In this document: piece by piece, positions 1-64,000 of the stretch
Numbering within the stretch: the stretch's first letter is position 1
How the letters are laid out: every line of letters begins with the position of its first letter
NCBI GenBank assembly: GCA_913047695.1
Contig: CAJWUI010000002.1
Span: forward strand, 124,001-188,000
Direction: 5' to 3'
From: an uncultured Bacteroidota bacterium
GTDB lineage: Bacteria > Bacteroidota > Bacteroidia > Flavobacteriales > Flavobacteriaceae
Length of the DNA stretch: 64,000 nt
Made by a program: the position numbers and the translations under genes
The notes under the pieces: generated by a model
Seen by the model: only the letters and a program-made list of their open reading frames with translations
What the model was told of the DNA's origin: nothing
Database searches by the model: none

Positions 1-114
1 GATAAACAGTTTGAATGGATGATTTATCCAGATAAAAATCACGGTATATATGGTGGGAATACTAGAAAGCACCTTTACAAGAAGATGACAAAATTTATTC
101 TTCAAAACCTATAA
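1..114 (+). CDS. Dipeptidyl peptidase IV-like S9 peptidase, C-terminal end only
   Basis: Frame 1 is open from the first base to a TAA at 112-114 and encodes 37 residues. The stretch IYPDKNHGIYGG followed by a helix-like tail matches the end of the alpha/beta-hydrolase domain of S9 prolyl oligopeptidases of the DPP IV type; the His in DKNHGI would be the catalytic histidine. The rest of the gene lies outside the window. The next gene, 10 bases downstream, is a peptide transporter, which fits a peptide-scavenging unit: a periplasmic peptidase releases short peptides and the transporter imports them. The family call is fairly safe; the exact substrate cannot be judged from this tail. Confidence 0.75.
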   Translation, partial: DKQFEWMIYPDKNHGIYGGNTRKHLYKKMTKFILQNL

Positions 115-124
115 TATAATACTT

Positions 125-1480
125 ATGCCAATTATGGGTGAAAATAAAAAGTTAATTGAACGTAAATCAACGTTTGGACATCCTCCAGGACTTTATGTTT
201 TATTTTTTACTGAATTGTGGGAGCGATTTTCTTATTATGGTATGAGAGCTTTGTTTACTCTCTTTCTTGTAGCTAAAACAGATTCTGAAAATCCAGGATT
301 TGGATGGACCAATTCAGAGGCTATTACTCTTTATGGATGGTATACTATGTTGGTTTATCTAGCATCTTTGCCTGGTGGATGGATTGCGGATAAAATATTA
401 GGTCAAAAGAAAACGGTAATGTTAGGTGGTATTTTACTTTGTATTGGACATACAATTTTGGCTTTTGATAATGAGCTTAGTTTTTATTTAGGATGTTTTT
501 TTGTCATTTTAGGTGTAGGAGGTCTCAAACCAAATATTTCTAGTATGGTGGGAGGTCTATACCAAAAAGGAGATGAGAGAAGGGATCTAGGATTTTACAT
601 TTTTTACATGGGGATTAATATTGGTGGATTTGCGGCGCCAATTTTATGTGGATGGATTGGAGAGACATACAATTGGCATTATGGTTTTGGTTTGGCTGCA
701 ATTGGAATGTTTTTTGGACAATTAACTTATTTTTATGGGCAGAGATATTTAGTAGGAGTAGGAGATTTTATTGGTGAAAGTTCTCATCCGGATAATAAAT
801 TAATAAAGCACAAACTCACTCAAGTTGAGAAGGACAGAATAAAAGTTTTACTAATCTCTTTTTTATTAATAATTATTTTTTGGGGTGCTTTTGAACAAGC
901 CGGTGGTTTAATGAATCTTTATGCTAAACAAAAAACAGATCGGATGCTTTTAGGGATCGAAATTCCAGCTTCATGGTTTCAATCTCTAAATTCATTTTTT
1001 ATAATTACTCTTGCTGTTTCTGTGGGAGGATTTTGGATGCGATTGAAATTTAAAGGTAAAGAAGCATCATCATTGTATAAAATTGCAGTTGGAATTTTGA
1101 TTATGGGATTGGGTTTTATGTTCATGCGTTTTGCTTCTTCAGATTATGAAGTTTATGGTAAATCTGCTATGTACTGGCTTGTATTAGCCTATTTGTTTCA
1201 TACCATCGGAGAATTGTGTGCCTCACCTGTATCCTTGTCATTTATAACCAAATTAGCTCCATTGAAGTATTCTTCATCAATAATGGGTATATATTGGGCT
1301 GCTACTGGCTTAGGCAATAAACTTGCTGCTGCAATTGGAGGTTTTGCTGAAAAAGCAGGAGAAAAGCAAATTTTCACAGGGATATTTATTTTTTGTACGC
1401 TTATTTCTTTATTAGTTATTTTACTTCTTAAACAGTTGAAAAAACTTACACATGGCGCTGAAGAACTTCAAAAAATTTAA
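125..1480 (+). CDS. POT/PTR2-family proton-dependent oligopeptide transporter
   Basis: This 451-residue inner-membrane protein has the POT family signature E30xxE33R34F35xY37Y38G in its first helix, a GGWIADKILGQKK loop near residues 84-96, the PTR2 signature around YMGINIGGFAAP (about 160-171), and the FEQ motif in the helix near residue 257. About a dozen hydrophobic segments are visible. POT proteins co-transport di- and tripeptides with protons. At 451 residues it is a little shorter than most members, with a short central loop. The start ATG lies 10 bases after the peptidase stop; an in-frame ATG three codons later is an alternative. Co-transcription with the upstream peptidase gene is likely. 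Confidence 0.93.
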   Translation: MPIMGENKKLIERKSTFGHPPGLYVLFFTELWERFSYYGMRALFTLFLVAKTDSENPGFGWTNSEAITLYGWYTMLVYLASLPGGWIADKILGQKKTVMLGGILLCIGHTILAFDNELSFYLGCFFVILGVGGLKPNISSMVGGLYQKGDERRDLGFYIFYMGINIGGFAAPILCGWIGETYNWHYGFGLAAIGMFFGQLTYFYGQRYLVGVGDFIGESSHPDNKLIKHKLTQVEKDRIKVLLISFLLIIIFWGAFEQAGGLMNLYAKQKTDRMLLGIEIPASWFQSLNSFFIITLAVSVGGFWMRLKFKGKEASSLYKIAVGILIMGLGFMFMRFASSDYEVYGKSAMYWLVLAYLFHTIGELCASPVSLSFITKLAPLKYSSSIMGIYWAATGLGNKLAAAIGGFAEKAGEKQIFTGIFIFCTLISLLVILLLKQLKKLTHGAEELQKI

Positions 1481-1520
1481 TTGTTTTGTAACTTTACAGT
1501 GATTTAATAAGTTTTTAATT

Positions 1521-2063
1521 TTGGTTCGTAAAATATTCACATTAATTTTCTTGATTCATTCAATAAATATCTGTGCTCAAAAGATTAATTGGATGACTTT
1601 AGATGAGGCAAGGGCAGCTCAAAAAAAAGAGCCAAAAAAAATTTTCATGGATGTTTACACTAACTGGTGCGGACCTTGTAAACTATTAGATAAAAATACT
1701 TTCCAAAATCCAGATGTGTCTCGTTATATTAGTGAGCATTTTTATGCAGTAAAATTTAATGCTGAAGGAACAGAAGAAATAACTTTTTATAATAAAAAAT
1801 TTACAAACCCAAACTACGACCCTAACAGAAATGGAAGAAATGCAACTCATCAGTTTACACAATTTCTCGGAGTAAGGGGATATCCAACAATGGTTTTTTT
1901 AAGTGAAGAGGGAGATCCAATTATGCCATTAGTTGGTTATTATAAACCAAAACAAATTGAACTTTATTTGAAAATGATAAAACAAGGCGACTACCAAGTT
2001 TTTTCAAAACCTGAAGACTTTGAAAATTACAAGAAAAACTTTGTACCGCGTTTTAGGGGGTAG
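1521..2063 (+). CDS. Secreted thioredoxin-fold protein (DUF255/thioredoxin_7 type)
   Basis: This 180-residue protein has an N-terminal signal peptide ending near CAQ20, then a thioredoxin fold with the redox motif W49-C-G-P-C53 and a cis-proline loop GYP122T. The spacing between the CxxC and the cis-Pro is enlarged by an Asn-rich insert (about residues 90-108), seen in periplasmic thioredoxin-like proteins of Bacteroidota. It probably acts in the periplasm in disulfide exchange or reduction; the partner is unknown. The start is a TTG at 1521, chosen because it immediately precedes the signal peptide and no ATG is available. It is a single gene converging on lpxB with only 4 bases between stops. 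Confidence 0.82.
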   Translation: MVRKIFTLIFLIHSINICAQKINWMTLDEARAAQKKEPKKIFMDVYTNWCGPCKLLDKNTFQNPDVSRYISEHFYAVKFNAEGTEEITFYNKKFTNPNYDPNRNGRNATHQFTQFLGVRGYPTMVFLSEEGDPIMPLVGYYKPKQIELYLKMIKQGDYQVFSKPEDFENYKKNFVPRFRG

Positions 2064-2067
2064 TTAT

Positions 2068-3180
2068 TCAATTAGATTTTATCGAATTAAAAATCAACCT
2101 GGCAGTTTTCATGCTAGCCCCTGGTTTACCTAATTTTAATTTCAATTTTGTGTAGTCATTTTTCATGTTTTCTAACTCTCTTTCTTTTAATAGCCTGTTT
2201 AAGCTTAAAGTTAAGTTTTCAAAATTTAATTCTTTTTGAATAAGTTCAACCAAACTTTTTTTATTCAGAATCAGGTTTACAAGGGATACATATTTAACTT
2301 TAACAAACTTCCTAGCAATCCAGTAATTCATAGGATTAGTTTTGTAGCAAACTATCTGGGGAGTGTTAAAAAGAGCTGCCTCTAAAGTTGCTGTACCACT
2401 TGTAACTAAAGCAAAAGTGCAGCAATTTAAAAGATTGTGAGTTTGGTTGTAAACAATCTTAATATTTGAATTTTCAATGAAATAGTTATACTTTTCAGAA
2501 GGTATTCCAGGGGCTCCAGCTATAACAAATTGATATCCATTAAATTTTTTTGCAACCTTAATAAAGACAGGTAAAATTCTATTTATTTCTTGTAGTCTGC
2601 TACCAGGTAATAGGGCAATAATTTTTTCCTGATCTAAATTATATTTCTTTTTAAAAAGAGGATTTTCAATAAAATTTTTATGTATATCTAATTGAGGATG
2701 ACCAACAAAATGAACAGGGAAATTATGTTTTTTTTGAAAAAATTTTTTCTCAAATTCAAGAATTACATAAAGCGCATCTAAATTTTGTTTAATCTGTTTT
2801 ACTCTCCATTCTTTCCAAGCCCAAATTTTTGGACTTATATAATAATGATTCTTAAAACCGTTTTTCTTAGCCCATTTGGCTATTCTTAAGTTAAAACTAG
2901 GGTAATCGATGTAAATTATTGTATCTGGATTAAAATCTTTAATATCTTTTTTACAAAACTTTAAATATTTAATGATTTTTGGAATATTGAGAAAAATATC
3001 TACGAATCCCATAACTGCAAGTTCCTTATAATACTTTACAACAATTGAACCCTCTTTCTTCATTAAATCACCTCCCAATCCTCGAAATTTTGCTTTTTTA
3101 TCAAAAGATTTAAGAGCTTTAATTAATAATGAACCGTAAAGATCCCCTGATGCTTCTCCTGAAATAATATAATATTTCAC
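2068..3180 (-). CDS. lpxB: Lipid-A-disaccharide synthase LpxB
   Basis: The 370-residue product starts with SGEASGD (Gly8-Asp13), the hallmark of the first Rossmann domain of this GT-B/GT19 family, and has LPGSRLQEI near residue 191 and TSGTATLEAAL near 260, which form the UDP-sugar site in the second domain. LpxB joins UDP-2,3-diacylglucosamine and lipid X to give the lipid A disaccharide at the inner face of the inner membrane. The length is close to the usual ~380. It is the last gene of a minus-strand group surE - small membrane protein - lpxB, with 13 bases to the upstream gene, so cotranscription is likely. The ATG start sits directly on the first beta strand. Confidence 0.95.
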   Translation of the reverse strand: MKYYIISGEASGDLYGSLLIKALKSFDKKAKFRGLGGDLMKKEGSIVVKYYKELAVMGFVDIFLNIPKIIKYLKFCKKDIKDFNPDTIIYIDYPSFNLRIAKWAKKNGFKNHYYISPKIWAWKEWRVKQIKQNLDALYVILEFEKKFFQKKHNFPVHFVGHPQLDIHKNFIENPLFKKKYNLDQEKIIALLPGSRLQEINRILPVFIKVAKKFNGYQFVIAGAPGIPSEKYNYFIENSNIKIVYNQTHNLLNCCTFALVTSGTATLEAALFNTPQIVCYKTNPMNYWIARKFVKVKYVSLVNLILNKKSLVELIQKELNFENLTLSLNRLLKERELENMKNDYTKLKLKLGKPGASMKTARLIFNSIKSN

Positions 3181-3193
3181 GGGGCAAAAATTT

Positions 3194-3487
3194 TTAAAAA
3201 TCTATTTTTAAAATTCCTATAACAAAAACTAGGATCAAAGAAATTGCAAGTAAACCAGCTGCAAAATCATATTTATTTTTTCTGAGCGCAATGAAAAAAA
3301 TGGGTAAATTGATAAGTGCTGCGAGTGAAATCAACCCTCCCAATTTTTGTTTTTTGTATAATTTTAAAATACTTTCCTCAAGCGAAACATCAGATAGGAA
3401 AAATAATAATATCAATACACCAAAACTTGTCCAAAACAATCCCGCAAACAGTCCCCAGAAAAAATATTTACTTTTTACAAATTCCAT
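3194..3487 (-). CDS. Small three-helix membrane protein of unknown function
   Basis: This 97-residue protein has three hydrophobic segments, roughly residues 9-32, 50-67 and 75-94, joined by Lys-rich loops (LYKKQK, LRKNK). No catalytic motif is visible. Its start codon lies inside the last 13 bases of surE, and lpxB follows 13 bases after its stop, so it is translationally coupled into the surE-lpxB unit. The position suggests an envelope or lipid A-related role, but this is inference from context only. Open frames on the opposite strand here lack any coding signature and are treated as shadows. Confidence 0.7.
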   Translation of the reverse strand: MEFVKSKYFFWGLFAGLFWTSFGVLILLFFLSDVSLEESILKLYKKQKLGGLISLAALINLPIFFIALRKNKYDFAAGLLAISLILVFVIGILKIDF

Positions 3488-4245
3488 TTTTTCAGTGTCT
3501 GAATCATACCGTGATCAGTTAAATCAAATTGTGTAGGTACTATCGAAATGTAGCCATTATCCAGTGCCCATTCATCAGTATCCATACCATTATCTTTATT
3601 TAAAAATGTTCCTGTCAACCAATAATATTTTTCACCCATGGGGTTTGAACGTTTATCAAACTTTTCTAACCAAGTCGTATTGGCTTGCCTACAAATTTTG
3701 ATTCCTTTAATTTGATTTTCTTTTAGCTTTGGCAAATTTACATTTAGGATTAAATTTTTAGGTGTGGCATTATTTATAACTTCAAGAGTTATCTTTTCAA
3801 TATAATTTTTAAATGGTTCAAAATCAGCATTCCATTTAAAATCCAATAACGAAAAACCAATTGCAGGAACTCCCTGAATCCCTGCTTCAATAGCTGCACT
3901 CATCGTACCTGAATAAACTACATTTATTGATGAATTTGATCCATGATTAATTCCTGAAACACAAATATTGGGTTTTCGATCTAAGATTTCATTTATAGCC
4001 AATTTGACACAATCAGCAGGTGTTCCTGAGCAGCTATATTCAATTATATTGATGTTATCTGATTTTATTTTTTTGCAATGTAGTATTGAGTTTATTGTGA
4101 TTGCGTGCCCCGTAGCTGATCGTGGTGAATCTGGTGCTACAACCAAAACTTCCCCAATATCACTCATTACCTTTATAAGTGCTCGAAGTCCAGGTGCATT
4201 AATTCCGTCATCATTTGTAACTAGAATGAGTGGTTTTTTATTCAT
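3475..4245 (-). CDS. surE: 5'/3'-nucleotidase SurE
   Basis: The 256-residue protein begins with the SurE metal-binding signature VTNDDG (Asp12-Asp13), followed by PDSPRSATGHAIT around residue 40 and VSGINHGSN near residue 96, whose Asn and Ser complete the divalent-metal/phosphate site. SurE is a cytoplasmic nucleoside-monophosphate phosphatase linked to stationary-phase and stress survival. The length is typical. It heads the surE - membrane protein - lpxB unit. Upstream, at 4261-4268, a TAAATTTA resembles the -7 box used elsewhere in this window with one mismatch. It is divergent from the processing protease gene. Confidence 0.95.
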   Translation of the reverse strand: MNKKPLILVTNDDGINAPGLRALIKVMSDIGEVLVVAPDSPRSATGHAITINSILHCKKIKSDNINIIEYSCSGTPADCVKLAINEILDRKPNICVSGINHGSNSSINVVYSGTMSAAIEAGIQGVPAIGFSLLDFKWNADFEPFKNYIEKITLEVINNATPKNLILNVNLPKLKENQIKGIKICRQANTTWLEKFDKRSNPMGEKYYWLTGTFLNKDNGMDTDEWALDNGYISIVPTQFDLTDHGMIQTLKKWNL

Positions 4246-4326
4246 ACATAATTTTCGCAGTAAATTTATAAAATCTTTCTCCGCTATCTTCCATTTAACA
4301 CTAATAATAGTATTTTAGAATATCCT

Positions 4327-4334
4327 TATATTTG
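4327..4334 (+). promoter_or_regulatory. Candidate -7 box (TAnnTTTG) before the processing protease
   Basis: TATATTTG matches the Bacteroidota -7 consensus TAnnTTTG exactly. It ends only 7 bases before the ATG at 4341, closer than at other genes here, so transcription from it would give an almost leaderless mRNA. No convincing -33 TTG is visible. Confidence 0.3.
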
Positions 4335-4340
4335 CTCGCA

Positions 4341-6482
4341 ATGAAAAAGGAATTCAAAACTATTTTTTTACGGAATCGTATTTCACTAGTAATTTTTATT
4401 TCTTTAAGTACGCTTATTTTTGGATTTAGTCCTAAAGAACAAGATCCAAATAAAGACAAGCTACTTATTGAGATAATCTCCTACGTCATTAAACGTGGAC
4501 ATTACGATCCTAGAGAAATAAACGATTCTTTTTCTGAAAATGCTTTCATGAATTATTTAGAGAGCCTAGATGGCCAACATAGATTTTTCCTTCAATCTGA
4601 TATTAGGACCTTTGAATCCTTTCGTTTCAAAATTGATGATGAGATAAAAAATGCGCAGATCAATTTTTTTGACCTAACTTTTTTAAGGCTCAAGAAACGA
4701 ATGAAACAAGTTGAAAGTTTTTATTCAGAGATTTTGAGTAAGCCGTTTGATTTTAATATAAAAGAGGAAATTAGTTTAGATTTTAAAACTATACCTTATG
4801 CTAAATCACTTGACGAGTTAAAAGCTTTTTGGAGAAAACGCTTTAAACTTAATGCTCTTGAAACATTTATAGGAAAAAAAGATGAGGAAATTGAAAAAAA
4901 GAAAGTAGATAATAATTACACTATGATTTCCGACATAGAATTAGAAGAAAGTATAAGAGAAGAAATTGAGGAAAACATTAAAAATTTATTTGAAATTTAT
5001 AACGATCAGAAAAGAAAAGATTGGTTCTCTATATATTTAAACTCTATAGTACTTCAATTTGACCCTCACACTTATTATTTTGCTCCGAGAGACAAAGATA
5101 GATTTGATATGTCTATGTCTGGTAAATTTGAAGGTATTGGAGCTAGACTTAGTAAAAGGAATCAGCAAATAAAAGTCGTAGAAATTATTTCTGGCGGCCC
5201 TGTTTGGAGACAAGAAAACCTTCATGTTGGCGATGCAATTCTAAAAGTTAGACAGGAAAATCAAATTGAGGCTGTTGATATTTCAGGAATGGTAATAGAT
5301 GAGGCTGTTAAGTTAATTAAAGGCCCTAAGGGGACAAAAGTTTTTTTGACTATTAAACGAGTTGAGGGAAATATTGAAGAAATATCAATTGTAAGAGACG
5401 TTGTTGAGCTTGAGGAGACATATGCAAAATCAACTCTGATTAAAGATGTTTCGGGAGATTATGGATTAATTGAATTACCAAAGTTTTATATCAATTTTGA
5501 AAATTATAATGAACGTAATGCAGCAATAGATGTTAAAAAAGAATTACAGCAACTTAAACAAAAAAATGTTAAAGGAATTATTCTTGATTTGAGGAATAAT
5601 GGGGGAGGCTCATTGAAAACAGTTGTTGATATGACAGGATATTTTATCGACAAAGGACCAGTTGTACAGGTAAAGAGTACCGGGGGTAGAAAAGAGATCT
5701 TAAAAGATGTTGATCCCTCAATAATATGGGATGGCCCTTTAGTATTATTAGTTAATGAGTTTTCAGCATCAGCATCTGAAATTATTGCCGCAGCACTGCA
5801 AGACTATAAAAGGGCAATTGTCTTAGGAAGTAAACAAACCTTCGGTAAGGGAACAGTTCAAAACGTCATCGACTTGAATAAAATGGTAACTGGAGGCACC
5901 TATGGTGATTTAGGAGCTTTAAAAGTAACAACAGACAAGTTTTATCGCGTTAATGGCAAATCAACTCAGCTTGAAGGTGTTAAAAGCGATATCGTTTTTC
6001 CAGATCGCTATACTTATGTTGAAATGGGTGAGAAAGATCAAGATAATCCATTAGCATGGGACCGTATAACACCTGCAAATTATAAACCATCTGTAATGAA
6101 TAATTATGATTATGCAGTAGAAAAGAGTAAAAAAAGGTTGCAAGAAAACCCTATCGTTTCCTTGATTGATGAACAGGCTTTATGGGTAAAAAGCCAACAA
6201 AATGACTTCTCATATTTTTTAGATTATGATTCTTTTAAGACAGAAATGGAAACAAAGAAAAAATATGCAGAACGTTTTGATAAATTATCAGACTTTGAGG
6301 CCCCTTTCGAATTTCAGTGGCTCCCTGAAGCTGGACAAAAAAATCTACCAAATAACACTACCATTGAAAAGAGAAATAGAGGACTTGAATCTTTAAAAAA
6401 AGATTTTTATATAGCCGAAGCTGTAAGAATCCTTGAAGACCTTTCATCTATAGAACCTAAACGCACTATTGCAAAAAAATAA
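4341..6482 (+). CDS. prc: C-terminal processing protease (Tsp/Prc, S41 family)
   Basis: This 713-residue protein has a signal/anchor segment (about 10-30), an N-terminal helical region, a PDZ domain near residues 245-330 (GKFEGIGARLS...GDAILKV), and an S41 peptidase core. The core has the nucleophile in SAS477ASE and the lysine base in FGK503GTVQ, spaced as in E. coli Tsp. The C-terminal ~120 residues are the DUF3340-type domain of Tsp. It degrades periplasmic proteins with exposed non-polar C-termini and adjusts peptidoglycan hydrolase levels. An in-frame TTG three codons upstream exists, but the ATG begins the signal sequence (MKKEF). An OppC-like gene follows after 15 bases. Confidence 0.93.
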   Translation: MKKEFKTIFLRNRISLVIFISLSTLIFGFSPKEQDPNKDKLLIEIISYVIKRGHYDPREINDSFSENAFMNYLESLDGQHRFFLQSDIRTFESFRFKIDDEIKNAQINFFDLTFLRLKKRMKQVESFYSEILSKPFDFNIKEEISLDFKTIPYAKSLDELKAFWRKRFKLNALETFIGKKDEEIEKKKVDNNYTMISDIELEESIREEIEENIKNLFEIYNDQKRKDWFSIYLNSIVLQFDPHTYYFAPRDKDRFDMSMSGKFEGIGARLSKRNQQIKVVEIISGGPVWRQENLHVGDAILKVRQENQIEAVDISGMVIDEAVKLIKGPKGTKVFLTIKRVEGNIEEISIVRDVVELEETYAKSTLIKDVSGDYGLIELPKFYINFENYNERNAAIDVKKELQQLKQKNVKGIILDLRNNGGGSLKTVVDMTGYFIDKGPVVQVKSTGGRKEILKDVDPSIIWDGPLVLLVNEFSASASEIIAAALQDYKRAIVLGSKQTFGKGTVQNVIDLNKMVTGGTYGDLGALKVTTDKFYRVNGKSTQLEGVKSDIVFPDRYTYVEMGEKDQDNPLAWDRITPANYKPSVMNNYDYAVEKSKKRLQENPIVSLIDEQALWVKSQQNDFSYFLDYDSFKTEMETKKKYAERFDKLSDFEAPFEFQWLPEAGQKNLPNNTTIEKRNRGLESLKKDFYIAEAVRILEDLSSIEPKRTIAKK

Positions 6483-6497
6483 AAAGAATAAGTTGAA

Positions 6498-7574
6498 TTG
6501 GAGTTAAAACGTGCTTTAAAACTTTTAAAAAAGGACGTTTGGGCACAAATTAGTGCGACTTACATATCTCTTGTGATTTTCATTGCAGTTTTTGCATACC
6601 AGTTATCCCCTGATAAAACTGAGAATGCAAATCAAATGCATTTATCTATCCATTCTCAAGAGCCTGGTTTTTCCTGCTTATTACTTACAATTCCAAGAAA
6701 TAATTCGATTATCAGTAATAGTTTTTTCAACGGTAAAATTAATGCCAGTGATGAGGTTCCTATTAAAGAAATACGTTGGGGAATTGATGGAATTTTATTT
6801 AAAAGATATGGGAATGCTACAGATTACTATGAGAAAGTCAACTATAAAGAATTCCCAAGTGGGATAGATAAGAATGAGATAGAAAGAAAATATCTAAAAA
6901 AAAAGACTTTTATTTTAGGCACAGATAAATTTGGAAGAGATTTCTTAAGCCGCCTAATTATTGGGTCAAGAGTATCAATTTCTATTGGGTTTGTTGCAGT
7001 TATTATTTCTTTAGTTCTGGGTATTTTCTTTGGTGCTATTGCAGGTTTTTATGGAGGGTGGCCTGATAAACTTATAATTGGATTCATAAATATAATTTGG
7101 TCAGTTCCGACTCTATTGATGGTTATAGCTATCACTTTAGCTCTTGGCAAAGGATTTTGGCAAGTATTTATTGCTGTTGGAATTACTATGTGGGTTGAGG
7201 TAGCTAGGGTAGTAAGAGGTCAAGTTAAATCAACTAAAGAAGAATTCTACATTAAAGCAGGTGAAGTTTTAGGATTTTCGAAAAAGAGACTTTTAATTAA
7301 TCATATACTTCCCACTACTATAGGACCCCTTATTATTATTTCGGCTGCTAATTTTGCGAGTGCTATATTAATGGAAAGTGGTCTTGGTTTTTTAGGTATA
7401 GGAGCCCAGCCACCTATCCCAACTTGGGGAGGAATGGTAAAAAACAACTTTAATTATCTACTTCTTGGCAAGCCATATTTAACTATTTTACCTGGCTTTG
7501 CAATTATGACTCTTGTTTTATCTTTTATGACTTTGGGTAACAGAATTCGTGATGCACTAGATGTAAAAGGTTAA
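6498..7574 (+). CDS. OppC/DppC-type ABC transporter permease, orphan
   Basis: This 358-residue permease has one N-terminal helix (about 15-35), a ~100-residue periplasmic loop, then five helices with the EAA loop KAGEVLGFSKKRLLINHILP near residues 253-272, which docks to the ATPase. KFGRDFLSRLI before the second helix is typical of OppC/DppC. It would import di- or oligopeptides, but the partner permease, ATPases and binding protein are not in the window. The start must be the TTG at 6498: an in-frame TAA lies 9 bases upstream and the next ATG is past the first helix. Its stop overlaps rodA on the other strand by 4 bases. Confidence 0.88.
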   Translation: MELKRALKLLKKDVWAQISATYISLVIFIAVFAYQLSPDKTENANQMHLSIHSQEPGFSCLLLTIPRNNSIISNSFFNGKINASDEVPIKEIRWGIDGILFKRYGNATDYYEKVNYKEFPSGIDKNEIERKYLKKKTFILGTDKFGRDFLSRLIIGSRVSISIGFVAVIISLVLGIFFGAIAGFYGGWPDKLIIGFINIIWSVPTLLMVIAITLALGKGFWQVFIAVGITMWVEVARVVRGQVKSTKEEFYIKAGEVLGFSKKRLLINHILPTTIGPLIIISAANFASAILMESGLGFLGIGAQPPIPTWGGMVKNNFNYLLLGKPYLTILPGFAIMTLVLSFMTLGNRIRDALDVKG

Positions 7575-8824
7575 TTCAATCTATTTGCATCTAAATTTAA
7601 ATACATAAAAAACATTAAACTAAAAGCTAAAAGATTTGTACCACCATAACTGATATACGGAAGTGGAATTCCGACAGTTGGTAATAAACCAAGGGTCATA
7701 CCAATATTTATAAAGAAGTGGATAAATAGCATGCCAACAAAGCAGTATGAAAAAATCCTTGGGAACGGCTGAGTATGTTTTTCAGCTCGAGATAATATCC
7801 TGATTATTAAAAACACATAAAAAATAATGAGAGAACTACTTCCGATAAAGCCCCATTCTTCTCCAACTGTACTAAATATGTAATCTGTATGCTGTTCTGG
7901 GACAAACCCCCCCTTAGTTTGAGTTCCGTTTAAAAACCCTTTTCCGCTGAATCCACCAGATCCTATGGCAATTTTAGATTGGTTAATGTTGTATCCTATA
8001 CCTTTAGAATCGACTTCTAAACCAAGAATTACATTAAATCTATCACGATGTCTTTGTTCGAAAATAGAATTAAAAATAAAGTCGACTGAAAATGAAAAAA
8101 AAATTGATACAAATAAAATTATCAATAAAGGTGATTTATTTGTTTTAGGATATTTGTTTGTTATATATCGATATATTATAATAAAGGTCAATATTAAAAT
8201 AAAACTTAAAAGTAATGGTTTTAGTAGTAGGGTTAATACGAAAATGATCAATGACAAAATACTAAAGTAGAGGAATCTTATATTTAAGCCTTCCCTTAAT
8301 AAGGCAAAAACTATTCCTAGAAAAACTAATGCAGATCCTGCGTCTGATTGAAGAATTATAAGACACATTGGAATTAAAATTATTCCAAATAACTTTAAAA
8401 TATCTTTAACTTTTTTTATATCCGTTTGTATAGAACTTAATTTTGTTGAAATTAACAAAGCGGTTGTTATTTTTGCAAATTCAGATGGTTGAAAGTTAAA
8501 TCCACCGACTGAATACCATGAGGTTGCTCCAGAAATTTTCTGGCCAAAGAATAGTAAACCTATCAAACTAATTAATGAAATTGTGTAAAACACATTTGAT
8601 AAATGTTCAAGGAAACTTGCATTTACAAATAAAATAAATGGAAGAATTACTAAAGATATTATGAAAATCCAAAATTGTTTACCAGCAGGATTTTGCGTAT
8701 TAAAAATTGAAATAGAGAATTCTGAAAATGTAGCTGAATAAATATTTAAAATGCCAAAGCTAACAAGTATCAAAAAAATTAAGATACTTACCCAATCAAG
8801 TCTTAAAAGAAAATTTTTATTCAT
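7571..8824 (-). CDS. rodA: Rod-shape peptidoglycan polymerase RodA (SEDS family)
   Basis: This 417-residue polytopic protein with about ten hydrophobic segments carries SEDS features: FQPSEFAKI near residue 108, the GSGGFSGKGFLNGTQTKGG region (about 287-305) with EQHTDYIFS following, and PYISYGGTNLL near the C-terminus. SEDS proteins polymerise glycan strands from lipid II in complex with a class B PBP. It is the last gene of the mreB-mreC-mreD-mrdA-rodA cluster and its start overlaps the end of the PBP2 gene by 8 bases, matching the obligate RodA-PBP2 partnership. RodA fits better than FtsW because of this context. Confidence 0.95.
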   Translation of the reverse strand: MNKNFLLRLDWVSILIFLILVSFGILNIYSATFSEFSISIFNTQNPAGKQFWIFIISLVILPFILFVNASFLEHLSNVFYTISLISLIGLLFFGQKISGATSWYSVGGFNFQPSEFAKITTALLISTKLSSIQTDIKKVKDILKLFGIILIPMCLIILQSDAGSALVFLGIVFALLREGLNIRFLYFSILSLIIFVLTLLLKPLLLSFILILTFIIIYRYITNKYPKTNKSPLLIILFVSIFFSFSVDFIFNSIFEQRHRDRFNVILGLEVDSKGIGYNINQSKIAIGSGGFSGKGFLNGTQTKGGFVPEQHTDYIFSTVGEEWGFIGSSSLIIFYVFLIIRILSRAEKHTQPFPRIFSYCFVGMLFIHFFINIGMTLGLLPTVGIPLPYISYGGTNLLAFSLMFFMYLNLDANRLN

Positions 8825-10679
8825 TTATATTGAAGGGTTTACCAAGAAAAGGTTTTTCGTACTCTGCAATAAGGCTTCCCTCAACTATTTTTTTTTCAAG
8901 CCATTTACGTTTGACTTCTTTTTTCAAATATTTTTCTATTATTAAACTTGCTATTGGAGCAGCCCATCTAGCACCCCAATACCCGTTCTCTACAAATACA
9001 GCTAGTGCAATTTTAGGTTTTTCTTTGGGCGCAAATGCTATAAAAATTGAATGATCAGTAAGCTGAGTTTTTTCATTATTTAGACGAATAAAGTTTTCTA
9101 CAGTTCCAGTTTTACCGCAAATTTCAAGTCCATTTATTTTTGCTATGCGTGCAGTTCCTCTTTCAACTACTTGATGCATCCCTTCAATAACGGTTTCAAA
9201 ATGTTTGGAATCAATCGATGTTCTATTAATTGGGTATAATGAATCATTCAATTTGCTGTCAGCGGATTTTTTAAAATGCGGTTTTCTGTAAAATCCACGA
9301 TTTGCAATAGCAGCAGTAAAATTTGCCATTTGAATTGGGGTTGTAAGAATCTCCCCTTGTCCTATAGCGTTTGATATAACTGTAGTAGAGCCCCAATTTT
9401 TTTCTGGATACCAGGTGTTGTAATAATTACTATCAGGAATAAATCCTGGTTTCCCAATAGGTAAGTCATAACCTAAATAATTTCCTAATCCAAATCGTAA
9501 CAAGTGAGCTTTCCATAGGTCTATGCCCTTTTCTGGAGTTGATTGGCTTTCAATTATTCTAACAAAAGTCTTCGCAAAGTAGCTATTGCAAGATTTGTAA
9601 ATTCCTTTAACAAGATTACTTTTTGTACCGATACCATTGTGACATTTCATAAAAGCTCCTTTTGCATAATAATGACCTTTATTACAAGAAAAAACAGTTT
9701 CTGGAGTAATAACTTTCTCCTGAAGACCTATAAGAGCATTTAATAATTTAAAGGGAGATCCAGGCGAATATTCTGCTTGTAGACTTCTATCAAAAAGAGG
9801 TTTTGAAATAGTATCATTTACTAATTTATTAAAGGATTTTGACCTATTTCTTCCAATTAGAATGTTAGGATTGTAATTAGGTGCAGTAATAAGAGCCAAA
9901 ACGTCACCAGTTTCTGGCTCTATGGCGACTATTCCACCTCTTTTGTTTTGCATCAAAGATTCACCATAATTTTGTAAATCAGAGTCCAGAGTCAAAGTCA
10001 AATTTTCAGCAGCTTTAGAAGCTGTATCATAATTTCCATACTCATAGGGACCAATTATTCTGTTAAAACGGTCTTTTTGAAAAATTTTAACACCCTTTTT
10101 ACCCCTAAGAATTTTTTCGTATGTTTTTTCAATTCCTTGTCGTCCTATCATTTCTCCAAGGTCATAATCAGGCTTCATTTTTAATTCTCTCTTATTTGTT
10201 TCACTGATATAACCCAATACATTTCCTCCGATAGGTAAAAGATAATCTCTAGTTGTTTTTTTTTGAAAATAAAACCCTGGGAACTTCCACATTTTTTCTT
10301 GAAAAATTGATATTTCAGATAATGACAGCTGACGTTCTATTACAGATGGTAATTTTTTTGAAAATTCTTTAGCATTTCTAATTTTTTCAATAAGCTCTTT
10401 CTTTGATATTTTCAAATTTTGAGTGAGTTCAAGTGTGTCAAATACTTTCAAATTTTCAGGGACCACCATCAAATCATATACAGGCTTATTACTAACCCAA
10501 AGTTTACCATTTCTATCATAAATAAGTCCTCGAGGAGGATAAACTGTACGTTCTAAAGTCGCATTGCTTAGAGACCGCTCAGAATATTCAGAGTTAAATA
10601 GTTGTAACCTTATCAGTTGAAAAATAAATATCGCTGAGACTCCAAAGATGAAATAAAATAAAAGATTTTTATGAATCAT
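8817..10679 (-). CDS. mrdA: Penicillin-binding protein 2 (class B transpeptidase)
   Basis: This 620-residue protein has a single membrane anchor (about residues 5-25), a PBP dimer domain (about 35-220) and a transpeptidase domain with all three motifs: S308PFK nucleophile, SCN, and KTGT in CGKTGTVENF. It crosslinks peptide stems during cell elongation and works with RodA, whose gene overlaps downstream by 8 bases; mreD overlaps upstream by 11 bases. The length is close to the family norm. Such overlap throughout the cluster suggests translational coupling of all elongasome parts. Confidence 0.95.
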   Translation of the reverse strand: MIHKNLLFYFIFGVSAIFIFQLIRLQLFNSEYSERSLSNATLERTVYPPRGLIYDRNGKLWVSNKPVYDLMVVPENLKVFDTLELTQNLKISKKELIEKIRNAKEFSKKLPSVIERQLSLSEISIFQEKMWKFPGFYFQKKTTRDYLLPIGGNVLGYISETNKRELKMKPDYDLGEMIGRQGIEKTYEKILRGKKGVKIFQKDRFNRIIGPYEYGNYDTASKAAENLTLTLDSDLQNYGESLMQNKRGGIVAIEPETGDVLALITAPNYNPNILIGRNRSKSFNKLVNDTISKPLFDRSLQAEYSPGSPFKLLNALIGLQEKVITPETVFSCNKGHYYAKGAFMKCHNGIGTKSNLVKGIYKSCNSYFAKTFVRIIESQSTPEKGIDLWKAHLLRFGLGNYLGYDLPIGKPGFIPDSNYYNTWYPEKNWGSTTVISNAIGQGEILTTPIQMANFTAAIANRGFYRKPHFKKSADSKLNDSLYPINRTSIDSKHFETVIEGMHQVVERGTARIAKINGLEICGKTGTVENFIRLNNEKTQLTDHSIFIAFAPKEKPKIALAVFVENGYWGARWAAPIASLIIEKYLKKEVKRKWLEKKIVEGSLIAEYEKPFLGKPFNINE

Positions 10680-11178
10680 TAGGTTTTCTGTAAAAATTTA
10701 AAACCATAATACTTAAAGTTAAAGAAAACATAAACGTCAAAAAAGTGTTCTTTAAAATTAGATGTACTGCAGTCCAGTCAAAAAATACAATTGAAAAATA
10801 AATTAGATGGTGTAAAATAAATAAAAGTGATAAAAATGTGTAGTTATTAATTCTTCTTGTATCAGTATTAAAACTTACTGGAATTTCAGATGTAACTCCG
10901 TAAGAATTTCTTATTAAAATTGGTCTAAGAAAAGACACTGTCAATGTAGCAATAGTATGTGCTCCGCCGGATTGAGAAAAAAAATCAACTGAAAAGCCCA
11001 AAAGGAAACAAATCAGAATAAAAAGAGTTTGATCGCTGTCAAAATTATAGATTACTAAAAAAACGATATATATCATCGGGTTTACAAAACCAAAAATATT
11101 CATATTATTAAAAGCAAAAATTTGAAAAAATAAAAGACTAAAAAAAGAAATTAAAAGGATTAAGCTTTTTCTATTCAT
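10669..11178 (-). CDS. mreD: Rod-shape determining protein MreD
   Basis: This small, very hydrophobic protein of 169 residues has about five membrane segments and a Ser/Gly-rich loop (FSQSGGAHT, about residues 68-76). Sequence conservation in MreD is low, so the call rests on size, topology and its place between mreC and mrdA. It is an inner-membrane element of the elongasome linking MreB filaments to the synthases. The start overlaps mreC by 8 bases and the end overlaps mrdA by 11 bases. Confidence 0.85.
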   Translation of the reverse strand: MNRKSLILLISFFSLLFFQIFAFNNMNIFGFVNPMIYIVFLVIYNFDSDQTLFILICFLLGFSVDFFSQSGGAHTIATLTVSFLRPILIRNSYGVTSEIPVSFNTDTRRINNYTFLSLLFILHHLIYFSIVFFDWTAVHLILKNTFLTFMFSLTLSIMVLNFYRKPNDS

Positions 11179-11995
11179 TTTGAAAATTTTCTTGCAATTT
11201 TAAAATTTCTTCTCTATCCACATTAGATAAAACATAAACATAATTTACTAAAGAGGGATCTTCAAATAGCCTTGCGTTTATTGAATAATATCCATTTTGT
11301 GAATTACTTTCGAAATCTACTATTTCTCCTATCGGAATTCCATACGGAAAATAAGCAGACATTCCTCCTGTAATTATTGTATCTCCTTTTTTGAATGAAA
11401 CATTATTAACAACATCATCGATTTTAAACTCTAATGGATTTAATCCTCTCCAAAACATGGAGCCCAATGCATTACTTTTTTTTAAACGAACATTGATTTT
11501 TATGTCCTGATTTAAAATTGAAATTACACTAGAATAATTTTCTGAAACAGAATTAACAATACCAACAATTCCATTTTTTGAAATTACCCCCATATCACTT
11601 TTAATTCCATCACCCTTACCTACGTCTATAATAAGATTATTCCTTTGGTTTAAAAAGCTATTTTTTATTACGTTAGCCTCTTTTAGTTTAAATGGGAAAT
11701 GTTTTTTTTTTGCAAAAGCATTTGGATAAAGAGCCAAACTTTTTGATTTAAGATAAAGTTCTCTTAATTTTTTATTCTCTTTTAATAACTCCTCATTTTT
11801 CCTTTTCAATTTAAAATAATTAGATAATTTATGATTAATATCATAAAGTTCTTTTGTTACATACATTCCATATTCTTCTAATTGGGTTTTGTGATATTTA
11901 CTTTTTTTAGTCAAGAAAAAAATTGAACAACCCATAAAAAAAAAGTATAAAATTGGATTTCTGTATTGTATGAGCGCATTTATTATTCGCTGCAT
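11171..11995 (-). CDS. mreC: Rod-shape determining protein MreC
   Basis: This 274-residue protein has one N-terminal membrane helix (about 13-30), a coiled coil around residues 45-85, and a periplasmic beta-barrel domain with the typical VGKGDGIKSDMGVISKNGIV stretch (about 123-142) and GGMSAYFPYGIPIG near residue 210. MreC activates PBP2-RodA from the periplasmic side. It begins 6 bases after mreB and overlaps mreD by 8 bases. The basic N-terminus (RRI.., KKSKYHK) fits a cytoplasmic N-in orientation. Confidence 0.93.
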   Translation of the reverse strand: MQRIINALIQYRNPILYFFFMGCSIFFLTKKSKYHKTQLEEYGMYVTKELYDINHKLSNYFKLKRKNEELLKENKKLRELYLKSKSLALYPNAFAKKKHFPFKLKEANVIKNSFLNQRNNLIIDVGKGDGIKSDMGVISKNGIVGIVNSVSENYSSVISILNQDIKINVRLKKSNALGSMFWRGLNPLEFKIDDVVNNVSFKKGDTIITGGMSAYFPYGIPIGEIVDFESNSQNGYYSINARLFEDPSLVNYVYVLSNVDREEILKLQENFQNE

Positions 11996-12001
11996 ACCAG
12001 A

Positions 12002-13021
12002 TTATTTAATTAGAACAGTTTTAAAACGGTCAGTATTTTTGAGGGCAATACCTGTACCTCTTACAACAGCCTGAAGTGGGTCTTCAGCTACATAAATTGG
12101 CAGGTCAGTTTTTTGAGATAATCTTTTATCTAAACCCCTTAATAATGCTCCGCCACCGGCTAAGTAAATTCCAGTATTATAAATGTCTGCAGAAAGTTCA
12201 GGTGGAGTTTGAGAAAGGGCATCCATAATTGCATCCTCGATACGGATTACGGATTTATCAAGTGCTTTAGCTACTTCAGCGTGGCTAATTATTACCTGTT
12301 TGGGCTTACCTGTTAATAGATCTCTTCCTTGAACTGACATTTCCTCAGGAGGACTATCTAGGTCTTCAATAACACTACCAACAAGAATTTTAATTTTTTC
12401 CGCAGTCCTATCCCCAATATATAAATTGTGCTTGCTTCTCATATAATTTATTATATCTCCTGTAAAAACATCTCCTGCAATTTTAATTGATTTGTCACAA
12501 ACAATTCCTGAAAGTGCAATTACTGCGATTTCTGTGGTACCACCTCCAATGTCAACAACCATATTTCCTTTGGGTTGCATTATGTCTATCCCAATACCAA
12601 TTGCTGCTGCCATAGGTTCGTGAATAAGATATACCTCCTTTCCATTAACTCTTTCAGCAGATTCTTTTACTGCACGCATTTCTACTTCCGTAATACCTGA
12701 AGGAATGCAGATAACCATTCTAAGGGAAGGCGAAAAAATTTTACGGTGTAATGTTGGTATACTTTTAATTAAACGATTAATCATTTGTTCTGAAGCGTTA
12801 AAGTCAGCAATTACACCATCTTTGAGTGGACGCACGGTTTTAATATTTTCATGCGTCTTGCCCTGCATCATATTTGCCTCTTCACCAATTGCGATTACTT
12901 TGTTAGTAGTTCTGTCAATAGCTACTATAGAAGGGCTATTAACGACAACTTTATCGTTGTGTATAATAAGGGTGTTAGCAGTTCCTAAATCTATTGCTAT
13001 GTCTTCAGTGAATAATCCCAT
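12002..13021 (-). CDS. mreB: Rod-shape determining actin homologue MreB
   Basis: The 339-residue protein shows the actin/Hsp70 ATPase signatures: phosphate-1 loop D11LGTANT, phosphate-2 DIGGGTTEIAVI near residue 163, and the adenosine motif LAGGGALL near 294. It forms membrane-bound filaments that steer lateral wall synthesis. It is the first gene of the mre-mrdA-rodA cluster and is separated from purH by only 28 bases, which contain a TAATTTTG -7 box 17 bases before the ATG. The cluster may therefore have its own promoter as well as read-through from purH. Confidence 0.97.
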   Translation of the reverse strand: MGLFTEDIAIDLGTANTLIIHNDKVVVNSPSIVAIDRTTNKVIAIGEEANMMQGKTHENIKTVRPLKDGVIADFNASEQMINRLIKSIPTLHRKIFSPSLRMVICIPSGITEVEMRAVKESAERVNGKEVYLIHEPMAAAIGIGIDIMQPKGNMVVDIGGGTTEIAVIALSGIVCDKSIKIAGDVFTGDIINYMRSKHNLYIGDRTAEKIKILVGSVIEDLDSPPEEMSVQGRDLLTGKPKQVIISHAEVAKALDKSVIRIEDAIMDALSQTPPELSADIYNTGIYLAGGGALLRGLDKRLSQKTDLPIYVAEDPLQAVVRGTGIALKNTDRFKTVLIK

Positions 13022-13037
13022 TGTTGATAATATTTTG

Positions 13038-13045
13038 CAAAATTA
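13038..13045 (-). promoter_or_regulatory. Candidate -7 box before mreB
   Basis: On the minus strand this reads TAATTTTG, an exact TAnnTTTG match. Its last G is 17 bases before the mreB ATG, in the same 16-22 base window seen at six other genes here. It lies in the 28-base gap between purH and mreB. No clear -33 TTG is present. Confidence 0.4.
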
Positions 13046-13049
13046 ACAA

Positions 13050-14573
13050 TTAATGTTTAAAATGACGTATTCCTGTCAAAACCATACTCATTTCGTTTGA
13101 ATCACAATAATCTATAGATAAGTTGTCTTTTATAGAACCTCCAGGTTGTATTACAGAATTGATACCCTCACTATTAGCAATTTCAACACAATCTGGGAAG
13201 GGGAAAAAAGCATCACTTGCCATGACAGCGTTTTTTAAACCAAAACCAAAGGTTTTAGCTTTTTTAATTGCTTGGTGTAATGCATCCACTCGTGAAGTTT
13301 GTCCAGTACCAGAACCTATAAGTTGTTTATTTTTTGCAAGTACAATAGTGTTTGATTTTGTGTGTTTGCAAATTTTTGATGCGAATAACAAATCTTCAAT
13401 TTCATTTGGGAGAGGTAATTTTTTTGTAACATACTTTAGATCATTTTTTTTATCGGTTTCAAGGTCTTTATCTTGCACTAAAACACCATTTAGGCAACTT
13501 CTTAATACTTGATTTGACTGTATGTTTTCTTTTTGGACAAGAATAATGCGGTTCTTTTTTACCTTTAATAATTCAAGAGCTTTAGAATCATAATCTGGCG
13601 CAACTACTATTTCAAAAAAAAGTTTGTTAATTTCTGTCGCTGTTATTAAATCAATTACTTTATTGCTTATTAAAATTCCTCCAAAAGCTGATATTGGGTC
13701 GCCATCTAAAGATGCGAGATAAGCTTCACTTAATTTATCTCTAACAGCAAAACCACATGCATTGTTATGTTTAAAAATTCCAAAGGCAGGCTTACCTTTA
13801 TAAAATTCTGACATTAGATTTATCGCTGAATCAATATCAAGTAGGTTATTATATGATATTTCTTTCCCATTGATCTGGTCCAATAAATTTGAAAACGACC
13901 CATAAAAATATCCTTTCTGGTGGGGGTTTTCACCATAACGAAGAACCTTAGCATTGCTTATACTTATCTTTAAATAATTTTGATCTTTATTGAAATAATT
14001 AAAAATAGCAGTATCGTAATTTGATGATATATGAAAAGCTTTTATAGAAAAATCTTTTCTTTCTTCAAGTGAAGGCGCACCATTAGATTTCTTAAAAAGT
14101 GAAATAAAATTCATGTAATCATCTTTATCAGAGATACAGAATACATCATTAAAGTTTTTTGCAGCAGCTCTGATTAGAGCAATTCCACCAATATCAATTT
14201 TTTCAATAATATCATTTTCTGATGCATTTTCTGCTGCGGTTTTTTCAAATGGATATAAATCTACAACTACTAAATCGATTGATGGGATTTGGAATTTTTC
14301 AATTTCTCTGAAATCATTCTCATTATTTGATCTTTTAAGAATTCCACCAAAAATTTTAGGATGCAATGTTTTAACTCTTCCCCCAAGTATAGAGGGATAG
14401 CCTGTTAATTCCTCAACAGCAAATACTTGGTGTCCTAAATTTTGAATAAATTCTTTTGTTCCTCCTGTGGAATAGAGTGTCACATCTTTGCTGACTAATT
14501 CTTCAATTAATGGCTCAAGATTATTTTTATCAAATACTGATATTAATGCTGAGGTTATTTTTTTGTTTTCCAT
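13050..14573 (-). CDS. purH: Bifunctional AICAR formyltransferase / IMP cyclohydrolase
   Basis: This 507-residue protein has an N-terminal MGS-like IMP cyclohydrolase domain (about 1-195; YSTGGTKEFI and LGGRVKTLHPKIFGG) and a C-terminal AICAR transformylase domain with FKHNNACGFAV near residue 263, containing the Lys-His catalytic pair. It performs the last two steps of IMP synthesis in the cytoplasm. The length is standard. It follows the GAF-domain gene by 6 bases on the same strand and precedes mreB, so the three may be read together. Confidence 0.97.
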   Translation of the reverse strand: MENKKITSALISVFDKNNLEPLIEELVSKDVTLYSTGGTKEFIQNLGHQVFAVEELTGYPSILGGRVKTLHPKIFGGILKRSNNENDFREIEKFQIPSIDLVVVDLYPFEKTAAENASENDIIEKIDIGGIALIRAAAKNFNDVFCISDKDDYMNFISLFKKSNGAPSLEERKDFSIKAFHISSNYDTAIFNYFNKDQNYLKISISNAKVLRYGENPHQKGYFYGSFSNLLDQINGKEISYNNLLDIDSAINLMSEFYKGKPAFGIFKHNNACGFAVRDKLSEAYLASLDGDPISAFGGILISNKVIDLITATEINKLFFEIVVAPDYDSKALELLKVKKNRIILVQKENIQSNQVLRSCLNGVLVQDKDLETDKKNDLKYVTKKLPLPNEIEDLLFASKICKHTKSNTIVLAKNKQLIGSGTGQTSRVDALHQAIKKAKTFGFGLKNAVMASDAFFPFPDCVEIANSEGINSVIQPGGSIKDNLSIDYCDSNEMSMVLTGIRHFKH

Positions 14574-14579
14574 ATTAAT

Positions 14580-15074
14580 TTAAATTTTTAATAGTCTTGA
14601 TCCATACGCCTTTGAAATGAAATCGCAACATAATACTAGCAAACTTTCGTCTTCTTTTGAAAACGCATCAATTTTGTTAGAGTCAATATCGATTTGACCA
14701 ATATTCCTTCCTTCAAAAAACAAGGGGACAACTAATTCTGAGTGGACATTAATATTGCATGATATATAATTGTCCTGCTCCTTAACATTGGGTACATTAA
14801 AGTTTTTATTAGTAATTGCAACCTGACCACATATTCCTTTACCAAAAGGTATAGTTATATGTTCTGTTGGATCTCCAGAAAAAGCTTTGAGGTGAAGTGT
14901 TTTGGTATTAAAATTTGAAAAGTAGAAGCCCACCCAATCATAATGAGTAATATCATTTCTAAGGACCTTACAGCAAGTCTCTAAACCCATTAAAGCCTCC
15001 TCTTTAAGAGGGTTCAAAGAAGTTTTGATTTTTTTAAATATTGAAGAGTAAGTTGCTGCTAACATTTTAAACAA
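14580..15074 (-). CDS. GAF-domain protein related to free methionine-(R)-sulfoxide reductase
   Basis: This 164-residue single GAF domain has the fRMsr landmarks DWVGFYF (about 45-51), PFGKGICGQVA (about 76-86) and NYISCNINVHSELVVPL (about 101-117). The cysteines in GKGIC and YISC align with two of the three redox cysteines of E. coli fRMsr. The third, normally in an IACTRI motif just before PFGKG, is replaced by a Cys-free EHITI stretch. It may reduce free methionine sulfoxide with an altered resolving step, or be a ligand-binding GAF protein. It heads the purH unit and has a plausible promoter upstream. Confidence 0.75.
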   Translation of the reverse strand: MFKMLAATYSSIFKKIKTSLNPLKEEALMGLETCCKVLRNDITHYDWVGFYFSNFNTKTLHLKAFSGDPTEHITIPFGKGICGQVAITNKNFNVPNVKEQDNYISCNINVHSELVVPLFFEGRNIGQIDIDSNKIDAFSKEDESLLVLCCDFISKAYGSRLLKI

Positions 15075-15095
15075 AATTAAGTAATCTGTTACTTA

Positions 15096-15128
15096 CAAAC
15101 TTAAATTTAGTGTATCATTTATGTACAA
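15096..15128 (-). promoter_or_regulatory. Candidate promoter for the GAF-purH unit
   Basis: Minus-strand TTG at 15128-15126, a 22-base spacer, and TAAGTTTG at 15103-15096. This fits the Bacteroidota pattern TTG-N(17-23)-TAnnTTTG and is the only site in the window where I see both elements. The -7 box ends 22 bases before the ATG. Confidence 0.5.
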
Positions 15129-15137
15129 AAATGTGAT

Positions 15138-15145
15138 TAACTTTG
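15138..15145 (+). promoter_or_regulatory. Candidate -7 box for the metal module
   Basis: TAACTTTG matches TAnnTTTG and lies 55 bases before the HMA-MauE start, leaving a leader of about 50 bases. The gap 15075-15200 is a divergent promoter region shared with the GAF-purH unit. No good -33 element is seen on this strand. Confidence 0.3.
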
Positions 15146-15200
15146 TTAAAGACTTTAAAAATTTTAAAATTCAATTTTATGATTTAACAGCTAAAACCTT

Positions 15201-15911
15201 ATGAAAAGTAAATTCTATATTTCTGGGATGACATGCTCAAATTGTCAAAAGACAGTTTTGGATAAAATCAATGCATATGAAAGTGTATTGGAAGTAAAAG
15301 TTAGCCTAGAAACAGGGCTTGTAGAAATTGATTCCAAACAATATCTTGAGGTTAACGAAATTTCAAAGCTTTTAGGTACAAAATATAGTGTTAAAGGTGA
15401 TATATTCAGATACAAAAAAGAAACGAAGTCAAAATTAAAACAGTTGACTCCTCTTTTTCTAATCTTTTCATATCTAATTATGGGGACTTTTTATATTTCC
15501 AGTCAAATTAACGCCAGCTATGAAAAATCTATGCAAATTTTTATGGGATTATTTTTTATGATATTTAGTTTATTCAAATTTCTAGATTATAGTAGTTTCC
15601 CTACCTTATTTATGCGTTACGACCCTTTAGCAAAAAAAATTCCATTTTACGCAAGTTTGTATCCTTTTCTTGAAACAGCCTTAGGTATTGCTTTTTTGAT
15701 CGGATGGAATCTCCCAGTGATTCTTTCCCTCACATTATTGGTTTTATCTATTACTTCTTTAGGTGTAATTAAGACTTTAGTTAATAAAACCAAGATTGAT
15801 TGTGCCTGTTTAGGGACCTCGTTGAAACTACCTATGACAGAAGCAACCTTAATTGAAAATGTAATAATGCTAAGTATGTCATGCATTCTATTGATCTCTT
15901 ATTTTGTTTAA
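15201..15911 (+). CDS. HMA metal-binding domain fused to a MauE/DoxX-like membrane domain
   Basis: The 236-residue protein starts with a heavy-metal-associated domain (about 1-68) carrying GMTC12SNC15, the Cu(I)-type CxxC loop. After a Lys-rich linker come four membrane helices (about 77-236) resembling MauE/DoxX redox-associated proteins, with a CxC pair in IDCACLGTSLK near residues 199-201. The fusion suggests hand-over of a thiophilic metal or electrons across the inner membrane. It opens a four-gene set with an HYC_CC_PP protein, a TonB receptor and a second HMA protein. Metal identity (copper is the first guess) is inferred from the CxxC motif. Confidence 0.85.
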   Translation: MKSKFYISGMTCSNCQKTVLDKINAYESVLEVKVSLETGLVEIDSKQYLEVNEISKLLGTKYSVKGDIFRYKKETKSKLKQLTPLFLIFSYLIMGTFYISSQINASYEKSMQIFMGLFFMIFSLFKFLDYSSFPTLFMRYDPLAKKIPFYASLYPFLETALGIAFLIGWNLPVILSLTLLVLSITSLGVIKTLVNKTKIDCACLGTSLKLPMTEATLIENVIMLSMSCILLISYFV

Positions 15912-15929
15912 AAAAAGTATCTTTGAATA

Positions 15930-16352
15930 ATGAAAATTAAAAGTTTAGTAAGTTTATTTCTGACGTTAATTATTTTGACAACAAGAGTTGGTTATGCATT
16001 AAATGTTCATTATTGTGATGACAAAATAGCCAAGATTTCGTTGGCATATAATTCATCGAACTGTGGCATGGTGCCCAATTTTGATTCCAAATTTAATCCA
16101 ATAGATAAACTTACAAAAAAGTCATGCTGTGAAGATGAAATTCAACTATTTCAAAACCACGAACCCCAAAAAATTGATCAAGAGAACTTTTTAAAAGTTA
16201 CTATTACCAAGAATATACCCCTTAGACATCCGAATATCAAAACTCTAAAATCACATTTTTCGTCTAAGTTAAACATATTTAATCCACCTTCACCTCCTAC
16301 TAAAACTTGTAAACTGTTTCTAAAGAATAATTCATTTATATTTTACGGTTAA
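15930..16352 (+). CDS. HYC_CC_PP family secreted protein
   Basis: This 140-residue protein has a signal peptide (about 1-24) and the three marks that name the family: NVHYCDDK (about 25-32), KSCCEDE (about 64-70) and FNPPSPP near the C-terminus. The His-Tyr-Cys and Cys-Cys motifs look like metal ligands; the molecular function is not known. It starts 18 bases after the HMA-MauE gene and precedes a TonB receptor, so it is probably an outer-membrane or periplasmic part of the same metal-handling unit. A TATCTTTG 5 bases before the ATG is probably fortuitous. Confidence 0.8.
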   Translation: MKIKSLVSLFLTLIILTTRVGYALNVHYCDDKIAKISLAYNSSNCGMVPNFDSKFNPIDKLTKKSCCEDEIQLFQNHEPQKIDQENFLKVTITKNIPLRHPNIKTLKSHFSSKLNIFNPPSPPTKTCKLFLKNNSFIFYG

Positions 16353-16401
16353 TCTGTCTTTTCAAATAAAAAAAGAATAATACAACTCATAAAAATTTAA
16401 A

Positions 16402-18630
16402 GTGAAAAAATACATTTTAATACTATTAAGCCTATTAGGGTCTAAACTTTCAGCACAAGAAAATCTTCAGGGGAGATTACTAACTAAAGACGGTAGTGAA
16501 ACAATACCTCTTGTTGGAGCAAATGTTTTTTGGTTAAATACCCAAACAGGAACTGTAACTGATCAAGAAGGTAAATTTACAATTCCTTATTTAGGTCCAG
16601 AAGGAAAACTAATACTTAGTTACATCGGTTTTAAGTCAGATACATTGAGTGTTCAAAATAACAAGATGTTAATCAGATTTTTGAAGCCCAGCGATACAGA
16701 ATCACTGGATGAAGTAACAATCTTTCAAAGGAGAAAAGCCATACAAAAAGCCTATTTTGAGGCCCAAAATATAATAAACATAAATAGCGAAGAATTATTA
16801 AAAGCAGCATGTTGCAATCTCTCAGAAAGCTTCGAGACGAATCCTTCTATTGATGTTAATTTTTCAGATGCACTCACTGGCACTAAGCAAATACAAATGT
16901 TAGGACTAACCAGTCCATATTTGTTGATTAGCGAGGAAAATATTCCTATGGTTCGTGGAGCTTCTCAAGCTTACGGTCTTACTTTTACACCAGGAACATG
17001 GATTGAAAGTATTCAAATAACTAAAGGAACAGGAAGTGTAATCAATGGCTTCGAGAGTATTGCTGGTCAAATAAATACTGAAATAAAAAAACCCTTTTCA
17101 AGTGATCCACTATTTTTTAATCTGTTCAGTTCTAATATGGGCAGACGAGAAGCAAATTTTCAAGGGAGTTTGAAACTAAATAATAAATGGAGTACGAGTC
17201 TATTTATTCATGGTAATTTGCGCAATCAAAAGATAGATAACAACAGCGACTCATTTTTAGATGCTCCACTTACTGAGCAGGTGAATATTTTGAATCGTTG
17301 GCAATACACTGATTCAAAAAAAGGATGGGTTGGTTTTGGGAGTATTCGTTTAATGCAAGATGAAAAGCAAGTTGGTGAGTTAGATTTTATACCGGAAAGC
17401 AATAGGTATGAAAATTTCTTTTGGGGTAGTCAGATTAACACCACTAGAATAGATACTTCTTTGAAAATCGGATATGTATTTCCTGAATTATCTTATAAAA
17501 GTTTTGGTTTTCAATCTGCATATAGTAATCATATACAAGAGGCTTTTTATGGTTTTAGAAATTATGATATTGACCATCAGAGTTTTTATAGCAATATTTT
17601 ATATAACTCAATCATAGGGAACACCAAGAATAAATTTAAATTAGGATTTAATTTTTCATATGACCGTTATTTAGAAACGGTGGATACTTTTTATTTTAAT
17701 AGAAATGATATTTCTGTTGGTAGTTTCTTCGAATACAGCTATGATAGTTTGGAAAATTTTAATCTTGTAGCTGGTATTAGAGTTGATTCTCATAACCGTT
17801 TGGGAACTTTTGTTACACCTCGATTACACTTGAGGTATCTTCCTAATGAGACGACAATATTTAGAATTTCAGGAGGAAGTGGAAGAAAAGCAGCAAATAT
17901 TTTTGCTGAAAATCAAACTCTTTTTGGTACAAACCGCAGGATAAATATTTTAGAGAGTGGAGGATCTATTTATGGCTTAAATCCTGAGAAAGCATGGAAT
18001 TATGGAATTAGCATACGTCAGATTTTTAAACTTTTTGGAAGGGGTGGAGATATAACGGCGGATTATTATGTTACCAATTTTACCGATCAAGTGGTTGTAG
18101 ACTGGGAATCGGAAGGTCAAATCTCATTTTATAATTTAAAGGGTTTAAGCCGTGCGAATAGCTATCAATTATCAATTGACTACAACCCTTTAGAGCTTTT
18201 AAGTCTTCGTTTTGCTTATAAAAATTATGATGTAAAAACAACTTATGATTCGGGGTTTCTGCAAAGACCATTACAAGCTCAAAATAGATTTTTTGCAAAT
18301 TTTGGATGGGAAACAAAACGAAAAAATGATGGAGCTCAGTGGAGATGGGATTTAACTTACCATTATTTAGGACAACAACGATTAGTCTCTACCGTTCGAG
18401 ATCCTGAAGGGAGCTACTCTCCATCTTATGGACTTTGGAATAGTCAAATAACCTATGCTTTTACAAACAAATTTGAAGTTTATAGTGGGGTTGAAAATTT
18501 AGGAAATTTTAGACAATTGAATCCAATAATTGCAGCTGATGATCCTTTTGGAATAAATTTTGATTCTGCTCAGGTTTATGCACCAATTGTTGGGAGAATG
18601 GTTTACCTTGGTTTACGTTTAAATTTATAA
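16402..18630 (+). CDS. TonB-dependent outer-membrane receptor, probably for a metal
   Basis: This 742-residue receptor has a signal peptide ending at SAQ, a carboxypeptidase-regulatory-like beta-sandwich (about 20-100), a plug domain (about 115-235) and a 22-strand barrel ending in an aromatic C-terminus (LGLRLNL). A Cys-Cys pair occurs in KAACCNLSES at the start of the plug (about residue 135). This is unusual for SusC-like receptors and fits a thiophilic metal or metallophore cargo. The start is a GTG at 16402, directly before the signal peptide. It lies between the HYC_CC_PP protein and a secreted HMA protein; no SusD partner is present, which argues against a glycan substrate. Confidence 0.88.
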   Translation: MKKYILILLSLLGSKLSAQENLQGRLLTKDGSETIPLVGANVFWLNTQTGTVTDQEGKFTIPYLGPEGKLILSYIGFKSDTLSVQNNKMLIRFLKPSDTESLDEVTIFQRRKAIQKAYFEAQNIININSEELLKAACCNLSESFETNPSIDVNFSDALTGTKQIQMLGLTSPYLLISEENIPMVRGASQAYGLTFTPGTWIESIQITKGTGSVINGFESIAGQINTEIKKPFSSDPLFFNLFSSNMGRREANFQGSLKLNNKWSTSLFIHGNLRNQKIDNNSDSFLDAPLTEQVNILNRWQYTDSKKGWVGFGSIRLMQDEKQVGELDFIPESNRYENFFWGSQINTTRIDTSLKIGYVFPELSYKSFGFQSAYSNHIQEAFYGFRNYDIDHQSFYSNILYNSIIGNTKNKFKLGFNFSYDRYLETVDTFYFNRNDISVGSFFEYSYDSLENFNLVAGIRVDSHNRLGTFVTPRLHLRYLPNETTIFRISGGSGRKAANIFAENQTLFGTNRRINILESGGSIYGLNPEKAWNYGISIRQIFKLFGRGGDITADYYVTNFTDQVVVDWESEGQISFYNLKGLSRANSYQLSIDYNPLELLSLRFAYKNYDVKTTYDSGFLQRPLQAQNRFFANFGWETKRKNDGAQWRWDLTYHYLGQQRLVSTVRDPEGSYSPSYGLWNSQITYAFTNKFEVYSGVENLGNFRQLNPIIAADDPFGINFDSAQVYAPIVGRMVYLGLRLNL

Positions 18631-18652
18631 TTAACTTTACAATAAAAAAATT

Positions 18653-18991
18653 ATGAAGAAACCTATTTTCCTTTTTTTGTTTTTCATTTTGACAACTATT
18701 TCTGCTCAAAATGAAAAGAATAAAAAATCAAATTTCGAAGTAATTGGCAATTGTGAAATTTGTAAAAAACGAATTCAGAAAGCAGCTTTGTCTTTGAAAG
18801 GAGTAAAGATGGCTACATGGGACATACCATCAAATATTCTCTCTGTCACCTATAATTCAAACAAAATATTGCTAGATCAAATTCAAATTGCTATTGCTAA
18901 TGTTGGACATGATACACCATTATTTAAGGCTCCTGACAATATATATAATGAACTTCCTATTTGTTGTATTTACGAAAGAAAACTCAAATAA
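18653..18991 (+). CDS. Secreted HMA-domain metal-binding protein
   Basis: This 112-residue protein has a signal peptide ending near ISAQ and an HMA ferredoxin-like fold whose metal loop is NCEIC (CxxC), followed by the usual KGVKMATWD and SNILSVTYN strands. Two further Cys (PICCIYERK) lie at the very C-terminus. It is likely a periplasmic metal chaperone serving the TonB receptor encoded 22 bases upstream. It is the last gene before a strong bidirectional terminator. Confidence 0.82.
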   Translation: MKKPIFLFLFFILTTISAQNEKNKKSNFEVIGNCEICKKRIQKAALSLKGVKMATWDIPSNILSVTYNSNKILLDQIQIAIANVGHDTPLFKAPDNIYNELPICCIYERKLK

Positions 18992-19017
18992 AAAAGACCC
19001 TCATTTTAGGGTCTTTT
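18992..19017. terminator. Bidirectional intrinsic terminator
   Basis: A perfect 10-bp stem AAAAGACCCT/AGGGTCTTTT with a 6-base loop CATTTT gives a U-run on either strand. It lies between the convergent HMA gene and groEL and can stop both transcripts. Confidence 0.93.
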
Positions 19018-19027
19018 GAAATATTTA

Positions 19028-20677
<1,650 letters not shown>

Positions 20678-20947
20678 TTAAACGATAGCGAAAATATCGC
20701 TCTCTTTCATTATTAAATAATCTTTGCCATCGTGTTGTAGTTCAGTTCCAGAATATTTTCCATAAAGAACGTTATCTCCTACTTTTACAGTTATTGGATT
20801 TTCTTTTGTTCCAGAACCGATTGCGACAACAGTTCCTTTTTGTGGTTTTTCTTTTGCACTGTCAGGAATTATGATTCCAGATGACGTTTTAGTTTCAGCT
20901 GCAGCGGGTTCAACTAGAACACGATCTGCTAAAGGTTTAATACTCAT
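20678..20947 (-). CDS. groES: Co-chaperonin GroES
   Basis: This 89-residue GroES begins [10 protein letters not shown] and contains GTVVAIGSG and the [12 protein letters not shown] block. The mobile loop ([16 protein letters not shown]) is intact. I chose the ATG at 20947 rather than a TTG three codons upstream, because the family begins at this point. The 114 bases upstream hold two possible control elements: a sigma-54-like TTGGCAC box and a GACTGACA-N3-TGACA direct repeat that also occurs before miaB. Confidence 0.98.
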
Positions 20948-20980
20948 ATTAATCAAATATTTAGTTTTAAAATCTACTTT

Positions 20981-20996
20981 TCATAAATTGTGCCAA
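20981..20996 (-). promoter_or_regulatory. Sigma-54-like -24 element before groES
   Basis: The minus strand reads TTGGCAC, then five bases, then ATGA. The first half matches the -24 consensus exactly; the -12 half (TTGC) is poor. A start about 12 bases further would leave a 20-25 base leader. A sigma-54 activator gene lies 1.7 kb away. Confidence 0.35.
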
Positions 20997-21029
20997 CATC
21001 TTTACCAGTCTAAAAATTTTAAAATTAAG

Positions 21030-21045
21030 TGTCAGCTTGTCAGTC
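21030..21045 (-). promoter_or_regulatory. GACTGACA-N3-TGACA direct repeat before groES
   Basis: The minus strand reads GACTGACAAGCTGACA, two TGACA units eight bases apart, 83 bases before the groES ATG. The same arrangement with 13 of 16 bases fixed (differing only in the spacer) occurs before miaB at 25450-25465. Probably an activator or repressor site; the factor is unknown. Confidence 0.5.
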
Positions 21046-21061
21046 AATTATAAACAAAAAA

Positions 21062-21439
21062 TCAGTTATCAGCTCCAGGGATTTCTGGTATTGGAACTTC
21101 ATTTGGATTAGCTTCTGGTATTTCTTGTATGGGTTGTTCAATCGGATTTTCAAAATTTTCAGGAATACTGGAATCTTCTATTAATTTTGAATCATTAAGA
21201 TCGTTGCCTGTAGAAAGTGTAATATTTGATACCAATATTAAAGCCAAAAGTGACGTTGCCAATATCCAAGTGCTACGATCCAAAAAATCTGAAGTTTTTT
21301 GAACACCACCCAATTGTTGTGTCCCACCTCCAAAGGATGAGGACAAACCTCCACCTTTAGGATTTTGAACCATAATTACCAATACAAGCAAAAAGCATAC
21401 AATAATAATCAATACAACAAAAATAGAAAATGTACTCAT
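21062..21439 (-). CDS. secG: Preprotein translocase subunit SecG
   Basis: This 125-residue protein has two membrane helices (about 4-24 and 56-76) around the SecG loop MVQNPKGGGLSSSFGG (about 23-38). The acidic, Pro-rich C-terminal tail of ~45 residues (EIPEANPNEVPIPEIPG) is an extension often found in Bacteroidota. SecG assists SecYE/SecA translocation. It is the last gene of the miaB operon, and its ATG shares one base with the preceding stop (TGATG). Confidence 0.93.
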   Translation of the reverse strand: MSTFSIFVVLIIIVCFLLVLVIMVQNPKGGGLSSSFGGGTQQLGGVQKTSDFLDRSTWILATSLLALILVSNITLSTGNDLNDSKLIEDSSIPENFENPIEQPIQEIPEANPNEVPIPEIPGADN

Positions 21440-22149
21440 CAGCTATTTTTTAGTTTTTTAATTTCTTTGATTTGGTTTGCAAATAAACTATTTTTTTCCG
21501 GATATTTCAAACCTAATATCTGGTAAGCTTCGATAGCCTTTCTAAATTTTTTTTGTTTTACGAAGACTTTTGCCAATGTTTCAGTCATGAGCTCGTCATT
21601 TGGTGACCAACTTTTTTCACTCAGATCTTCAATGTTTTTGAGGTTTTTATCTGGGATTATTCTTTCAGGGATTTTTAAGAAATCATCTAATAGTTGAAAA
21701 TTTTCAAGATTATCATTTTTTTCAAATGATTTTTTATCAGAGTTCAAAATAATGGCCCATTCAGAAAATTCGAGAGTTTTCGATGAAAAGTCAGGACTTT
21801 TTGTATTTGCATCTATGTTTTCTTCTTCATTGACTTGACTTCTATCATGAGATGTAAGATTATCTTTAGTCGATCCACTTTTCTTTTTAGAAGATTTTCT
21901 GGCAATCAAATCAGTTTCAATGAATTGATATAATAATTCTCTATCATATGTTGCAACTGAAGTATGTGATAGAATTTTATCAAATGACAAAACTTCTTGC
22001 TTTTGAAGGGCTTTGAGATAATATGCTCTTACAAGATGAAAGTTTGGATAATTTTTCGAAAGCTCTTCAAGTTTTAATAAGTGATCCGGATTATTTGGAT
22101 CAAAATTATCAATTAATGAAAATAAACTTTTTGAATCTTTTACTACCAT
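21439..22149 (-). CDS. TPR-like helical protein of unknown function
   Basis: This 236-residue protein has no signal peptide. Its N-terminal and C-terminal parts look like helical repeats (NYPNFHLVRAYYLKAL; KVFVKQKKFRKAIEAYQILGLKYP, a TPR-like unit near residue 205), separated by a charged linker (about 85-150). It overlaps lptE by 7 bases and secG by 1 base, so expression is coupled with these envelope genes. A cytoplasmic adaptor role is possible, but no function can be assigned. Confidence 0.75.
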   Translation of the reverse strand: MVVKDSKSLFSLIDNFDPNNPDHLLKLEELSKNYPNFHLVRAYYLKALQKQEVLSFDKILSHTSVATYDRELLYQFIETDLIARKSSKKKSGSTKDNLTSHDRSQVNEEENIDANTKSPDFSSKTLEFSEWAIILNSDKKSFEKNDNLENFQLLDDFLKIPERIIPDKNLKNIEDLSEKSWSPNDELMTETLAKVFVKQKKFRKAIEAYQILGLKYPEKNSLFANQIKEIKKLKNS

Positions 22150-22667
22150 TTTGCTAGTGTATCATTAAATATGTCTTGCGTAATTCTATCAAAAATCTCT
22201 TTGTGTGCTGTGTCAATCACGTCATAGACTTGAAGTTCAGCAGGGAAATCATAGAAAAATGAATATGTTCTTTCAAAATTGTCATCTTCACTTTTTATAT
22301 TAAAAAAACGAAATGCAACTGCCATTCTTAGTCGATTTTGTGCAGCTGTATTTTCAGCAGTTGCAGACATTGGAGTAACACTATATTCAGTAATTTCTCC
22401 TTCATAAATAAGTTGCCCTTCTTTACTCACTAAGTTCAAGTTTGTCTGATTCATAATAATATCTTGAAGTGCGTTAGTAAAATCATTATCTAATCCTGGT
22501 TCTATTATTGAGCCAGGACGATTACCAGCAAGATTTTCAAAAAAATTAACCTGAAAAGTTGTTACACCCGGTGGGATAGATGCACCTGTGAAGGAATAAA
22601 TTCCACATTTACATTGCAAAACTAAAAATGTAAATAAAACCAAAAGCTTAAATTTTTTCAGGTTCAT
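22143..22667 (-). CDS. lptE: LPS-assembly lipoprotein LptE
   Basis: This 174-residue lipoprotein has a short signal peptide with a lipobox at LQC19 (C21 is an alternative) followed by GIYSFTGASIPPG, the start typical of Bacteroidota LptE, and a LptE-like fold with YEGEITEYSVTPM near residue 88. LptE plugs the LptD barrel that inserts lipopolysaccharide in the outer membrane. Its start lies 20 bases inside the end of the sigma-54 activator gene and its end overlaps the TPR-like gene by 7 bases. Confidence 0.88.
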   Translation of the reverse strand: MNLKKFKLLVLFTFLVLQCKCGIYSFTGASIPPGVTTFQVNFFENLAGNRPGSIIEPGLDNDFTNALQDIIMNQTNLNLVSKEGQLIYEGEITEYSVTPMSATAENTAAQNRLRMAVAFRFFNIKSEDDNFERTYSFFYDFPAELQVYDVIDTAHKEIFDRITQDIFNDTLAKW

Positions 22668-23916
22668 TAAGATCGAATTGTTTAATTTTTCTATATAATG
22701 TTCTTTCAGATATACCCAATTCTTGGGCCGCCAATTTACGTTTCCCCTTACTTCGGATTAATGCCTGCTTAATCATCTCGAGTTCTTTCTCGTGGAGGGA
22801 AAGAGGTTCCTCTTCTTCCTCTATTGTTTCGGCATAGGAGTATTTATCTAATGTCTCAACTTTATTAATTTTCTCATGGGTATTATTAATTGGCACAGAA
22901 TCTATTGTACTTTTTTCCGGGTTAGTCTCTTTCCCATAAATTTTTTCAATTAGACTTTGGTTTTTCTCATTTATTTCATTTTGACTTCCGTTTTTTATTA
23001 AATCAAGCGTCAGTTTCTTTAAATCATTTAGATCATTTTTCATGTCAAAAAGAACTTTGTAAAGTATTTCCCTCTCAGAGCCAAAATCACTTTTACTATT
23101 TTTTTTGTCTATCAACGCTGGTAGTTGAGGCTTTCGATCAGGCAGATAAGTGCTTAAGCAAGATACATTAATTTCTCTTTCTTTTTCTAATACTGAAATC
23201 TGCTCAGCAACGTTACGAAGTTGTCTTATATTACCACTCCACCTGAAGTTCATTAACAATTCTTGCGAGTGTTTATCGAGTTTTATAGGAGGCATATGAT
23301 ATTTTTGAGCAAAGTCAGATGCAAATTTTCTAAAAAGTAAAATAATATCTTCTTTTCTCTCTCTTAGAGGAGGCAGTCCTATTTCAACCGTGCTTAATCT
23401 ATAATATAAATCTTCTCTAAATCTTTCTTTAGATATCGCTTCAGTGATATTAACATTTGTTGCTGCTACTATTCTGACGTTTGTCTTTTGAACTTTCGAA
23501 GATCCTACTTTTATAAATTCACCGCTTTCAAGAATTCTTAGTAATCGTACTTGAGTTTGCATTGGCAATTCACCTACTTCGTCAAGGAAAATACTTCCAC
23601 CATCTGCAACTTCAAAATAACCGGCTCTTGTTTGGGATGCTCCTGTAAATGCACCTTTTTCGTGACCAAAAAGTTCACTATCTATTGTCCCCTCTGGTAT
23701 AGCACCGCAATTCACAGCTATGTATTTATTATGTTTCCTATGTGAATATTGATGTATAATTTTTGGAATACTTTCTTTCCCGACACCACTTTCCCCTATT
23801 ACTAGAACCGAAATATCGGTATTAGAAACACGTAGGCACTTTTCTAAAGCACGATTCAACCCAATGTTATTACCTATAATGCCAAAACGTTGTTTAACTG
23901 ATTGTAATGAATCCAT
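22648..23916 (-). CDS. Sigma-54-dependent transcriptional activator (AAA+ with Fis-type HTH)
   Basis: This 422-residue protein lacks a receiver or PAS domain. The AAA+ core starts almost at once: Walker A GESGVGKE (41-48), the sigma-54-contacting loop GAFTGA (88-93), Walker B GGSIFLDEVGE, then ATNVN and NIRQLRN motifs. A linker of ~110 residues follows, and a Fis-type helix-turn-helix at the end (RKLAAQELGISERTLYRKI). Without a sensory domain it may be controlled by level or by a partner. The ATG at 23916 was chosen over a TTG 12 codons upstream because it avoids overlap with miaB and matches the family start MDSLQSVKQRFGIIG. Confidence 0.93.
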   Translation of the reverse strand: MDSLQSVKQRFGIIGNNIGLNRALEKCLRVSNTDISVLVIGESGVGKESIPKIIHQYSHRKHNKYIAVNCGAIPEGTIDSELFGHEKGAFTGASQTRAGYFEVADGGSIFLDEVGELPMQTQVRLLRILESGEFIKVGSSKVQKTNVRIVAATNVNITEAISKERFREDLYYRLSTVEIGLPPLRERKEDIILLFRKFASDFAQKYHMPPIKLDKHSQELLMNFRWSGNIRQLRNVAEQISVLEKEREINVSCLSTYLPDRKPQLPALIDKKNSKSDFGSEREILYKVLFDMKNDLNDLKKLTLDLIKNGSQNEINEKNQSLIEKIYGKETNPEKSTIDSVPINNTHEKINKVETLDKYSYAETIEEEEEPLSLHEKELEMIKQALIRSKGKRKLAAQELGISERTLYRKIKQFDLNEPEKI

Positions 23917-23917
23917 A

Positions 23918-25387
23918 TTAAATTCGATTTGATATTTTAATTGCTTTTCCAATTAGCGTTGCAGAAGTACAACTCTTAATTTTCACGTCAACAAATTCAC
24001 CTGTTTTGTAATTTTCTTTAGGGAAAACTACAACAGTATTTTGTTGAGTCCTTCCACTCCAAAAATATTCTGATTTTCTAGAAACCTTTTCAATTAAAAC
24101 ACAAACTATTTTACCTAAATATTGCTGAGTTCTATAGAGGCTATGTTTTTGCTGTTTTTTGATAATTTCATTTAAACGTTGCTTTTTTATATTATCCTCA
24201 ATATCATCAGATATTTTTTTTGCAGCCATAGTTCCAGGTCGTTCCGAATATGCAAACATAAATCCAAAGTCATATTTTACATAATCCATTAGTTTTAGTG
24301 TGTTTAGATGATCCTCAGCAGTTTCAGTTGGAAATCCTGCAATCATATCATGTGAAATTCCACAATCAGGAAGAATTGTGCGAATTGAATCTATTAGCCT
24401 AAAATATTCTTGTATTGTGTGCTGGCGATTCATTTTTTTCAAAATTCTATTACTCCCCGATTGAACTGGCAGGTGAATATGATTGCAAATATTTTTGTAT
24501 TTGGCCATTATTTTTATTACCTCAACGGTCATATCTTGAGGATTGGATGTGGAAAATCTAATCCTAATTTTAGGAAATGCCTCGGCAACTATGCTCAATA
24601 AGTTGTGAAATCTTAATGCAGTTTTACGCTGAATGATGGAAGCCTTTTTGAAGTCTTTTTTTAAGCCACCGCCGAACCAGAGATAGCTATCTACATTTTG
24701 TCCTAGCAAGGTAACTTCCTTATATCCCTTGCATTTCAGTTCTTCAATTTCTTCTAAGATACTTTTAGGATCACGACTTCTTTCTCTACCTCTAGTGAAG
24801 GGCACAACACAAAAGGTGCACATATTATCACAACCTCGTGTAATAGAAACGAATGCAGATATTCCATTTGAGTTTAATCTTATTGGAGATATATCTCCGT
24901 ATGTTTCGTCTTTTGATAAAACCACATTCACAGCCTCATTTTCGTTTTCAACCTCTTGTAATAGCCTAGGAATATCTTTGTAAGCATCTGGACCCACGAC
25001 TAAGTCAACAATTTTTTCCTCTTCAAGAAACTTTCTTTTCAATCGTTCTGCCATACATCCCATTACACCAACCTTCGTTTTAGAATTTTTTTCTTTAATA
25101 GATTCAAAAAACTCTAATCTTTTACGAACTGTTTTTTCAGCTTTATCTCTAATTGAGCAAGTGTTTATAAGAATTAAGGAAGCTTTATCTAACTTTTTAG
25201 TTATAGTATAACCATCTTCGATCAAAATAGAGGCCACTATTTCACTATCAGCAAAATTCATTTGGCAACCATAGCTTTCAATGTAAACCCTTTTGGAGGT
25301 TTTCTTAATTAATCTATTTAAATAGTGATTATTTGAAATTTCCGATACAAGGTTTTTGTCCAAAGATTTAAATTCGTCCGCTCCCAT
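23918..25387 (-). CDS. miaB: tRNA-2-methylthio-N6-isopentenyladenosine synthase MiaB
   Basis: This 489-residue radical-SAM methylthiotransferase has the N-terminal MTTase domain with its three cluster cysteines (ESYGCQMN, NTCSIRDKAE, GCMAER), the radical-SAM motif CDNMCTFC with PFTRGRERSRDP, and a C-terminal TRAM domain. It adds the 2-methylthio group to i6A37 of tRNAs reading UNN codons. An N-terminal extension of ~30 residues precedes the MTTase domain. It is the first gene of the operon miaB - activator - lptE - TPR - secG. Confidence 0.97.
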   Translation of the reverse strand: MGADEFKSLDKNLVSEISNNHYLNRLIKKTSKRVYIESYGCQMNFADSEIVASILIEDGYTITKKLDKASLILINTCSIRDKAEKTVRKRLEFFESIKEKNSKTKVGVMGCMAERLKRKFLEEEKIVDLVVGPDAYKDIPRLLQEVENENEAVNVVLSKDETYGDISPIRLNSNGISAFVSITRGCDNMCTFCVVPFTRGRERSRDPKSILEEIEELKCKGYKEVTLLGQNVDSYLWFGGGLKKDFKKASIIQRKTALRFHNLLSIVAEAFPKIRIRFSTSNPQDMTVEVIKIMAKYKNICNHIHLPVQSGSNRILKKMNRQHTIQEYFRLIDSIRTILPDCGISHDMIAGFPTETAEDHLNTLKLMDYVKYDFGFMFAYSERPGTMAAKKISDDIEDNIKKQRLNEIIKKQQKHSLYRTQQYLGKIVCVLIEKVSRKSEYFWSGRTQQNTVVVFPKENYKTGEFVDVKIKSCTSATLIGKAIKISNRI

Positions 25388-25449
25388 AAATTACTTGAAG
25401 GTGAAATTTTAAATTTTAATTAACAAAATTACAAAAAAGACAATCATAT

Positions 25450-25465
25450 TGTCATTTTGTCAGTC
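25450..25465 (-). promoter_or_regulatory. GACTGACA-N3-TGACA direct repeat before miaB
   Basis: The minus strand reads GACTGACAAAATGACA, 63 bases before the miaB ATG, nearly identical to the site before groES. The 197-base gap 25388-25584 holds no gene, and I see no clear sigma-54 or -7 box in it. Confidence 0.5.
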
Positions 25466-25584
25466 TTTTTATAAAATTACTAATATTTGAGGCTTTATTC
25501 TTTGATAATATTATTAACAGGTAAAAATATTGTACATCATTCTCAATTTTTTTGGTTTTTTATGTTTGCAAAATTTATTTAACT

Positions 25585-26967
25585 TCAAATTTCTAAGCCT
25601 GTTTTTCTTAAAGCATTAAATCCTCCTTTAATATCTGTAAAGTTGTGAATTCCTTTGCTTTTTAAAATTGAAGCAGCTATCATACTTCTATAACCTCCAG
25701 CACAATGCGTGTAAAAAGTGTCATTTAAACGGAAATTGCTAATTTTTTTATTTAAAAAGTCAAGTGGAATATTTTGAGCATTCGGAATATATCCTGAACT
25801 GTATTCACCTGATTTGCGCAAGTCAAATACTTTTAAATTTTCGTTTTGAATCAATTTTTTAAAAGCAACTGAGTCAATTTGATTTACACTAGTAGTTAAC
25901 TTACCTTGCATTTTCCAGTTTTTTATCCCCCCTTTGAGGTACCCAAGACTATTGTCAAAACCTACACGTGCCAATCTTGTAACAGTCTCTTCAACTCTAT
26001 CATCTGGCGTTACAAGTAAAATAGGCTTTGTGACATCTTCAACAATTGTTCCAACCCAAGGCGCAAAGCTACCATCAATACCAATAAATATAGAATTTGG
26101 TATGTGTTCTTCAGCAAAATTGTCTTGATGCCTAACATCAAGTATCAAGGCATTTTTCTTTTTTACAATATTCTCGAACAGATTTGGAGCTAGAGGAGTT
26201 GTCCCAGATAAAATAATTTTATCTATATCATCATAACCCTCTTTATTCATTTTTACATTTAAAGGGAAATAATTAGGGGGTGGGTTTAATCCATTTGTTA
26301 CCTCTTTAATAAATTCATCCTTGGTCATAGCAGACCGAAGGGCATAATTTGTTTTCTTTTGCTCTCCAATTGTACTTACTGTTTCGTCACTTAAATTTTT
26401 CCCACATGCAGAACCAGCACCATGCCCCGGGTAAACCAATACATCATCATTCAAGGGCATGATTTTTTCTCTAAGGCTGTCATAAAGTATCCCTGCAAGG
26501 TCTTCTTGACTAGTGTTGTTGGCTTTTTGAGCAAGATCTGGACGTCCAACATCCCCAATAAAAAGTGTATCTCCACTAAAGATCGCGATATCTTTTTTCG
26601 AGGAATCGATTAATAAATAAGTTGTACTTTCCATTGTATGGCCTGGTGTATGTAATGCCTTGATCGTGATTTCACCAATTTTAAACTCTTGTCCATCTTT
26701 AGCAATAAGTGCATCAAATTTAGTGTTAGCATTTGGGCCGAAAATAATCTTAGCACCAGTCTTTTTTGCAAGTGTTAGATGACCACTAACAAAGTCAGCA
26801 TGAAAATGAGTTTCGAAAATAAATCTTATTCTTGCATTAGCTTTTTCAGCTTTTTGTATGTAGGGATTAATCTCCCTTAGCGGATCAATAATAGCTACTT
26901 CATTACCACTTTGAATATAATATGACCCTTGAGATAAACATTTAGTATAGATTTGTTCAATAACCAT
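25585..26967 (-). CDS. MBL-fold hydrolase with two rhodanese domains (CstB/persulfide dioxygenase-like)
   Basis: This 460-residue protein has a metallo-beta-lactamase domain (about 1-250) with metal motif THFHADFVSGH (last His of HxHxDH replaced by Phe, as in CstB-like enzymes), FSGDTLF and YPGHG. Two rhodanese domains follow, about 260-355 and 365-460. Only the second has a catalytic Cys (THCAGGYRS); the first has PDDRVE there and is inactive. Such proteins oxidise persulfides in sulfide detoxification. I used the ATG at 26967, not the TTG two codons before. It follows the SulP gene by 16 bases, so the two probably form a sulfur-oxyanion unit. Confidence 0.88.
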   Translation of the reverse strand: MVIEQIYTKCLSQGSYYIQSGNEVAIIDPLREINPYIQKAEKANARIRFIFETHFHADFVSGHLTLAKKTGAKIIFGPNANTKFDALIAKDGQEFKIGEITIKALHTPGHTMESTTYLLIDSSKKDIAIFSGDTLFIGDVGRPDLAQKANNTSQEDLAGILYDSLREKIMPLNDDVLVYPGHGAGSACGKNLSDETVSTIGEQKKTNYALRSAMTKDEFIKEVTNGLNPPPNYFPLNVKMNKEGYDDIDKIILSGTTPLAPNLFENIVKKKNALILDVRHQDNFAEEHIPNSIFIGIDGSFAPWVGTIVEDVTKPILLVTPDDRVEETVTRLARVGFDNSLGYLKGGIKNWKMQGKLTTSVNQIDSVAFKKLIQNENLKVFDLRKSGEYSSGYIPNAQNIPLDFLNKKISNFRLNDTFYTHCAGGYRSMIAASILKSKGIHNFTDIKGGFNALRKTGLEI

Positions 26968-26983
26968 TTTCAAATTTAATTTT

Positions 26984-28744
26984 TTAATCCATTGGATTGT
27001 ATTGTCTGCTTAATTTTTTCTGTAGTGGAGTTTTTTTAGAAATACCATCAAAGCTATTAGTTGCATCTCCAGAAGTAACAAACAAATTCTGTTTTTTTAA
27101 TGCATCTATCAGTTTACTATTTATTATAATGTCTCTAGAAGGATCAATTGCCCCTACTACCATTACTCGTATATCTTTTTTTTGAAGCTTTTTAATTATT
27201 AGCACTAATTCTTCAGCAGCTGTACTATCGATATAATTTATTGATCGTGCATTTATTATAAAGCCTTTTATTTTTTTTGAATTTTTTTTGACAGCGTCAA
27301 AAACCAATTGTTTGAAAAATTCAATATTTCCAAAAAATAGTTGTGCATCAAATTTGAGTATAATTAGATCCTCTCTTACAGTAACTTCATCGGGGAACCT
27401 CTCAATATTTTGGAAATAATTTGTACTTCCAATTCTACCAAGAAATGCATAGTGAGGCTTTGAAGCCCTATATACAAGTAACAGAAGTGACAGAATAATT
27501 CCATAAATTATACCTTGAGAAATTCCAACAAATAAAGTCAGGAGAAAAGTAAATAATAAAACAGCAAATTCATCTTTCCTTGAGTTGTAAAGTCTAATGG
27601 CGTATTTAATATCAATTAAATGAATAACAGCTACAATAATTATTGATCCTAGTACAGCTTTAGGAAGATAAAAAAACCACTCAGTAAAAAAACTAATTGT
27701 AATTGCGACTACTAGAGCGCATATTAATGAGGCAAAACCAGACCTTGCACCTGCTTGATCGTTTACAGCTGTTCTCGAAAATCCACCTGTTGTAGGGTAT
27801 GACTGAAATAAAGAACCAATAATATTTGAACTACCTAAGGCTATAAGTTCTTGATTGGGATCAAGTTGATAATATTTATACTTCTCTGCAATGGTTTTTG
27901 ATATTGAAATTGATTCTAGATAGCCAACAATTGCTAATGTTAATGAAATTGGGATCAAATTTTTAATAGTTTCAATATTAAAATTAGGAATATTAAATGA
28001 CGGAAGTCCACCCGGGACCAGACCAACGACAGCAACACCCTCTTGATATTGTTTTCCAAAATAAACCCATAATGAGCTTAAAATAACTACAACGAAAGCA
28101 GATGGAATTTTTGGAGTCCATTTTTTTAAAATTAAAAGAATAAAAATACTTATAACACCAATCATTAAAGTAGGAAAATGAATTGATATTTCTGAATTCA
28201 CAAGGGAAATTGCAAATAGTTGGATTTTATTACTTTGATATAAAGAAATTCCCAATATATGTTTAATCTGGCTAAACCCAATAATTATGGCAGCACCAGA
28301 TGTAAATCCTTTTATGAGTGGTTTAGACAAAAAAGAAACCAAAAATCCCATTTTGAAAAGCCCTAATAAAAATTGGATTGTACCCATTAAAAAAGCTAAC
28401 AATATTGCTGATTGAATGTACTCCTCGGGTCCTAAAATACTAATCGTTCCCAATCCTGCGGCAACAAGCAGAGAATCCATCGCGACAGGTCCAACTGCGA
28501 GTTGTTTGGAAGTTCCTAGCAGAGCATAAATAATCTGGGGTGAAAGAGCAGCATAAAGTCCATATATTGGCGGCAGTCCGGCAATAAGCGCATAAGCCAT
28601 TCCTTGTGGGATTAATAAGAAGGAAACAGTAATTCCAGCAATAAAATCACTTTTGAAAGTTGATCCTTTATAATTAGGCAACCATGTTAATATGGGAAAG
28701 AATTTTTTCAGAATACTTTTTTTACAAAAGTAAGTTTCTTGCAT
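26984..28744 (-). CDS. SulP-family inorganic anion transporter with STAS domain
   Basis: This 586-residue SLC26/SulP protein has an N-terminal block DFIAGITVSFLLIPQGMAYA (about 33-52) and GLPPIYGLYAALSP typical of the family, about 12-14 membrane segments to residue ~430, and a cytoplasmic STAS domain (about 440-560) with NARSINYIDSTAAEEL. Substrates of the family include sulfate, bicarbonate and chloride. The downstream MBL-rhodanese gene makes sulfate or another sulfur oxyanion a reasonable guess. The gene is divergent from topA. Confidence 0.92.
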   Translation of the reverse strand: MQETYFCKKSILKKFFPILTWLPNYKGSTFKSDFIAGITVSFLLIPQGMAYALIAGLPPIYGLYAALSPQIIYALLGTSKQLAVGPVAMDSLLVAAGLGTISILGPEEYIQSAILLAFLMGTIQFLLGLFKMGFLVSFLSKPLIKGFTSGAAIIIGFSQIKHILGISLYQSNKIQLFAISLVNSEISIHFPTLMIGVISIFILLILKKWTPKIPSAFVVVILSSLWVYFGKQYQEGVAVVGLVPGGLPSFNIPNFNIETIKNLIPISLTLAIVGYLESISISKTIAEKYKYYQLDPNQELIALGSSNIIGSLFQSYPTTGGFSRTAVNDQAGARSGFASLICALVVAITISFFTEWFFYLPKAVLGSIIIVAVIHLIDIKYAIRLYNSRKDEFAVLLFTFLLTLFVGISQGIIYGIILSLLLLVYRASKPHYAFLGRIGSTNYFQNIERFPDEVTVREDLIILKFDAQLFFGNIEFFKQLVFDAVKKNSKKIKGFIINARSINYIDSTAAEELVLIIKKLQKKDIRVMVVGAIDPSRDIIINSKLIDALKKQNLFVTSGDATNSFDGISKKTPLQKKLSRQYNPMD

Positions 28745-28898
28745 CTAAAATGTTTTAGACATGAGCTACTTTTTTAATAATTCATTTTCAATGATCACAT
28801 ATTTTGATTTTTAAAAAAAATTGGTTCTAGAATATGTCAAACGTGCGTTAATTTAAATAACAAGGTTTAAAAATTTTAAAGATCAGAAAAAACTTACA

Positions 28899-28906
28899 TA
28901 CTTTTG
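28899..28906 (+). promoter_or_regulatory. Candidate -7 box before topA
   Basis: TACTTTTG matches TAnnTTTG exactly and ends 20 bases before the topA ATG, in the recurring 16-22 base window. It lies in the 181-base divergent gap 28745-28925 between the SulP gene and topA. No -33 TTG is evident. Confidence 0.45.
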
Positions 28907-28925
28907 TGTCCAAAATTAATTTGTC

Positions 28926-31400
28926 ATGGCTAAAAATTTAGTTATTGTAGAGTCACCTGCTAAAGCTAAAACAATTGAAAAATTTTTGGGTAAAGATTAC
29001 AAAGTAGCATCGAGTTTTGGTCACATAGCCGATTTGCCATCTAAAGAGCTAGGTGTAAATGTGGATGGAGATTTTTCAGCAAAATATATCGTAAACGATG
29101 ACAAGAAAAAAATTGTTAATGAACTTAAAAGCCTAGCAAAGAAAGCAGAAATAATCTGGCTAGCGAGTGATGAAGATAGAGAAGGAGAGGCTATAGCATG
29201 GCATCTAGCCAATACTTTAGAATTAACTGATTCCAATTCTAAAAGAATAGTCTTTTCAGAAATCACAAAAAATGCAATTCTGAATGCTATAAAAAATCCT
29301 AGAGATATAAATTATAACCTTGTTAATGCCCAACAAGCTAGAAGAATTTTAGATAGATTGGTTGGATATGAGCTTTCACCAGTATTATGGAGAAAGGTCA
29401 AAGGAGGACTCTCAGCAGGACGTGTTCAATCAGTTGCAGTAAGATTATTGGTTGAAAGAGAAAGAGAGATAAGAGCTTTTTCTCCTGAAAGTAGTTTCAA
29501 AACAACAGCTATTTTTAAAACAAATAGTAATAAAACTATTTCTTCTCAGCTTCAAAAAACTTTTAAAAATAAAGAAGAGGCATATAAATTTTTAGAAAAA
29601 AATATTTCTTCAAAATTTAGCATAATCGAAATAAAAAAAAGGCCTGCAAAAAAGACTCCAGCTCCACCTTTTACGACATCTACTTTACAACAAGAAGCCT
29701 CGAGGAAGTTATATTTCTCAGTAAGTAAAACTATGAATGTTGCTCAAAGGCTTTATGAAGCTGGATATATAACTTATATGCGAACAGACAGTGTTAATTT
29801 ATCTGACGAGGCGAAGGATAATATAAAAAACCAAATTAAATTGTCTTTTGGGGACAAATATTACAAACCAAGGCATTTTAAAACAAAAAAAAAAGGAGCT
29901 CAGGAGGCCCACGAAGCAATTCGGCCAACAGATTTCTCAAAAAATCAATTAGATATTGACTATGACCAAGCTCGTTTGTATGAATTAATTTGGCGAAGGA
30001 CGGTCGCTTCCCAAATGAAAGAGGCAGAACTTGAAAAATCCCAAATATTTATAAAAAATGATAATTACGATGACAGATTTACAGCTAGCGGTGAGATAAT
30101 TACTTTCGACGGATTTCTCAAGATCTATTTAGAGGGAGTAGATGATGAAGTTGACAACGATAATACAATCTTGCCAAAAGTAAAAATTGGTGAATATCTT
30201 GAATTAAATAATATTACAGCTACAGAGCGTTTCTCAAGGGCTCCGTTTAGATATTCTGAGGCTTCTTTGGTAAAAAAAATGGAGGACCTAGGGATCGGAA
30301 GACCCTCCACGTATGCCCCGACAATAACTACTATTCAAAATAGAAAATACGTGGAAAAAGGTTCATCAGATGGAAATGAAAGAACTTACGTTAAGTTAAC
30401 TTTATATAATGAAAAAATTAAATCAGAAAAGCTTTCTGAGAGATTTGGAATGGATAAGGGTAAATTGGTCCCAACTGATATTGGCATGATTGTAAATGAC
30501 TTTCTTGTTGAAAATTTCAAAGAAATTCTTGATTTTAATTTCACCGCAGAGGTTGAGAGAAACTTTGATGATATTGCTAGAGGCAGTAAAGATTGGCCTG
30601 AAATGTTAAAGGTTTTTTACAATAAATTCCATAATACTGTAGAGGATGTCAAACAAAATGCTCAGCGAGAGTCAGGCGAAAGAGTCCTTGGAGTAGATCC
30701 AAACACCGGGAGGACAGTTAAAGTTCGTTTAGGAAAATTTGGACCGATGGCTCAAATTGGAGAACAGGATGACGAAAACAAGCCAATCTTTGCAAGTCTT
30801 GGTCCCAATCAGCAATTGGAAAATATTACATTTAAAGAAGTTCTTAAGCTTTTTGAAATGCCAAAAAGTTTAGGATCTTATCAAGATGAAGAAATTACCA
30901 TAAACAATGGAAGATTTGGACCTTATTTGAAGCACAAAGGTATTTTTATTTCAATCCCCAGAGATTTTGTAGTAAATGAAATTAATTTATCAACGGCGAT
31001 AAGTCTAATCGATGAAAAACAAAAAGCTGATGCGCCGGTTTTTGTTTACGATAAACTTCCTGTTACAAAAGGAGCAGGACGTTTTGGGCCTTATCTCAAA
31101 TGGAATAATTTTTTTATTAATGTTAATAAAAAATATGATTTCGATAATTTGAGTAATGATGACATTGTTTTTTTGATTGAAGAGAAAATTCAAAAAGAAA
31201 AGGATAAGATTGTTCAAAGTTGGGCAGATGCAGGTATAAGAGTTGAAAAAGCTCGCTGGGGAAGACACCATATTATAAGAGGGAAACAAAAAATTGAGAT
31301 TGGAAAAGAAATAAATGCATCAGAATTAACACTTTCACAGGCAGAAAAATTTCTTGGAAAATCTAAAACTAAAAACAAAAAGAAATCATCTAAAAAATGA
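28926..31400 (+). CDS. topA: DNA topoisomerase I (type IA)
   Basis: This 824-residue enzyme starts with the TOPRIM domain (NLVIVESPAKAKTIEKFLG; the acidic DEDREGE near residue 81) and carries the active-site tyrosine Y284 in ITYMRTDS. The C-terminal third has no Cys zinc fingers; it has three GRFGPYLK-type repeats (near residues 600, 660 and 718) and a basic KKNKKKSSKK tail, as in other Bacteroidota. It relaxes negative supercoils. The stop overlaps the next start by 4 bases (ATGA), so the arginase-fold gene is coupled to it. Confidence 0.97.
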   Translation: MAKNLVIVESPAKAKTIEKFLGKDYKVASSFGHIADLPSKELGVNVDGDFSAKYIVNDDKKKIVNELKSLAKKAEIIWLASDEDREGEAIAWHLANTLELTDSNSKRIVFSEITKNAILNAIKNPRDINYNLVNAQQARRILDRLVGYELSPVLWRKVKGGLSAGRVQSVAVRLLVEREREIRAFSPESSFKTTAIFKTNSNKTISSQLQKTFKNKEEAYKFLEKNISSKFSIIEIKKRPAKKTPAPPFTTSTLQQEASRKLYFSVSKTMNVAQRLYEAGYITYMRTDSVNLSDEAKDNIKNQIKLSFGDKYYKPRHFKTKKKGAQEAHEAIRPTDFSKNQLDIDYDQARLYELIWRRTVASQMKEAELEKSQIFIKNDNYDDRFTASGEIITFDGFLKIYLEGVDDEVDNDNTILPKVKIGEYLELNNITATERFSRAPFRYSEASLVKKMEDLGIGRPSTYAPTITTIQNRKYVEKGSSDGNERTYVKLTLYNEKIKSEKLSERFGMDKGKLVPTDIGMIVNDFLVENFKEILDFNFTAEVERNFDDIARGSKDWPEMLKVFYNKFHNTVEDVKQNAQRESGERVLGVDPNTGRTVKVRLGKFGPMAQIGEQDDENKPIFASLGPNQQLENITFKEVLKLFEMPKSLGSYQDEEITINNGRFGPYLKHKGIFISIPRDFVVNEINLSTAISLIDEKQKADAPVFVYDKLPVTKGAGRFGPYLKWNNFFINVNKKYDFDNLSNDDIVFLIEEKIQKEKDKIVQSWADAGIRVEKARWGRHHIIRGKQKIEIGKEINASELTLSQAEKFLGKSKTKNKKKSSKK

Positions 31401-32548
31401 GCTTAGAACTTCTTTTACCTGTTGATGAGGAAAACCTTAAAAGGCAATCAATTTTACCTAAACAAATTTTGGGAAAAAATATCTTAATACACACCAAAAA
31501 TTCTGGATTACCAGACCTTAATGGCCTTAGGATAGTAATTATTGGTTTATCAGAAACAAGAAATAGTTTTTTTGAAAGCGATAACTATAAAGTAAATAAC
31601 TTCAGAAAAGTTTTTTATGAATTGTACCCAGGAAATTGGAGTTTAAAAATCGCTGATTTAGGAAATCTTCCTAACGGAGCTAAAATTGAAGATACTTATT
31701 TTGCCATAAAAGAAATTGGATATCATTTAAAACAAATGAATATTATTCCGATTTTTATCGGTGGAAGTCATGACTTGATATTCCCATTATATCAAGTTTA
31801 TCAAGAATTTGAAGAATTGGTTAACATGGTATCAGTAGATCGCTCTTTCGATTTTTCACAAGAAGATGAATTAATCTCTGGAAGGTCTTATATGAGCAAA
31901 ATAATCATGGATAAACCAAATGTTTTAAATAATTATACAAATTTAGGTTATCAAAGCTATTATTGTGCTGTAGAGGAGAAAGATCTAATGGATAAATTAT
32001 ATTTTGATGGAATACGTTTAGGTCAGCTACTAGATAAAATCAAAATATCGGAACCAGTGCTTCGTGATGCTGATATCGTAGGTTTTGACATGAAATGTTT
32101 GTCATGGGATGCTATTGCAGATCCCTTAAGGGGTCAGCCTAACGGAATTGACTCGAGATCTATCTGTGCTTTGAGCAGATATGCAGGAATTAGTGATAGA
32201 GTTAGTTTTTTTGGAATTTATGAAATTTCTCCAACTCCAATGATGGATCAATTACTTGCTCAAATTGTTTGGTATTTTATTGAAGGTGTATACTATAGGT
32301 TTAATGAATACCCAATTAGTGTAAGTAACGGATTTTTGAAATATTCAGTAACTCTTTCAAATCAAAACCTAACATTTTATAAAAGCGAGAAAAGTCAGAG
32401 GTGGTGGATGGAATTAACAAATGATTCATATTTAGATAATAAAACAAAAACTACAACGTTATTAGCATGCACAAAAGAAGATTATGATTCTGCTATTTTA
32501 GACATTATACCGCAAAGATGGTACAATGCTATAAAAAGGTTAAACTAA
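31397..32548 (+). CDS. Arginase-fold protein (formimidoylglutamase-like) with altered metal site
   Basis: The 383-residue protein fits the ureohydrolase fold: IGGSHDL near residue 121 (the first metal His), a central sheet, DADIVGFDMKCLS near 223, and a conserved C-terminal half. The DAHxD motif reads DRSFD and the SxDxDxxDP motif reads FDMKCLSWD, so a His and an Asp metal ligand are lost. A canonical two-Mn active site looks unlikely. Annotated homologues in flavobacteria are called formimidoylglutamase and, as I recall, also sit beside topA and gldK. It overlaps topA by 4 bases and precedes gldK by 129 bases. A structural or regulatory role near the secretion operon is possible but unproven. 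Confidence 0.75.
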   Translation: MSLELLLPVDEENLKRQSILPKQILGKNILIHTKNSGLPDLNGLRIVIIGLSETRNSFFESDNYKVNNFRKVFYELYPGNWSLKIADLGNLPNGAKIEDTYFAIKEIGYHLKQMNIIPIFIGGSHDLIFPLYQVYQEFEELVNMVSVDRSFDFSQEDELISGRSYMSKIIMDKPNVLNNYTNLGYQSYYCAVEEKDLMDKLYFDGIRLGQLLDKIKISEPVLRDADIVGFDMKCLSWDAIADPLRGQPNGIDSRSICALSRYAGISDRVSFFGIYEISPTPMMDQLLAQIVWYFIEGVYYRFNEYPISVSNGFLKYSVTLSNQNLTFYKSEKSQRWWMELTNDSYLDNKTKTTTLLACTKEDYDSAILDIIPQRWYNAIKRLN

Positions 32549-32677
32549 AATTAAGGAATACATAATTAACAATTATCGTTTAAATATCTTGTTTTTAAAG
32601 AAATTTAAACAAAAGTGAAAAATTTAACTAGTTTTATGTTATCAAAGCATATGAGCCTGGTTTTAATAAAAATATTG

Positions 32678-34057
32678 ATGAAAAGACTTTTATTTTTATC
32701 TACACTCTTGTACTTAGTGTTATCATGTGGTGCTCCTAGTAACAGAGGAGAACTAATTGGAGTAAAACAAAAAAAGTGGTTTGGTGAAAAACCCTACGGG
32801 ATGGTTCTGGTGGAGGGTGGAGCATACATAATGGGAAAGTCCGACGAAGATCTTGCTCAACTTCAAAATGCGCCGGCTAAAACAGTTACTGTTCCTTCTT
32901 TTTACATGGATGAAACAGAAATTACAAACAGTGAGTATCGTCAATTTATATACTGGGTTAAAGATTCAATTGCGTTGTCACTACTTGCAAGAAAAGCAGA
33001 TGAATTAGAACTGGGTGAAGATAACAAAGATGGTGTAGGTCAATTTGCGTTTAAAGATGCCGATACAACAAAATTAAGTGAGTTTCAAAAATACATGCGA
33101 GAAAACTATTACGACTTGGCAGAGGACCCATATGCTGGTCGAGCATTGAATTGGGATGCAGATTTAGCTTGGGATACTGAAGATTATTATGATAGTAACT
33201 ATGCAGAAGTTATGGATTCACTTTATTTACCTCCTGAATTATGGTATAATGGTGAAGTAAAAATTGATGTTGAAAAACTTGTTTATTCTTACACATGGTT
33301 CGATGCAGAGAGTGCAGCTGCAGAGTCAAAGAGAACAAGAAAACAATTTATTGATAGAAAACCTTTCATCAAAAAAGAAAAAATTCAAATATATCCAGAC
33401 ACTACAGTTTGGATAAAAGATTTTACATACTCCTACAATGAACCCATGCATAATGATTATTTTTCTCATCCTGCATATCAAGATTATCCTGTTGTAGGGA
33501 TATCATGGAATCAAGCTGTAGCATTTTGTAATTGGAGAACAAATTTTAAAAACGGATATCAAAGAGAAAAAGGAAAGCCTAATGTAAGCAGATTTAGATT
33601 ACCAAATGAATCTGAGTGGGAATATGCTGCTCGTGGAGGAATTCCATCTGGGACTTATCCCTGGGGATCCCCTTATTTGCTAAATGATCGTGCGTGTTTT
33701 CTTGCAAACTTTAAACCATTAAGAGGGGATTATGCTGTTGATCAAGCAGTCTACACGGTTGAGGCAAAGTCTTATTTTCCTAATGATTTTAATCTTTATA
33801 ATATGGCAGGGAATGTGGCAGAGTGGACAAACTCTTCTTATAACGCTGAAGCATATGATTATGTGGCCACACTTAATCCAAATATGTCCTTCGATGATGA
33901 GAATAGAAAAGTTGTAAGAGGAGGATCTTGGAAAGACGTTGCTTATTTTTTGAGAGTTAGTTCAAGAGATTACGAATATTCTGACACGTCAAGAAGCTAT
34001 ATTGGCTTTAGAACAGTTCAAGACTACCTGGGTTCTCAAAAAGTTAAGATGAAATAA
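32678..34057 (+). CDS. gldK: Gliding motility / type IX secretion lipoprotein GldK
   Basis: This 459-residue lipoprotein has a signal peptide with lipobox LVLSC followed by a formylglycine-generating-enzyme/sulfatase-modifying fold (about 40-455: PYGMVLVEGGAYIMG at the start, WNQAVAFCNWR and RFRLPNESEWEYAARGG in the middle, KVVRGGSWKD near the end). GldK with GldN forms the outer-membrane-associated ring of the type IX secretion system. I chose the ATG at 32678; a GTG at 32615 would add 21 residues before the signal peptide. It opens the gldKLMN operon, 53 bases before gldL. Confidence 0.96.
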   Translation: MKRLLFLSTLLYLVLSCGAPSNRGELIGVKQKKWFGEKPYGMVLVEGGAYIMGKSDEDLAQLQNAPAKTVTVPSFYMDETEITNSEYRQFIYWVKDSIALSLLARKADELELGEDNKDGVGQFAFKDADTTKLSEFQKYMRENYYDLAEDPYAGRALNWDADLAWDTEDYYDSNYAEVMDSLYLPPELWYNGEVKIDVEKLVYSYTWFDAESAAAESKRTRKQFIDRKPFIKKEKIQIYPDTTVWIKDFTYSYNEPMHNDYFSHPAYQDYPVVGISWNQAVAFCNWRTNFKNGYQREKGKPNVSRFRLPNESEWEYAARGGIPSGTYPWGSPYLLNDRACFLANFKPLRGDYAVDQAVYTVEAKSYFPNDFNLYNMAGNVAEWTNSSYNAEAYDYVATLNPNMSFDDENRKVVRGGSWKDVAYFLRVSSRDYEYSDTSRSYIGFRTVQDYLGSQKVKMK

Positions 34058-34110
34058 ACAATATATTTGAATATATCTTTATATTTATTCAATTAATAAA
34101 TCAACAAAAA

Positions 34111-34728
34111 ATGACAGACAAAGCTTTAAATAAAAGATTACGAAGTAAAGTAGCAATGCATATGCTATTTGGACTTGGAGGTGCAGTTGTAATTATAGGT
34201 GCACTATTTAAAATTTTACACCTTGAAATAGGACCAATAACAGGTGGACTCGTTTTAGGTTTAGGACTTGGCACAGAAGCACTTATTTTTACTGTAGCTG
34301 CATTAAATACTGGTGAAATAAAAGAGGAGCATCAGGATTTTGTAAAAAAATTAAAAGGCTCTGGTTCAGCATCTCCGTCAAGCACAGGAGATGGTGGTCT
34401 TTCCTCTAAAATTGATGCTTTAATGGCAGAAGCTAAACTTGATGTTAACTTAATGAACTCATTAGCAAAAAGTATTAAAAACCTTGAATCTTCAGCAAAG
34501 GCACTAAGTCCTGCTTCTGAAGCAGCTTCGGCCTCTCAAAACTATTCACAGGAGCTTGCTAAAGCAGCATCACAACTTGAGCAGCTCAATGCAAATTATC
34601 AAAAGCAAATTTCCGTCAATCAAAATGCTGATCAGCTCAAGAAACAAATGGAAAGTTTATCTGCCAACCTTGCTGCTCTCAATAGCGTATATGGTGGAAT
34701 GCTAAATGCGATGTCAAAAAATAACTAA
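34111..34728 (+). CDS. gldL: Type IX secretion motor protein GldL
   Basis: This 205-residue inner-membrane protein has two helices (about 17-36 and 41-63) followed by a cytoplasmic, Ala/Ser/Gln-rich coiled region (about 80-200). K34, H37 and E56 sit in the helices where the Flavobacterium johnsoniae protein has the Lys/His/Glu set needed for proton flow. GldL pentamers with a GldM dimer form the proton-driven motor of T9SS and gliding. The gldM start follows after 2 bases. Confidence 0.96.
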   Translation: MTDKALNKRLRSKVAMHMLFGLGGAVVIIGALFKILHLEIGPITGGLVLGLGLGTEALIFTVAALNTGEIKEEHQDFVKKLKGSGSASPSSTGDGGLSSKIDALMAEAKLDVNLMNSLAKSIKNLESSAKALSPASEAASASQNYSQELAKAASQLEQLNANYQKQISVNQNADQLKKQMESLSANLAALNSVYGGMLNAMSKNN

Positions 34729-34730
34729 AA

Positions 34731-36308
34731 ATGGCAGGTGCAAAAGAAACCCCTAGACAAAAATTAATTAGTTTAATGTACTTGGTATTTATTACCATGT
34801 TAGCATTAAATGTAAGTAAAGAGGTTCTAGACGGCTTTGGGCAAATGTTTGAAAAAATAGCGGATGCTAATGAAAGAGTCTTAGAAAGTAATAACCTTCT
34901 TTTGGAGAATATAATTGTCAATGCTGAAGAAAAAGGTGGAAAATGGATTGGTCACAAAAGAACAGCTGAACAAATTAAAAAGGAGTCTGATGCCTTCTAT
35001 AATGAAATAGAAGGTTTAAAAAAACGTATCACTGAAAAGCAAAGAGAAAAAGATCCAAATCTCAAAGAATTTTCTCAAATGGATAAAGGTGAGACATTAG
35101 ATGTAATTTGGTTTAAAGAAGGATCAACAGACGAAAAATCTAAGTTTATCGAAATGATACAGGAGTACAAAATGCATGTTATACAAGTTTTTGGAAGCCA
35201 ATATCCCGAATCTATCGAAATGGTTGAGGCTCGATTTTTCACCGGTGACATGAACAACAATATAAAAAACAGAGACGATGTTGATGAACCCTGGTTAGAT
35301 GCAAATTTTAAAGGATTTCCTCTTATTTCTTCCTTAGCAAAATTAACTATGATGCAGAATGATATTAGGCAAACCGAACATGATGTCCTTACTACACTTA
35401 TGGGTAAAGAATTAAAAATGTCATCCAAAGTAAACCAATCTAATTACACTAGTCTATTGGTAACTGAAAAGGGGGCTTATTATCCTGGGGAGAAATTTGA
35501 TGGAAGTGTTATATTAGGGAGAAAAGGTGGTGCTCAAAACCCTAATGGAGTTGATTTGAAAATAGATGGACGAAAACTTACTGACAAAGACTATGAGTTG
35601 ATACCTGGTGGAATTAAATTAAACGTAAACTCGGGTAACCCTGGAGATCACACCATCGAGGGCGACCTAATATTTCTTAATGATGGTGAAGAATCAAAAA
35701 TTAAAGTAAGTCAAATATATACTGTTATTTCTAAACCAAATTCTGCTGTTATATCTGCGGACAAGATGAATGTAGTCTACAGGGGAGTACAAAATCCAAT
35801 TACCATATCAATTCCTGGAGTAATAGATAGCAAAGTACGAGCTTCTGCACCTGGATTAAAAAGAGTAAGGGGTAGTAAATATAATTTATTCCCTGGTAAA
35901 GGAAGAGAAGTAAAAATAAATGTTTCAGGTACACTTCCAGATGGTAATAGAGTTTCTTCTGTATCTACATTTAGAATTAAAGACATTCCTAAACCTGCGG
36001 GTTATTTTAGAGGACAATCAGGCTCTTTTACAATACCTAAGTCTAGTCTAGAAAGAGGTACTGTTGAAGCAAGACTTGAAGATTTTGACTTTGATTTGCC
36101 TTTACAAACCAAATCATTTAGATTCAGGGCTCCTGGACAACCAAGTGTAGTAGTCAATGGTAACAGACTAGATTCAAAGGCAAGGCAAATGCTAAGTAGA
36201 ATTAAAAATGGACAAACCGTAATTATTTCTGATATAGATGTAATAATTCCTACAAATCCGAGTTATAAATTAAAACAAACATCTCCAATATCTATTACAA
36301 TTAACTAA
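34731..36308 (+). CDS. gldM: Type IX secretion / gliding motor shaft GldM
   Basis: This 525-residue protein has a short cytoplasmic N-terminus with the conserved R9 (KETPRQKLI), one membrane helix (about 13-32), then a long periplasmic part with a helical bundle (about 35-225) and beta-rich domains to the end. This matches the GldM shaft that spans the periplasm and transmits GldL rotation to the GldK/GldN ring. Position (2 bases after gldL, 14 before gldN) and length (~515-525 usual) agree. Confidence 0.96.
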   Translation: MAGAKETPRQKLISLMYLVFITMLALNVSKEVLDGFGQMFEKIADANERVLESNNLLLENIIVNAEEKGGKWIGHKRTAEQIKKESDAFYNEIEGLKKRITEKQREKDPNLKEFSQMDKGETLDVIWFKEGSTDEKSKFIEMIQEYKMHVIQVFGSQYPESIEMVEARFFTGDMNNNIKNRDDVDEPWLDANFKGFPLISSLAKLTMMQNDIRQTEHDVLTTLMGKELKMSSKVNQSNYTSLLVTEKGAYYPGEKFDGSVILGRKGGAQNPNGVDLKIDGRKLTDKDYELIPGGIKLNVNSGNPGDHTIEGDLIFLNDGEESKIKVSQIYTVISKPNSAVISADKMNVVYRGVQNPITISIPGVIDSKVRASAPGLKRVRGSKYNLFPGKGREVKINVSGTLPDGNRVSSVSTFRIKDIPKPAGYFRGQSGSFTIPKSSLERGTVEARLEDFDFDLPLQTKSFRFRAPGQPSVVVNGNRLDSKARQMLSRIKNGQTVIISDIDVIIPTNPSYKLKQTSPISITIN

Positions 36309-36322
36309 ACTTAAAAAGACTG

Positions 36323-37228
36323 ATGAAAAATTTAATGTTTTTTGCCTTATTGTTAGTTTTTTTGTTTTTCAATACCTTGAGTGCACAATCAAATTTATTG
36401 AATGCAAAAGTTCCACAAGAAGTTGGTCAAATGAATGAACAACAAATTGAGGCAGAAAATGTTACACCAGTCGAATATGGATATGTTGATGATAGAGATA
36501 TTCTGTGGTCTAAGACCATATGGGAAATAGTTGATTTAGATGAAAGAATAAACTTCCCCTATTATTATCCTACTATAAACAATGGATATCTTTCAAGTAA
36601 TCGAAAGTCTTTATTCAGAGTTTTAATGGATGGTATTATTGAAGGTAATATTACTGAAGTTTATTCTACAGACTATTTTAACGATAAACTTACATATGAG
36701 GATCTACAAGAAGTACTTGAGCTAAGAAGACTTTCTCCTGAAGGAATTTCAAAACAAAATGCTGGAGAAAATGTAACTGAAGATGATTACGATATTTACA
36801 AGATTGAATCTGACAAAGTAATTCAGTATAGAATCAAAGGGACTTGGTATTTCAACAAAAGATTGGGAGAATTAAGATATAGAATGCTTGGCATAGCTCC
36901 TGTAGCTCCAGATGTGTCTACATTAAGTGAAGGACCAGAAGCTATGGCAAATGCATTGGTACCTTTATTTTGGATTTGGTTTCCTGATGCTAGGGAAGAG
37001 TTAAATAAAAACAAAGTTTTTAATTCAAGAAACTCATCACAACCTATTACTTATGACATGATGTTAAATTCTAGACGTTTTAACTCAACTATCTACAAAG
37101 AAGAAAATGTTTATGAGGATAGAGAGGTAAAAGAATATATTTATGAAGATGCCTTGCGTCAACTTTTAGAATCTGATAGAATAAAATCTGTTATAAGAGA
37201 TTTCGAACAAGATCAGTGGAATAATTAA
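36323..37228 (+). CDS. gldN: Type IX secretion / gliding protein GldN
   Basis: This 301-residue secreted protein has a signal peptide (to about LSAQ, residue 24) and the GldN core: RDILWSKTIWEIVDLDERINFPYYYP in essence near residues 53-80 and TWYFNKRLGELRYR (about 176-189). It is the periplasmic/outer-membrane ring partner of GldK. It ends the gldKLMN operon and is followed after 17 bases by a strong hairpin terminator. Confidence 0.96.
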   Translation: MKNLMFFALLLVFLFFNTLSAQSNLLNAKVPQEVGQMNEQQIEAENVTPVEYGYVDDRDILWSKTIWEIVDLDERINFPYYYPTINNGYLSSNRKSLFRVLMDGIIEGNITEVYSTDYFNDKLTYEDLQEVLELRRLSPEGISKQNAGENVTEDDYDIYKIESDKVIQYRIKGTWYFNKRLGELRYRMLGIAPVAPDVSTLSEGPEAMANALVPLFWIWFPDAREELNKNKVFNSRNSSQPITYDMMLNSRRFNSTIYKEENVYEDREVKEYIYEDALRQLLESDRIKSVIRDFEQDQWNN

Positions 37229-37245
37229 TTTCTAAATTAATTTCT

Positions 37246-37277
37246 AAAAAGCGTTTTAGGAAACTAAAGCGCTTTTT
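37246..37277. terminator. Intrinsic terminator after gldKLMN
   Basis: A 14-bp stem (AAAAAGCGTTTTAG with CTAAAGCGCTTTTT, one G-T pair) closed by a GAAA tetraloop and followed by a T run. The A run on the left arm could also terminate trxB from the other strand. The rest of 37229-37372 shows nothing else. Confidence 0.9.
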
Positions 37278-37372
37278 TATTTCACATGTAAGAAAAAATA
37301 TTTGAACAACCTTTAAGATGGATTTGACCTCTAGGTTGAGATAAAAAATTACTTGGAATTCATAGGACAAGC

Positions 37373-38314
37373 TTATAAATCAATCACACTTTGAAGATAG
37401 CGTTCAGCATCTAGAGCTGCCATACATCCTGTTCCAGCTGCCGTTACTGCCTGACGGTATTCTTTATCTTGAACATCTCCAGAGGCAAAAACACCTGGTA
37501 TATTTGTATGAGTAGTTTTATTTTTAGTAATTAAATAACCTGATTCATCCATTTCTATTTGTCCTCTAAATAGGTCAGTGTTTGGTTTGTGACCTATGGC
37601 AATAAATAAACCAGAAACTAAAATTTCTTCCTTAACATTTGTCCGATTATTCTTAATACGAACTCCTTCAACTACTTGGTCGCCTAAAACTTCTTCAATT
37701 TCTGAATTATACCTTAAATCAATATTAGCCGTTTTTAGAACTCGGTGTTGCATTGCTTTGGAGGCTCTCATCTGATTTTTTCTAACTAACATTGTAACTT
37801 TAGAACAGATTTTTGCTAGGTAAGTAGCTTCTTCAGCAGCAGTATCTCCTCCACCAACTATGGCAACCTCTTGGCCTTTAAAAAAAAATCCGTCACAAAC
37901 AGCGCAGGCGGAAACACCACCCCCTCTAAGTCTTTGCTCGCTAGGAATTCCTAGATATTTTGCCGAAGCTCCGGTGCTTATTATTATAGTTTTTGTATTA
38001 ATTTCAGTCCCTTCCTCAGTAAACGCTTTGTGTATTCCACCCCGATTTTTTGAAAATTCTACTCTACTAATAAAACCATTATTGACTTTGGTTCCAAAAC
38101 GCTCGGCTTGCTTTTGTAAGTGAATCATCATCGTTGGCCCATCCACTCCTTCTGGATACCCAGGAAAATTATCAACCTCAGTTGTAGTAGTTAATTGACC
38201 GCCAGGTTCCATCCCAGTATAAACTACTGGCTCTAAATCAGCGCGGGCTGCATATATAGCAGCAGTGTATCCCGCAGGGCCACTTCCAATGATTAAAGTT
38301 TTAAGTATTTGCAT
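37373..38314 (-). CDS. trxB: Thioredoxin-disulfide reductase
   Basis: This 313-residue flavoprotein has the FAD motif GSGPAGYTAAIYAARA (about 8-23), the redox pair in SACAVCDG (about 135-142), the NADPH motif GGGDTAAEEATYLA and a C-terminal GVFASGDVQDKEYRQAVTAAG block. It reduces thioredoxin with NADPH in the cytoplasm. The length is normal. It is a single gene converging on gldN, with a TACTTTTG box 16 bases before its ATG. Confidence 0.97.
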   Translation of the reverse strand: MQILKTLIIGSGPAGYTAAIYAARADLEPVVYTGMEPGGQLTTTTEVDNFPGYPEGVDGPTMMIHLQKQAERFGTKVNNGFISRVEFSKNRGGIHKAFTEEGTEINTKTIIISTGASAKYLGIPSEQRLRGGGVSACAVCDGFFFKGQEVAIVGGGDTAAEEATYLAKICSKVTMLVRKNQMRASKAMQHRVLKTANIDLRYNSEIEEVLGDQVVEGVRIKNNRTNVKEEILVSGLFIAIGHKPNTDLFRGQIEMDESGYLITKNKTTHTNIPGVFASGDVQDKEYRQAVTAAGTGCMAALDAERYLQSVIDL

Positions 38315-38329
38315 TTATTTGATTTAAAT

Positions 38330-38337
38330 CAAAAGTA
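38330..38337 (-). promoter_or_regulatory. Candidate -7 box before trxB
   Basis: The minus strand reads TACTTTTG, an exact TAnnTTTG match, 16 bases before the trxB ATG. A TTG lies 24 bases further upstream, one more than the usual spacer. The gap 38315-38402 is divergent. Confidence 0.4.
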
Positions 38338-38402
38338 AATTATATCTTTTATTTGTTTTCTCAATTTCTATTAGATTTATCAATAATTTATTAAAGTTTT
38401 TT

Positions 38403-39143
38403 ATGCAACGCGGATTTTTTTTAATGTATATATTTCTCCTAAGTTGTTCTTCTGAATACTCAAAAGAAAAACAAATCATTGAAAAATCAGTTCAGGCATA
38501 TGGATGGAATCAAAAAGAATTTTCTATTGTTTTTGATTTTCGTGACTATAGATATAAATTGACTCACAAACCAGATTTTTTTTCTTATCAAAGGACTACA
38601 GTCAAGAAAGGAGTTTTAGTTAGAGATGTTATGACTTCTAATTCAAATTTAAGTCGATATCTAGATGAAATTCCTTTAAAACTTAGCGATAGTTTAAAAG
38701 ATATTTATTCAAATTCACTCAACTCAGTTATGTATTTTTTCCAACTACCAAGACCCTTAAATGATCCAGCAGTTATAGCAGATTATGATGGTGAAAAAAT
38801 TATCTCTAATAAAGTTTATTGGACACTAAAGGTGAAATTTCAAGAAAAAGATGGAGGGAAAGATTTCCAGGATAAATTTCGTTATTGGATAGATCCTAAA
38901 ACTGGATATATAGACTATTTGGCATATAGTTATTTAACTGACGGAGGGGGTACCAGATTCCGTAAGGCCAAAAATATGAGAGAAAATAATGGATTTATTT
39001 TCCAGGATTACACAAACTTCAGGCCAGTAAAAAAATTTACATCTTTAGATTCACTTCCAATACTTTATGAAAAAGGTAAATTAATTTTAGTTTCTGAAAT
39101 TGAAAATAAAAATATTAAAGTAATTAACAGGGAGACGAGATGA
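38403..39143 (+). CDS. DUF6503-like lipoprotein
   Basis: The 246-residue product starts with a short signal peptide and lipobox FLLSC followed by SSEYSKEK. The rest is a beta-rich domain with FRDYRYKL near residue 46, DYDGEKIISNKVYWTLKVKF near 127 and YWIDPKTGYIDYLAY near 160. This resembles the lipoprotein-localisation-like fold of DUF6503 proteins in flavobacteria. No enzyme motif is visible. It sits alone between trxB and nagB, 101 bases before the latter. Confidence 0.65.
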   Translation: MQRGFFLMYIFLLSCSSEYSKEKQIIEKSVQAYGWNQKEFSIVFDFRDYRYKLTHKPDFFSYQRTTVKKGVLVRDVMTSNSNLSRYLDEIPLKLSDSLKDIYSNSLNSVMYFFQLPRPLNDPAVIADYDGEKIISNKVYWTLKVKFQEKDGGKDFQDKFRYWIDPKTGYIDYLAYSYLTDGGGTRFRKAKNMRENNGFIFQDYTNFRPVKKFTSLDSLPILYEKGKLILVSEIENKNIKVINRETR

Positions 39144-39217
39144 CACTATTTGTATACTATTTAATTTAATGAATTAAAAAAAAATGAAATATAAAAGTTC
39201 TTACCAAACATAAACCT

Positions 39218-39225
39218 TAAATTTG
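39218..39225 (+). promoter_or_regulatory. Candidate -7 box before nagB
   Basis: TAAATTTG matches TAnnTTTG and ends 20 bases before the nagB ATG. The rest of the gap 39144-39244 shows no other element. Confidence 0.45.
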
Positions 39226-39244
39226 AACTTGCAATAATTTTTTT

Positions 39245-41176
39245 ATGGTTGATCAAGAAAAAATAAAAATACTTGATTATAAGTCTCCAGGAAGTTTTGA
39301 GGAAACCCGTTACGAAAAACTTCATAGTATCATTCTAGATAGTTCTACCGAGGGCTCAATAGTTATAGCAAATTATATTGCTAATTTAATTTTGGAAAAA
39401 CAGAGAAAAAATGAAAAATGTGTTTTAGGTCTTGCTACCGGTTCCTCTCCACTTAGTATCTACAAAGAATTAATCCGCATGCATAAAGAAGATGGATTAA
39501 GTTTTCACAATGTAATTACTTTCAATCTTGATGAATATTATCCTATATCAAAAGATAGTAATCAAAGTTATTACTACTTTATGCATGATAACCTTTTCGA
39601 TTCTATTGACATAAAGCCAGGTAATATTAATATTCCAAATGGAGAGATTGATCAAAAGGATCTCCTATCTCACTGTATTTCGTATGAAAAGAAAATTAAA
39701 AAGCTTGGAGGAATTGATCTTCAAATTTTGGGTATTGGGAGGACTGGTCATATAGGTTTTAATGAGCCAGGATCCCATTTGAACTCTCAAACTCGAACTA
39801 TTACACTACATCATTTAACACGGTTTGATGCCAGCTCTTCATTTAATGGAATTGAGAATGTTCCTAGAAAAGCCATAACCATGGGTATAAAGACTATTCT
39901 AGATGCTAAAAAAATTATTTTAATGGCATGGGGCAGTTATAAGGCTGAAATCATTCAAAAAGCAGTTGAAGGAGAAATATCAGACAATATTCCTACTACA
40001 TATTTACAAAACCACAAGAACACAACCCTAATTCTTGACAATGAAGCTGCATCTGAATTAACAAGAATAAAATCTCCTTGGCTAGTGAATAATCTAGATT
40101 GGAATAATGAAAATCGTTTCAAAGCAATTGCTTGGCTCTGTAAAAAAACAAAAAAATCAATATTGAAGTTAACAGATGAAGATTATAATCAAAATGGAAT
40201 GTCTGATTTGTTAGCCCAATACGGCTCATCATATGATTTGAATATAGAGATGTTCAATCGCTTGCAGCACACTATAACAGGTTGGCCTGGCGGTAAACCA
40301 AATGCAGACGATTCCAATCGTCCAGAAAGAAAGGAACCTAGTAAAAAAAGAGTTATTATTTTTAGTCCTCATCCCGATGATGATGTGATATCAATGGGTG
40401 GAACTTTTGATCGATTGGTCTCACAGGGACATGAGGTTCATGTAGCTTATCAAACATCTGGTAATATTGCTGTCTCTGATCAAGACGCATTAAAATTTAT
40501 AGAAGTCAACAGCGACATTATGGGGGCTGATCAGTCTAAAACAGTAAGTGATTTAAAAAATGCTATTCAAAGTATCAATACTCAAAAACCTGCTCCTAAA
40601 TCAATCTGTGATCTAAAAGCCAGCATTAGGAAGCGTGAGTCACTTGCAGCAACTAGATATATTGGAATACCTGATAGTCAGGTACATTTTATGAACCTTT
40701 CTTTTTATGAAACAGGTACTATTAAAAAAAATCCTTACTCAAAAAAAGATATTGATGAGACAATTTCATTAATTGAATCCATAAAACCGCACCAAATATT
40801 CGCTGCTGGTGACCTTTCAGATCCACATGGAACTCACAGAGTTTGCCTAAATATTATCTTTGAATCATTAAAACTTCTTAAGTCAAAGAATTTCATGAAT
40901 GATTGTTGGGTTTGGTTGTATAGAGGTGCTTGGCATGAATGGGGCGTTCATGAAATTGAAATGGCTGTTCCTATGAGCCCAGATCAAGTTTTGAGAAAAA
41001 GAAAGGCTATTTTTTACCATCAATCTCAAAAGGATAGTGTCATGTTTAAAGGAGAGGACAATCGTGAATTTTGGGTACGTGCAGAGGAGCGTAACGCCAG
41101 TACTGCAAGGGATTACAAATCTTTAGGTCTTGCTGACTATGCTGCTATGGAAGCTTTTAAAAGGTATTTTTATTAG
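39245..41176 (+). CDS. nagB: Glucosamine-6-phosphate deaminase fused to a PIG-L deacetylase-like domain
   Basis: This 643-residue fusion has an N-terminal NagB domain (about 25-275: GLATGSSPLSIYKELIR, FNLDEYYPIS, GIGRTGHIGFNEPGS) and a C-terminal PIG-L/LmbE domain (about 370-640) with metal motif SPHPDDDVISMGGT and DLSDPHGTH. NagB makes fructose-6-phosphate and ammonia from glucosamine-6-phosphate; the PIG-L part may deacetylate N-acetylglucosaminyl substrates, giving two steps of amino-sugar catabolism. In the NagB loop the usual Asp before Gly-His is Thr (RTGH), so the active site differs slightly from E. coli. This fusion is common in Bacteroidota. Confidence 0.92.
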   Translation: MVDQEKIKILDYKSPGSFEETRYEKLHSIILDSSTEGSIVIANYIANLILEKQRKNEKCVLGLATGSSPLSIYKELIRMHKEDGLSFHNVITFNLDEYYPISKDSNQSYYYFMHDNLFDSIDIKPGNINIPNGEIDQKDLLSHCISYEKKIKKLGGIDLQILGIGRTGHIGFNEPGSHLNSQTRTITLHHLTRFDASSSFNGIENVPRKAITMGIKTILDAKKIILMAWGSYKAEIIQKAVEGEISDNIPTTYLQNHKNTTLILDNEAASELTRIKSPWLVNNLDWNNENRFKAIAWLCKKTKKSILKLTDEDYNQNGMSDLLAQYGSSYDLNIEMFNRLQHTITGWPGGKPNADDSNRPERKEPSKKRVIIFSPHPDDDVISMGGTFDRLVSQGHEVHVAYQTSGNIAVSDQDALKFIEVNSDIMGADQSKTVSDLKNAIQSINTQKPAPKSICDLKASIRKRESLAATRYIGIPDSQVHFMNLSFYETGTIKKNPYSKKDIDETISLIESIKPHQIFAAGDLSDPHGTHRVCLNIIFESLKLLKSKNFMNDCWVWLYRGAWHEWGVHEIEMAVPMSPDQVLRKRKAIFYHQSQKDSVMFKGEDNREFWVRAEERNASTARDYKSLGLADYAAMEAFKRYFY

Positions 41177-41183
41177 ACTTATT

Positions 41184-41630
41184 ATGAAAATATTTCTAAC
41201 TATTTTTTTTTTTACATCTTTTAACATATTAGTTTTTTCTCAACAAAAACTAAAAGTGAAAGATTCTCTTGCAATTATTGATATACTTTATAAACAACAA
41301 AACGATTGGAACAGTGGTGATATAGATGAATTTATGAAGGGTTATCTAAAATCTGACAATCTTGTTTTTTCAGGATCAAGTGGGCCAATTTATGGATGGA
41401 AAGCAACTCTAGATCGCTATAAGAAAACTTATTCAGATCAAGAAATAATGGGAAAGTTAAAGTTTGAGATTTTAAATGTTATTGCTTTAAGTCCAACGGT
41501 TATCCAATTACAAGGTAAGTTTAATTTAACTAGATCCATTGGAGATGCTTTTGGTTATTTTACCCTTAATTGGATAAAGGTTAAAAATAAATGGTACATC
41601 ATCTCAGACCATACGTCTGGCTCAAATTAA
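41184..41630 (+). CDS. Secreted SnoaL/NTF2-like protein (DUF4440 type)
   Basis: This 148-residue protein has a signal peptide (to about FSQ, residue 20) and an NTF2-like fold: IIDILYKQQNDWNSGDIDEFMKGY in essence near the start, then YGWKATLDRYKKTY and LNWIKVKNKWYIISDHTS at the end. DUF4440 proteins bind small ligands or dimerise. No catalytic residues can be named. I chose the ATG at 41184, which begins the signal peptide and follows nagB by 7 bases; a start inside nagB would put extra residues before it. Cotranscription with nagB and the SLC13 gene is likely. Confidence 0.78.
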   Translation: MKIFLTIFFFTSFNILVFSQQKLKVKDSLAIIDILYKQQNDWNSGDIDEFMKGYLKSDNLVFSGSSGPIYGWKATLDRYKKTYSDQEIMGKLKFEILNVIALSPTVIQLQGKFNLTRSIGDAFGYFTLNWIKVKNKWYIISDHTSGSN

Positions 41631-41634
41631 TAGA

Positions 41635-43074
41635 ATGCAAAAAAAAATAGGCTTTATTCTAGGCCCTTTAACATTTATAACTTTAATGTTAATTGGTCCT
41701 TTTGAAGGTTTATCTCACTCTGCGCATTCAATTTTATCGTCAACACTATGGATAGCAATCTGGTGGATCACAGAGACTATTCCAATTGCAGCAACTGCTT
41801 TAATTCCAATAGTTCTTTTTCCTCTTTCAGGTGGATTAGATTTATCAGCTACAACAGCATCCTATGGACACAAATTTGTTTTTCTGTATTTAGGAGGATT
41901 TTTAATTGCAATAGGTATTGAAAAATGGAACTTACATAAAAGGATTGCAATTAATATAATTTCCTTCATTGGAGTTGATGCACGAAGAGTGATACTTGGA
42001 TTTATGTTAGCAACTGCATTTTTATCAATGTGGATTTCAAATACGGCTACCTCAGTTATGATGCTTCCAATCGGAATAGCAATTATTAAGCAATTCAATG
42101 AAAACAAAACTTTTGGAAAGGCATTAATGTTAGGAGTAGCTTACAGTGCTTCAATAGGAGGAGTAGCCACTTTGATTGGCACTCCCCCTAATTTGGTTTT
42201 AGCAGGAGTTGTTTCAGAAATTTATGGGTATGAAATTACTTTTTCACAATGGTTTTTGTTTGGATTTCCAATTTCAATTACGCTTTTATTTTTTTGTTGG
42301 ATTTATCTGACAAGAGTGGCATATAAATTTGAAAGTAAATGTTTCCTTGGAGGAAACACAGAAATTAAAAGACTAAAAAAAGAGTTAGGCCCGATATCTT
42401 ATGAAGAAAAATTAGTTACAATTGTTTTTACTCTAGCAGGTTTGTGTTGGATTAGTAGATCATTTTTCTTGCAGAACATCCTACCCTCGTTAGACGATAC
42501 TATAATAGCAATAAGCTTTGGTTTAATATTATTCATTTTACCATCAAAACAAAAAGCGACTGCATTATTAAGTTGGAAAGATACTATTAATTTACCTTGG
42601 GGAATTATAATTCTTTTTGGAGGGGGAATGGCACTAGCAAAAGCATTTGAAATTAGCGGGTTAGCTCTTTGGCTGGGAGAGCTAATGACTTCATTTAGTG
42701 TTTTACCTTTATTTTTACTTATTCTTTTATTAATTGCAGCAGTAAATTTTTTAACTGAAATAACGTCAAATTTGGCTACAACTGCAATGCTTTTACCTGT
42801 ATTAGCTCCTTTAGCTTTAGAGATAAATATTCATCCTTTTGGACTAATGGTTGGGGCTGCTGTTGCAGCTTCTTGCGCATTCATGCTTCCTGTTGCTACA
42901 CCCCCAAACGCAGTTGTTTTTGGTTCAGGACATTTAAAAATACAAGACATGGTTGCACGAGGTGTTATTATGAATATATTTTCAATTATTTTAATTACAC
43001 TAATGGTATACATAATATTACCTATTGTTTGGGGTATAGAATTATCTTCTTTTCCTGATATACTAAAGCCTTAA
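41635..43074 (+). CDS. SLC13/DASS-family anion symporter
   Basis: This 479-residue membrane protein has WWITETIPIAATALIPIVLFP near residue 40, the first SNT-type signature ISNTATSVMMLPIG (about 133-146), GTPPNLVL near 184, a second SNLATTAMLLPVL near 380 and PVATPPNAVVFGSGH near 420. These form the two Na+/substrate sites of divalent anion:Na+ symporters for dicarboxylates, sulfate or phosphate. It starts 4 bases after the NTF2-like gene and converges on the dipeptidase gene. Confidence 0.93.
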   Translation: MQKKIGFILGPLTFITLMLIGPFEGLSHSAHSILSSTLWIAIWWITETIPIAATALIPIVLFPLSGGLDLSATTASYGHKFVFLYLGGFLIAIGIEKWNLHKRIAINIISFIGVDARRVILGFMLATAFLSMWISNTATSVMMLPIGIAIIKQFNENKTFGKALMLGVAYSASIGGVATLIGTPPNLVLAGVVSEIYGYEITFSQWFLFGFPISITLLFFCWIYLTRVAYKFESKCFLGGNTEIKRLKKELGPISYEEKLVTIVFTLAGLCWISRSFFLQNILPSLDDTIIAISFGLILFILPSKQKATALLSWKDTINLPWGIIILFGGGMALAKAFEISGLALWLGELMTSFSVLPLFLLILLLIAAVNFLTEITSNLATTAMLLPVLAPLALEINIHPFGLMVGAAVAASCAFMLPVATPPNAVVFGSGHLKIQDMVARGVIMNIFSIILITLMVYIILPIVWGIELSSFPDILKP

Positions 43075-43112
43075 TTAAATTTTTAAGTTGTAAACTTATC
43101 TGAAACAATTGC

Positions 43113-43799
43113 CTATTCGACTGTAAAGTCAAAGTATTTATTTGGGTAGGGTTCGTCGATTAAAGTAAAATGCCACCATTCTTTGTCATAGGGTTTAAAT
43201 CCATAGGCAGTCATTACATCTCGAAGTTTTTTTCGATTTTGCTTTTGATTTTTGTTAAGATCTTCAAATCCATAATTTGAAAGATCTCCAAAAAAATCCC
43301 AATTCCCTCCCATGTCTAATCTTTTACCTCTGCATTCTCGAGATAAATAAACTAAAGTTAAATCAACGGCACTTCCCCTACTATGTCCACTTTTACTTGC
43401 TATGAATCCTAGCTCGAATAACTTGGCTTTAGGTATATAAGGATAATATTTTGATTTTTTTATTGTGTCATTTTTTAGTCTAGACCAAGCGATGAAATTA
43501 TTTACTGCCTGTTGAGGTCTATAAGCGTCGTAGATTTTTAGGCCTAGACCTTGAGGCTTTAAATATTTTTGAACTTGCTTTAAAGCTTTAGCTAATTCTA
43601 AAGTCCCTATAGCTTTCTGCCCACTCTTATAGCCTTCGACCTTTTTCCCCAAGAAATTATCATCCTTTGAATAGCGAAGGTCAACTACCAAATTTGGAAT
43701 CTCATTTTCTAAGAATACAAATCCTTCTGGAAGTGTTTGGCCATTTAAATGAATAAATGACATAGATATAATTAATACAACATTAATTCTGAACAGCAT
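43113..43799 (-). CDS. M15D D-alanyl-D-alanine dipeptidase (VanX/DdpX-like)
   Basis: This 228-residue protein has a signal peptide (about 1-20), then the M15 zinc motifs SGHSRGSAVDLTLV (His and Asp ligands, about 147-160) and EWWHF (catalytic Glu and third His, about 205-209), and LKIYDAYRP with the VanX arginine. It cleaves D-Ala-D-Ala, here likely for recycling wall fragments; no van regulatory genes are present, so resistance is unlikely. Its start overlaps the upstream serine hydrolase gene by 17 bases. Confidence 0.9.
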   Translation of the reverse strand: MLFRINVVLIISMSFIHLNGQTLPEGFVFLENEIPNLVVDLRYSKDDNFLGKKVEGYKSGQKAIGTLELAKALKQVQKYLKPQGLGLKIYDAYRPQQAVNNFIAWSRLKNDTIKKSKYYPYIPKAKLFELGFIASKSGHSRGSAVDLTLVYLSRECRGKRLDMGGNWDFFGDLSNYGFEDLNKNQKQNRKKLRDVMTAYGFKPYDKEWWHFTLIDEPYPNKYFDFTVE

Positions 43800-45051
43800 A
43801 ATCTAGTATTGATGATCTAATATTTAAATCATATAATCCTCTTTGAGTTCTATATGGATATACTCTATTAGTTAAAAGAATAAGAAAAAATTTATATGTA
43901 GGATCAACCCATACCATTGTTCCAGTATAACCAGAATGGCCAAAGCTTTCAGGACTAACCATTGCTGATGGGTATCGCTCCTTATCATATTCTACCGAAG
44001 GCTTGTCAAATCCAAGGCCTCTTGGATTTGTTCCGTTGGGGTAGGTCCTTTTTGTAAATAAAGAAATAGTTTCTGCATTTAAATAACGTTTTCCATCATA
44101 GAGCCCGTCTTGCATAAGCATTTTGATTAAAGGGAAAATAGATTTGGCATTAGCAAAAAGACCAGCATTTCCAGATATTCCACCCATAAGAGATGCAGCT
44201 TCGTCGTGAACCCAACCGTGAACGAGTTGTTTTCTGAAAATACTATCTTTTTCTGTGGGAACTATCTCAATTTTTGAAAACTTTTGAGTTGGTAAAAAAG
44301 TTATTCGATTTAATCCCATAGGCTCAAAAAAGTGATAACTTAAAAATCTACGAAATGATAAGCCACTTATTTTTTTTACAAGTGCAGGTATGAAAAAATA
44401 AATTAATCCAGAATAAACCATTTCACCTTGTTTTGTAATATTTGTTTTTTTTATTCTCCTAAAAATTTTATTTTGATAATCTTTATGAATGAATAAACAA
44501 TCAATAACTTGATCTGGAAAATCGGAACTTTTCGAATGAGAAAGAGTTTTTTTTTTAAATATTCCATTCTTTTTATAAACTAAATTTTGATGAATTAAAT
44601 ATGGAATCCAACCGGCACTATGACTCAAAATTTGTTTTAGGCTGTGATTTTTTTTATTACTTCTTTTAAGTAAAGGGAACAAATTTGAAAATGGAGCTTC
44701 TAAGTCAATGTTATAGAGTTCATAGAGTTTCATTAAAGCAAGTGTACTAGCTAAAATTTTAGTTACAGATGCTAAATCGTAAAGATCGTTTGCTTTAACA
44801 GGAATCAAAGAATCATATGTATGATACCCATAGGATTTATTAATAAGAATAGAATCTCTTTTATAAATTAAAACTTGAGCCCCTGGGAAAGCTTTTTTTT
44901 GTATTCCATAATTTATAATACTGTCAATTTTTTGACTAAAAGTTGATTCTATTTTTCTTTCAAATTCTTGAGAGAAACATGATATATAAGTAAACAAGAA
45001 AAAACTATGTATTAAAATTTCTCTAGTCATCAAAATCTTTGGTTTAGGCAT
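43783..45051 (-). CDS. Secreted serine hydrolase of the class C beta-lactamase/DD-peptidase fold
   Basis: This 422-residue protein has a signal peptide (to about FSQ, residue 28) and the penicillin-binding fold: nucleophile motif SVTK in LYDLASVTKILAS (near residue 95), YSG in place of YxN (near 216), and HSGYTG in place of KTG near the C-terminus. It may be a DD-carboxypeptidase or an esterase acting on wall peptides. The overlapping DD-dipeptidase gene downstream supports a peptidoglycan role. A second in-frame ATG seven codons later would also precede the signal peptide. Confidence 0.85.
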   Translation of the reverse strand: MPKPKILMTREILIHSFFLFTYISCFSQEFERKIESTFSQKIDSIINYGIQKKAFPGAQVLIYKRDSILINKSYGYHTYDSLIPVKANDLYDLASVTKILASTLALMKLYELYNIDLEAPFSNLFPLLKRSNKKNHSLKQILSHSAGWIPYLIHQNLVYKKNGIFKKKTLSHSKSSDFPDQVIDCLFIHKDYQNKIFRRIKKTNITKQGEMVYSGLIYFFIPALVKKISGLSFRRFLSYHFFEPMGLNRITFLPTQKFSKIEIVPTEKDSIFRKQLVHGWVHDEAASLMGGISGNAGLFANAKSIFPLIKMLMQDGLYDGKRYLNAETISLFTKRTYPNGTNPRGLGFDKPSVEYDKERYPSAMVSPESFGHSGYTGTMVWVDPTYKFFLILLTNRVYPYRTQRGLYDLNIRSSILDYAVQN

Positions 45052-45143
45052 AAAATTATGAATCTATTCATTTTAATCAATTAAATAAATCTCCATATCT
45101 TTAATTTAAATACTAATACTTGTTTATCAAGACTTGGCTATTT

Positions 45144-46082
45144 ATGTTTTCTAAACGTATATTTCTAATTTCTTTATTTTTTTTAGGGCAAATACTCTCG
45201 ATTTATTCTCAAGATGAAGAGGAAGATTTAACTGAAGAAATGATCCCTTTTGATGCAGTTATACAATCTGAAATGGGAGGAAAGAGAGTCAAATTTTATG
45301 GAAATACAAGTTTAAATTTCAATCAAGCTTATTTTTCAAATTGGATTTCAGGAGGTGAAAGTTCACTTACGGTGCTATATAGACTAAATTATAATTTCAA
45401 TTATTCAGATAGAACAGGTCTTGTCTGGGATACAAATGTTTTATTTTCACTAGGAACCACCTACATATCAGGCAATAAATTTTTAAAAAAAGCAGACGAT
45501 AGAATTGAAATATCTTCTCTTTTAGGTAAACAAATAAATCAATTCTGGAGTTACTCTTCATTATTTAATATTAAAACTCAATTGCTTCCAGGATATAGAT
45601 ATTACTTTGAAGATGGTGTTGAGGCTAGAGAAAAAGTTTCTCAATTTTTATCTCCTGGGATTGTTCAAACTGGTTTAGGATTGTACTATAAAAGGAGTGC
45701 AGATTTTAGGTTAAATCTTTCACCACTTTCTGCAAGAGCTATTATAGTCTCTAAAAATTTCACTAGTGTTCTATCAGAAGGAGCTCAATATTTTGGTGTT
45801 AATAAAGATAGAGGGATAAAATATTTTTTCGGGGCGTTAATATCTGGGTATTACAGAAAACAGATAATGAAAAATGTAATTTGGGAAAATAATTATAGCG
45901 TATATGTCAATTATCTTGAAAAAACTAAAAATGTGGATTTTGATTGGAATTCAAATATTAGATTTAAAGTAAATAATCAGATTTCTGGAAACTTTGTACT
46001 TCATTTACTTTACGATGACGATTTAATTGGGGATTTACAAGTAAGAGAGTTGCTCGGTCTTGGAATAAATATTGATTTATAA
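45144..46082 (+). CDS. DUF3078 outer-membrane beta-barrel protein
   Basis: This 312-residue protein has a signal peptide (to about YSQ, residue 23), an acidic stretch (DEEEDLTEE), and then alternating beta strands with the DUF3078 opening FNQAYFSNWISGGE, consistent with an outer-membrane barrel. Function unknown. I used the ATG at 45144, which starts the signal peptide cleanly; a TTG eight codons upstream is less likely. It is a single gene; its stop is 4 bases from the convergent downstream gene. Confidence 0.85.
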   Translation: MFSKRIFLISLFFLGQILSIYSQDEEEDLTEEMIPFDAVIQSEMGGKRVKFYGNTSLNFNQAYFSNWISGGESSLTVLYRLNYNFNYSDRTGLVWDTNVLFSLGTTYISGNKFLKKADDRIEISSLLGKQINQFWSYSSLFNIKTQLLPGYRYYFEDGVEAREKVSQFLSPGIVQTGLGLYYKRSADFRLNLSPLSARAIIVSKNFTSVLSEGAQYFGVNKDRGIKYFFGALISGYYRKQIMKNVIWENNYSVYVNYLEKTKNVDFDWNSNIRFKVNNQISGNFVLHLLYDDDLIGDLQVRELLGLGINIDL

Positions 46083-46086
46083 GTTT

Positions 46087-46590
46087 TTACTTACCTCGAG
46101 CTCTATCGATAAACCAATCGTAGTTGTAAAATGTAACAAAAACGTTGTAAACAGTTCCCTGTCCCCTAGGGTATAATTCAATTAAAACAGTTTTATCTTC
46201 ATCTACAAAGCGGACTCCTGGAAGATTTTTCATAATTAAATTAGGATTTGACCAATTTTCTTGAGCGTAAACAACTTTGTAATTTTGCGATTCAAAATGT
46301 GATCTAGTACTTTTTAAATAATTTGTGGCTTCTAGAAGTGTTAAATTTTGTTTACTCCAAATATTTATGCTTACTAGTCTTTTGTCTCTCTCAACAAAAG
46401 ATCTGTTCCTAAAGGCGTAATTAGTTCCACTTCCAAAAGAAAGTTTTTTAAGCGTCTTTGAGTTTTTATTTAATATGGCTTTTGCATCATCTATTGGCAT
46501 TTGAAAATAAAACGATTTGAAAAGATTTTGCGCAGCTAAATCAGAAAAAGACAGAAAACAAAAGATAGTAAATAGACAAGGATACTTCAT
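46087..46590 (-). CDS. Secreted protein of unknown function
   Basis: This 167-residue protein has a signal peptide (to about LAAQ, residue 21) and a mixed alpha/beta domain with MPIDDAKAILNKNSK near residue 31, LLEATNYLKSTRSHF near 85 and FYNYDWFIDRAR at the end. I do not recognise the family. It is a single gene with an exact TAnnTTTG box 21 bases upstream, so it is probably expressed on its own. Confidence 0.7.
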   Translation of the reverse strand: MKYPCLFTIFCFLSFSDLAAQNLFKSFYFQMPIDDAKAILNKNSKTLKKLSFGSGTNYAFRNRSFVERDKRLVSINIWSKQNLTLLEATNYLKSTRSHFESQNYKVVYAQENWSNPNLIMKNLPGVRFVDEDKTVLIELYPRGQGTVYNVFVTFYNYDWFIDRARGK

Positions 46591-46610
46591 CTGTTATATT
46601 ATGGCTACTA

Positions 46611-46618
46611 CAAAGATA
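46611..46618 (-). promoter_or_regulatory. Candidate -7 box before the secreted unknown protein
   Basis: The minus strand reads TATCTTTG, an exact TAnnTTTG match, 21 bases before the ATG at 46590. The divergent gap 46591-46695 also has a near match TAAATTGG 20 bases before the SDR gene on the plus strand (46669-46676). Confidence 0.4.
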
Positions 46619-46695
46619 AATAAGTTTAATAATTTATTTTTTGAATATAAACTCAAAACTTATTTTTTTAAATTGGAAAAAAATAAAGGATTTAC

Positions 46696-47496
46696 ATGAT
46701 AAACCAATATGCATTAATCACTGGAGCTTCCTCAGGTATAGGACTGGAAATTTCAAAATGTTTAGCAATTAAAGGCTTTTCATTAATTCTTGTTTCTCGG
46801 AGAAAGCAAAGACTAGAAGAGATTATGGATGACCTAATTAATGAATTTAAAGTTAAGGTAGATATAATTCCTGCCGATCTAGAAGATGAAAAAACACCTG
46901 ATTTAATTTATGATTATTGTAAAGGCAAGGGATATTTTGTCAATTTATTAGTTAATAATGCAGGTTATGCTTTACCAAAACCATTTCATGAGACCCCAAT
47001 GGAAGATGAGGAGAAATTTCTTCGTGTTTTAGGTATTTCAGTAGTAGCACTTACCAAGCTATTTATAAAAGATATGATAAAAGAAAAAACAGGTAAAATC
47101 ATGATGATTTCTTCTGTGGCTGCATTTGCACCTCCATCTTCTATTCAAACACTTTATGGCCCCGTAAAAACATTTATTAATAGATTTAGTGAAGGTTTAA
47201 ATCTTTCATATAATTCGTTAGGAATTACTTCAACCGCAATTTGCCCTGGTTATACCATAACAAATTTTCACGCCGCAAGTGGTGTCCAGAATGAAATAGA
47301 CCGTGTTCCTTCATTTATGAAAAAAAAGGCCTCCCGTATTGCTCAAGAGGCAGTCGTAGAAACATTAAAAGGTAAAAAAGTTTATGTACCTACATTAACT
47401 TTTAAAATAATAGTGTTTTTGTTAAAGGTAATGCCTCAATCTTTATTTTGGTTTTTCAGTAAAAGATTGGCACCTGGGCGATATGAGAAAATATAG
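46696..47496 (+). CDS. Short-chain dehydrogenase/reductase (classical SDR)
   Basis: This 266-residue protein has the NAD(P) motif TGASSGIGLEISK (about 9-21), VSRRKQRL suggesting NADP use (Arg-Arg after strand 2), NNAG (about 89-92), a catalytic Ser in MISSVAAF and YGPVK with the Tyr-Lys pair (about 154-158). The C-terminal hydrophobic stretch (FKIIVFLLKVMPQSLFWFF) suggests membrane association, as in the DltE/YqjQ-like SDRs. The substrate is unknown. AAAGGA lies 8 bases before the ATG. Confidence 0.88.
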   Translation: MINQYALITGASSGIGLEISKCLAIKGFSLILVSRRKQRLEEIMDDLINEFKVKVDIIPADLEDEKTPDLIYDYCKGKGYFVNLLVNNAGYALPKPFHETPMEDEEKFLRVLGISVVALTKLFIKDMIKEKTGKIMMISSVAAFAPPSSIQTLYGPVKTFINRFSEGLNLSYNSLGITSTAICPGYTITNFHAASGVQNEIDRVPSFMKKKASRIAQEAVVETLKGKKVYVPTLTFKIIVFLLKVMPQSLFWFFSKRLAPGRYEKI

Positions 47497-47497
47497 T

Positions 47498-48109
47498 TTA
47501 TTTAATTCCAGTGATAATTAGTGTTCCTTTCCAATCTTCTTTTTCACCGTATCTCCATGATTTAATGTCATTATATCCTGCACTTATAAAAAAATTCATC
47601 CAGTCTTTTTCACTAAACAACTTCATATCTTTTATCCCACAATTTTGAGGCCAGCTATGAGAAATTTTATTTTCAAAATAGAAATCAATTCCAATAATTA
47701 ACCTTCCATTAGGTTTTAGCCAATAGTTATAAATCTCATTTATCAGTTTTTTGGGGTTTTCAACATAGTAAAGAACTTCCATCGAATGCACTATATTTAC
47801 CTTTTTATCTGGTTTCCAAGTCATTAAATCAGCACAGTGATATTCGTATCTAGGTAGTATATTTTTTGCTTTTGAAATCATTTTTTTTGAGCCATCTACT
47901 CCAATAGCTTTTTCACATTTATTATTTTCAGAAACTTTTCTTATCACCCACCCATTTCCACAACCAGCGTCTATAAATGTGAAATGATCTAAATTTTTTG
48001 TTGAATAATTAATCATATTGTTTACTGAATCTCTGTGGTTTTTTTCCATACCAAAATCCTTATCTAAGTCAGCCCATTCACCAAATACCTCGATTGCATT
48101 TTTTTTCAT
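47498..48109 (-). CDS. Class I SAM-dependent methyltransferase
   Basis: This 203-residue protein has a Rossmann methyltransferase fold: DAGCGNGWVIRKVSE (motif I, about 46-60), KAIGVDGSKKMISKA (motif II), ADLMTWKP and HSMEVLYYVENP (motif post-I/IV). The substrate cannot be deduced. It is 19 bases downstream of the YqaA gene on the same strand and its stop is 1 base from the convergent SDR gene. Confidence 0.85.
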   Translation of the reverse strand: MKKNAIEVFGEWADLDKDFGMEKNHRDSVNNMINYSTKNLDHFTFIDAGCGNGWVIRKVSENNKCEKAIGVDGSKKMISKAKNILPRYEYHCADLMTWKPDKKVNIVHSMEVLYYVENPKKLINEIYNYWLKPNGRLIIGIDFYFENKISHSWPQNCGIKDMKLFSEKDWMNFFISAGYNDIKSWRYGEKEDWKGTLIITGIK

Positions 48110-48128
48110 TTTATTAAACTATGAAATG

Positions 48129-48581
48129 TTAAAAGAAAAAATTATAACCTAAAATAGTGATTAAGGCCCAAATGACATATCGTAACATTTTACCTATGAA
48201 CATCCAAAGACTAACTTTTATAAAATTAATTTTATAAAACCCTAATCCAACAGCAAAAATATCTCCTATTAAGGGTAACCAACAGAAAAATGCCAAAGGA
48301 CTTTTCCATTTATCAACCTTGTCTCTAACTTCTTCAATTTTTGTTTTATCCAAACCTGTAAAAAATTTTATGAACGTCCATTCTCCCAATCTTCCTAAAC
48401 CATAACTACTTATTCCTCCAAGCCAGTTTCCCAGAGTTGCTATAAATAAGCACATTTCAAGTGGATATTGATTTGCAAGAAGAAAACTCAAAACCAATTC
48501 AGAACTGAAAGGGATTATAGTAGCAGCAATAAAACTCGAAACAAAAAGACCCAATAGACCCAGTTCTAAAAAACTCTCCAT
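48129..48581 (-). CDS. YqaA/DedA-like (VTT domain) membrane protein
   Basis: This 150-residue protein has about four hydrophobic segments with LGLLGLFVSSFIAATIIPFSSE at the start in essence, LGNWLGGISSYGLGRLGE (about 50-67) and FCWLPLIGDIFAVGLGF (about 98-114). This is the SNARE-associated/VTT pattern of YqaA proteins, with the polar FxxxPxxGD motif. VTT proteins are implicated in lipid flipping; this one is unstudied. It probably forms a pair with the methyltransferase gene. Confidence 0.88.
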   Translation of the reverse strand: MESFLELGLLGLFVSSFIAATIIPFSSELVLSFLLANQYPLEMCLFIATLGNWLGGISSYGLGRLGEWTFIKFFTGLDKTKIEEVRDKVDKWKSPLAFFCWLPLIGDIFAVGLGFYKINFIKVSLWMFIGKMLRYVIWALITILGYNFFF

Positions 48582-48704
48582 TTATTTCTAATTTAGTTTG
48601 ATCATTAACTTATATATTGATACTGCAACTATTGATTAATTTAATATTTATTAAGAATCAAATTTGATTATATTTATGTGTCAATTTATTCAAATTAATT
48701 TATA

Positions 48705-51700
48705 ATGAGACTGACCATAAACTTATCATTACAGCTTTTTTTCTCATTATTTTTTATTGTTGCTCAAGAACAAGAGACCTCTAATATTAACGATAAAAAA
48801 CTTGGCAACCTTGAGATTAAAAATTATACAAATAAGTTTTTAGAAAGGCCTGAGTCGGTATGGTCAGTTCTACGTTCAAGCAAGTCAAAAAAAATATTTT
48901 ATGGAACCTATGGAGGAGTTCTTGAATATGACGGGATAAATGTAGAAGCAATTGAAATTGATGGTCCAATAGAAAATGAAATTAGAACATCATTCACGAG
49001 GACCTTATTGGAGGATCAAAACAATAACATTTATGCTGCAGGAGGAGGGTTTTTTGGAAAAATTATAGATAGTGATTTTGGTGGATCTGAATATGTTTCA
49101 TTGATGGGAAAAATTCCTGACACGATTAATCCATATATTCAAGTTTTTTGGGGAGGTGTTAACAAAGAAAATGACATTTATTTGTATACACGGGATTTGA
49201 TTTTTAAATATAATGGACAAGAGTTCGACAAAGTATGGAAGATTTCAGATAGAGAAGAAGGTGTTGATTCATATGGGTCAATCCAAACAATATTAAAAGT
49301 TGATGAAAGAATTTTTACAAGGGTTTGGGGGATAGGTCTTTTTGAACTGGTAAATGACAGCTTTCAATTTATAGAAAATTCCGAGCTTTTTTCATCAAAT
49401 AGGATTGAATCAATGGTTTCTCTAGATGACAAAAAAATTGCTGTGTTTAGCAGTAAACTTGGTGTTGCAATTTTTGATAGTCTCAATAATTTCAAACTAC
49501 TTAATAAAAAACAGGTAAATAAATGGTTAAAAGAGAAACTTATATACAATGTATCAGAAGTAAAAAAACTTTCTGATGGCAAAATACCCTTAATTTCCTT
49601 TGAGGGAGGAGTTTTAGTACTTAATAAAAATTTAGACGTGGTTGATTTGATCGATCAAAGTGATGGATTACTTTCCAATACTATTACCTCGATTTATGTA
49701 GATCAAAATGATGATATTTATTCAACCAGTCTTTTATCTGCCTCTAAAATTAAGTTAAGTAATTCTGTAACCAGCTTTACAGAAGCAAATGGGATAAAGG
49801 GTCTTGTTCAAAAAATCAAAAAAATTGACAACAAGATTTATTTTAGCACAACAGAGGATATTTTTCGTGTTGATGAAAGTACATCTTCACTAAATAATAA
49901 TAAAATTGTTGACCTTCAAATAAATGATATTCCAAAAGACTTTATATCATTCGGGGGAAATATACTGTCAGTAAATAATTTAAATTCCTTACTTATTCGA
50001 AAGCAAAATAAAAGTTTAGTATCTAATGATAGACTTTTAGAATCACCTGTAAAAAGCTTATTGGATGATAGCCTTCTAATTATGGCCCATCCTATTGATG
50101 GGATTATTTTCTTTAAGCTACTTAACGATAAAAGAATAATAAAAATAAATAGTAGTAGGATATTTAATAAACTAGGAGTTTTAGGTATCAAGGAAATTGC
50201 AAAGGGAGTTTTATTTGTTGAAACCATAAACAATGAAGGTTCTTTTATATGCAATTATGATAAAAAAGGAAATATAAATTCAAAAAGATTACTTACTCCA
50301 GATAATCAAAAGGTGTTTAACTCTGAGAATTTTCAAAATGATCAAATATTTAATTCGCAAATAGACCAAGAAGAATATTTCGTTCCTTTAGAACTAAATT
50401 TAATAAATACAGGTGCAGGATATTTCATTTTTGATCAAAATTTGGATTTATATAGTTTTAATGAAGATTTTTATTTAACTCCAACAGAACAAAATTTACT
50501 CTCCATCTTCGAAAAAAATCTAACCAACTTTGACCCGATAACAAGACTTGCCAACATATCTGGAAGGCAACAATTTACTTCTGTAAATCCCTTAACAAAA
50601 AATAACTGGTTTTTATCTAGCCAAGGTTTAATTGAAGTTAATTTTAAAGAAAATGGGCAGTATGATATTGTCGGTGAATATCCTTACGGTGTAATTGATA
50701 TAAATGAATTATCTGGGGCTATTTTTGCAGATAATATTGGTTCTGAAAATCTTTTATGGTTAGGCTCTAAAGACTCAAAACTAATCAGCTATCTCCCAAA
50801 TAAATATTTAAATGAGAAAAAAATTAATGTAAAACCAATAATTAATAATGCTGCTTTTAATGGACAAATTATTAATTTATTTCAAAGTGATTTTTCATAT
50901 AATAATTCAAGAAATATTAAAATTGAATTTAGTTTTCCTTCGCTTGAAAAAGTTGAGGAAAACCTTTTCAGATACAGACTTATTGGTTTAAATGAAACAT
51001 GGTCAGATTGGTCTACAACAACTGAAGGTATTTTTACTAACCTTTATGAGGGAGATTATATTTTCGAAGTACAAGCTCTGGATGCAAACTTTAATGAAAG
51101 TGAAATCGAAAGTTTCTTATTTTCTATTAGTCCACCTTGGTATAGATCATATTTAGCCTACTTTATTTATGTTCTATTTATAGCCGCATTAATATGGTTC
51201 TTTGGGAAATATCAAGCTAAGCGTTCATTAGCTAAAGCTGAAAATGAAAGAAGAGAAAAGGATCTTGAAGAAGCAAAACAAATTCAAGAAAGTATGCTCC
51301 CTAAATCATACCCACAAATTGATGGGTTAAGTATAACAGCTGGTCTTATTACTTCTACAGAAGTTGGAGGTGATTATTATGATTTTTTTGAAAGTACTGA
51401 TAAAAGTAATAGTATCCATGTTATTTGTGGAGATGCTACTGGTCACGGAACTGCTGCAGGAATGATGGTTTCAATAATTAAATCTGCGCTTAACGGGCTA
51501 CCAAATCTTCCAGTTAACGAAATACTCGAGAGGTTAAATAATATAGTTAAGAAAATCAACTTGGGTAGATTAAGGATGAGTTTAAATGTTGCGAAAATAG
51601 ACAAAAATGAAATCCAAATTAGTGCAGCTGCAATGCCACCAACTTATCTATTTAAGGCAAAATCTAACACCTGCGAAGAAATTATGATTGAAGGACTACC

Positions 51701-51974
51701 ATTAGGTGGCTTGAAAAACGAAAAATTTAAAATGCTTAAAAAGAATTTTCAAAAAGGTGATGTCTTAGTTATGCTTTCAGATGGATTACCTGAAGCTTCA
51801 AATGAAAAGCAGGAGATGTATGATTATGATAGAATAAAAGAATTAATATCTAAAAATCATAGAAAGGAGCCAAAAGAGATAAAAAAACAACTATTTGACA
51901 GCTTAAATCTTTGGATTAATGGCGGTTTACCAGATGATGACGTAACATTAGTTATTGTTAAAAAAGTGGCGTAA
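48705..51974 (+). CDS. Periplasmic beta-propeller sensor with cytoplasmic SpoIIE/PP2C phosphatase
   Basis: This 1089-residue signalling protein has a signal peptide (about 1-20), a long propeller-type sensor (about 40-740), a Y_Y_Y domain (about 745-815; FRYRLIGLNETWSDW), one membrane helix (about 822-842), a short coiled coil and a SpoIIE-type phosphatase (about 870-1089). All metal Asp motifs are present: GGDYYDF, CGDATGHG, MLSDGLPE and PDDDVT. It resembles the sensor half of hybrid two-component proteins, but its output dephosphorylates a STAS protein. A fitting STAS/kinase pair is encoded 4 kb downstream. It converges on the lipoprotein operon with 17 bases between stops. Confidence 0.93.
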   Translation: MRLTINLSLQLFFSLFFIVAQEQETSNINDKKLGNLEIKNYTNKFLERPESVWSVLRSSKSKKIFYGTYGGVLEYDGINVEAIEIDGPIENEIRTSFTRTLLEDQNNNIYAAGGGFFGKIIDSDFGGSEYVSLMGKIPDTINPYIQVFWGGVNKENDIYLYTRDLIFKYNGQEFDKVWKISDREEGVDSYGSIQTILKVDERIFTRVWGIGLFELVNDSFQFIENSELFSSNRIESMVSLDDKKIAVFSSKLGVAIFDSLNNFKLLNKKQVNKWLKEKLIYNVSEVKKLSDGKIPLISFEGGVLVLNKNLDVVDLIDQSDGLLSNTITSIYVDQNDDIYSTSLLSASKIKLSNSVTSFTEANGIKGLVQKIKKIDNKIYFSTTEDIFRVDESTSSLNNNKIVDLQINDIPKDFISFGGNILSVNNLNSLLIRKQNKSLVSNDRLLESPVKSLLDDSLLIMAHPIDGIIFFKLLNDKRIIKINSSRIFNKLGVLGIKEIAKGVLFVETINNEGSFICNYDKKGNINSKRLLTPDNQKVFNSENFQNDQIFNSQIDQEEYFVPLELNLINTGAGYFIFDQNLDLYSFNEDFYLTPTEQNLLSIFEKNLTNFDPITRLANISGRQQFTSVNPLTKNNWFLSSQGLIEVNFKENGQYDIVGEYPYGVIDINELSGAIFADNIGSENLLWLGSKDSKLISYLPNKYLNEKKINVKPIINNAAFNGQIINLFQSDFSYNNSRNIKIEFSFPSLEKVEENLFRYRLIGLNETWSDWSTTTEGIFTNLYEGDYIFEVQALDANFNESEIESFLFSISPPWYRSYLAYFIYVLFIAALIWFFGKYQAKRSLAKAENERREKDLEEAKQIQESMLPKSYPQIDGLSITAGLITSTEVGGDYYDFFESTDKSNSIHVICGDATGHGTAAGMMVSIIKSALNGLPNLPVNEILERLNNIVKKINLGRLRMSLNVAKIDKNEIQISAAAMPPTYLFKAKSNTCEEIMIEGLPLGGLKNEKFKMLKKNFQKGDVLVMLSDGLPEASNEKQEMYDYDRIKELISKNHRKEPKEIKKQLFDSLNLWINGGLPDDDVTLVIVKKVA

Positions 51975-51991
51975 ATTTTTAATTGAAGACT

Positions 51992-52354
51992 TTAGTTTGT
52001 AGAATAGGCTGAAAATACCCTGTTATTTGTAGATTTTTTAAAGTTTACTTTCCTAACTTTTTTCTTCTTATCTGTATTTTTTTCTTTATTTGTAAAATTA
52101 GGGCTCTTTTTTTTTGAGGAACCGTATCCGCTGTATTTATAATTACTTTCTAAGGAAGATTTAAGATTTTCTGAGTTTGCAGTTGAGTTTTTGTAGTTAT
52201 TAATTCTCGCCTCTTTATTGAAAAGACCTTTACTTTTTTCAGTAATCTTTAAAAATGCATCTGCTCGATCAGGCTTTTTTTCCATACCATTACTACAATG
52301 TAAAAGCACCAGTGGAATTAAGAATACACCTAAAAAGGAAAACAATTTATTCAT
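51992..52354 (-). CDS. Small lipoprotein c of the triplicated lipoprotein operon
   Basis: This 120-residue lipoprotein has lipobox LLHC20. After it come a FLKITEKSKGLFNKEARINNY-type segment, YSGYGS, a Lys-rich middle, and the C-terminus VFSAYSTN. Its paralogues are the products at 53355-53720 and 54656-54994; all three end in the same YSTN. No known domain is recognised. It is the last gene of the six-gene operon and starts 6 bases after large lipoprotein C. The charge pattern suggests an unfolded linker that may bind an acidic partner or the wall; this is inference. Confidence 0.78.
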   Translation of the reverse strand: MNKLFSFLGVFLIPLVLLHCSNGMEKKPDRADAFLKITEKSKGLFNKEARINNYKNSTANSENLKSSLESNYKYSGYGSSKKKSPNFTNKEKNTDKKKKVRKVNFKKSTNNRVFSAYSTN

Positions 52355-52360
52355 ATAAAA

Positions 52361-53344
52361 CTACTTAATTCGGCCATACACAACTCCTCTATATACATTA
52401 CCTAAGCTGTCTAATTGTGTTTGTAAAAATAAATCATCGTTGTAAAAATCAAAATTTCTAGTTCCACTATCTGCATCGAAGGGAGATCCCTCCTCTCTAC
52501 GCTCTCTTTTTGGGAAATATTGCCCTCCAGAAAAAAATTCGCCGTACTCTTTGATACTATTTTCATCAACAAATTCATATTCGCCATATCCTCCGTGGCC
52601 AAACCATAAAGGATCATCTGGGTCAGACATTCCAGTATTATCTACTTGATAAATAAATCTACCATTTAGCCTAAAGTGTACATCAAGTTTTCCATCATTT
52701 GGAACACTAATTGTGTCAATAGGAATATTATTTACATATTGAATTTCGAACGTTCTTTTCCAAATGCCATCAATTTTTGATGAATTTGGGGTCACATCGG
52801 GTAATTTTTTCCATAATTCTATATAATTTTCCCCAAACTCATTTTGTAAATTCTCACCTTCTTGATTATCGTTAACGAAATCGTATGTTAGTAAATCATT
52901 ACTAACGGAAAATTTAAATGGAGTCGGTCTAGCCTCCTTTTTAACATCAATTTCAACTACACCATCGATGCCACCACCCCATAACCAACTAATAGCACCT
53001 CCAGTTGCATGAGTTATAGTTTCTGTAATTACATTATCATCAATTTTAAATTTTCCGTACATTCCACTTCCACTTTTCCAATCATTTGATGAGTCGTATA
53101 CATTATCAATCCAGGCTACATTTCCTTTATGAAAAACTTTTATTTGTCTGTATTCAGGATCAGTGTCTTTTATATAAACCGTGTCGACTGCCATTCCTTT
53201 AACGGTTTGGATAGTTCCAATTCTTTCCCAAAAACCGTTCAATTTATCTTCTACAGTTAAAATTTCTTCTTGGGGTTTCTTGACTTCTCCACAACCAATA
53301 ATTGTAAGTACTAGAGCAAAGATTAAAAAGAGATTAAATTTCAT
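52361..53344 (-). CDS. Large lipoprotein C of the triplicated operon
   Basis: This 327-residue lipoprotein has lipobox IIGC18. It contains two copies of a beta-rich unit: GFWERIGTIQTVKGMAVDT (near residue 37) and GIWKRTFEIQYVNNIPIDT (near residue 192), each followed by a G.YG element (GSGMYGKF; GHGGYGEYEF). The ending GVVYGRIK is shared with its paralogues at 53722-54648 and 55008-55952. A two-domain lipocalin-like barrel is my best structural guess. It starts 10 bases after small lipoprotein b. This copy has the longest inserts of the three. Confidence 0.8.
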   Translation of the reverse strand: MKFNLFLIFALVLTIIGCGEVKKPQEEILTVEDKLNGFWERIGTIQTVKGMAVDTVYIKDTDPEYRQIKVFHKGNVAWIDNVYDSSNDWKSGSGMYGKFKIDDNVITETITHATGGAISWLWGGGIDGVVEIDVKKEARPTPFKFSVSNDLLTYDFVNDNQEGENLQNEFGENYIELWKKLPDVTPNSSKIDGIWKRTFEIQYVNNIPIDTISVPNDGKLDVHFRLNGRFIYQVDNTGMSDPDDPLWFGHGGYGEYEFVDENSIKEYGEFFSGGQYFPKRERREEGSPFDADSGTRNFDFYNDDLFLQTQLDSLGNVYRGVVYGRIK

Positions 53345-53354
53345 AATACAGATT

Positions 53355-53720
53355 TTAGTTTGTTGAATATGTTGAATAAGTCTGAGGAGAATTATTTTGA
53401 TAAGAGTAATTTACTTTCTTAGTTTTAGTATTCTTTTTGGATTTTTTGTTGTTGGAACTATTATCTTTTTTGGATGGGGTTGATCCATAACCATTATACG
53501 AAACGTTTTTACTTAATGATTCTTTTTTGTTAAGGTTTCTTACAATTGAGTTTTTGAATTTATTTTTTCTATCCTCTTGAGTAAAAAGATTTTCATTTTT
53601 TTTATCGATTTTTGAGAATGCTTCTAATGCATCTTTGCCAGAAGAACTTTTATTTTCGCTGCTGCACGAAAAAATTCCCAAAACAAAAAAACCTATTAAA
53701 ACTAGATGTTTCCCAAACAT
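53355..53720 (-). CDS. Small lipoprotein b of the triplicated operon
   Basis: This 121-residue lipoprotein has lipobox IFSC19. It shows the shared blocks FSKIDKKNENLFTQEDRKNKF, YNGYGS, a Lys/Asn/Ser-rich middle and the C-terminus TYSTYSTN. The frame is open a further 89 codons upstream, but that part lies inside large lipoprotein B in another frame. The ATG at 53720, one base after the preceding stop, starts a proper lipoprotein signal. Function unknown. Confidence 0.78.
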   Translation of the reverse strand: MFGKHLVLIGFFVLGIFSCSSENKSSSGKDALEAFSKIDKKNENLFTQEDRKNKFKNSIVRNLNKKESLSKNVSYNGYGSTPSKKDNSSNNKKSKKNTKTKKVNYSYQNNSPQTYSTYSTN

Positions 53721-53721
53721 T

Positions 53722-54648
53722 TTATTTGACTCTTTTGTAAACAACACCTCTACCTGTTGCTTCGTTATTCTGATTATTTCCAGAAAAGGATTTATCAATT
53801 TGTAAAAATAAATCGTCATTATAAAACAAAATATCGTGAGTCGTTTTGTTTGATTTTGGTTCAGACTCAGCTGTAAATGATCCACTTCCCCATTCAGCAT
53901 ATTCGTAAAGCTTATTATTTTTTTCATCCAATTCAAAAGTTCCATATCCTCCAAAGCCACCATACTCTGCTTGGTCTGAATCTGCAAAACCAGTTTGATC
54001 TACTTGGTACATGTATCTTCCTCTGTACATTACTTTCATATCTAAAATTACGTCGCTGGGTATTGATGTCGTATCTACAGGTATTTCGTTAACATATGCA
54101 ATTTCATAGACTCTCTTCCAAACTCCGTCTATACGCGACTTTGGCTCTAAATCTGGAAGTTTTGCAAAGTATTCAGCAAATTCACTTTCAGGTCTATTTT
54201 TTTGTGAGTAAGTCTGATCCCCTAAACTTATACTCATATTCCATGTTTGAGATTCTACATTGTTTTCATCTTTATATTGTTTTAATCCAGCACCCATTAA
54301 ACCTGTCCCGTGAGACATCAGTTCAGTAAGAGAATCACGAGAGTAAATATTGAATTTTCCGTAACCACCTGAGCCACCTTTCCATGGTGTCATTGAGTCT
54401 TTCCAAAAGTTGTTAACCCACATAACTCTATCGTTTAAATAAACTTTTATCTGTTTGTTATTTGGGGTTTGTGAGTTCACAAATGCAAGAGTATCAACAG
54501 CAATTCCGTTCATCAATTGAATGGTACCGACTCTATTCCAAAAACCTAGAATATCTTCCTCATAGCTGTCTATATTTTTATTTGTTTGGTTGTTTCCACA
54601 TGATACTAAAAAAATTAGTATTGAAACAAAAAGTATTTTTTTTGACAT
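53722..54648 (-). CDS. Large lipoprotein B of the triplicated operon
   Basis: This 308-residue lipoprotein has lipobox LVSC17. Repeat 1 begins GFWNRVGTIQLMNGIAVDT (near 35) with GGSGGYGKF, and repeat 2 begins GVWKRVYEIAYVNEIPVDT (near 180) with GGFGGYGTFEL; the ending is GVVYKRVK. The chosen ATG at 54648 gives a standard lipoprotein signal; a start 13 codons upstream is unneeded. It lies 7 bases after small lipoprotein a and 1 base before small lipoprotein b, so tight coupling of the pair is likely. Confidence 0.8.
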   Translation of the reverse strand: MSKKILFVSILIFLVSCGNNQTNKNIDSYEEDILGFWNRVGTIQLMNGIAVDTLAFVNSQTPNNKQIKVYLNDRVMWVNNFWKDSMTPWKGGSGGYGKFNIYSRDSLTELMSHGTGLMGAGLKQYKDENNVESQTWNMSISLGDQTYSQKNRPESEFAEYFAKLPDLEPKSRIDGVWKRVYEIAYVNEIPVDTTSIPSDVILDMKVMYRGRYMYQVDQTGFADSDQAEYGGFGGYGTFELDEKNNKLYEYAEWGSGSFTAESEPKSNKTTHDILFYNDDLFLQIDKSFSGNNQNNEATGRGVVYKRVK

Positions 54649-54655
54649 AATATTT

Positions 54656-54994
54656 TTAATTGGTTGAGTATGCAGAAAAACCTGCATTAGAAAATTTTGG
54701 TTTTACAACTTTATTTTTCTTTATTTTCTTATCAGATTCTTTCTTTACTGAACTTTTTGCAGAACCGTATCCACTATAACCGGAGTTAGCAGTCAGAGAT
54801 GCTTTTATTGATTCGGATTTTTTGAGCGATTTGTTATAAGAATTGATTCTTTCTTCTTCAGTAAATAGTTTTTTATCTCTTTTGTCGATTTTGTCGAATA
54901 CATTTGACTTTGCTTTCCCCTCCTTGGCTTTTGCATCTGAGCAAGAATAGTAAACAGCGCAACAAATTGTTAATAAAATATAGAGCTTTTTCAT
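54656..54994 (-). CDS. Small lipoprotein a of the triplicated operon
   Basis: This 112-residue lipoprotein has lipobox YYSC18. The shared blocks are FDKIDKRDKKLFTEEERINSY, YSGYGS, a Lys-rich middle and GFSAYSTN at the C-terminus. The start is the ATG at 54994 or one two codons earlier at 55000; both give a lipoprotein signal. It follows large lipoprotein A by 13 bases. Function unknown; exposure in the periplasm or at the cell surface is implied only by the lipobox. Confidence 0.78.
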   Translation of the reverse strand: MKKLYILLTICCAVYYSCSDAKAKEGKAKSNVFDKIDKRDKKLFTEEERINSYNKSLKKSESIKASLTANSGYSGYGSAKSSVKKESDKKIKKNKVVKPKFSNAGFSAYSTN

Positions 54995-55007
54995 AGACAT
55001 CAATTTT

Positions 55008-55952
55008 TTATTGAACTCTCCTGTAAACAACACCTCTTCCTGCTTGAAGATTTTCTCTATCTAGAGTATCTTTTGTAATTTGTAGGTACATGTCATCATC
55101 ATAAAAAGAAACTGATGCATAATGGGCAGTTTCTGCATTCCTAGGGGGGAAGTTAGTTACACTACCTAATCCTGAATAAAATTCATTGTACTCAACCATA
55201 TTACCCTTACCGTCATAATCAATTTGCCCATAACCTAAAAAACCTCCGTGCTCAGGGTCATCAACATTTTTGATAAAATTTGTTTGATCAACTACAACCA
55301 TAAAATAGCCATCACGAATTATCTTTAAATCAAGTACAGCATCTGCAGGAACTGTGGTTGTGTCAATAGCAACACCATTTACATATGAAATTTCATAAGC
55401 TCTTTTCCACACCCCATCCATCTTTGATTTTTTAAGTGATGGTAATTTTTCATAATACTCTCCAAACACAATATTTTCTTCTGAGTTGGGAACCCTACCT
55501 CCTAATTGAGTGTATGTTTGGTCATTCAGGTAATAACCGAAAGGGAACTTAATTGAAGAAATGTTTAATGAGTCCTTATTGTATTTCAACCATGGACCAA
55601 ATCCACCACTTCCGTGGGACATGAACTCTGTTAAAGTATCTTTTGAAATTTTAAACTTACCGTAACCACCAGGTGAACCATACGGATCTGTCTTACCAAC
55701 TGCATTATTTACCCATAAGATGTTTCCCTCTGAATAAACCTTTATATTTCTAAAGCCTTCCTCTTCGCCTGTATCATCAATACCGTAAAATAAGGTATCA
55801 ACTGGAGTGCCATTGACAAATTGAATTGTTCCTTTTCTTTCCCAAAAGCCTTCAATCGGAAGTTTGGTTTCGGATGTATTTTCTTTTGGAGCCTCACCAC
55901 AAGAAACCAATAGAAGAATCAATACAATTGTAAAATTTCTTATATAATGCAT
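55008..55952 (-). CDS. Large lipoprotein A of the triplicated operon
   Basis: This 314-residue lipoprotein has lipobox LVSC18. Two repeats start at GFWERKGTIQFVNGTPVDT (near 35) and GVWKRAYEISYVNGVAIDT (near 179); each contains a GGYGKF/GGFLGYG element, and the protein ends GVVYRRVQ. It is the first gene of the operon A-a-B-b-C-c. The 92-base gap 55953-56044 to the divergent kinase gene must hold both promoters; I see no exact TAnnTTTG in it. The repeats suggest two lipocalin-like barrels arising by internal duplication; no ligand is evident. Confidence 0.8.
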   Translation of the reverse strand: MHYIRNFTIVLILLLVSCGEAPKENTSETKLPIEGFWERKGTIQFVNGTPVDTLFYGIDDTGEEEGFRNIKVYSEGNILWVNNAVGKTDPYGSPGGYGKFKISKDTLTEFMSHGSGGFGPWLKYNKDSLNISSIKFPFGYYLNDQTYTQLGGRVPNSEENIVFGEYYEKLPSLKKSKMDGVWKRAYEISYVNGVAIDTTTVPADAVLDLKIIRDGYFMVVVDQTNFIKNVDDPEHGGFLGYGQIDYDGKGNMVEYNEFYSGLGSVTNFPPRNAETAHYASVSFYDDDMYLQITKDTLDRENLQAGRGVVYRRVQ

Positions 55953-56044
55953 ATTGAAAAATTATTATTGATTTATGATTAATTTTATATAAATATAAAT
56001 TTTATCTAAATTAGATCCAAGTATTCATAAACCAATTTTAGATA

Positions 56045-56467
56045 ATGAAGAAAAACCCTACAGTCGAACTAAAACTACCTATTTTAAAGGATATGGAGCT
56101 TGTTGCAACACATACCTCTGATGTTGTAGCTAAACACATGAATTTATCTGAGGAAAAATCTGCTGAAATTTCAATGGCACTCATCGAAGCATGTATAAAT
56201 GCCTTCGAGCACTCGGAGACAAAAGAGGACATCTATATTCATTATATTATAAGTGATGAAAAGCTTACTATAAAAGTAATCGACAAGGGGGTTGGATTCG
56301 ATGCTTCATCAATAGAATTACCCAATATTGATCAGAAAATTACTGATGAAAGAAAAAGAGGTTGGGGCCTTATGCTAATCAAAGAACTAATGGATAAAGT
56401 TGATTATGAGTCTGATAATACGGGAACAACATTAACTATGACAAAAAATAAAGAAACCGATGAGTAG
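56045..56467 (+). CDS. RsbW/SpoIIAB-like anti-sigma factor kinase
   Basis: This 140-residue protein is a stand-alone GHKL ATPase: N box in EACINAFEHSE (about 48-58), G1 box DKGVGFD (about 79-85) and G2 region KRGWGLMLIKELMD (about 104-117). Proteins of this size act as anti-sigma kinases that phosphorylate a STAS protein on Ser. Its stop overlaps the STAS gene by 8 bases, as in rsbV-rsbW or spoIIAA-spoIIAB pairs. No sigma factor gene is in the window, so its second target is unknown. Confidence 0.9.
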   Translation: MKKNPTVELKLPILKDMELVATHTSDVVAKHMNLSEEKSAEISMALIEACINAFEHSETKEDIYIHYIISDEKLTIKVIDKGVGFDASSIELPNIDQKITDERKRGWGLMLIKELMDKVDYESDNTGTTLTMTKNKETDE

Positions 56468-56801
56468 TATAACAAACAAGAGCATAAGAGACGGGATTGT
56501 AATTATTTCAACGGAAGGTTATTTTAATAAAGATCTTGGTGAGGCCTTAAAAGCAATTGCTGATGAAGAAATTAAAAATGGGCATAAAAGCTTTCTAATT
56601 AATCTTGAAAACTCAAAAATAGTGAACAGTATCGGAGCTTCTATTTTAATTGAGATAATCGAAGATTTACAATCAATGGATGGCTCTCTAAACTTCTGTA
56701 ATTTGGCTCCAATTATTGCTAAGACTTTTAAAATCATGGGATTAACAAAGTATTGTGAAACTTTCGAAAATGAAGATGCAGCCATAGCTAAATTGGCATA
56801 A
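56460..56801 (+). CDS. STAS-domain anti-sigma factor antagonist (RsbV-like)
   Basis: This 113-residue single STAS domain has NLENSKIVNS57IGASIL at the phosphorylation site. Ser57 aligns with the Ser phosphorylated in RsbV and SpoIIAA; the usual Asp before it is Asn. The unphosphorylated form should bind the kinase encoded just upstream. The SpoIIE-type phosphatase at 48705-51974 is the likely phosphatase. It is directly followed by the cyclase gene, with no base between stop and start. Confidence 0.9.
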   Translation: MSSITNKSIRDGIVIISTEGYFNKDLGEALKAIADEEIKNGHKSFLINLENSKIVNSIGASILIEIIEDLQSMDGSLNFCNLAPIIAKTFKIMGLTKYCETFENEDAAIAKLA

Positions 56802-58757
56802 ATGCAACTTGATCTTTCGTCTTTCTCAAAACTTTATGATAAAGAGAAACTTCCAAATAAAAAAATAGATTTTATTGTTAGTTGGCTTGAAAAAAAAGGA
56901 TTTCAAGTAAAGTTTTTCGTAGATAAAAAAAACCTTTTTTCAAAATCAAAAAAATCGGCCTTTGTTAAGGTGGAAAGCTTAGACTTCTCAAGTCTATTTT
57001 CAAGTAAAAATCTGCTTCCCTATTCTAAAATTTCTAAATATTTTCAGATTAATTTATTCGATAGTAATAATATTTCACCAAACAACATTGAGGGCTTAGT
57101 TGCTGGATTAAAGGTAAAATCCTCTTACGTTGGAGCGTTTTATCTATGGAATCCAAAAATTGATAGTCAGGATTTGATTACAACAATTGATTATTTTAAG
57201 CATTTGGTTCAATCAAATTTTAGAGAGTTGCTTCTAAGTAAAAAGTTAAGAAAAAACACTTCAGATTTAAGAGATAAAAAATTAGAAATAGAATCATTTA
57301 TTGATATATCAGAGTTATTAAGTGGAACTAGTGAATCAGAAATTTTATTTCAAAAACTTTTAGAATATTTAGTATTTACTATGAATGCATCGAAAGGAGT
57401 AATTCTTTCAAAAGAACCAAATTCAGGAATATATGAGTTAAAAGCAACATTAGGGATTGAAGATGATCTTGATAAAAAAATCTTTAGAGAGAATAAGGGG
57501 GTTTTGTCTTTACTAAAGAAAGAAAAAAAATCGTTGCTGCTGAATTTTTCAGAGGATTTACCATTACTCTCATTTTCTAATAAAAATTCTGTGGTTGGTC
57601 CTTTCTTAAATGGTAAAAATCTAAATGGTTGTATAATATTATATGACAAGGAAAGTAGAAAAGGTTTTGTTGATTTTGATCAATACGACCTTAGGTTTTT
57701 CAATTCCATTGTCAAAAAAATCTCTTTGTCTTACAACAATTTAATCCTTTTAGACAATGTCAAAAAATCCAAAAAACTAATTGATAACATAATGTCTTCC
57801 ATTTCAACTGGGATAGTTAAAATTAATCTAATGGGTGAAATTGAGTATATCAATGATTCAGCAATAGAAATTTTTCAGCTCGATAAATCAATATTATTAG
57901 ATAATCATTACGCTATTGTTTTTGAGAGTAACCCAGATCTTACAGAATTAATTGAATTTGCAGAAAGTAGAAATCATATCCTTTATGAGGAAAATTTAAG
58001 AGTAAAAAAACAAGACAGTAACGAAACTAATATCAACCTAACCATTTCCCCTGTTTTTGACGATGGTGTTAACTCCGGTTCAGTTATTTCTTTTGAAGAT
58101 TTATCTGATATAAATAAAGTGAAATCAACCTTTAAAAAATACGTATCAGAAAATATAGTAGATGAATTGTTATTGAATGAACATTCTTTAGAGCTGGGTG
58201 GAGTAGAACAGGAGGTTTGTGTATTATTTTCAGATATTAGAGGCTTTACTTCAATGTCAGAACGTATGGAGCCTTCGAAAGTGGTTACACTTTTGAACAG
58301 TTTCTTTGATAAGATGATAGATGTCGTCTTTAAATATGACGGTACTCTTGACAAAATAATAGGTGACGAACTAATGGTTTTGTATGGTGCTCCGTTAAAA
58401 AAAACAGATGATATTTTAAATGCTGTAAAAACAGCAAAAGAAATGTTTACTACCCTTGATAAATTCAATATAAAAATGTTAGAAGAAGGATATCCTAAAT
58501 TGAATATTGGAATTGGAATTAATTATGGTAAAGTTATATGTGGTAATATTGGATCTGAGCAACAGATGAACTACACAGTGATTGGAGATACTGTAAATTT
58601 GGCTTCAAGATTGTGTTCGGCAGCAAAACCTGGAGAAATTATAATTTCTGATAGTGTATATAAAAATCTAGATAATACTATTGGCTTTTCGTTGAACGAA
58701 AAATTAAGTCTAAAAGGGAAGAAGCAACCTGTAAAAAGTTGGAAATTTACTTATTAA
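56802..58757 (+). CDS. Class III nucleotide cyclase with PAS and GAF-like domains
   Basis: This 651-residue protein has an N-terminal region (about 1-150) I cannot assign, a GAF-like part (about 165-320), a PAS domain (about 335-440) and a class III cyclase domain (about 470-651). Metal Asp residues are D478 (FSDIRGF) and D522 (IGDELM); the base-selecting pair is K518/T592 and the transition-state pair N599/R603. Lys/Thr at the selecting positions is typical of adenylate cyclases, so cAMP is the expected product. It starts immediately after the STAS stop and is clearly in that operon. Its stop touches the PycTM-like gene. Confidence 0.92.
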   Translation: MQLDLSSFSKLYDKEKLPNKKIDFIVSWLEKKGFQVKFFVDKKNLFSKSKKSAFVKVESLDFSSLFSSKNLLPYSKISKYFQINLFDSNNISPNNIEGLVAGLKVKSSYVGAFYLWNPKIDSQDLITTIDYFKHLVQSNFRELLLSKKLRKNTSDLRDKKLEIESFIDISELLSGTSESEILFQKLLEYLVFTMNASKGVILSKEPNSGIYELKATLGIEDDLDKKIFRENKGVLSLLKKEKKSLLLNFSEDLPLLSFSNKNSVVGPFLNGKNLNGCIILYDKESRKGFVDFDQYDLRFFNSIVKKISLSYNNLILLDNVKKSKKLIDNIMSSISTGIVKINLMGEIEYINDSAIEIFQLDKSILLDNHYAIVFESNPDLTELIEFAESRNHILYEENLRVKKQDSNETNINLTISPVFDDGVNSGSVISFEDLSDINKVKSTFKKYVSENIVDELLLNEHSLELGGVEQEVCVLFSDIRGFTSMSERMEPSKVVTLLNSFFDKMIDVVFKYDGTLDKIIGDELMVLYGAPLKKTDDILNAVKTAKEMFTTLDKFNIKMLEEGYPKLNIGIGINYGKVICGNIGSEQQMNYTVIGDTVNLASRLCSAAKPGEIIISDSVYKNLDNTIGFSLNEKLSLKGKKQPVKSWKFTY

Positions 58758-59291
58758 TTATATAGCATAAATGCTTATAAAAAACAGTGTTATAAAAATA
58801 AGTGATCTTAATAAATGCTTAAGTCCCTTATTTACATTTAGAAATTTAGTTGATGCTATATTTGCTGTGGCATAAACAGATTGGGTTAAGTGTTTTCTAT
58901 ACGTATTTTCATCATTTAGTACTTCCTCCAAAGAATCAAAAAAGTTTTCAAAATTTTTATATTTTGAAACATCTCCAAAAAATAGAGGAGATTTTTTAAC
59001 AGTAAAATCAAACCTCGGTAGAATACACATTACACATCTTCTCAAAGATGCAATTATAAAAAAAAAGGATACGCCAAGAAGTAGAACGTGGACAATACCA
59101 GAAAAACCGGTTGAAAAAGAATAAATATTTTCTTCATCTAAAATATCCAAAGTATAACCTAAACCAAAAATTAGACTATAAATTGATATTATTGCAGTAG
59201 CTTTAACCTCAGCAAATTGAATCTGACCATAGTTGTAATTGATCACATTCCAATAATCTTCAATATCTATATTTTTGAGTTTACTACCCAT
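58758..59291 (-). CDS. PycTM-like membrane protein (Pycsar effector family, DUF5706)
   Basis: This 177-residue protein has an amphipathic N-terminus with IQFAEVKATAIISIYSLIFG (about 24-43), a second helix (about 66-86), the SPLFFGDVSKY block (about 100-110), a charged helix, and a last helix (about 158-176). AEVKA, the LFFG block and the VYATANIASTK region match the DUF5706 effector family, which in Pycsar defence oligomerises on cyclic pyrimidine nucleotide and disrupts the membrane. The neighbouring cyclase looks ATP-specific and is convergent rather than in one operon, so a defence role is uncertain; a cyclic-nucleotide-gated membrane protein is a reasonable inference. Confidence 0.7.
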   Translation of the reverse strand: MGSKLKNIDIEDYWNVINYNYGQIQFAEVKATAIISIYSLIFGLGYTLDILDEENIYSFSTGFSGIVHVLLLGVSFFFIIASLRRCVMCILPRFDFTVKKSPLFFGDVSKYKNFENFFDSLEEVLNDENTYRKHLTQSVYATANIASTKFLNVNKGLKHLLRSLIFITLFFISIYAI

Positions 59292-59342
59292 TAATGTTTA
59301 CAATTGGTTTATTTGTTATCTTTCTAAATATAGAAATTTAAA

Positions 59343-59510
59343 TTGAGAAAAATAAGAAGTAAAAGCTGCCAGCGTTGCCAAAAAACAGAGGGTATTATGT
59401 TCAGAGTTGTCTACCAAAATAATTTAGGGTGGCAATTTTTGTGTAAAAAATGTGTGCTCGAGGTGAAGGGAAGTACCTCATATAAATATGGAGGTACTTG
59501 GAAAAGATAA
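59343..59510 (+). CDS. 55-residue zinc-ribbon protein
   Basis: The short frame encodes a basic protein with SCQRC (residues 8-12) and LCKKC (33-37), a CxxC-CxxC zinc ribbon, and ends KYGGTWKR. Similar ~55-residue proteins with this YGGTWK ending occur in flavobacteria and cyanobacteria as unannotated small genes. The TTG at 59343 is the only possible start: an in-frame TAG lies 12 bases upstream. A near match to the -7 box (TATCTTTC, 59317-59324) lies 19 bases before it. Nucleic-acid binding is plausible but unproven. Confidence 0.75.
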   Translation: MRKIRSKSCQRCQKTEGIMFRVVYQNNLGWQFLCKKCVLEVKGSTSYKYGGTWKR

Positions 59511-59525
59511 GATTTTCAATATTTA

Positions 59526-59963
59526 TTAAAGATCAGGACAAAGAATATCAATACTTTGGTCAGCCTCGTAAAAACTTAAAGTATAGCTTTCAGGGTAAAA
59601 AGAATCACACTCCTTATATGATCTGAATAGCTTATCATCGGTATCAAAATAATAGGAAAAAGTACCACAATGATTTATATTTTCACCGGTTGCTCTTAAT
59701 CCTAGTTTAAGAGTATCGACACCATTTTTTAATATGGTATACTTTATCTCATTACCTCTTACTATTTTTAATTGCTCAGTGTAATCGATACAGACTCCGT
59801 CTTCAACTAGTACTAGTTTAAATGGATTACTTTGCAGTGCCATAAAGTTTGTACCCCTTGTCCAAACTATACCATCTATTTTTTCAAGCAGTAATTGTTC
59901 TTTACTTTCTTTAGTACAGAAAATAAAAAACACGGTTAAAGAAATAATAAAAACTTTTTTCAT
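59526..59963 (-). CDS. Small lipoprotein of unknown function
   Basis: This 145-residue protein has a signal peptide with lipobox FIFC (Cys16) followed by a beta-rich domain containing six further or near-paired cysteines (GVCIDY, NHCGTF, KECDSF, DILCPDL), which could form disulfides. The opening IDGIVWTRG faintly recalls the GVWKR start of the large lipoprotein repeats, but similarity does not extend. Its ATG overlaps the stop of a 31-residue membrane peptide (ATGA), so the two are coupled. Confidence 0.75.
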   Translation of the reverse strand: MKKVFIISLTVFFIFCTKESKEQLLLEKIDGIVWTRGTNFMALQSNPFKLVLVEDGVCIDYTEQLKIVRGNEIKYTILKNGVDTLKLGLRATGENINHCGTFSYYFDTDDKLFRSYKECDSFYPESYTLSFYEADQSIDILCPDL

Positions 59964-60055
59964 TGGTTTTTATTTTTCACAAAGTCTCTTGCTAAGGCAA
60001 TTAAAACGATAATCATTGTGATTACTACTGTGATTGCAACACCTTTAGGAGTCAT
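59960..60055 (-). CDS. 31-residue single-helix membrane peptide
   Basis: The frame encodes MTPKGVAITVVITMIIVLIALARDFVKNKNQ in two parts: a hydrophobic helix (about residues 5-22) and a basic tail RDFVKNKNQ. Its TGA overlaps the ATG of the lipoprotein gene by 4 bases and an exact TAnnTTTG box lies 19 bases before its ATG. These three facts together make a real leader gene likely. Function unknown. Confidence 0.6.
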   Translation of the reverse strand: MTPKGVAITVVITMIIVLIALARDFVKNKNQ

Positions 60056-60073
60056 AGAATTTTTTTAACTCTG

Positions 60074-60081
60074 CAAATATA
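60074..60081 (-). promoter_or_regulatory. Candidate -7 box before the 31-residue peptide
   Basis: The minus strand reads TATATTTG, an exact TAnnTTTG match, 19 bases before the ATG at 60055. No -33 TTG at the expected distance. Confidence 0.45.
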
Positions 60082-60142
60082 AAAAAACACAGTTATTAAA
60101 GTAATTTCGTAGATTGGATTTGAGATTAATAACTTATCTAAC

Positions 60143-60604
60143 TTGATAAAATTAAGAGAAGCTAAATTAAGTGATCTATCAACTTTATTGGATTTTGAAA
60201 AAAGTCTAATTAAATATGAAAGAGCCTTTACCCCAAATCTAAAAAAAAGCAACTTTAATTATTATGATTTAAAATCCTATATACAAGATCCTGATATTTC
60301 AGTTATGGTCGCAGAAAAAAATGGGTCATTGATTGCCTCAGGATATGCTTTAGTTCGATTAAACAAAATTTATAAAAATCCCTCACATATTGTATTTCTT
60401 GGATTTATGTACGTTGTTCCTGAATGCAGGGGGTTGGGCATTAACAAGAAAATTTTAGACTATCTCATAAAATGGGGACAAAAAAAAGGGTATTCAGAAT
60501 TTCAGCTTGATGTTTATGCGCCCAATAAAAGCGCAATCAAAGCTTATAAGAAAATTGGATTTAATTTTGAAACTATAACAATGCGATTAAATATTGAAGA
60601 ATAA
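60143..60604 (+). CDS. GNAT-family N-acetyltransferase
   Basis: This 153-residue protein has the GNAT fold: an N-terminal KLREAKLSDLSTLLDFEK helix, MYVVPECRGLGINKKILDYLIKWGQKKG with the acetyl-CoA motif RGLGIN (about 97-102), and YAPNKSAIKAYKKIGFNF near the C-terminus. The acyl acceptor is unknown. The start is a TTG at 60143; the first ATG lies past the first strand and helix and cannot be right. It is the first of two plus-strand genes before uxaA. Confidence 0.88.
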   Translation: MIKLREAKLSDLSTLLDFEKSLIKYERAFTPNLKKSNFNYYDLKSYIQDPDISVMVAEKNGSLIASGYALVRLNKIYKNPSHIVFLGFMYVVPECRGLGINKKILDYLIKWGQKKGYSEFQLDVYAPNKSAIKAYKKIGFNFETITMRLNIEE

Positions 60605-60689
60605 AATTTCAGTATTTATATAACCAATCAGAACGGAATATTTACTCAATTTCTTTTTTTAAATTTATTCAACTATAAATCAATCCATT

Positions 60690-62267
60690 TTGAAGAAGCA
60701 CTTAATATTTTTTTTAATGTTATACCCAACAATTATTATTTGTCAACAGGGTAATAATATTGATTTAAAAGAAGTTGTAAACACTGCCGCTGTTATCCCA
60801 AGAATCAATATTGATGGTCTTATATACTCGATAAGAGATAGAGATCAAATAATAACAAATCTTCTAAGATCACCTTTCTGGGATGAAGGCTATAAGTTTA
60901 CCATTAACCTTGAAGATTATGATTCTGGCAGAAAATATACTTACCAAAACAAAGGAGTAGTCAGAGTTTTTGTAAATAATATTGAGTTGTCTCGAAGACA
61001 TAATTTCAAAGCTTATGATAATATTAAACTGTTATTGAAAAACGCAGAGGACATATCTGTAATTTCAAGTGCTGAATGGCAAAGAGAGTCGAATTTAAAA
61101 TATCAACGAAATTCCTCTTATTTAAGTTTAGAAATGGGACCTGATGAATTAAACAGACAGGGAGCTTTTTTGGATGAGAAAAAAAAGGTTCCTGTTACTT
61201 TAATAAAAATAAAATCAGACTTAAGCACTGAGGTTGTTTACAACAAAGCGAAAAAAAGGAGTAAGCTAAAAAAACTTTCAGAACTAAAGGTTATTGATAA
61301 AAGTGTAGAGGTCGGTGTCAAAGGGCAAGAGGGCTCTCGTAGATTGATTTTAAGAGCTGGCACTACAGTATATACAGACCAAATAACAACAGTTGAATTA
61401 GAAGGTGTTGATGTGGTAAAAAATGTTGAAGATAACGGAATAATATATTCTCCTGAATTAGTAAATGGACAAATAATTTTCAAAAAAAACCAAAAGTTAA
61501 CAAGACTTAAAAAACAAAGTGACAAATTTTTAAAAATGGGGCTTAACGAATGGGGTATAGATGTAGATGCAAATACATGGTCTCAAGCATTGCGAGCTCA
61601 TCTCAGGGGGAAACAGACCTTTATTACAAGTGACGGGTTACCAATTCTTTTCGGCGCAGTAACACTGGGTGATGAACAACCTGGCCCACTTTGGGTTGTA
61701 GATGGTGTTTATTTGACACAACCTCCAGTAAATGTAAGATCCTTAGCTCCATTAATACGTGAGGTTAACGTTTTAAAATACAATGCGACTAAATATGGTT
61801 CAAGGGGTGCTGCAGGTGTTATTGAAATCAACACTAGTGTTGGTCTATCTGAAGATTTAGGGAACTATAAAAAAAGCTTTGCTATCAGAGGAAAAGAAAA
61901 TATTAGGCTTATGGAAGAATTTCAGAAATATGAAAAGCAATTTATTTTGGAAAGGGAAAAGCTTAACGACTCTAGAAAAATTTTTATCCAATCAAATGAA
62001 GTCGAAAAAGTAGATTCAATTCAAGAATTAATAAATTCATTAACATTAAAAAGTTATTTATTTACAGCTAATTTTGCTATAAATAATGCTGATTACGAAG
62101 TTGCACCATATTTGGCATTGAATAAAATAGGTGATGCAAAACTTAAAATATTAGAGGCCATAGAACAAAAATTATCTCCACAGATTAGGAAGTCTAAATA
62201 TGGAAAAAGATTTATTGAATTTCTAGAGATTAAAAAAAGTAGAGATACTACAAGCACTAAAAATTAA
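60690..62267 (+). CDS. Secreted TonB-plug-like protein without a barrel
   Basis: This 525-residue protein has a signal peptide (to about ICQQ, residue 20) and no recognisable start domain, but residues ~330-400 read as a TonB plug (LWVVDGVYLTQPP, VRSLAPLIREVNVLKYNATKYGSRGAAGVIEINT in parts). After this there is a charged helical region (about 400-525) instead of a barrel. Two glycine-poor beta regions precede the plug. It may be a periplasmic or surface protein that borrows the plug fold for protein contact. The start is a TTG directly before the signal peptide. Confidence 0.7.
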   Translation: MKKHLIFFLMLYPTIIICQQGNNIDLKEVVNTAAVIPRINIDGLIYSIRDRDQIITNLLRSPFWDEGYKFTINLEDYDSGRKYTYQNKGVVRVFVNNIELSRRHNFKAYDNIKLLLKNAEDISVISSAEWQRESNLKYQRNSSYLSLEMGPDELNRQGAFLDEKKKVPVTLIKIKSDLSTEVVYNKAKKRSKLKKLSELKVIDKSVEVGVKGQEGSRRLILRAGTTVYTDQITTVELEGVDVVKNVEDNGIIYSPELVNGQIIFKKNQKLTRLKKQSDKFLKMGLNEWGIDVDANTWSQALRAHLRGKQTFITSDGLPILFGAVTLGDEQPGPLWVVDGVYLTQPPVNVRSLAPLIREVNVLKYNATKYGSRGAAGVIEINTSVGLSEDLGNYKKSFAIRGKENIRLMEEFQKYEKQFILEREKLNDSRKIFIQSNEVEKVDSIQELINSLTLKSYLFTANFAINNADYEVAPYLALNKIGDAKLKILEAIEQKLSPQIRKSKYGKRFIEFLEIKKSRDTTSTKN

Positions 62268-62391
62268 TTTGTCTTTTTCCTAAAATTTAATTTATTTTTA
62301 GTTTTTAACTTTAAGTTAAATCAATTCAGAACCCATTAAAATGCTTAATTATTATTGGATTTTTTAGAATAGTTTTACTTTTAAGTTGGTA

Positions 62392-64000
62392 ATGACTCTA
62401 TTAAAAAATAAAATATTAAAAATCCATCCTAAAGACAATATAATTGTTGCTCTTATTGATTTAAAAGCGGGAGAAATTATCACCTATCAGGGCAAGGAGA
62501 TTTCCTTAATAACGGATGTTAATAAGAAACATAAGTTTGCAAATAAAAATCTGGATAAAGGACAGGATATTTACCTTTATGGGGTAATAGTTGGAAAAGC
62601 TACAAAACAAATTAAAAAAGGAGAGGCCATTAATACACAAAATATTTCTCATCACACACAAGAGTATTACTTACCAAAAAGTATAAAAAGGATATATAAA
62701 CCTAATTTATCTAATAATCATTATAGTAGCAAAACCTTTGATGGTTATCATAGAGAAGATGGAAAAGTGGGAACAGAAAATAATTGGCTTGTAATTCCAC
62801 TTGTATTTTGTCAAAATCGAAATATAGATGAATTAAAAAAAGCTTTGTTAGGTGGTTTAGGGTATGAAACTAAAAGGAAAAGAGCTTTCGATCTTGAAAG
62901 GTTAATCTCACATTTCAAATCTGGTGCAACCAAGTCAGAATTACTTGATCAGAATGTATTATCATCTGAAAAAAACAATTCAAAAAAACCATTATTTTCA
63001 AATGTCGATGGGATATATTTTATAACCCATGAGGGTGGTTGTGGAGGTTCAAAATATGATTCTGCTAGCCTTTGCAATTTAATTGCAGGGTATATTAATA
63101 ATCCAAATGTCGCAGGAGCGACTATACTAAGTCTAGGATGTCAACACGCTCAAATAAGTCTTTTGGAAAAATCATTAAAAAGAATAGCTCCAGATCTTAA
63201 AAAAACAATCTTCTTAATGGAACAGCAAAAAAGCAATTCAGAAGAAGAATTTTTAGCAGAATGTATTAAAAAAACATTTATTGGTCTTATTGAAGCTAAT
63301 AAAATTGAACGTAGACCTGCATCCATAAGTAAACTTACCTTAGGTTTGGAGTGTGGAGGATCAGATGGTTTTTCTGGAATTTCAGCAAATCCAGTTTTGG
63401 GATTTGTTTCTGATTTGGTTGTTGAACACGGTGGCTCTGCAATTTTGTCTGAATTCCCTGAATTAAATGGAGTCGAACAGGAGCTTATAAATAGGTGTAC
63501 AAATCTTGAAAAAGCAAAAAAATTCAAAACTCTAATGCAAAATTATAATAAAAAAGCAACTGCCTTAGGAGCTGGTTTTGATTCTAATCCATCTCCGGGT
63601 AATATTAAAGATGGTTTAATTACAGATGCTATTAAATCAGCTGGAGCTGCAAAAAAAGGGGGTACTTCTCCTGTTGTGGACGTCTTAGACTATACTGAGC
63701 AAAGTAGTATTCCAGGTTTAAATCTTTTGTGTACTCCAGGAAATGACGTTGAATCAACTACTGCACTTGCAGGTTCAGGGGCTAATATTATTTTATTTAC
63801 TACTGGTTTGGGAACTCCTACTGGAAATCCTGCAGTCCCTGTTTTAAAAGTTTCTTCCAATACAAGTTTGTATAATAATATGGCTGATATTATTGATTTT
63901 AATACTGGTACAATAATTGATGGAACAAGCAACATTAAAGATTGTGGAGAAAAACTTTTAAATTTTATCTTGGAAGTGGCAAGTGGAAGAGTAAAAGTTT
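62392..64000 (+). CDS. uxaA: Altronate dehydratase UxaA, truncated by the window end
   Basis: The frame is open from the ATG at 62392 to the end (536 codons), about the full family length. It has an N-terminal SAF domain (about 1-95), then the sugar-acid dehydratase part with GYHREDGKVGTENNWLVIP (about 121-139), HEGGCGGSKYDS (about 213-224), LECGGSDGFSGISANP (about 322-337) and GSGANIILFTTGLGTP near the end. It converts D-altronate to 2-keto-3-deoxygluconate in hexuronate breakdown. Partner genes would lie downstream. A TAGTTTTA near match to the -7 box lies 15 bases upstream. Confidence 0.93.
   Translation, partial: MTLLKNKILKIHPKDNIIVALIDLKAGEIITYQGKEISLITDVNKKHKFANKNLDKGQDIYLYGVIVGKATKQIKKGEAINTQNISHHTQEYYLPKSIKRIYKPNLSNNHYSSKTFDGYHREDGKVGTENNWLVIPLVFCQNRNIDELKKALLGGLGYETKRKRAFDLERLISHFKSGATKSELLDQNVLSSEKNNSKKPLFSNVDGIYFITHEGGCGGSKYDSASLCNLIAGYINNPNVAGATILSLGCQHAQISLLEKSLKRIAPDLKKTIFLMEQQKSNSEEEFLAECIKKTFIGLIEANKIERRPASISKLTLGLECGGSDGFSGISANPVLGFVSDLVVEHGGSAILSEFPELNGVEQELINRCTNLEKAKKFKTLMQNYNKKATALGAGFDSNPSPGNIKDGLITDAIKSAGAAKKGGTSPVVDVLDYTEQSSIPGLNLLCTPGNDVESTTALAGSGANIILFTTGLGTPTGNPAVPVLKVSSNTSLYNNMADIIDFNTGTIIDGTSNIKDCGEKLLNFILEVASGRVKV

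Follow-up and report, generated by a model that had tools for sequence, protein, structure and literature searches.

The window, i.e., the 64,000-nucleotide stretch of DNA analyzed here, which comes from an uncultured marine flavobacterium, contains a minus-strand operon of six genes in which large (L) and small (S) lipoprotein genes alternate in the order L1-S1-L2-S2-L3-S3, with intergenic gaps of 13, 7, 1, 10, and 6 bases. This layout matched the original prediction exactly when it was rechecked. The operon and its neighbors are as follows.

48705..51974, plus strand: SpoIIE-A, a SpoIIE-type phosphatase, 1089 aa (Pfam SpoIIE, E = 2.6e-32; Y_Y_Y, E = 3e-10; Reg_prop, E = 0.01, below the cut-off)
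51992..52354, minus strand: S3, small basic lipoprotein, 120 aa, C-terminus FSAYSTN
52361..53344, minus strand: L3, predicted tandem lipocalin-like lipoprotein, 327 aa
53355..53720, minus strand: S2, small basic lipoprotein, 121 aa, C-terminus YSTYSTN
53722..54648, minus strand: L2, predicted tandem lipocalin-like lipoprotein, 308 aa (AlphaFold2 pLDDT 86.2, pTM 0.85)
54656..54994, minus strand: S1, small basic lipoprotein, 112 aa, C-terminus FSAYSTN
55008..55952, minus strand: L1, first gene of the operon, putative tandem lipocalin-like lipoprotein, 314 aa, with the fold assigned from L2 and L3
55953..56044, no strand: divergent intergenic region from L1 to the HATPase gene, 92 bases (mean column identity 76% across 10 aligned loci)
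56045..56467, plus strand: HATPase (RsbW-like kinase; HATPase_c_2, E = 1.4e-25)
56460..56801, plus strand: STAS protein (RsbV-like; STAS, E = 1.4e-9)
56802..58757, plus strand: class III nucleotide cyclase with a PAS domain (Guanylate_cyc, E = 1.1e-33; PAS_9, E = 4.1e-7; PADLOC PycC models, down to 8.1e-25)
58758..59291, minus strand: PycTM-like membrane protein, 177 aa (PF18967 PycTM, E = 2.6e-9; PADLOC PycTM, 8.5e-21)

The SpoIIE-A gene converges on S3, with 17 bases between the two, and the HATPase, STAS, and cyclase genes lie on the other side; the operon is located between parts of a partner-switching set, as had been proposed, and this set is complete (SpoIIE phosphatase, HATPase kinase, and STAS antagonist). 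No sigma factor or effector target was recognized by eye among the neighboring genes. The large genes are paralogs of each other, and so are the small ones, in agreement with the earlier reading: L2 and L3 share 46% and 38% identity with L1, and S2 and S3 share 37% and 44% with S1. The lipoboxes claimed for all six proteins are present in that the cysteine at this position is invariant in the alignments (22 of 22 S and 21 of 21 L rows), although the residues preceding it are atypical in several S proteins, e.g., -LLHC in S3. The dN/dS values of the L and S genes relative to the nearest genome are 0.06 to 0.18; these low values and the recurrence of L and/or S in 12 other genomes place the L/S genes far beyond chance.

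The L protein appears to be a lipocalin-like β-barrel lipoprotein in which the barrel is present twice. In the L2 model, each half has nine strands, and a short helix precedes the first half only. The two halves are homologous to each other in all 22 L proteins. A G-x-W motif near the first strand is characteristic of lipocalins, and this motif was read from the L alignment in 20 of 21 N-terminal halves and in 20 of 21 C-terminal halves. The best Foldseek matches of the L2 model are lipocalin-like, with a single match at E ≤0.001 (4gzv, 7.7e-4). We also folded L3 and S3, whose genes are in frame, as one chain by translating the stop codon as an amino acid (NCBI table 6), and this fused model gave 13 matches at E ≤0.001. 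No curated family was found for L: the best Pfam match among 21 L proteins has an E value of 0.046 and an unrelated name, and NCBIfam gave no match for L1, L2, and L3. As read from the sequence, L1 to L3 have no cysteine other than that of the lipobox, and no DNA-binding Pfam domain was found in L or S. L is acidic (pI 4.6 to 5.7 in 22 of 22), as are its single-domain relatives (38 of 38); the pI of 9.5 for the L of genome G332, which lacks S, is one case only.

The S protein is small and basic, and most of it is predicted to be disordered. Of its two conserved aromatic motifs, one is at the very C-terminus, where S.Y..N is kept in all 22 S proteins. The pI is 9.3 to 10.2 in 22 of 22, the values for copies W_1 and G017_1 being slightly off owing to a cut at a cysteine earlier than that of the lipobox. 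Among 21 other short lipobox-like ORFs, two have a pI above 9, and none exceeds 9.3. The opposite charges of L and S were considered as a sign of pairing and rejected: acidity is a family trait of L that is common to the single-domain relatives, while basicity is rare among the short ORFs, so that only the basicity of S is unusual. No Pfam or NCBIfam model matched S above the cut-off. An EF-hand-like assignment of the S helix region was discarded (best Pfam E value 0.11, in one of 21 members), as were other weak Pfam matches to single S members, the lowest being Peptidase_S39 at 9.1e-4, and NCBIfam matches far below the cut-off (the LIC13259 family at 0.0035, and others). The DNA pattern of the C-terminal motif matches only the three S genes in their own genome, and a role of the S tail as a general sorting signal was therefore rejected.

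A census found 22 L and 22 S genes in 13 genomes (that of the window and 12 others with L and/or S), at one to three pairs per genome. Weak S matches outside the L/S genomes (49 of 53 genomes) are mostly to the signal-peptide end and were not counted. S lies directly behind L for 21 of the 22 L genes. Across 20 pairs, L distances track S distances (r = 0.837), a correlation that only the true within-genome pairing, 1 of 1152, reaches. On these two grounds, the L/S pair has evolved as a unit, which upholds the original prediction, but not in absolute form: the layout in G266 is L-L-S, and no S was seen for the two-domain L of G332, which is more divergent. In AG-390-P11 (G165, by identical coordinates), one of two pairs is inverted, so that they converge (L>S> <S<L), and G373, of the same genus, has one pair at that site. 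Single-domain relatives of L (~150 aa) are homologous to one half of L, and S was found in 0 of their 39 loci; a thioredoxin reductase gene is present in the flank examined in 26 of the 39. Homologs of L without S, which the original prediction regarded as contrary to a paired unit, are therefore the rule in the single-domain family but not among two-domain L proteins.

The L/S genes are found between SpoIIE-A and the HATPase-STAS-cyclase genes in all 12 genomes with both flanks covered and in G015, with one flank covered. The genus includes the single cell SCGC AAA795-G10 of the NS5 marine group, described as common uncultured plankton bacteria (PMC6013644). Nine of 38 genus genomes carry SpoIIE-A, which is full length in eight; the G017 contig covers just its final 228 residues. 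S is present in these same nine genomes, and at the thresholds applied, neither gene was detected in the remaining 29. Four of these 29 keep the HATPase gene (with STAS and the cyclase in the flanks read) and have only another SpoIIE paralog and no pairs. The SpoIIE-A sensor of 11 other genomes with at least part of it covered is 41 to 95% identical to that of the window, and the sensor of the other paralog is 15 to 19% identical. The possibility that the four genomes have the same SpoIIE with a swapped sensor was ruled out, because G028 and G017 carry both forms, which are thus paralogs: the phosphatase part of the L/S-side form is 91 to 92% identical to that of the window, and that of the second SpoIIE (1062 aa) is 76 to 77% identical to that of G023. 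Because the four genomes keep the HATPase gene with the other paralog and without L/S, the L/S genes appear to go with one input protein, SpoIIE-A, and not with the switch itself. This link may be mere physical linkage, i.e., one segment gained or lost together in a few lineages.

The surface-export signal of Bacteroidota lipoproteins given in PMC5080379 consists of K-(D/E)2, or a comparable motif, immediately following the cysteine. A pair of neighboring acidic residues within +2 to +6 is present in only one of the 22 L and four of the 22 S proteins, none of them among the six proteins of the window; since this acidic pair is mostly absent, most L and S proteins probably face the periplasm. 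In the fused L3-S3 model, L is folded, most of S has a pLDDT below 50, and no docking is readable, which neither supports nor excludes binding.

We tentatively favor, at clearly less than even confidence, a reading in which L and S form a two-gene periplasmic sensor set that feeds the partner-switching cassette via the neighboring SpoIIE-A. Both proteins would be tethered to the outer membrane and face the periplasm. Each L, with its two lipocalin-like barrels, would recognize an envelope or lipophilic cue and hold its own S. S would be a basic, flexible tether, and the two aromatic motifs present in every S copy would bind a single shared partner. The one-to-one divergence of the pairs (1/1152), with a tail common to 22 of 22 S proteins, suggests such a partner, for which the periplasmic sensor of SpoIIE-A is the likeliest candidate. 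In response to a ligand or to damage, S would be released or presented, the phosphatase would switch, STAS would be dephosphorylated, and, via HATPase, the cyclase and gene output would change; multiple L/S pairs would act in parallel on a single sensor. If this is true, duplication of a lipoprotein pair made up of receptor and tether gives a single phosphatase sensor more inputs, and partner switching in Bacteroidota gains a concrete candidate envelope sensor.

The operon had originally been regarded as a candidate output. On this view, the partner switch would control the operon, and an active module would induce, from the divergent promoter region, lipoproteins that protect the envelope. 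L1 and the HATPase gene flank the conserved 92-base region in divergent orientation, and regulators often adjoin their targets; however, the L/S genes are inherited with one SpoIIE paralog, and the HATPase-STAS-cyclase operon persists without them in the four genus genomes that have another SpoIIE. The output role appears somewhat less likely, and with modest confidence an input role is preferred as fitting this distribution somewhat better, although the distribution counts only weakly against an output because a target set could vanish together with one input. It is rather unlikely that L and S are variable surface binding proteins (for nutrient capture, or as targets of phages or grazers) that reside at this locus by chance, with their diversity driven by outside pressure. 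Such pressure would agree with the divergence of pair 1, as would the originally proposed drift of the copies to different partners or ligands: relative to G031, the nearest genome, L1 and S1 have the highest and second highest dS of 57 genes compared (1.28 and 1.27) and also the lowest identities (78.1% and 75.9%, S1 being the lowest). Between G028 and G017, the dS values of L1 and S1 (1.13 and 0.60) are far above those of pair 2 (0.10 to 0.11), though that of the HATPase gene is 0.68. Foldseek also lists the tandem-barrel binders TbpB and HphA, at low TM. On the other hand, the export signal of PMC5080379 is mostly absent, L/S are found only with one SpoIIE paralog, and the dN/dS values indicate purifying selection. 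Recombination is a likely cause of the high dS of pair 1; in the L tree, however, W_1 still branches as the sister of G031_1, so that fast local change is possible. Between the window and G010, divergence is near saturation (dS 0.73 to 1.65; S1 not computable), and these values were left out of the rate estimates.

The Pycsar-type layout of the locus, with the cyclase and PycTM-like genes side by side and both products matching Pycsar models (the PADLOC search covered seven proteins), raises the alternative of a polymorphic recognition set, in which matched L/S variants detect self/non-self or phage attack and trigger these two proteins. Matched pairs, at one to three per genome and with local divergence, would suit this alternative, which we nevertheless consider improbable. 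Inspection of the retrieved G266 flanks by eye showed no PycTM-like gene, and the cyclase has K and I at two positions, a pair that looks adenylate-cyclase-like. Placed by motif and not by structure, these residues replace R142 and Q144 of the CTP-specific EaPycC described in PMC11224242. A bolder version is similarly improbable: each L/S pair would be a lock and key for a different external threat or neighbor in a hypervariable, self-matching lipoprotein recognition system, all S tails would signal to a single SpoIIE sensor, and the module would then fire a cyclic-nucleotide signal and the PycTM-like membrane effector, as an envelope-facing immune or kin-recognition front end on partner switching.

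The L/S set looks new, and our literature search found no paper on Pycsar with partner switching, nor on partner switching with Bacteroidetes and SpoIIE. A precedent for the favored sensor reading is NlpE of Escherichia coli. According to PMC6538781, this outer-membrane lipoprotein contains a lipocalin-like domain and signals envelope problems to CpxA, a kinase of the inner membrane. L differs from NlpE in having two lipocalin-like barrels, no C-terminal OB domain, and no CXXC, and in its dedicated S partner and SpoIIE/STAS module in place of a histidine kinase pair. The co-component systems VtrA/VtrC and ToxR/ToxS likewise combine two neighboring, rapidly evolving genes and include a lipocalin-like sensor, according to PMC9214523, and ToxS is among the Foldseek matches of the fused L3-S3 model; in these systems, however, one partner is a transmembrane DNA-binding protein, whereas L and S are both lipoproteins without a recognized DNA-binding domain. 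Bacteroides lipocalin-like proteins (PDB accession numbers 4qrl, 4gzv, 4i95, and 5byp) are among the best matches per barrel (TM by target length 0.55 to 0.68), but they are single barrels with 10 to 17% identity to L in structural alignments, and we know of no S-like partner for them. The locus resembles RsbU/RsbW/RsbV-type partner switching in that SpoIIE, HATPase, and STAS genes are all present, but no sigma factor was seen among the neighbors, and the PAS-cyclase, the PycTM-like protein, and the L/S lipoproteins are added. The single-domain flavobacterial relatives have one barrel and lack S in 39 of 39 loci.

The lipoprotein operon alternates large (L1-L3) and small (S1-S3) genes, and pair n denotes Ln with Sn.

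51992-55952, minus strand: six-gene lipoprotein operon in the order L1 S1 L2 S2 L3 S3, with gaps of 13, 7, 1, 10 and 6 bases

Both the alternating array and its spacing are confirmed in the gene coordinates. L1, L2 and L3 consist of 314, 308 and 327 residues and S1, S2 and S3 of 112, 121 and 120; L2 and L3 are 46% and 38% identical to L1, and S2 and S3 are 37% and 44% identical to S1, i.e., the large genes are paralogues of each other and so are the small ones, as originally noted. Pfam and NCBIfam scans of these proteins gave nothing above the model cut-offs, and a Pfam scan of 21 L and 21 S members returned only weak matches to unrelated names. No description of the L/S pair was found in titles and abstract openings from a limited collection on partner switching, Pycsar, lipocalin-like lipoproteins and NS5. 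L and S are proteins without a family model; the principle of a signalling protein fed by a lipoprotein sensor is known. The source genome (1.96 Mb, 18 contigs, 89% complete) shares its genus with G010; the genus includes Bacteroidetes bacterium SCGC AAA795-G10, described as a single cell of the NS5 marine group (PMC6013644).

The AlphaFold2 model of L2 (mean pLDDT 86.2, pTM 0.85) takes the shape of two consecutive nine-strand barrels. Its top PDB matches are Bacteroides lipocalin-like proteins, with modest E-values (4gzv, 7.7e-4, is the sole match at or below 0.001) and with low-probability matches to folds of other kinds, sliding clamps for instance, in the same lists; 4qrl aligns to the model with a TMt of 0.66. 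The list for a fused L3-S3 model includes BFA1 (first), TbpB and ToxS. Every good structural match spans a single barrel, and the N- and C-terminal halves of L are homologous, since a profile of either half finds the other in 22 of 22 proteins, which indicates that L arose by the doubling of one barrel. Single-barrel relatives of approximately 150 residues are common among Flavobacteriaceae; no family name was obtained above cut-off for two members by Pfam and four by NCBIfam, and in 26 of 39 flavobacterial loci (among L012-L102) the relative lies near a thioredoxin reductase gene. Any L-profile match occurs in 138 of 397 family genomes, and in a class-wide sample of 295 genomes a match at 1e-4 was present in the source genome alone.

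Thirteen genomes contributed 22 L and 22 S proteins to the collected set, i.e., that of the window, G031, G010, G021, G028, G017, G001, G011, MED769, AG-390-P11, G373, G266 and G015 (S only, at a contig end). The pair recurs in other genomes, and across the set S immediately follows 21 of the 22 L. S occurs in 9 of 38 genus genomes, eight of which carry full-length L; the ninth, G015, stops at its contig edge without it. In the 397-genome sample, full-length L (among the matches listed, best first) and strong S matches fall in the same four genomes only. Cases that speak against the pairing are G266, where the order is L-L-S, G332, and the single-barrel relatives, where S was absent from 39 of 39 loci. 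In G332, which belongs to another genus, the two-domain L is more divergent and lies in line with a PycTM-like gene; the 6.5 kb read there contains no S-like ORF, and this genome is absent from those with S matches. At that locus (L114), L (3753-5258) is directly upstream of the PycTM-like gene, after which come a pair of lipoprotein-like genes of 527 aa each and the beginning of a SpoIIE-type sensor; S is missing. A protein of 256-260 residues with a similar start is located near the cassette in both L114 (5349-6131) and L042 (13845-14615).

The original prediction that the pair, not the single gene, is the duplicated unit is supported by the distances between proteins. Across 20 pairs, the L and S distances are correlated (r 0.837), a value attained only by the real pairing among 1152 within-genome pairings (mean 0.17); L and S co-evolve. 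Type 2 forms a clade of the same six genomes in both trees, and pair 3 of the window groups with pair 3 of G031 in both. Type 1 is a supported group of seven for S (92/99) but is only partly recovered for L. The L tree puts MED769 and G011 with type 3 (99/99), whereas the S tree leaves both unplaced. One pair of AG-390-P11 is inverted relative to the other, and G373 of the same genus has a single pair there, which indicates that two-gene units are gained, lost and turned around.

Among 57 genes compared with G031, L1 and S1 show the highest dS (1.28 and 1.27) and the lowest identity (78.1% and 75.9%), most others having a dS of 0.05-0.3. L2 (0.79) and L3 (0.58) are also raised; S2 (0.22) and S3 (0.21) are ordinary. 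The dS changes abruptly inside L2, as recombination would do. Between G028 and G017, L1 and S1 reach 1.13 and 0.60, L2 and S2 0.10 and 0.11, and the HATPase gene, at 0.68, exceeds S1. The dN/dS of L and S is 0.06-0.18; therefore, the proteins are under constraint. Against G031, codons 300-720 of the SpoIIE-A sensor (gene 48705-51974) have a dS of 0.24-0.87 vs 0.03-0.19 in the first 300, as if exchanged too. The window also contains genes that we take, from sequence, to be GldK-, GldL-, GldM- and GldN-like; against G031, the nearest genome, the gldM-like gene (34731-36308) and the gldL-like gene (34111-34728) likewise have a raised dS (0.76 and 0.41), at 98-99% protein identity.

L/S lies between a SpoIIE gene and the HATPase-STAS-cyclase operon in all 12 of the genomes that include both flanks. 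In the window, L/S is flanked by the SpoIIE phosphatase SpoIIE-A, which contains a Y_Y_Y domain and matches Reg_prop below threshold, and by genes for HATPase_c_2, STAS, a PAS-cyclase (56802-58757) and a PycTM-like protein (58758-59291), the last two resembling a Pycsar cyclase and effector beside partner-switching genes. Across 11 other L/S genomes, the SpoIIE-A sensor shares 41-95% identity with that of the window (partial in AG-390-P11; the G017 contig begins past it). A second paralogue, SpoIIE-B, is 15-19% identical to the SpoIIE-A of the window in the sensor and 48-52% in the phosphatase part; it occurs in G012, G023, G026 and G030, which lack L/S, and alongside SpoIIE-A in G028 and G017. 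It is convergent on the cyclase in G023, G026 and G030 and elsewhere on the contig in G012; a Pycsar-like effector is also near the operon in G012, G026 and G030. At the thresholds applied, SpoIIE-A and S are confined to the same 9 genus genomes, the remaining 29 having neither, and HATPase occurs in 12 of 38, eight with L/S and those four without. By gene content, L/S thus travel with one SpoIIE paralogue, and the HATPase-STAS-cyclase operon can exist without either. Because the genomes are 54-98% complete and related ones are non-independent, this association may reflect one old event or plain linkage. The second SpoIIE-type paralogue of G028 and G017 (1062 aa; L069 15229-18417, L071 5920-9108) adjoins a 529-aa lipoprotein-like gene and, in G028, is approximately 10 kb from the L/S locus.

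The mature S comprises approximately 95-110 residues past the Cys, with a pI of 9.3-10.2 in 22 of 22 (two values slightly off). Most S have an F..I......LF....R patch, and all 22 have an internal Y.[GS]YG motif and a C-terminal S.Y..N, with a variable linker of 27-43 residues; the most distant S, in G266, keeps mainly its two aromatic motifs. As DNA, the tail pattern has three matches in the source genome, every one an S gene, and 27 in the 38 genus genomes (17 S genes, 10 scattered; reversed control, 8).

We propose a mechanism whose directly supported parts are L-S co-evolution, locus position, the SpoIIE-A tie, the predicted L barrels and the conserved S tail. L and S would face the periplasm, because the surface-export signal is mostly absent, where the L barrels would sense a ligand and L would bind S, although the fused L3-S3 model gave no predicted docking between them. 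Each S copy changes in step with its own L, but all retain the same tail, which suggests a common receptor; the tails may bind the SpoIIE-A sensor, as it is the locus's one other large, presumably periplasmic domain. In G028 and G017, a single HATPase/STAS pair may be served by both phosphatases, which would give one switch two inputs, one with L/S. A working precedent is NlpE-CpxA, in which a lipocalin-like lipoprotein reports to a signalling protein of the inner membrane (PMC6538781).
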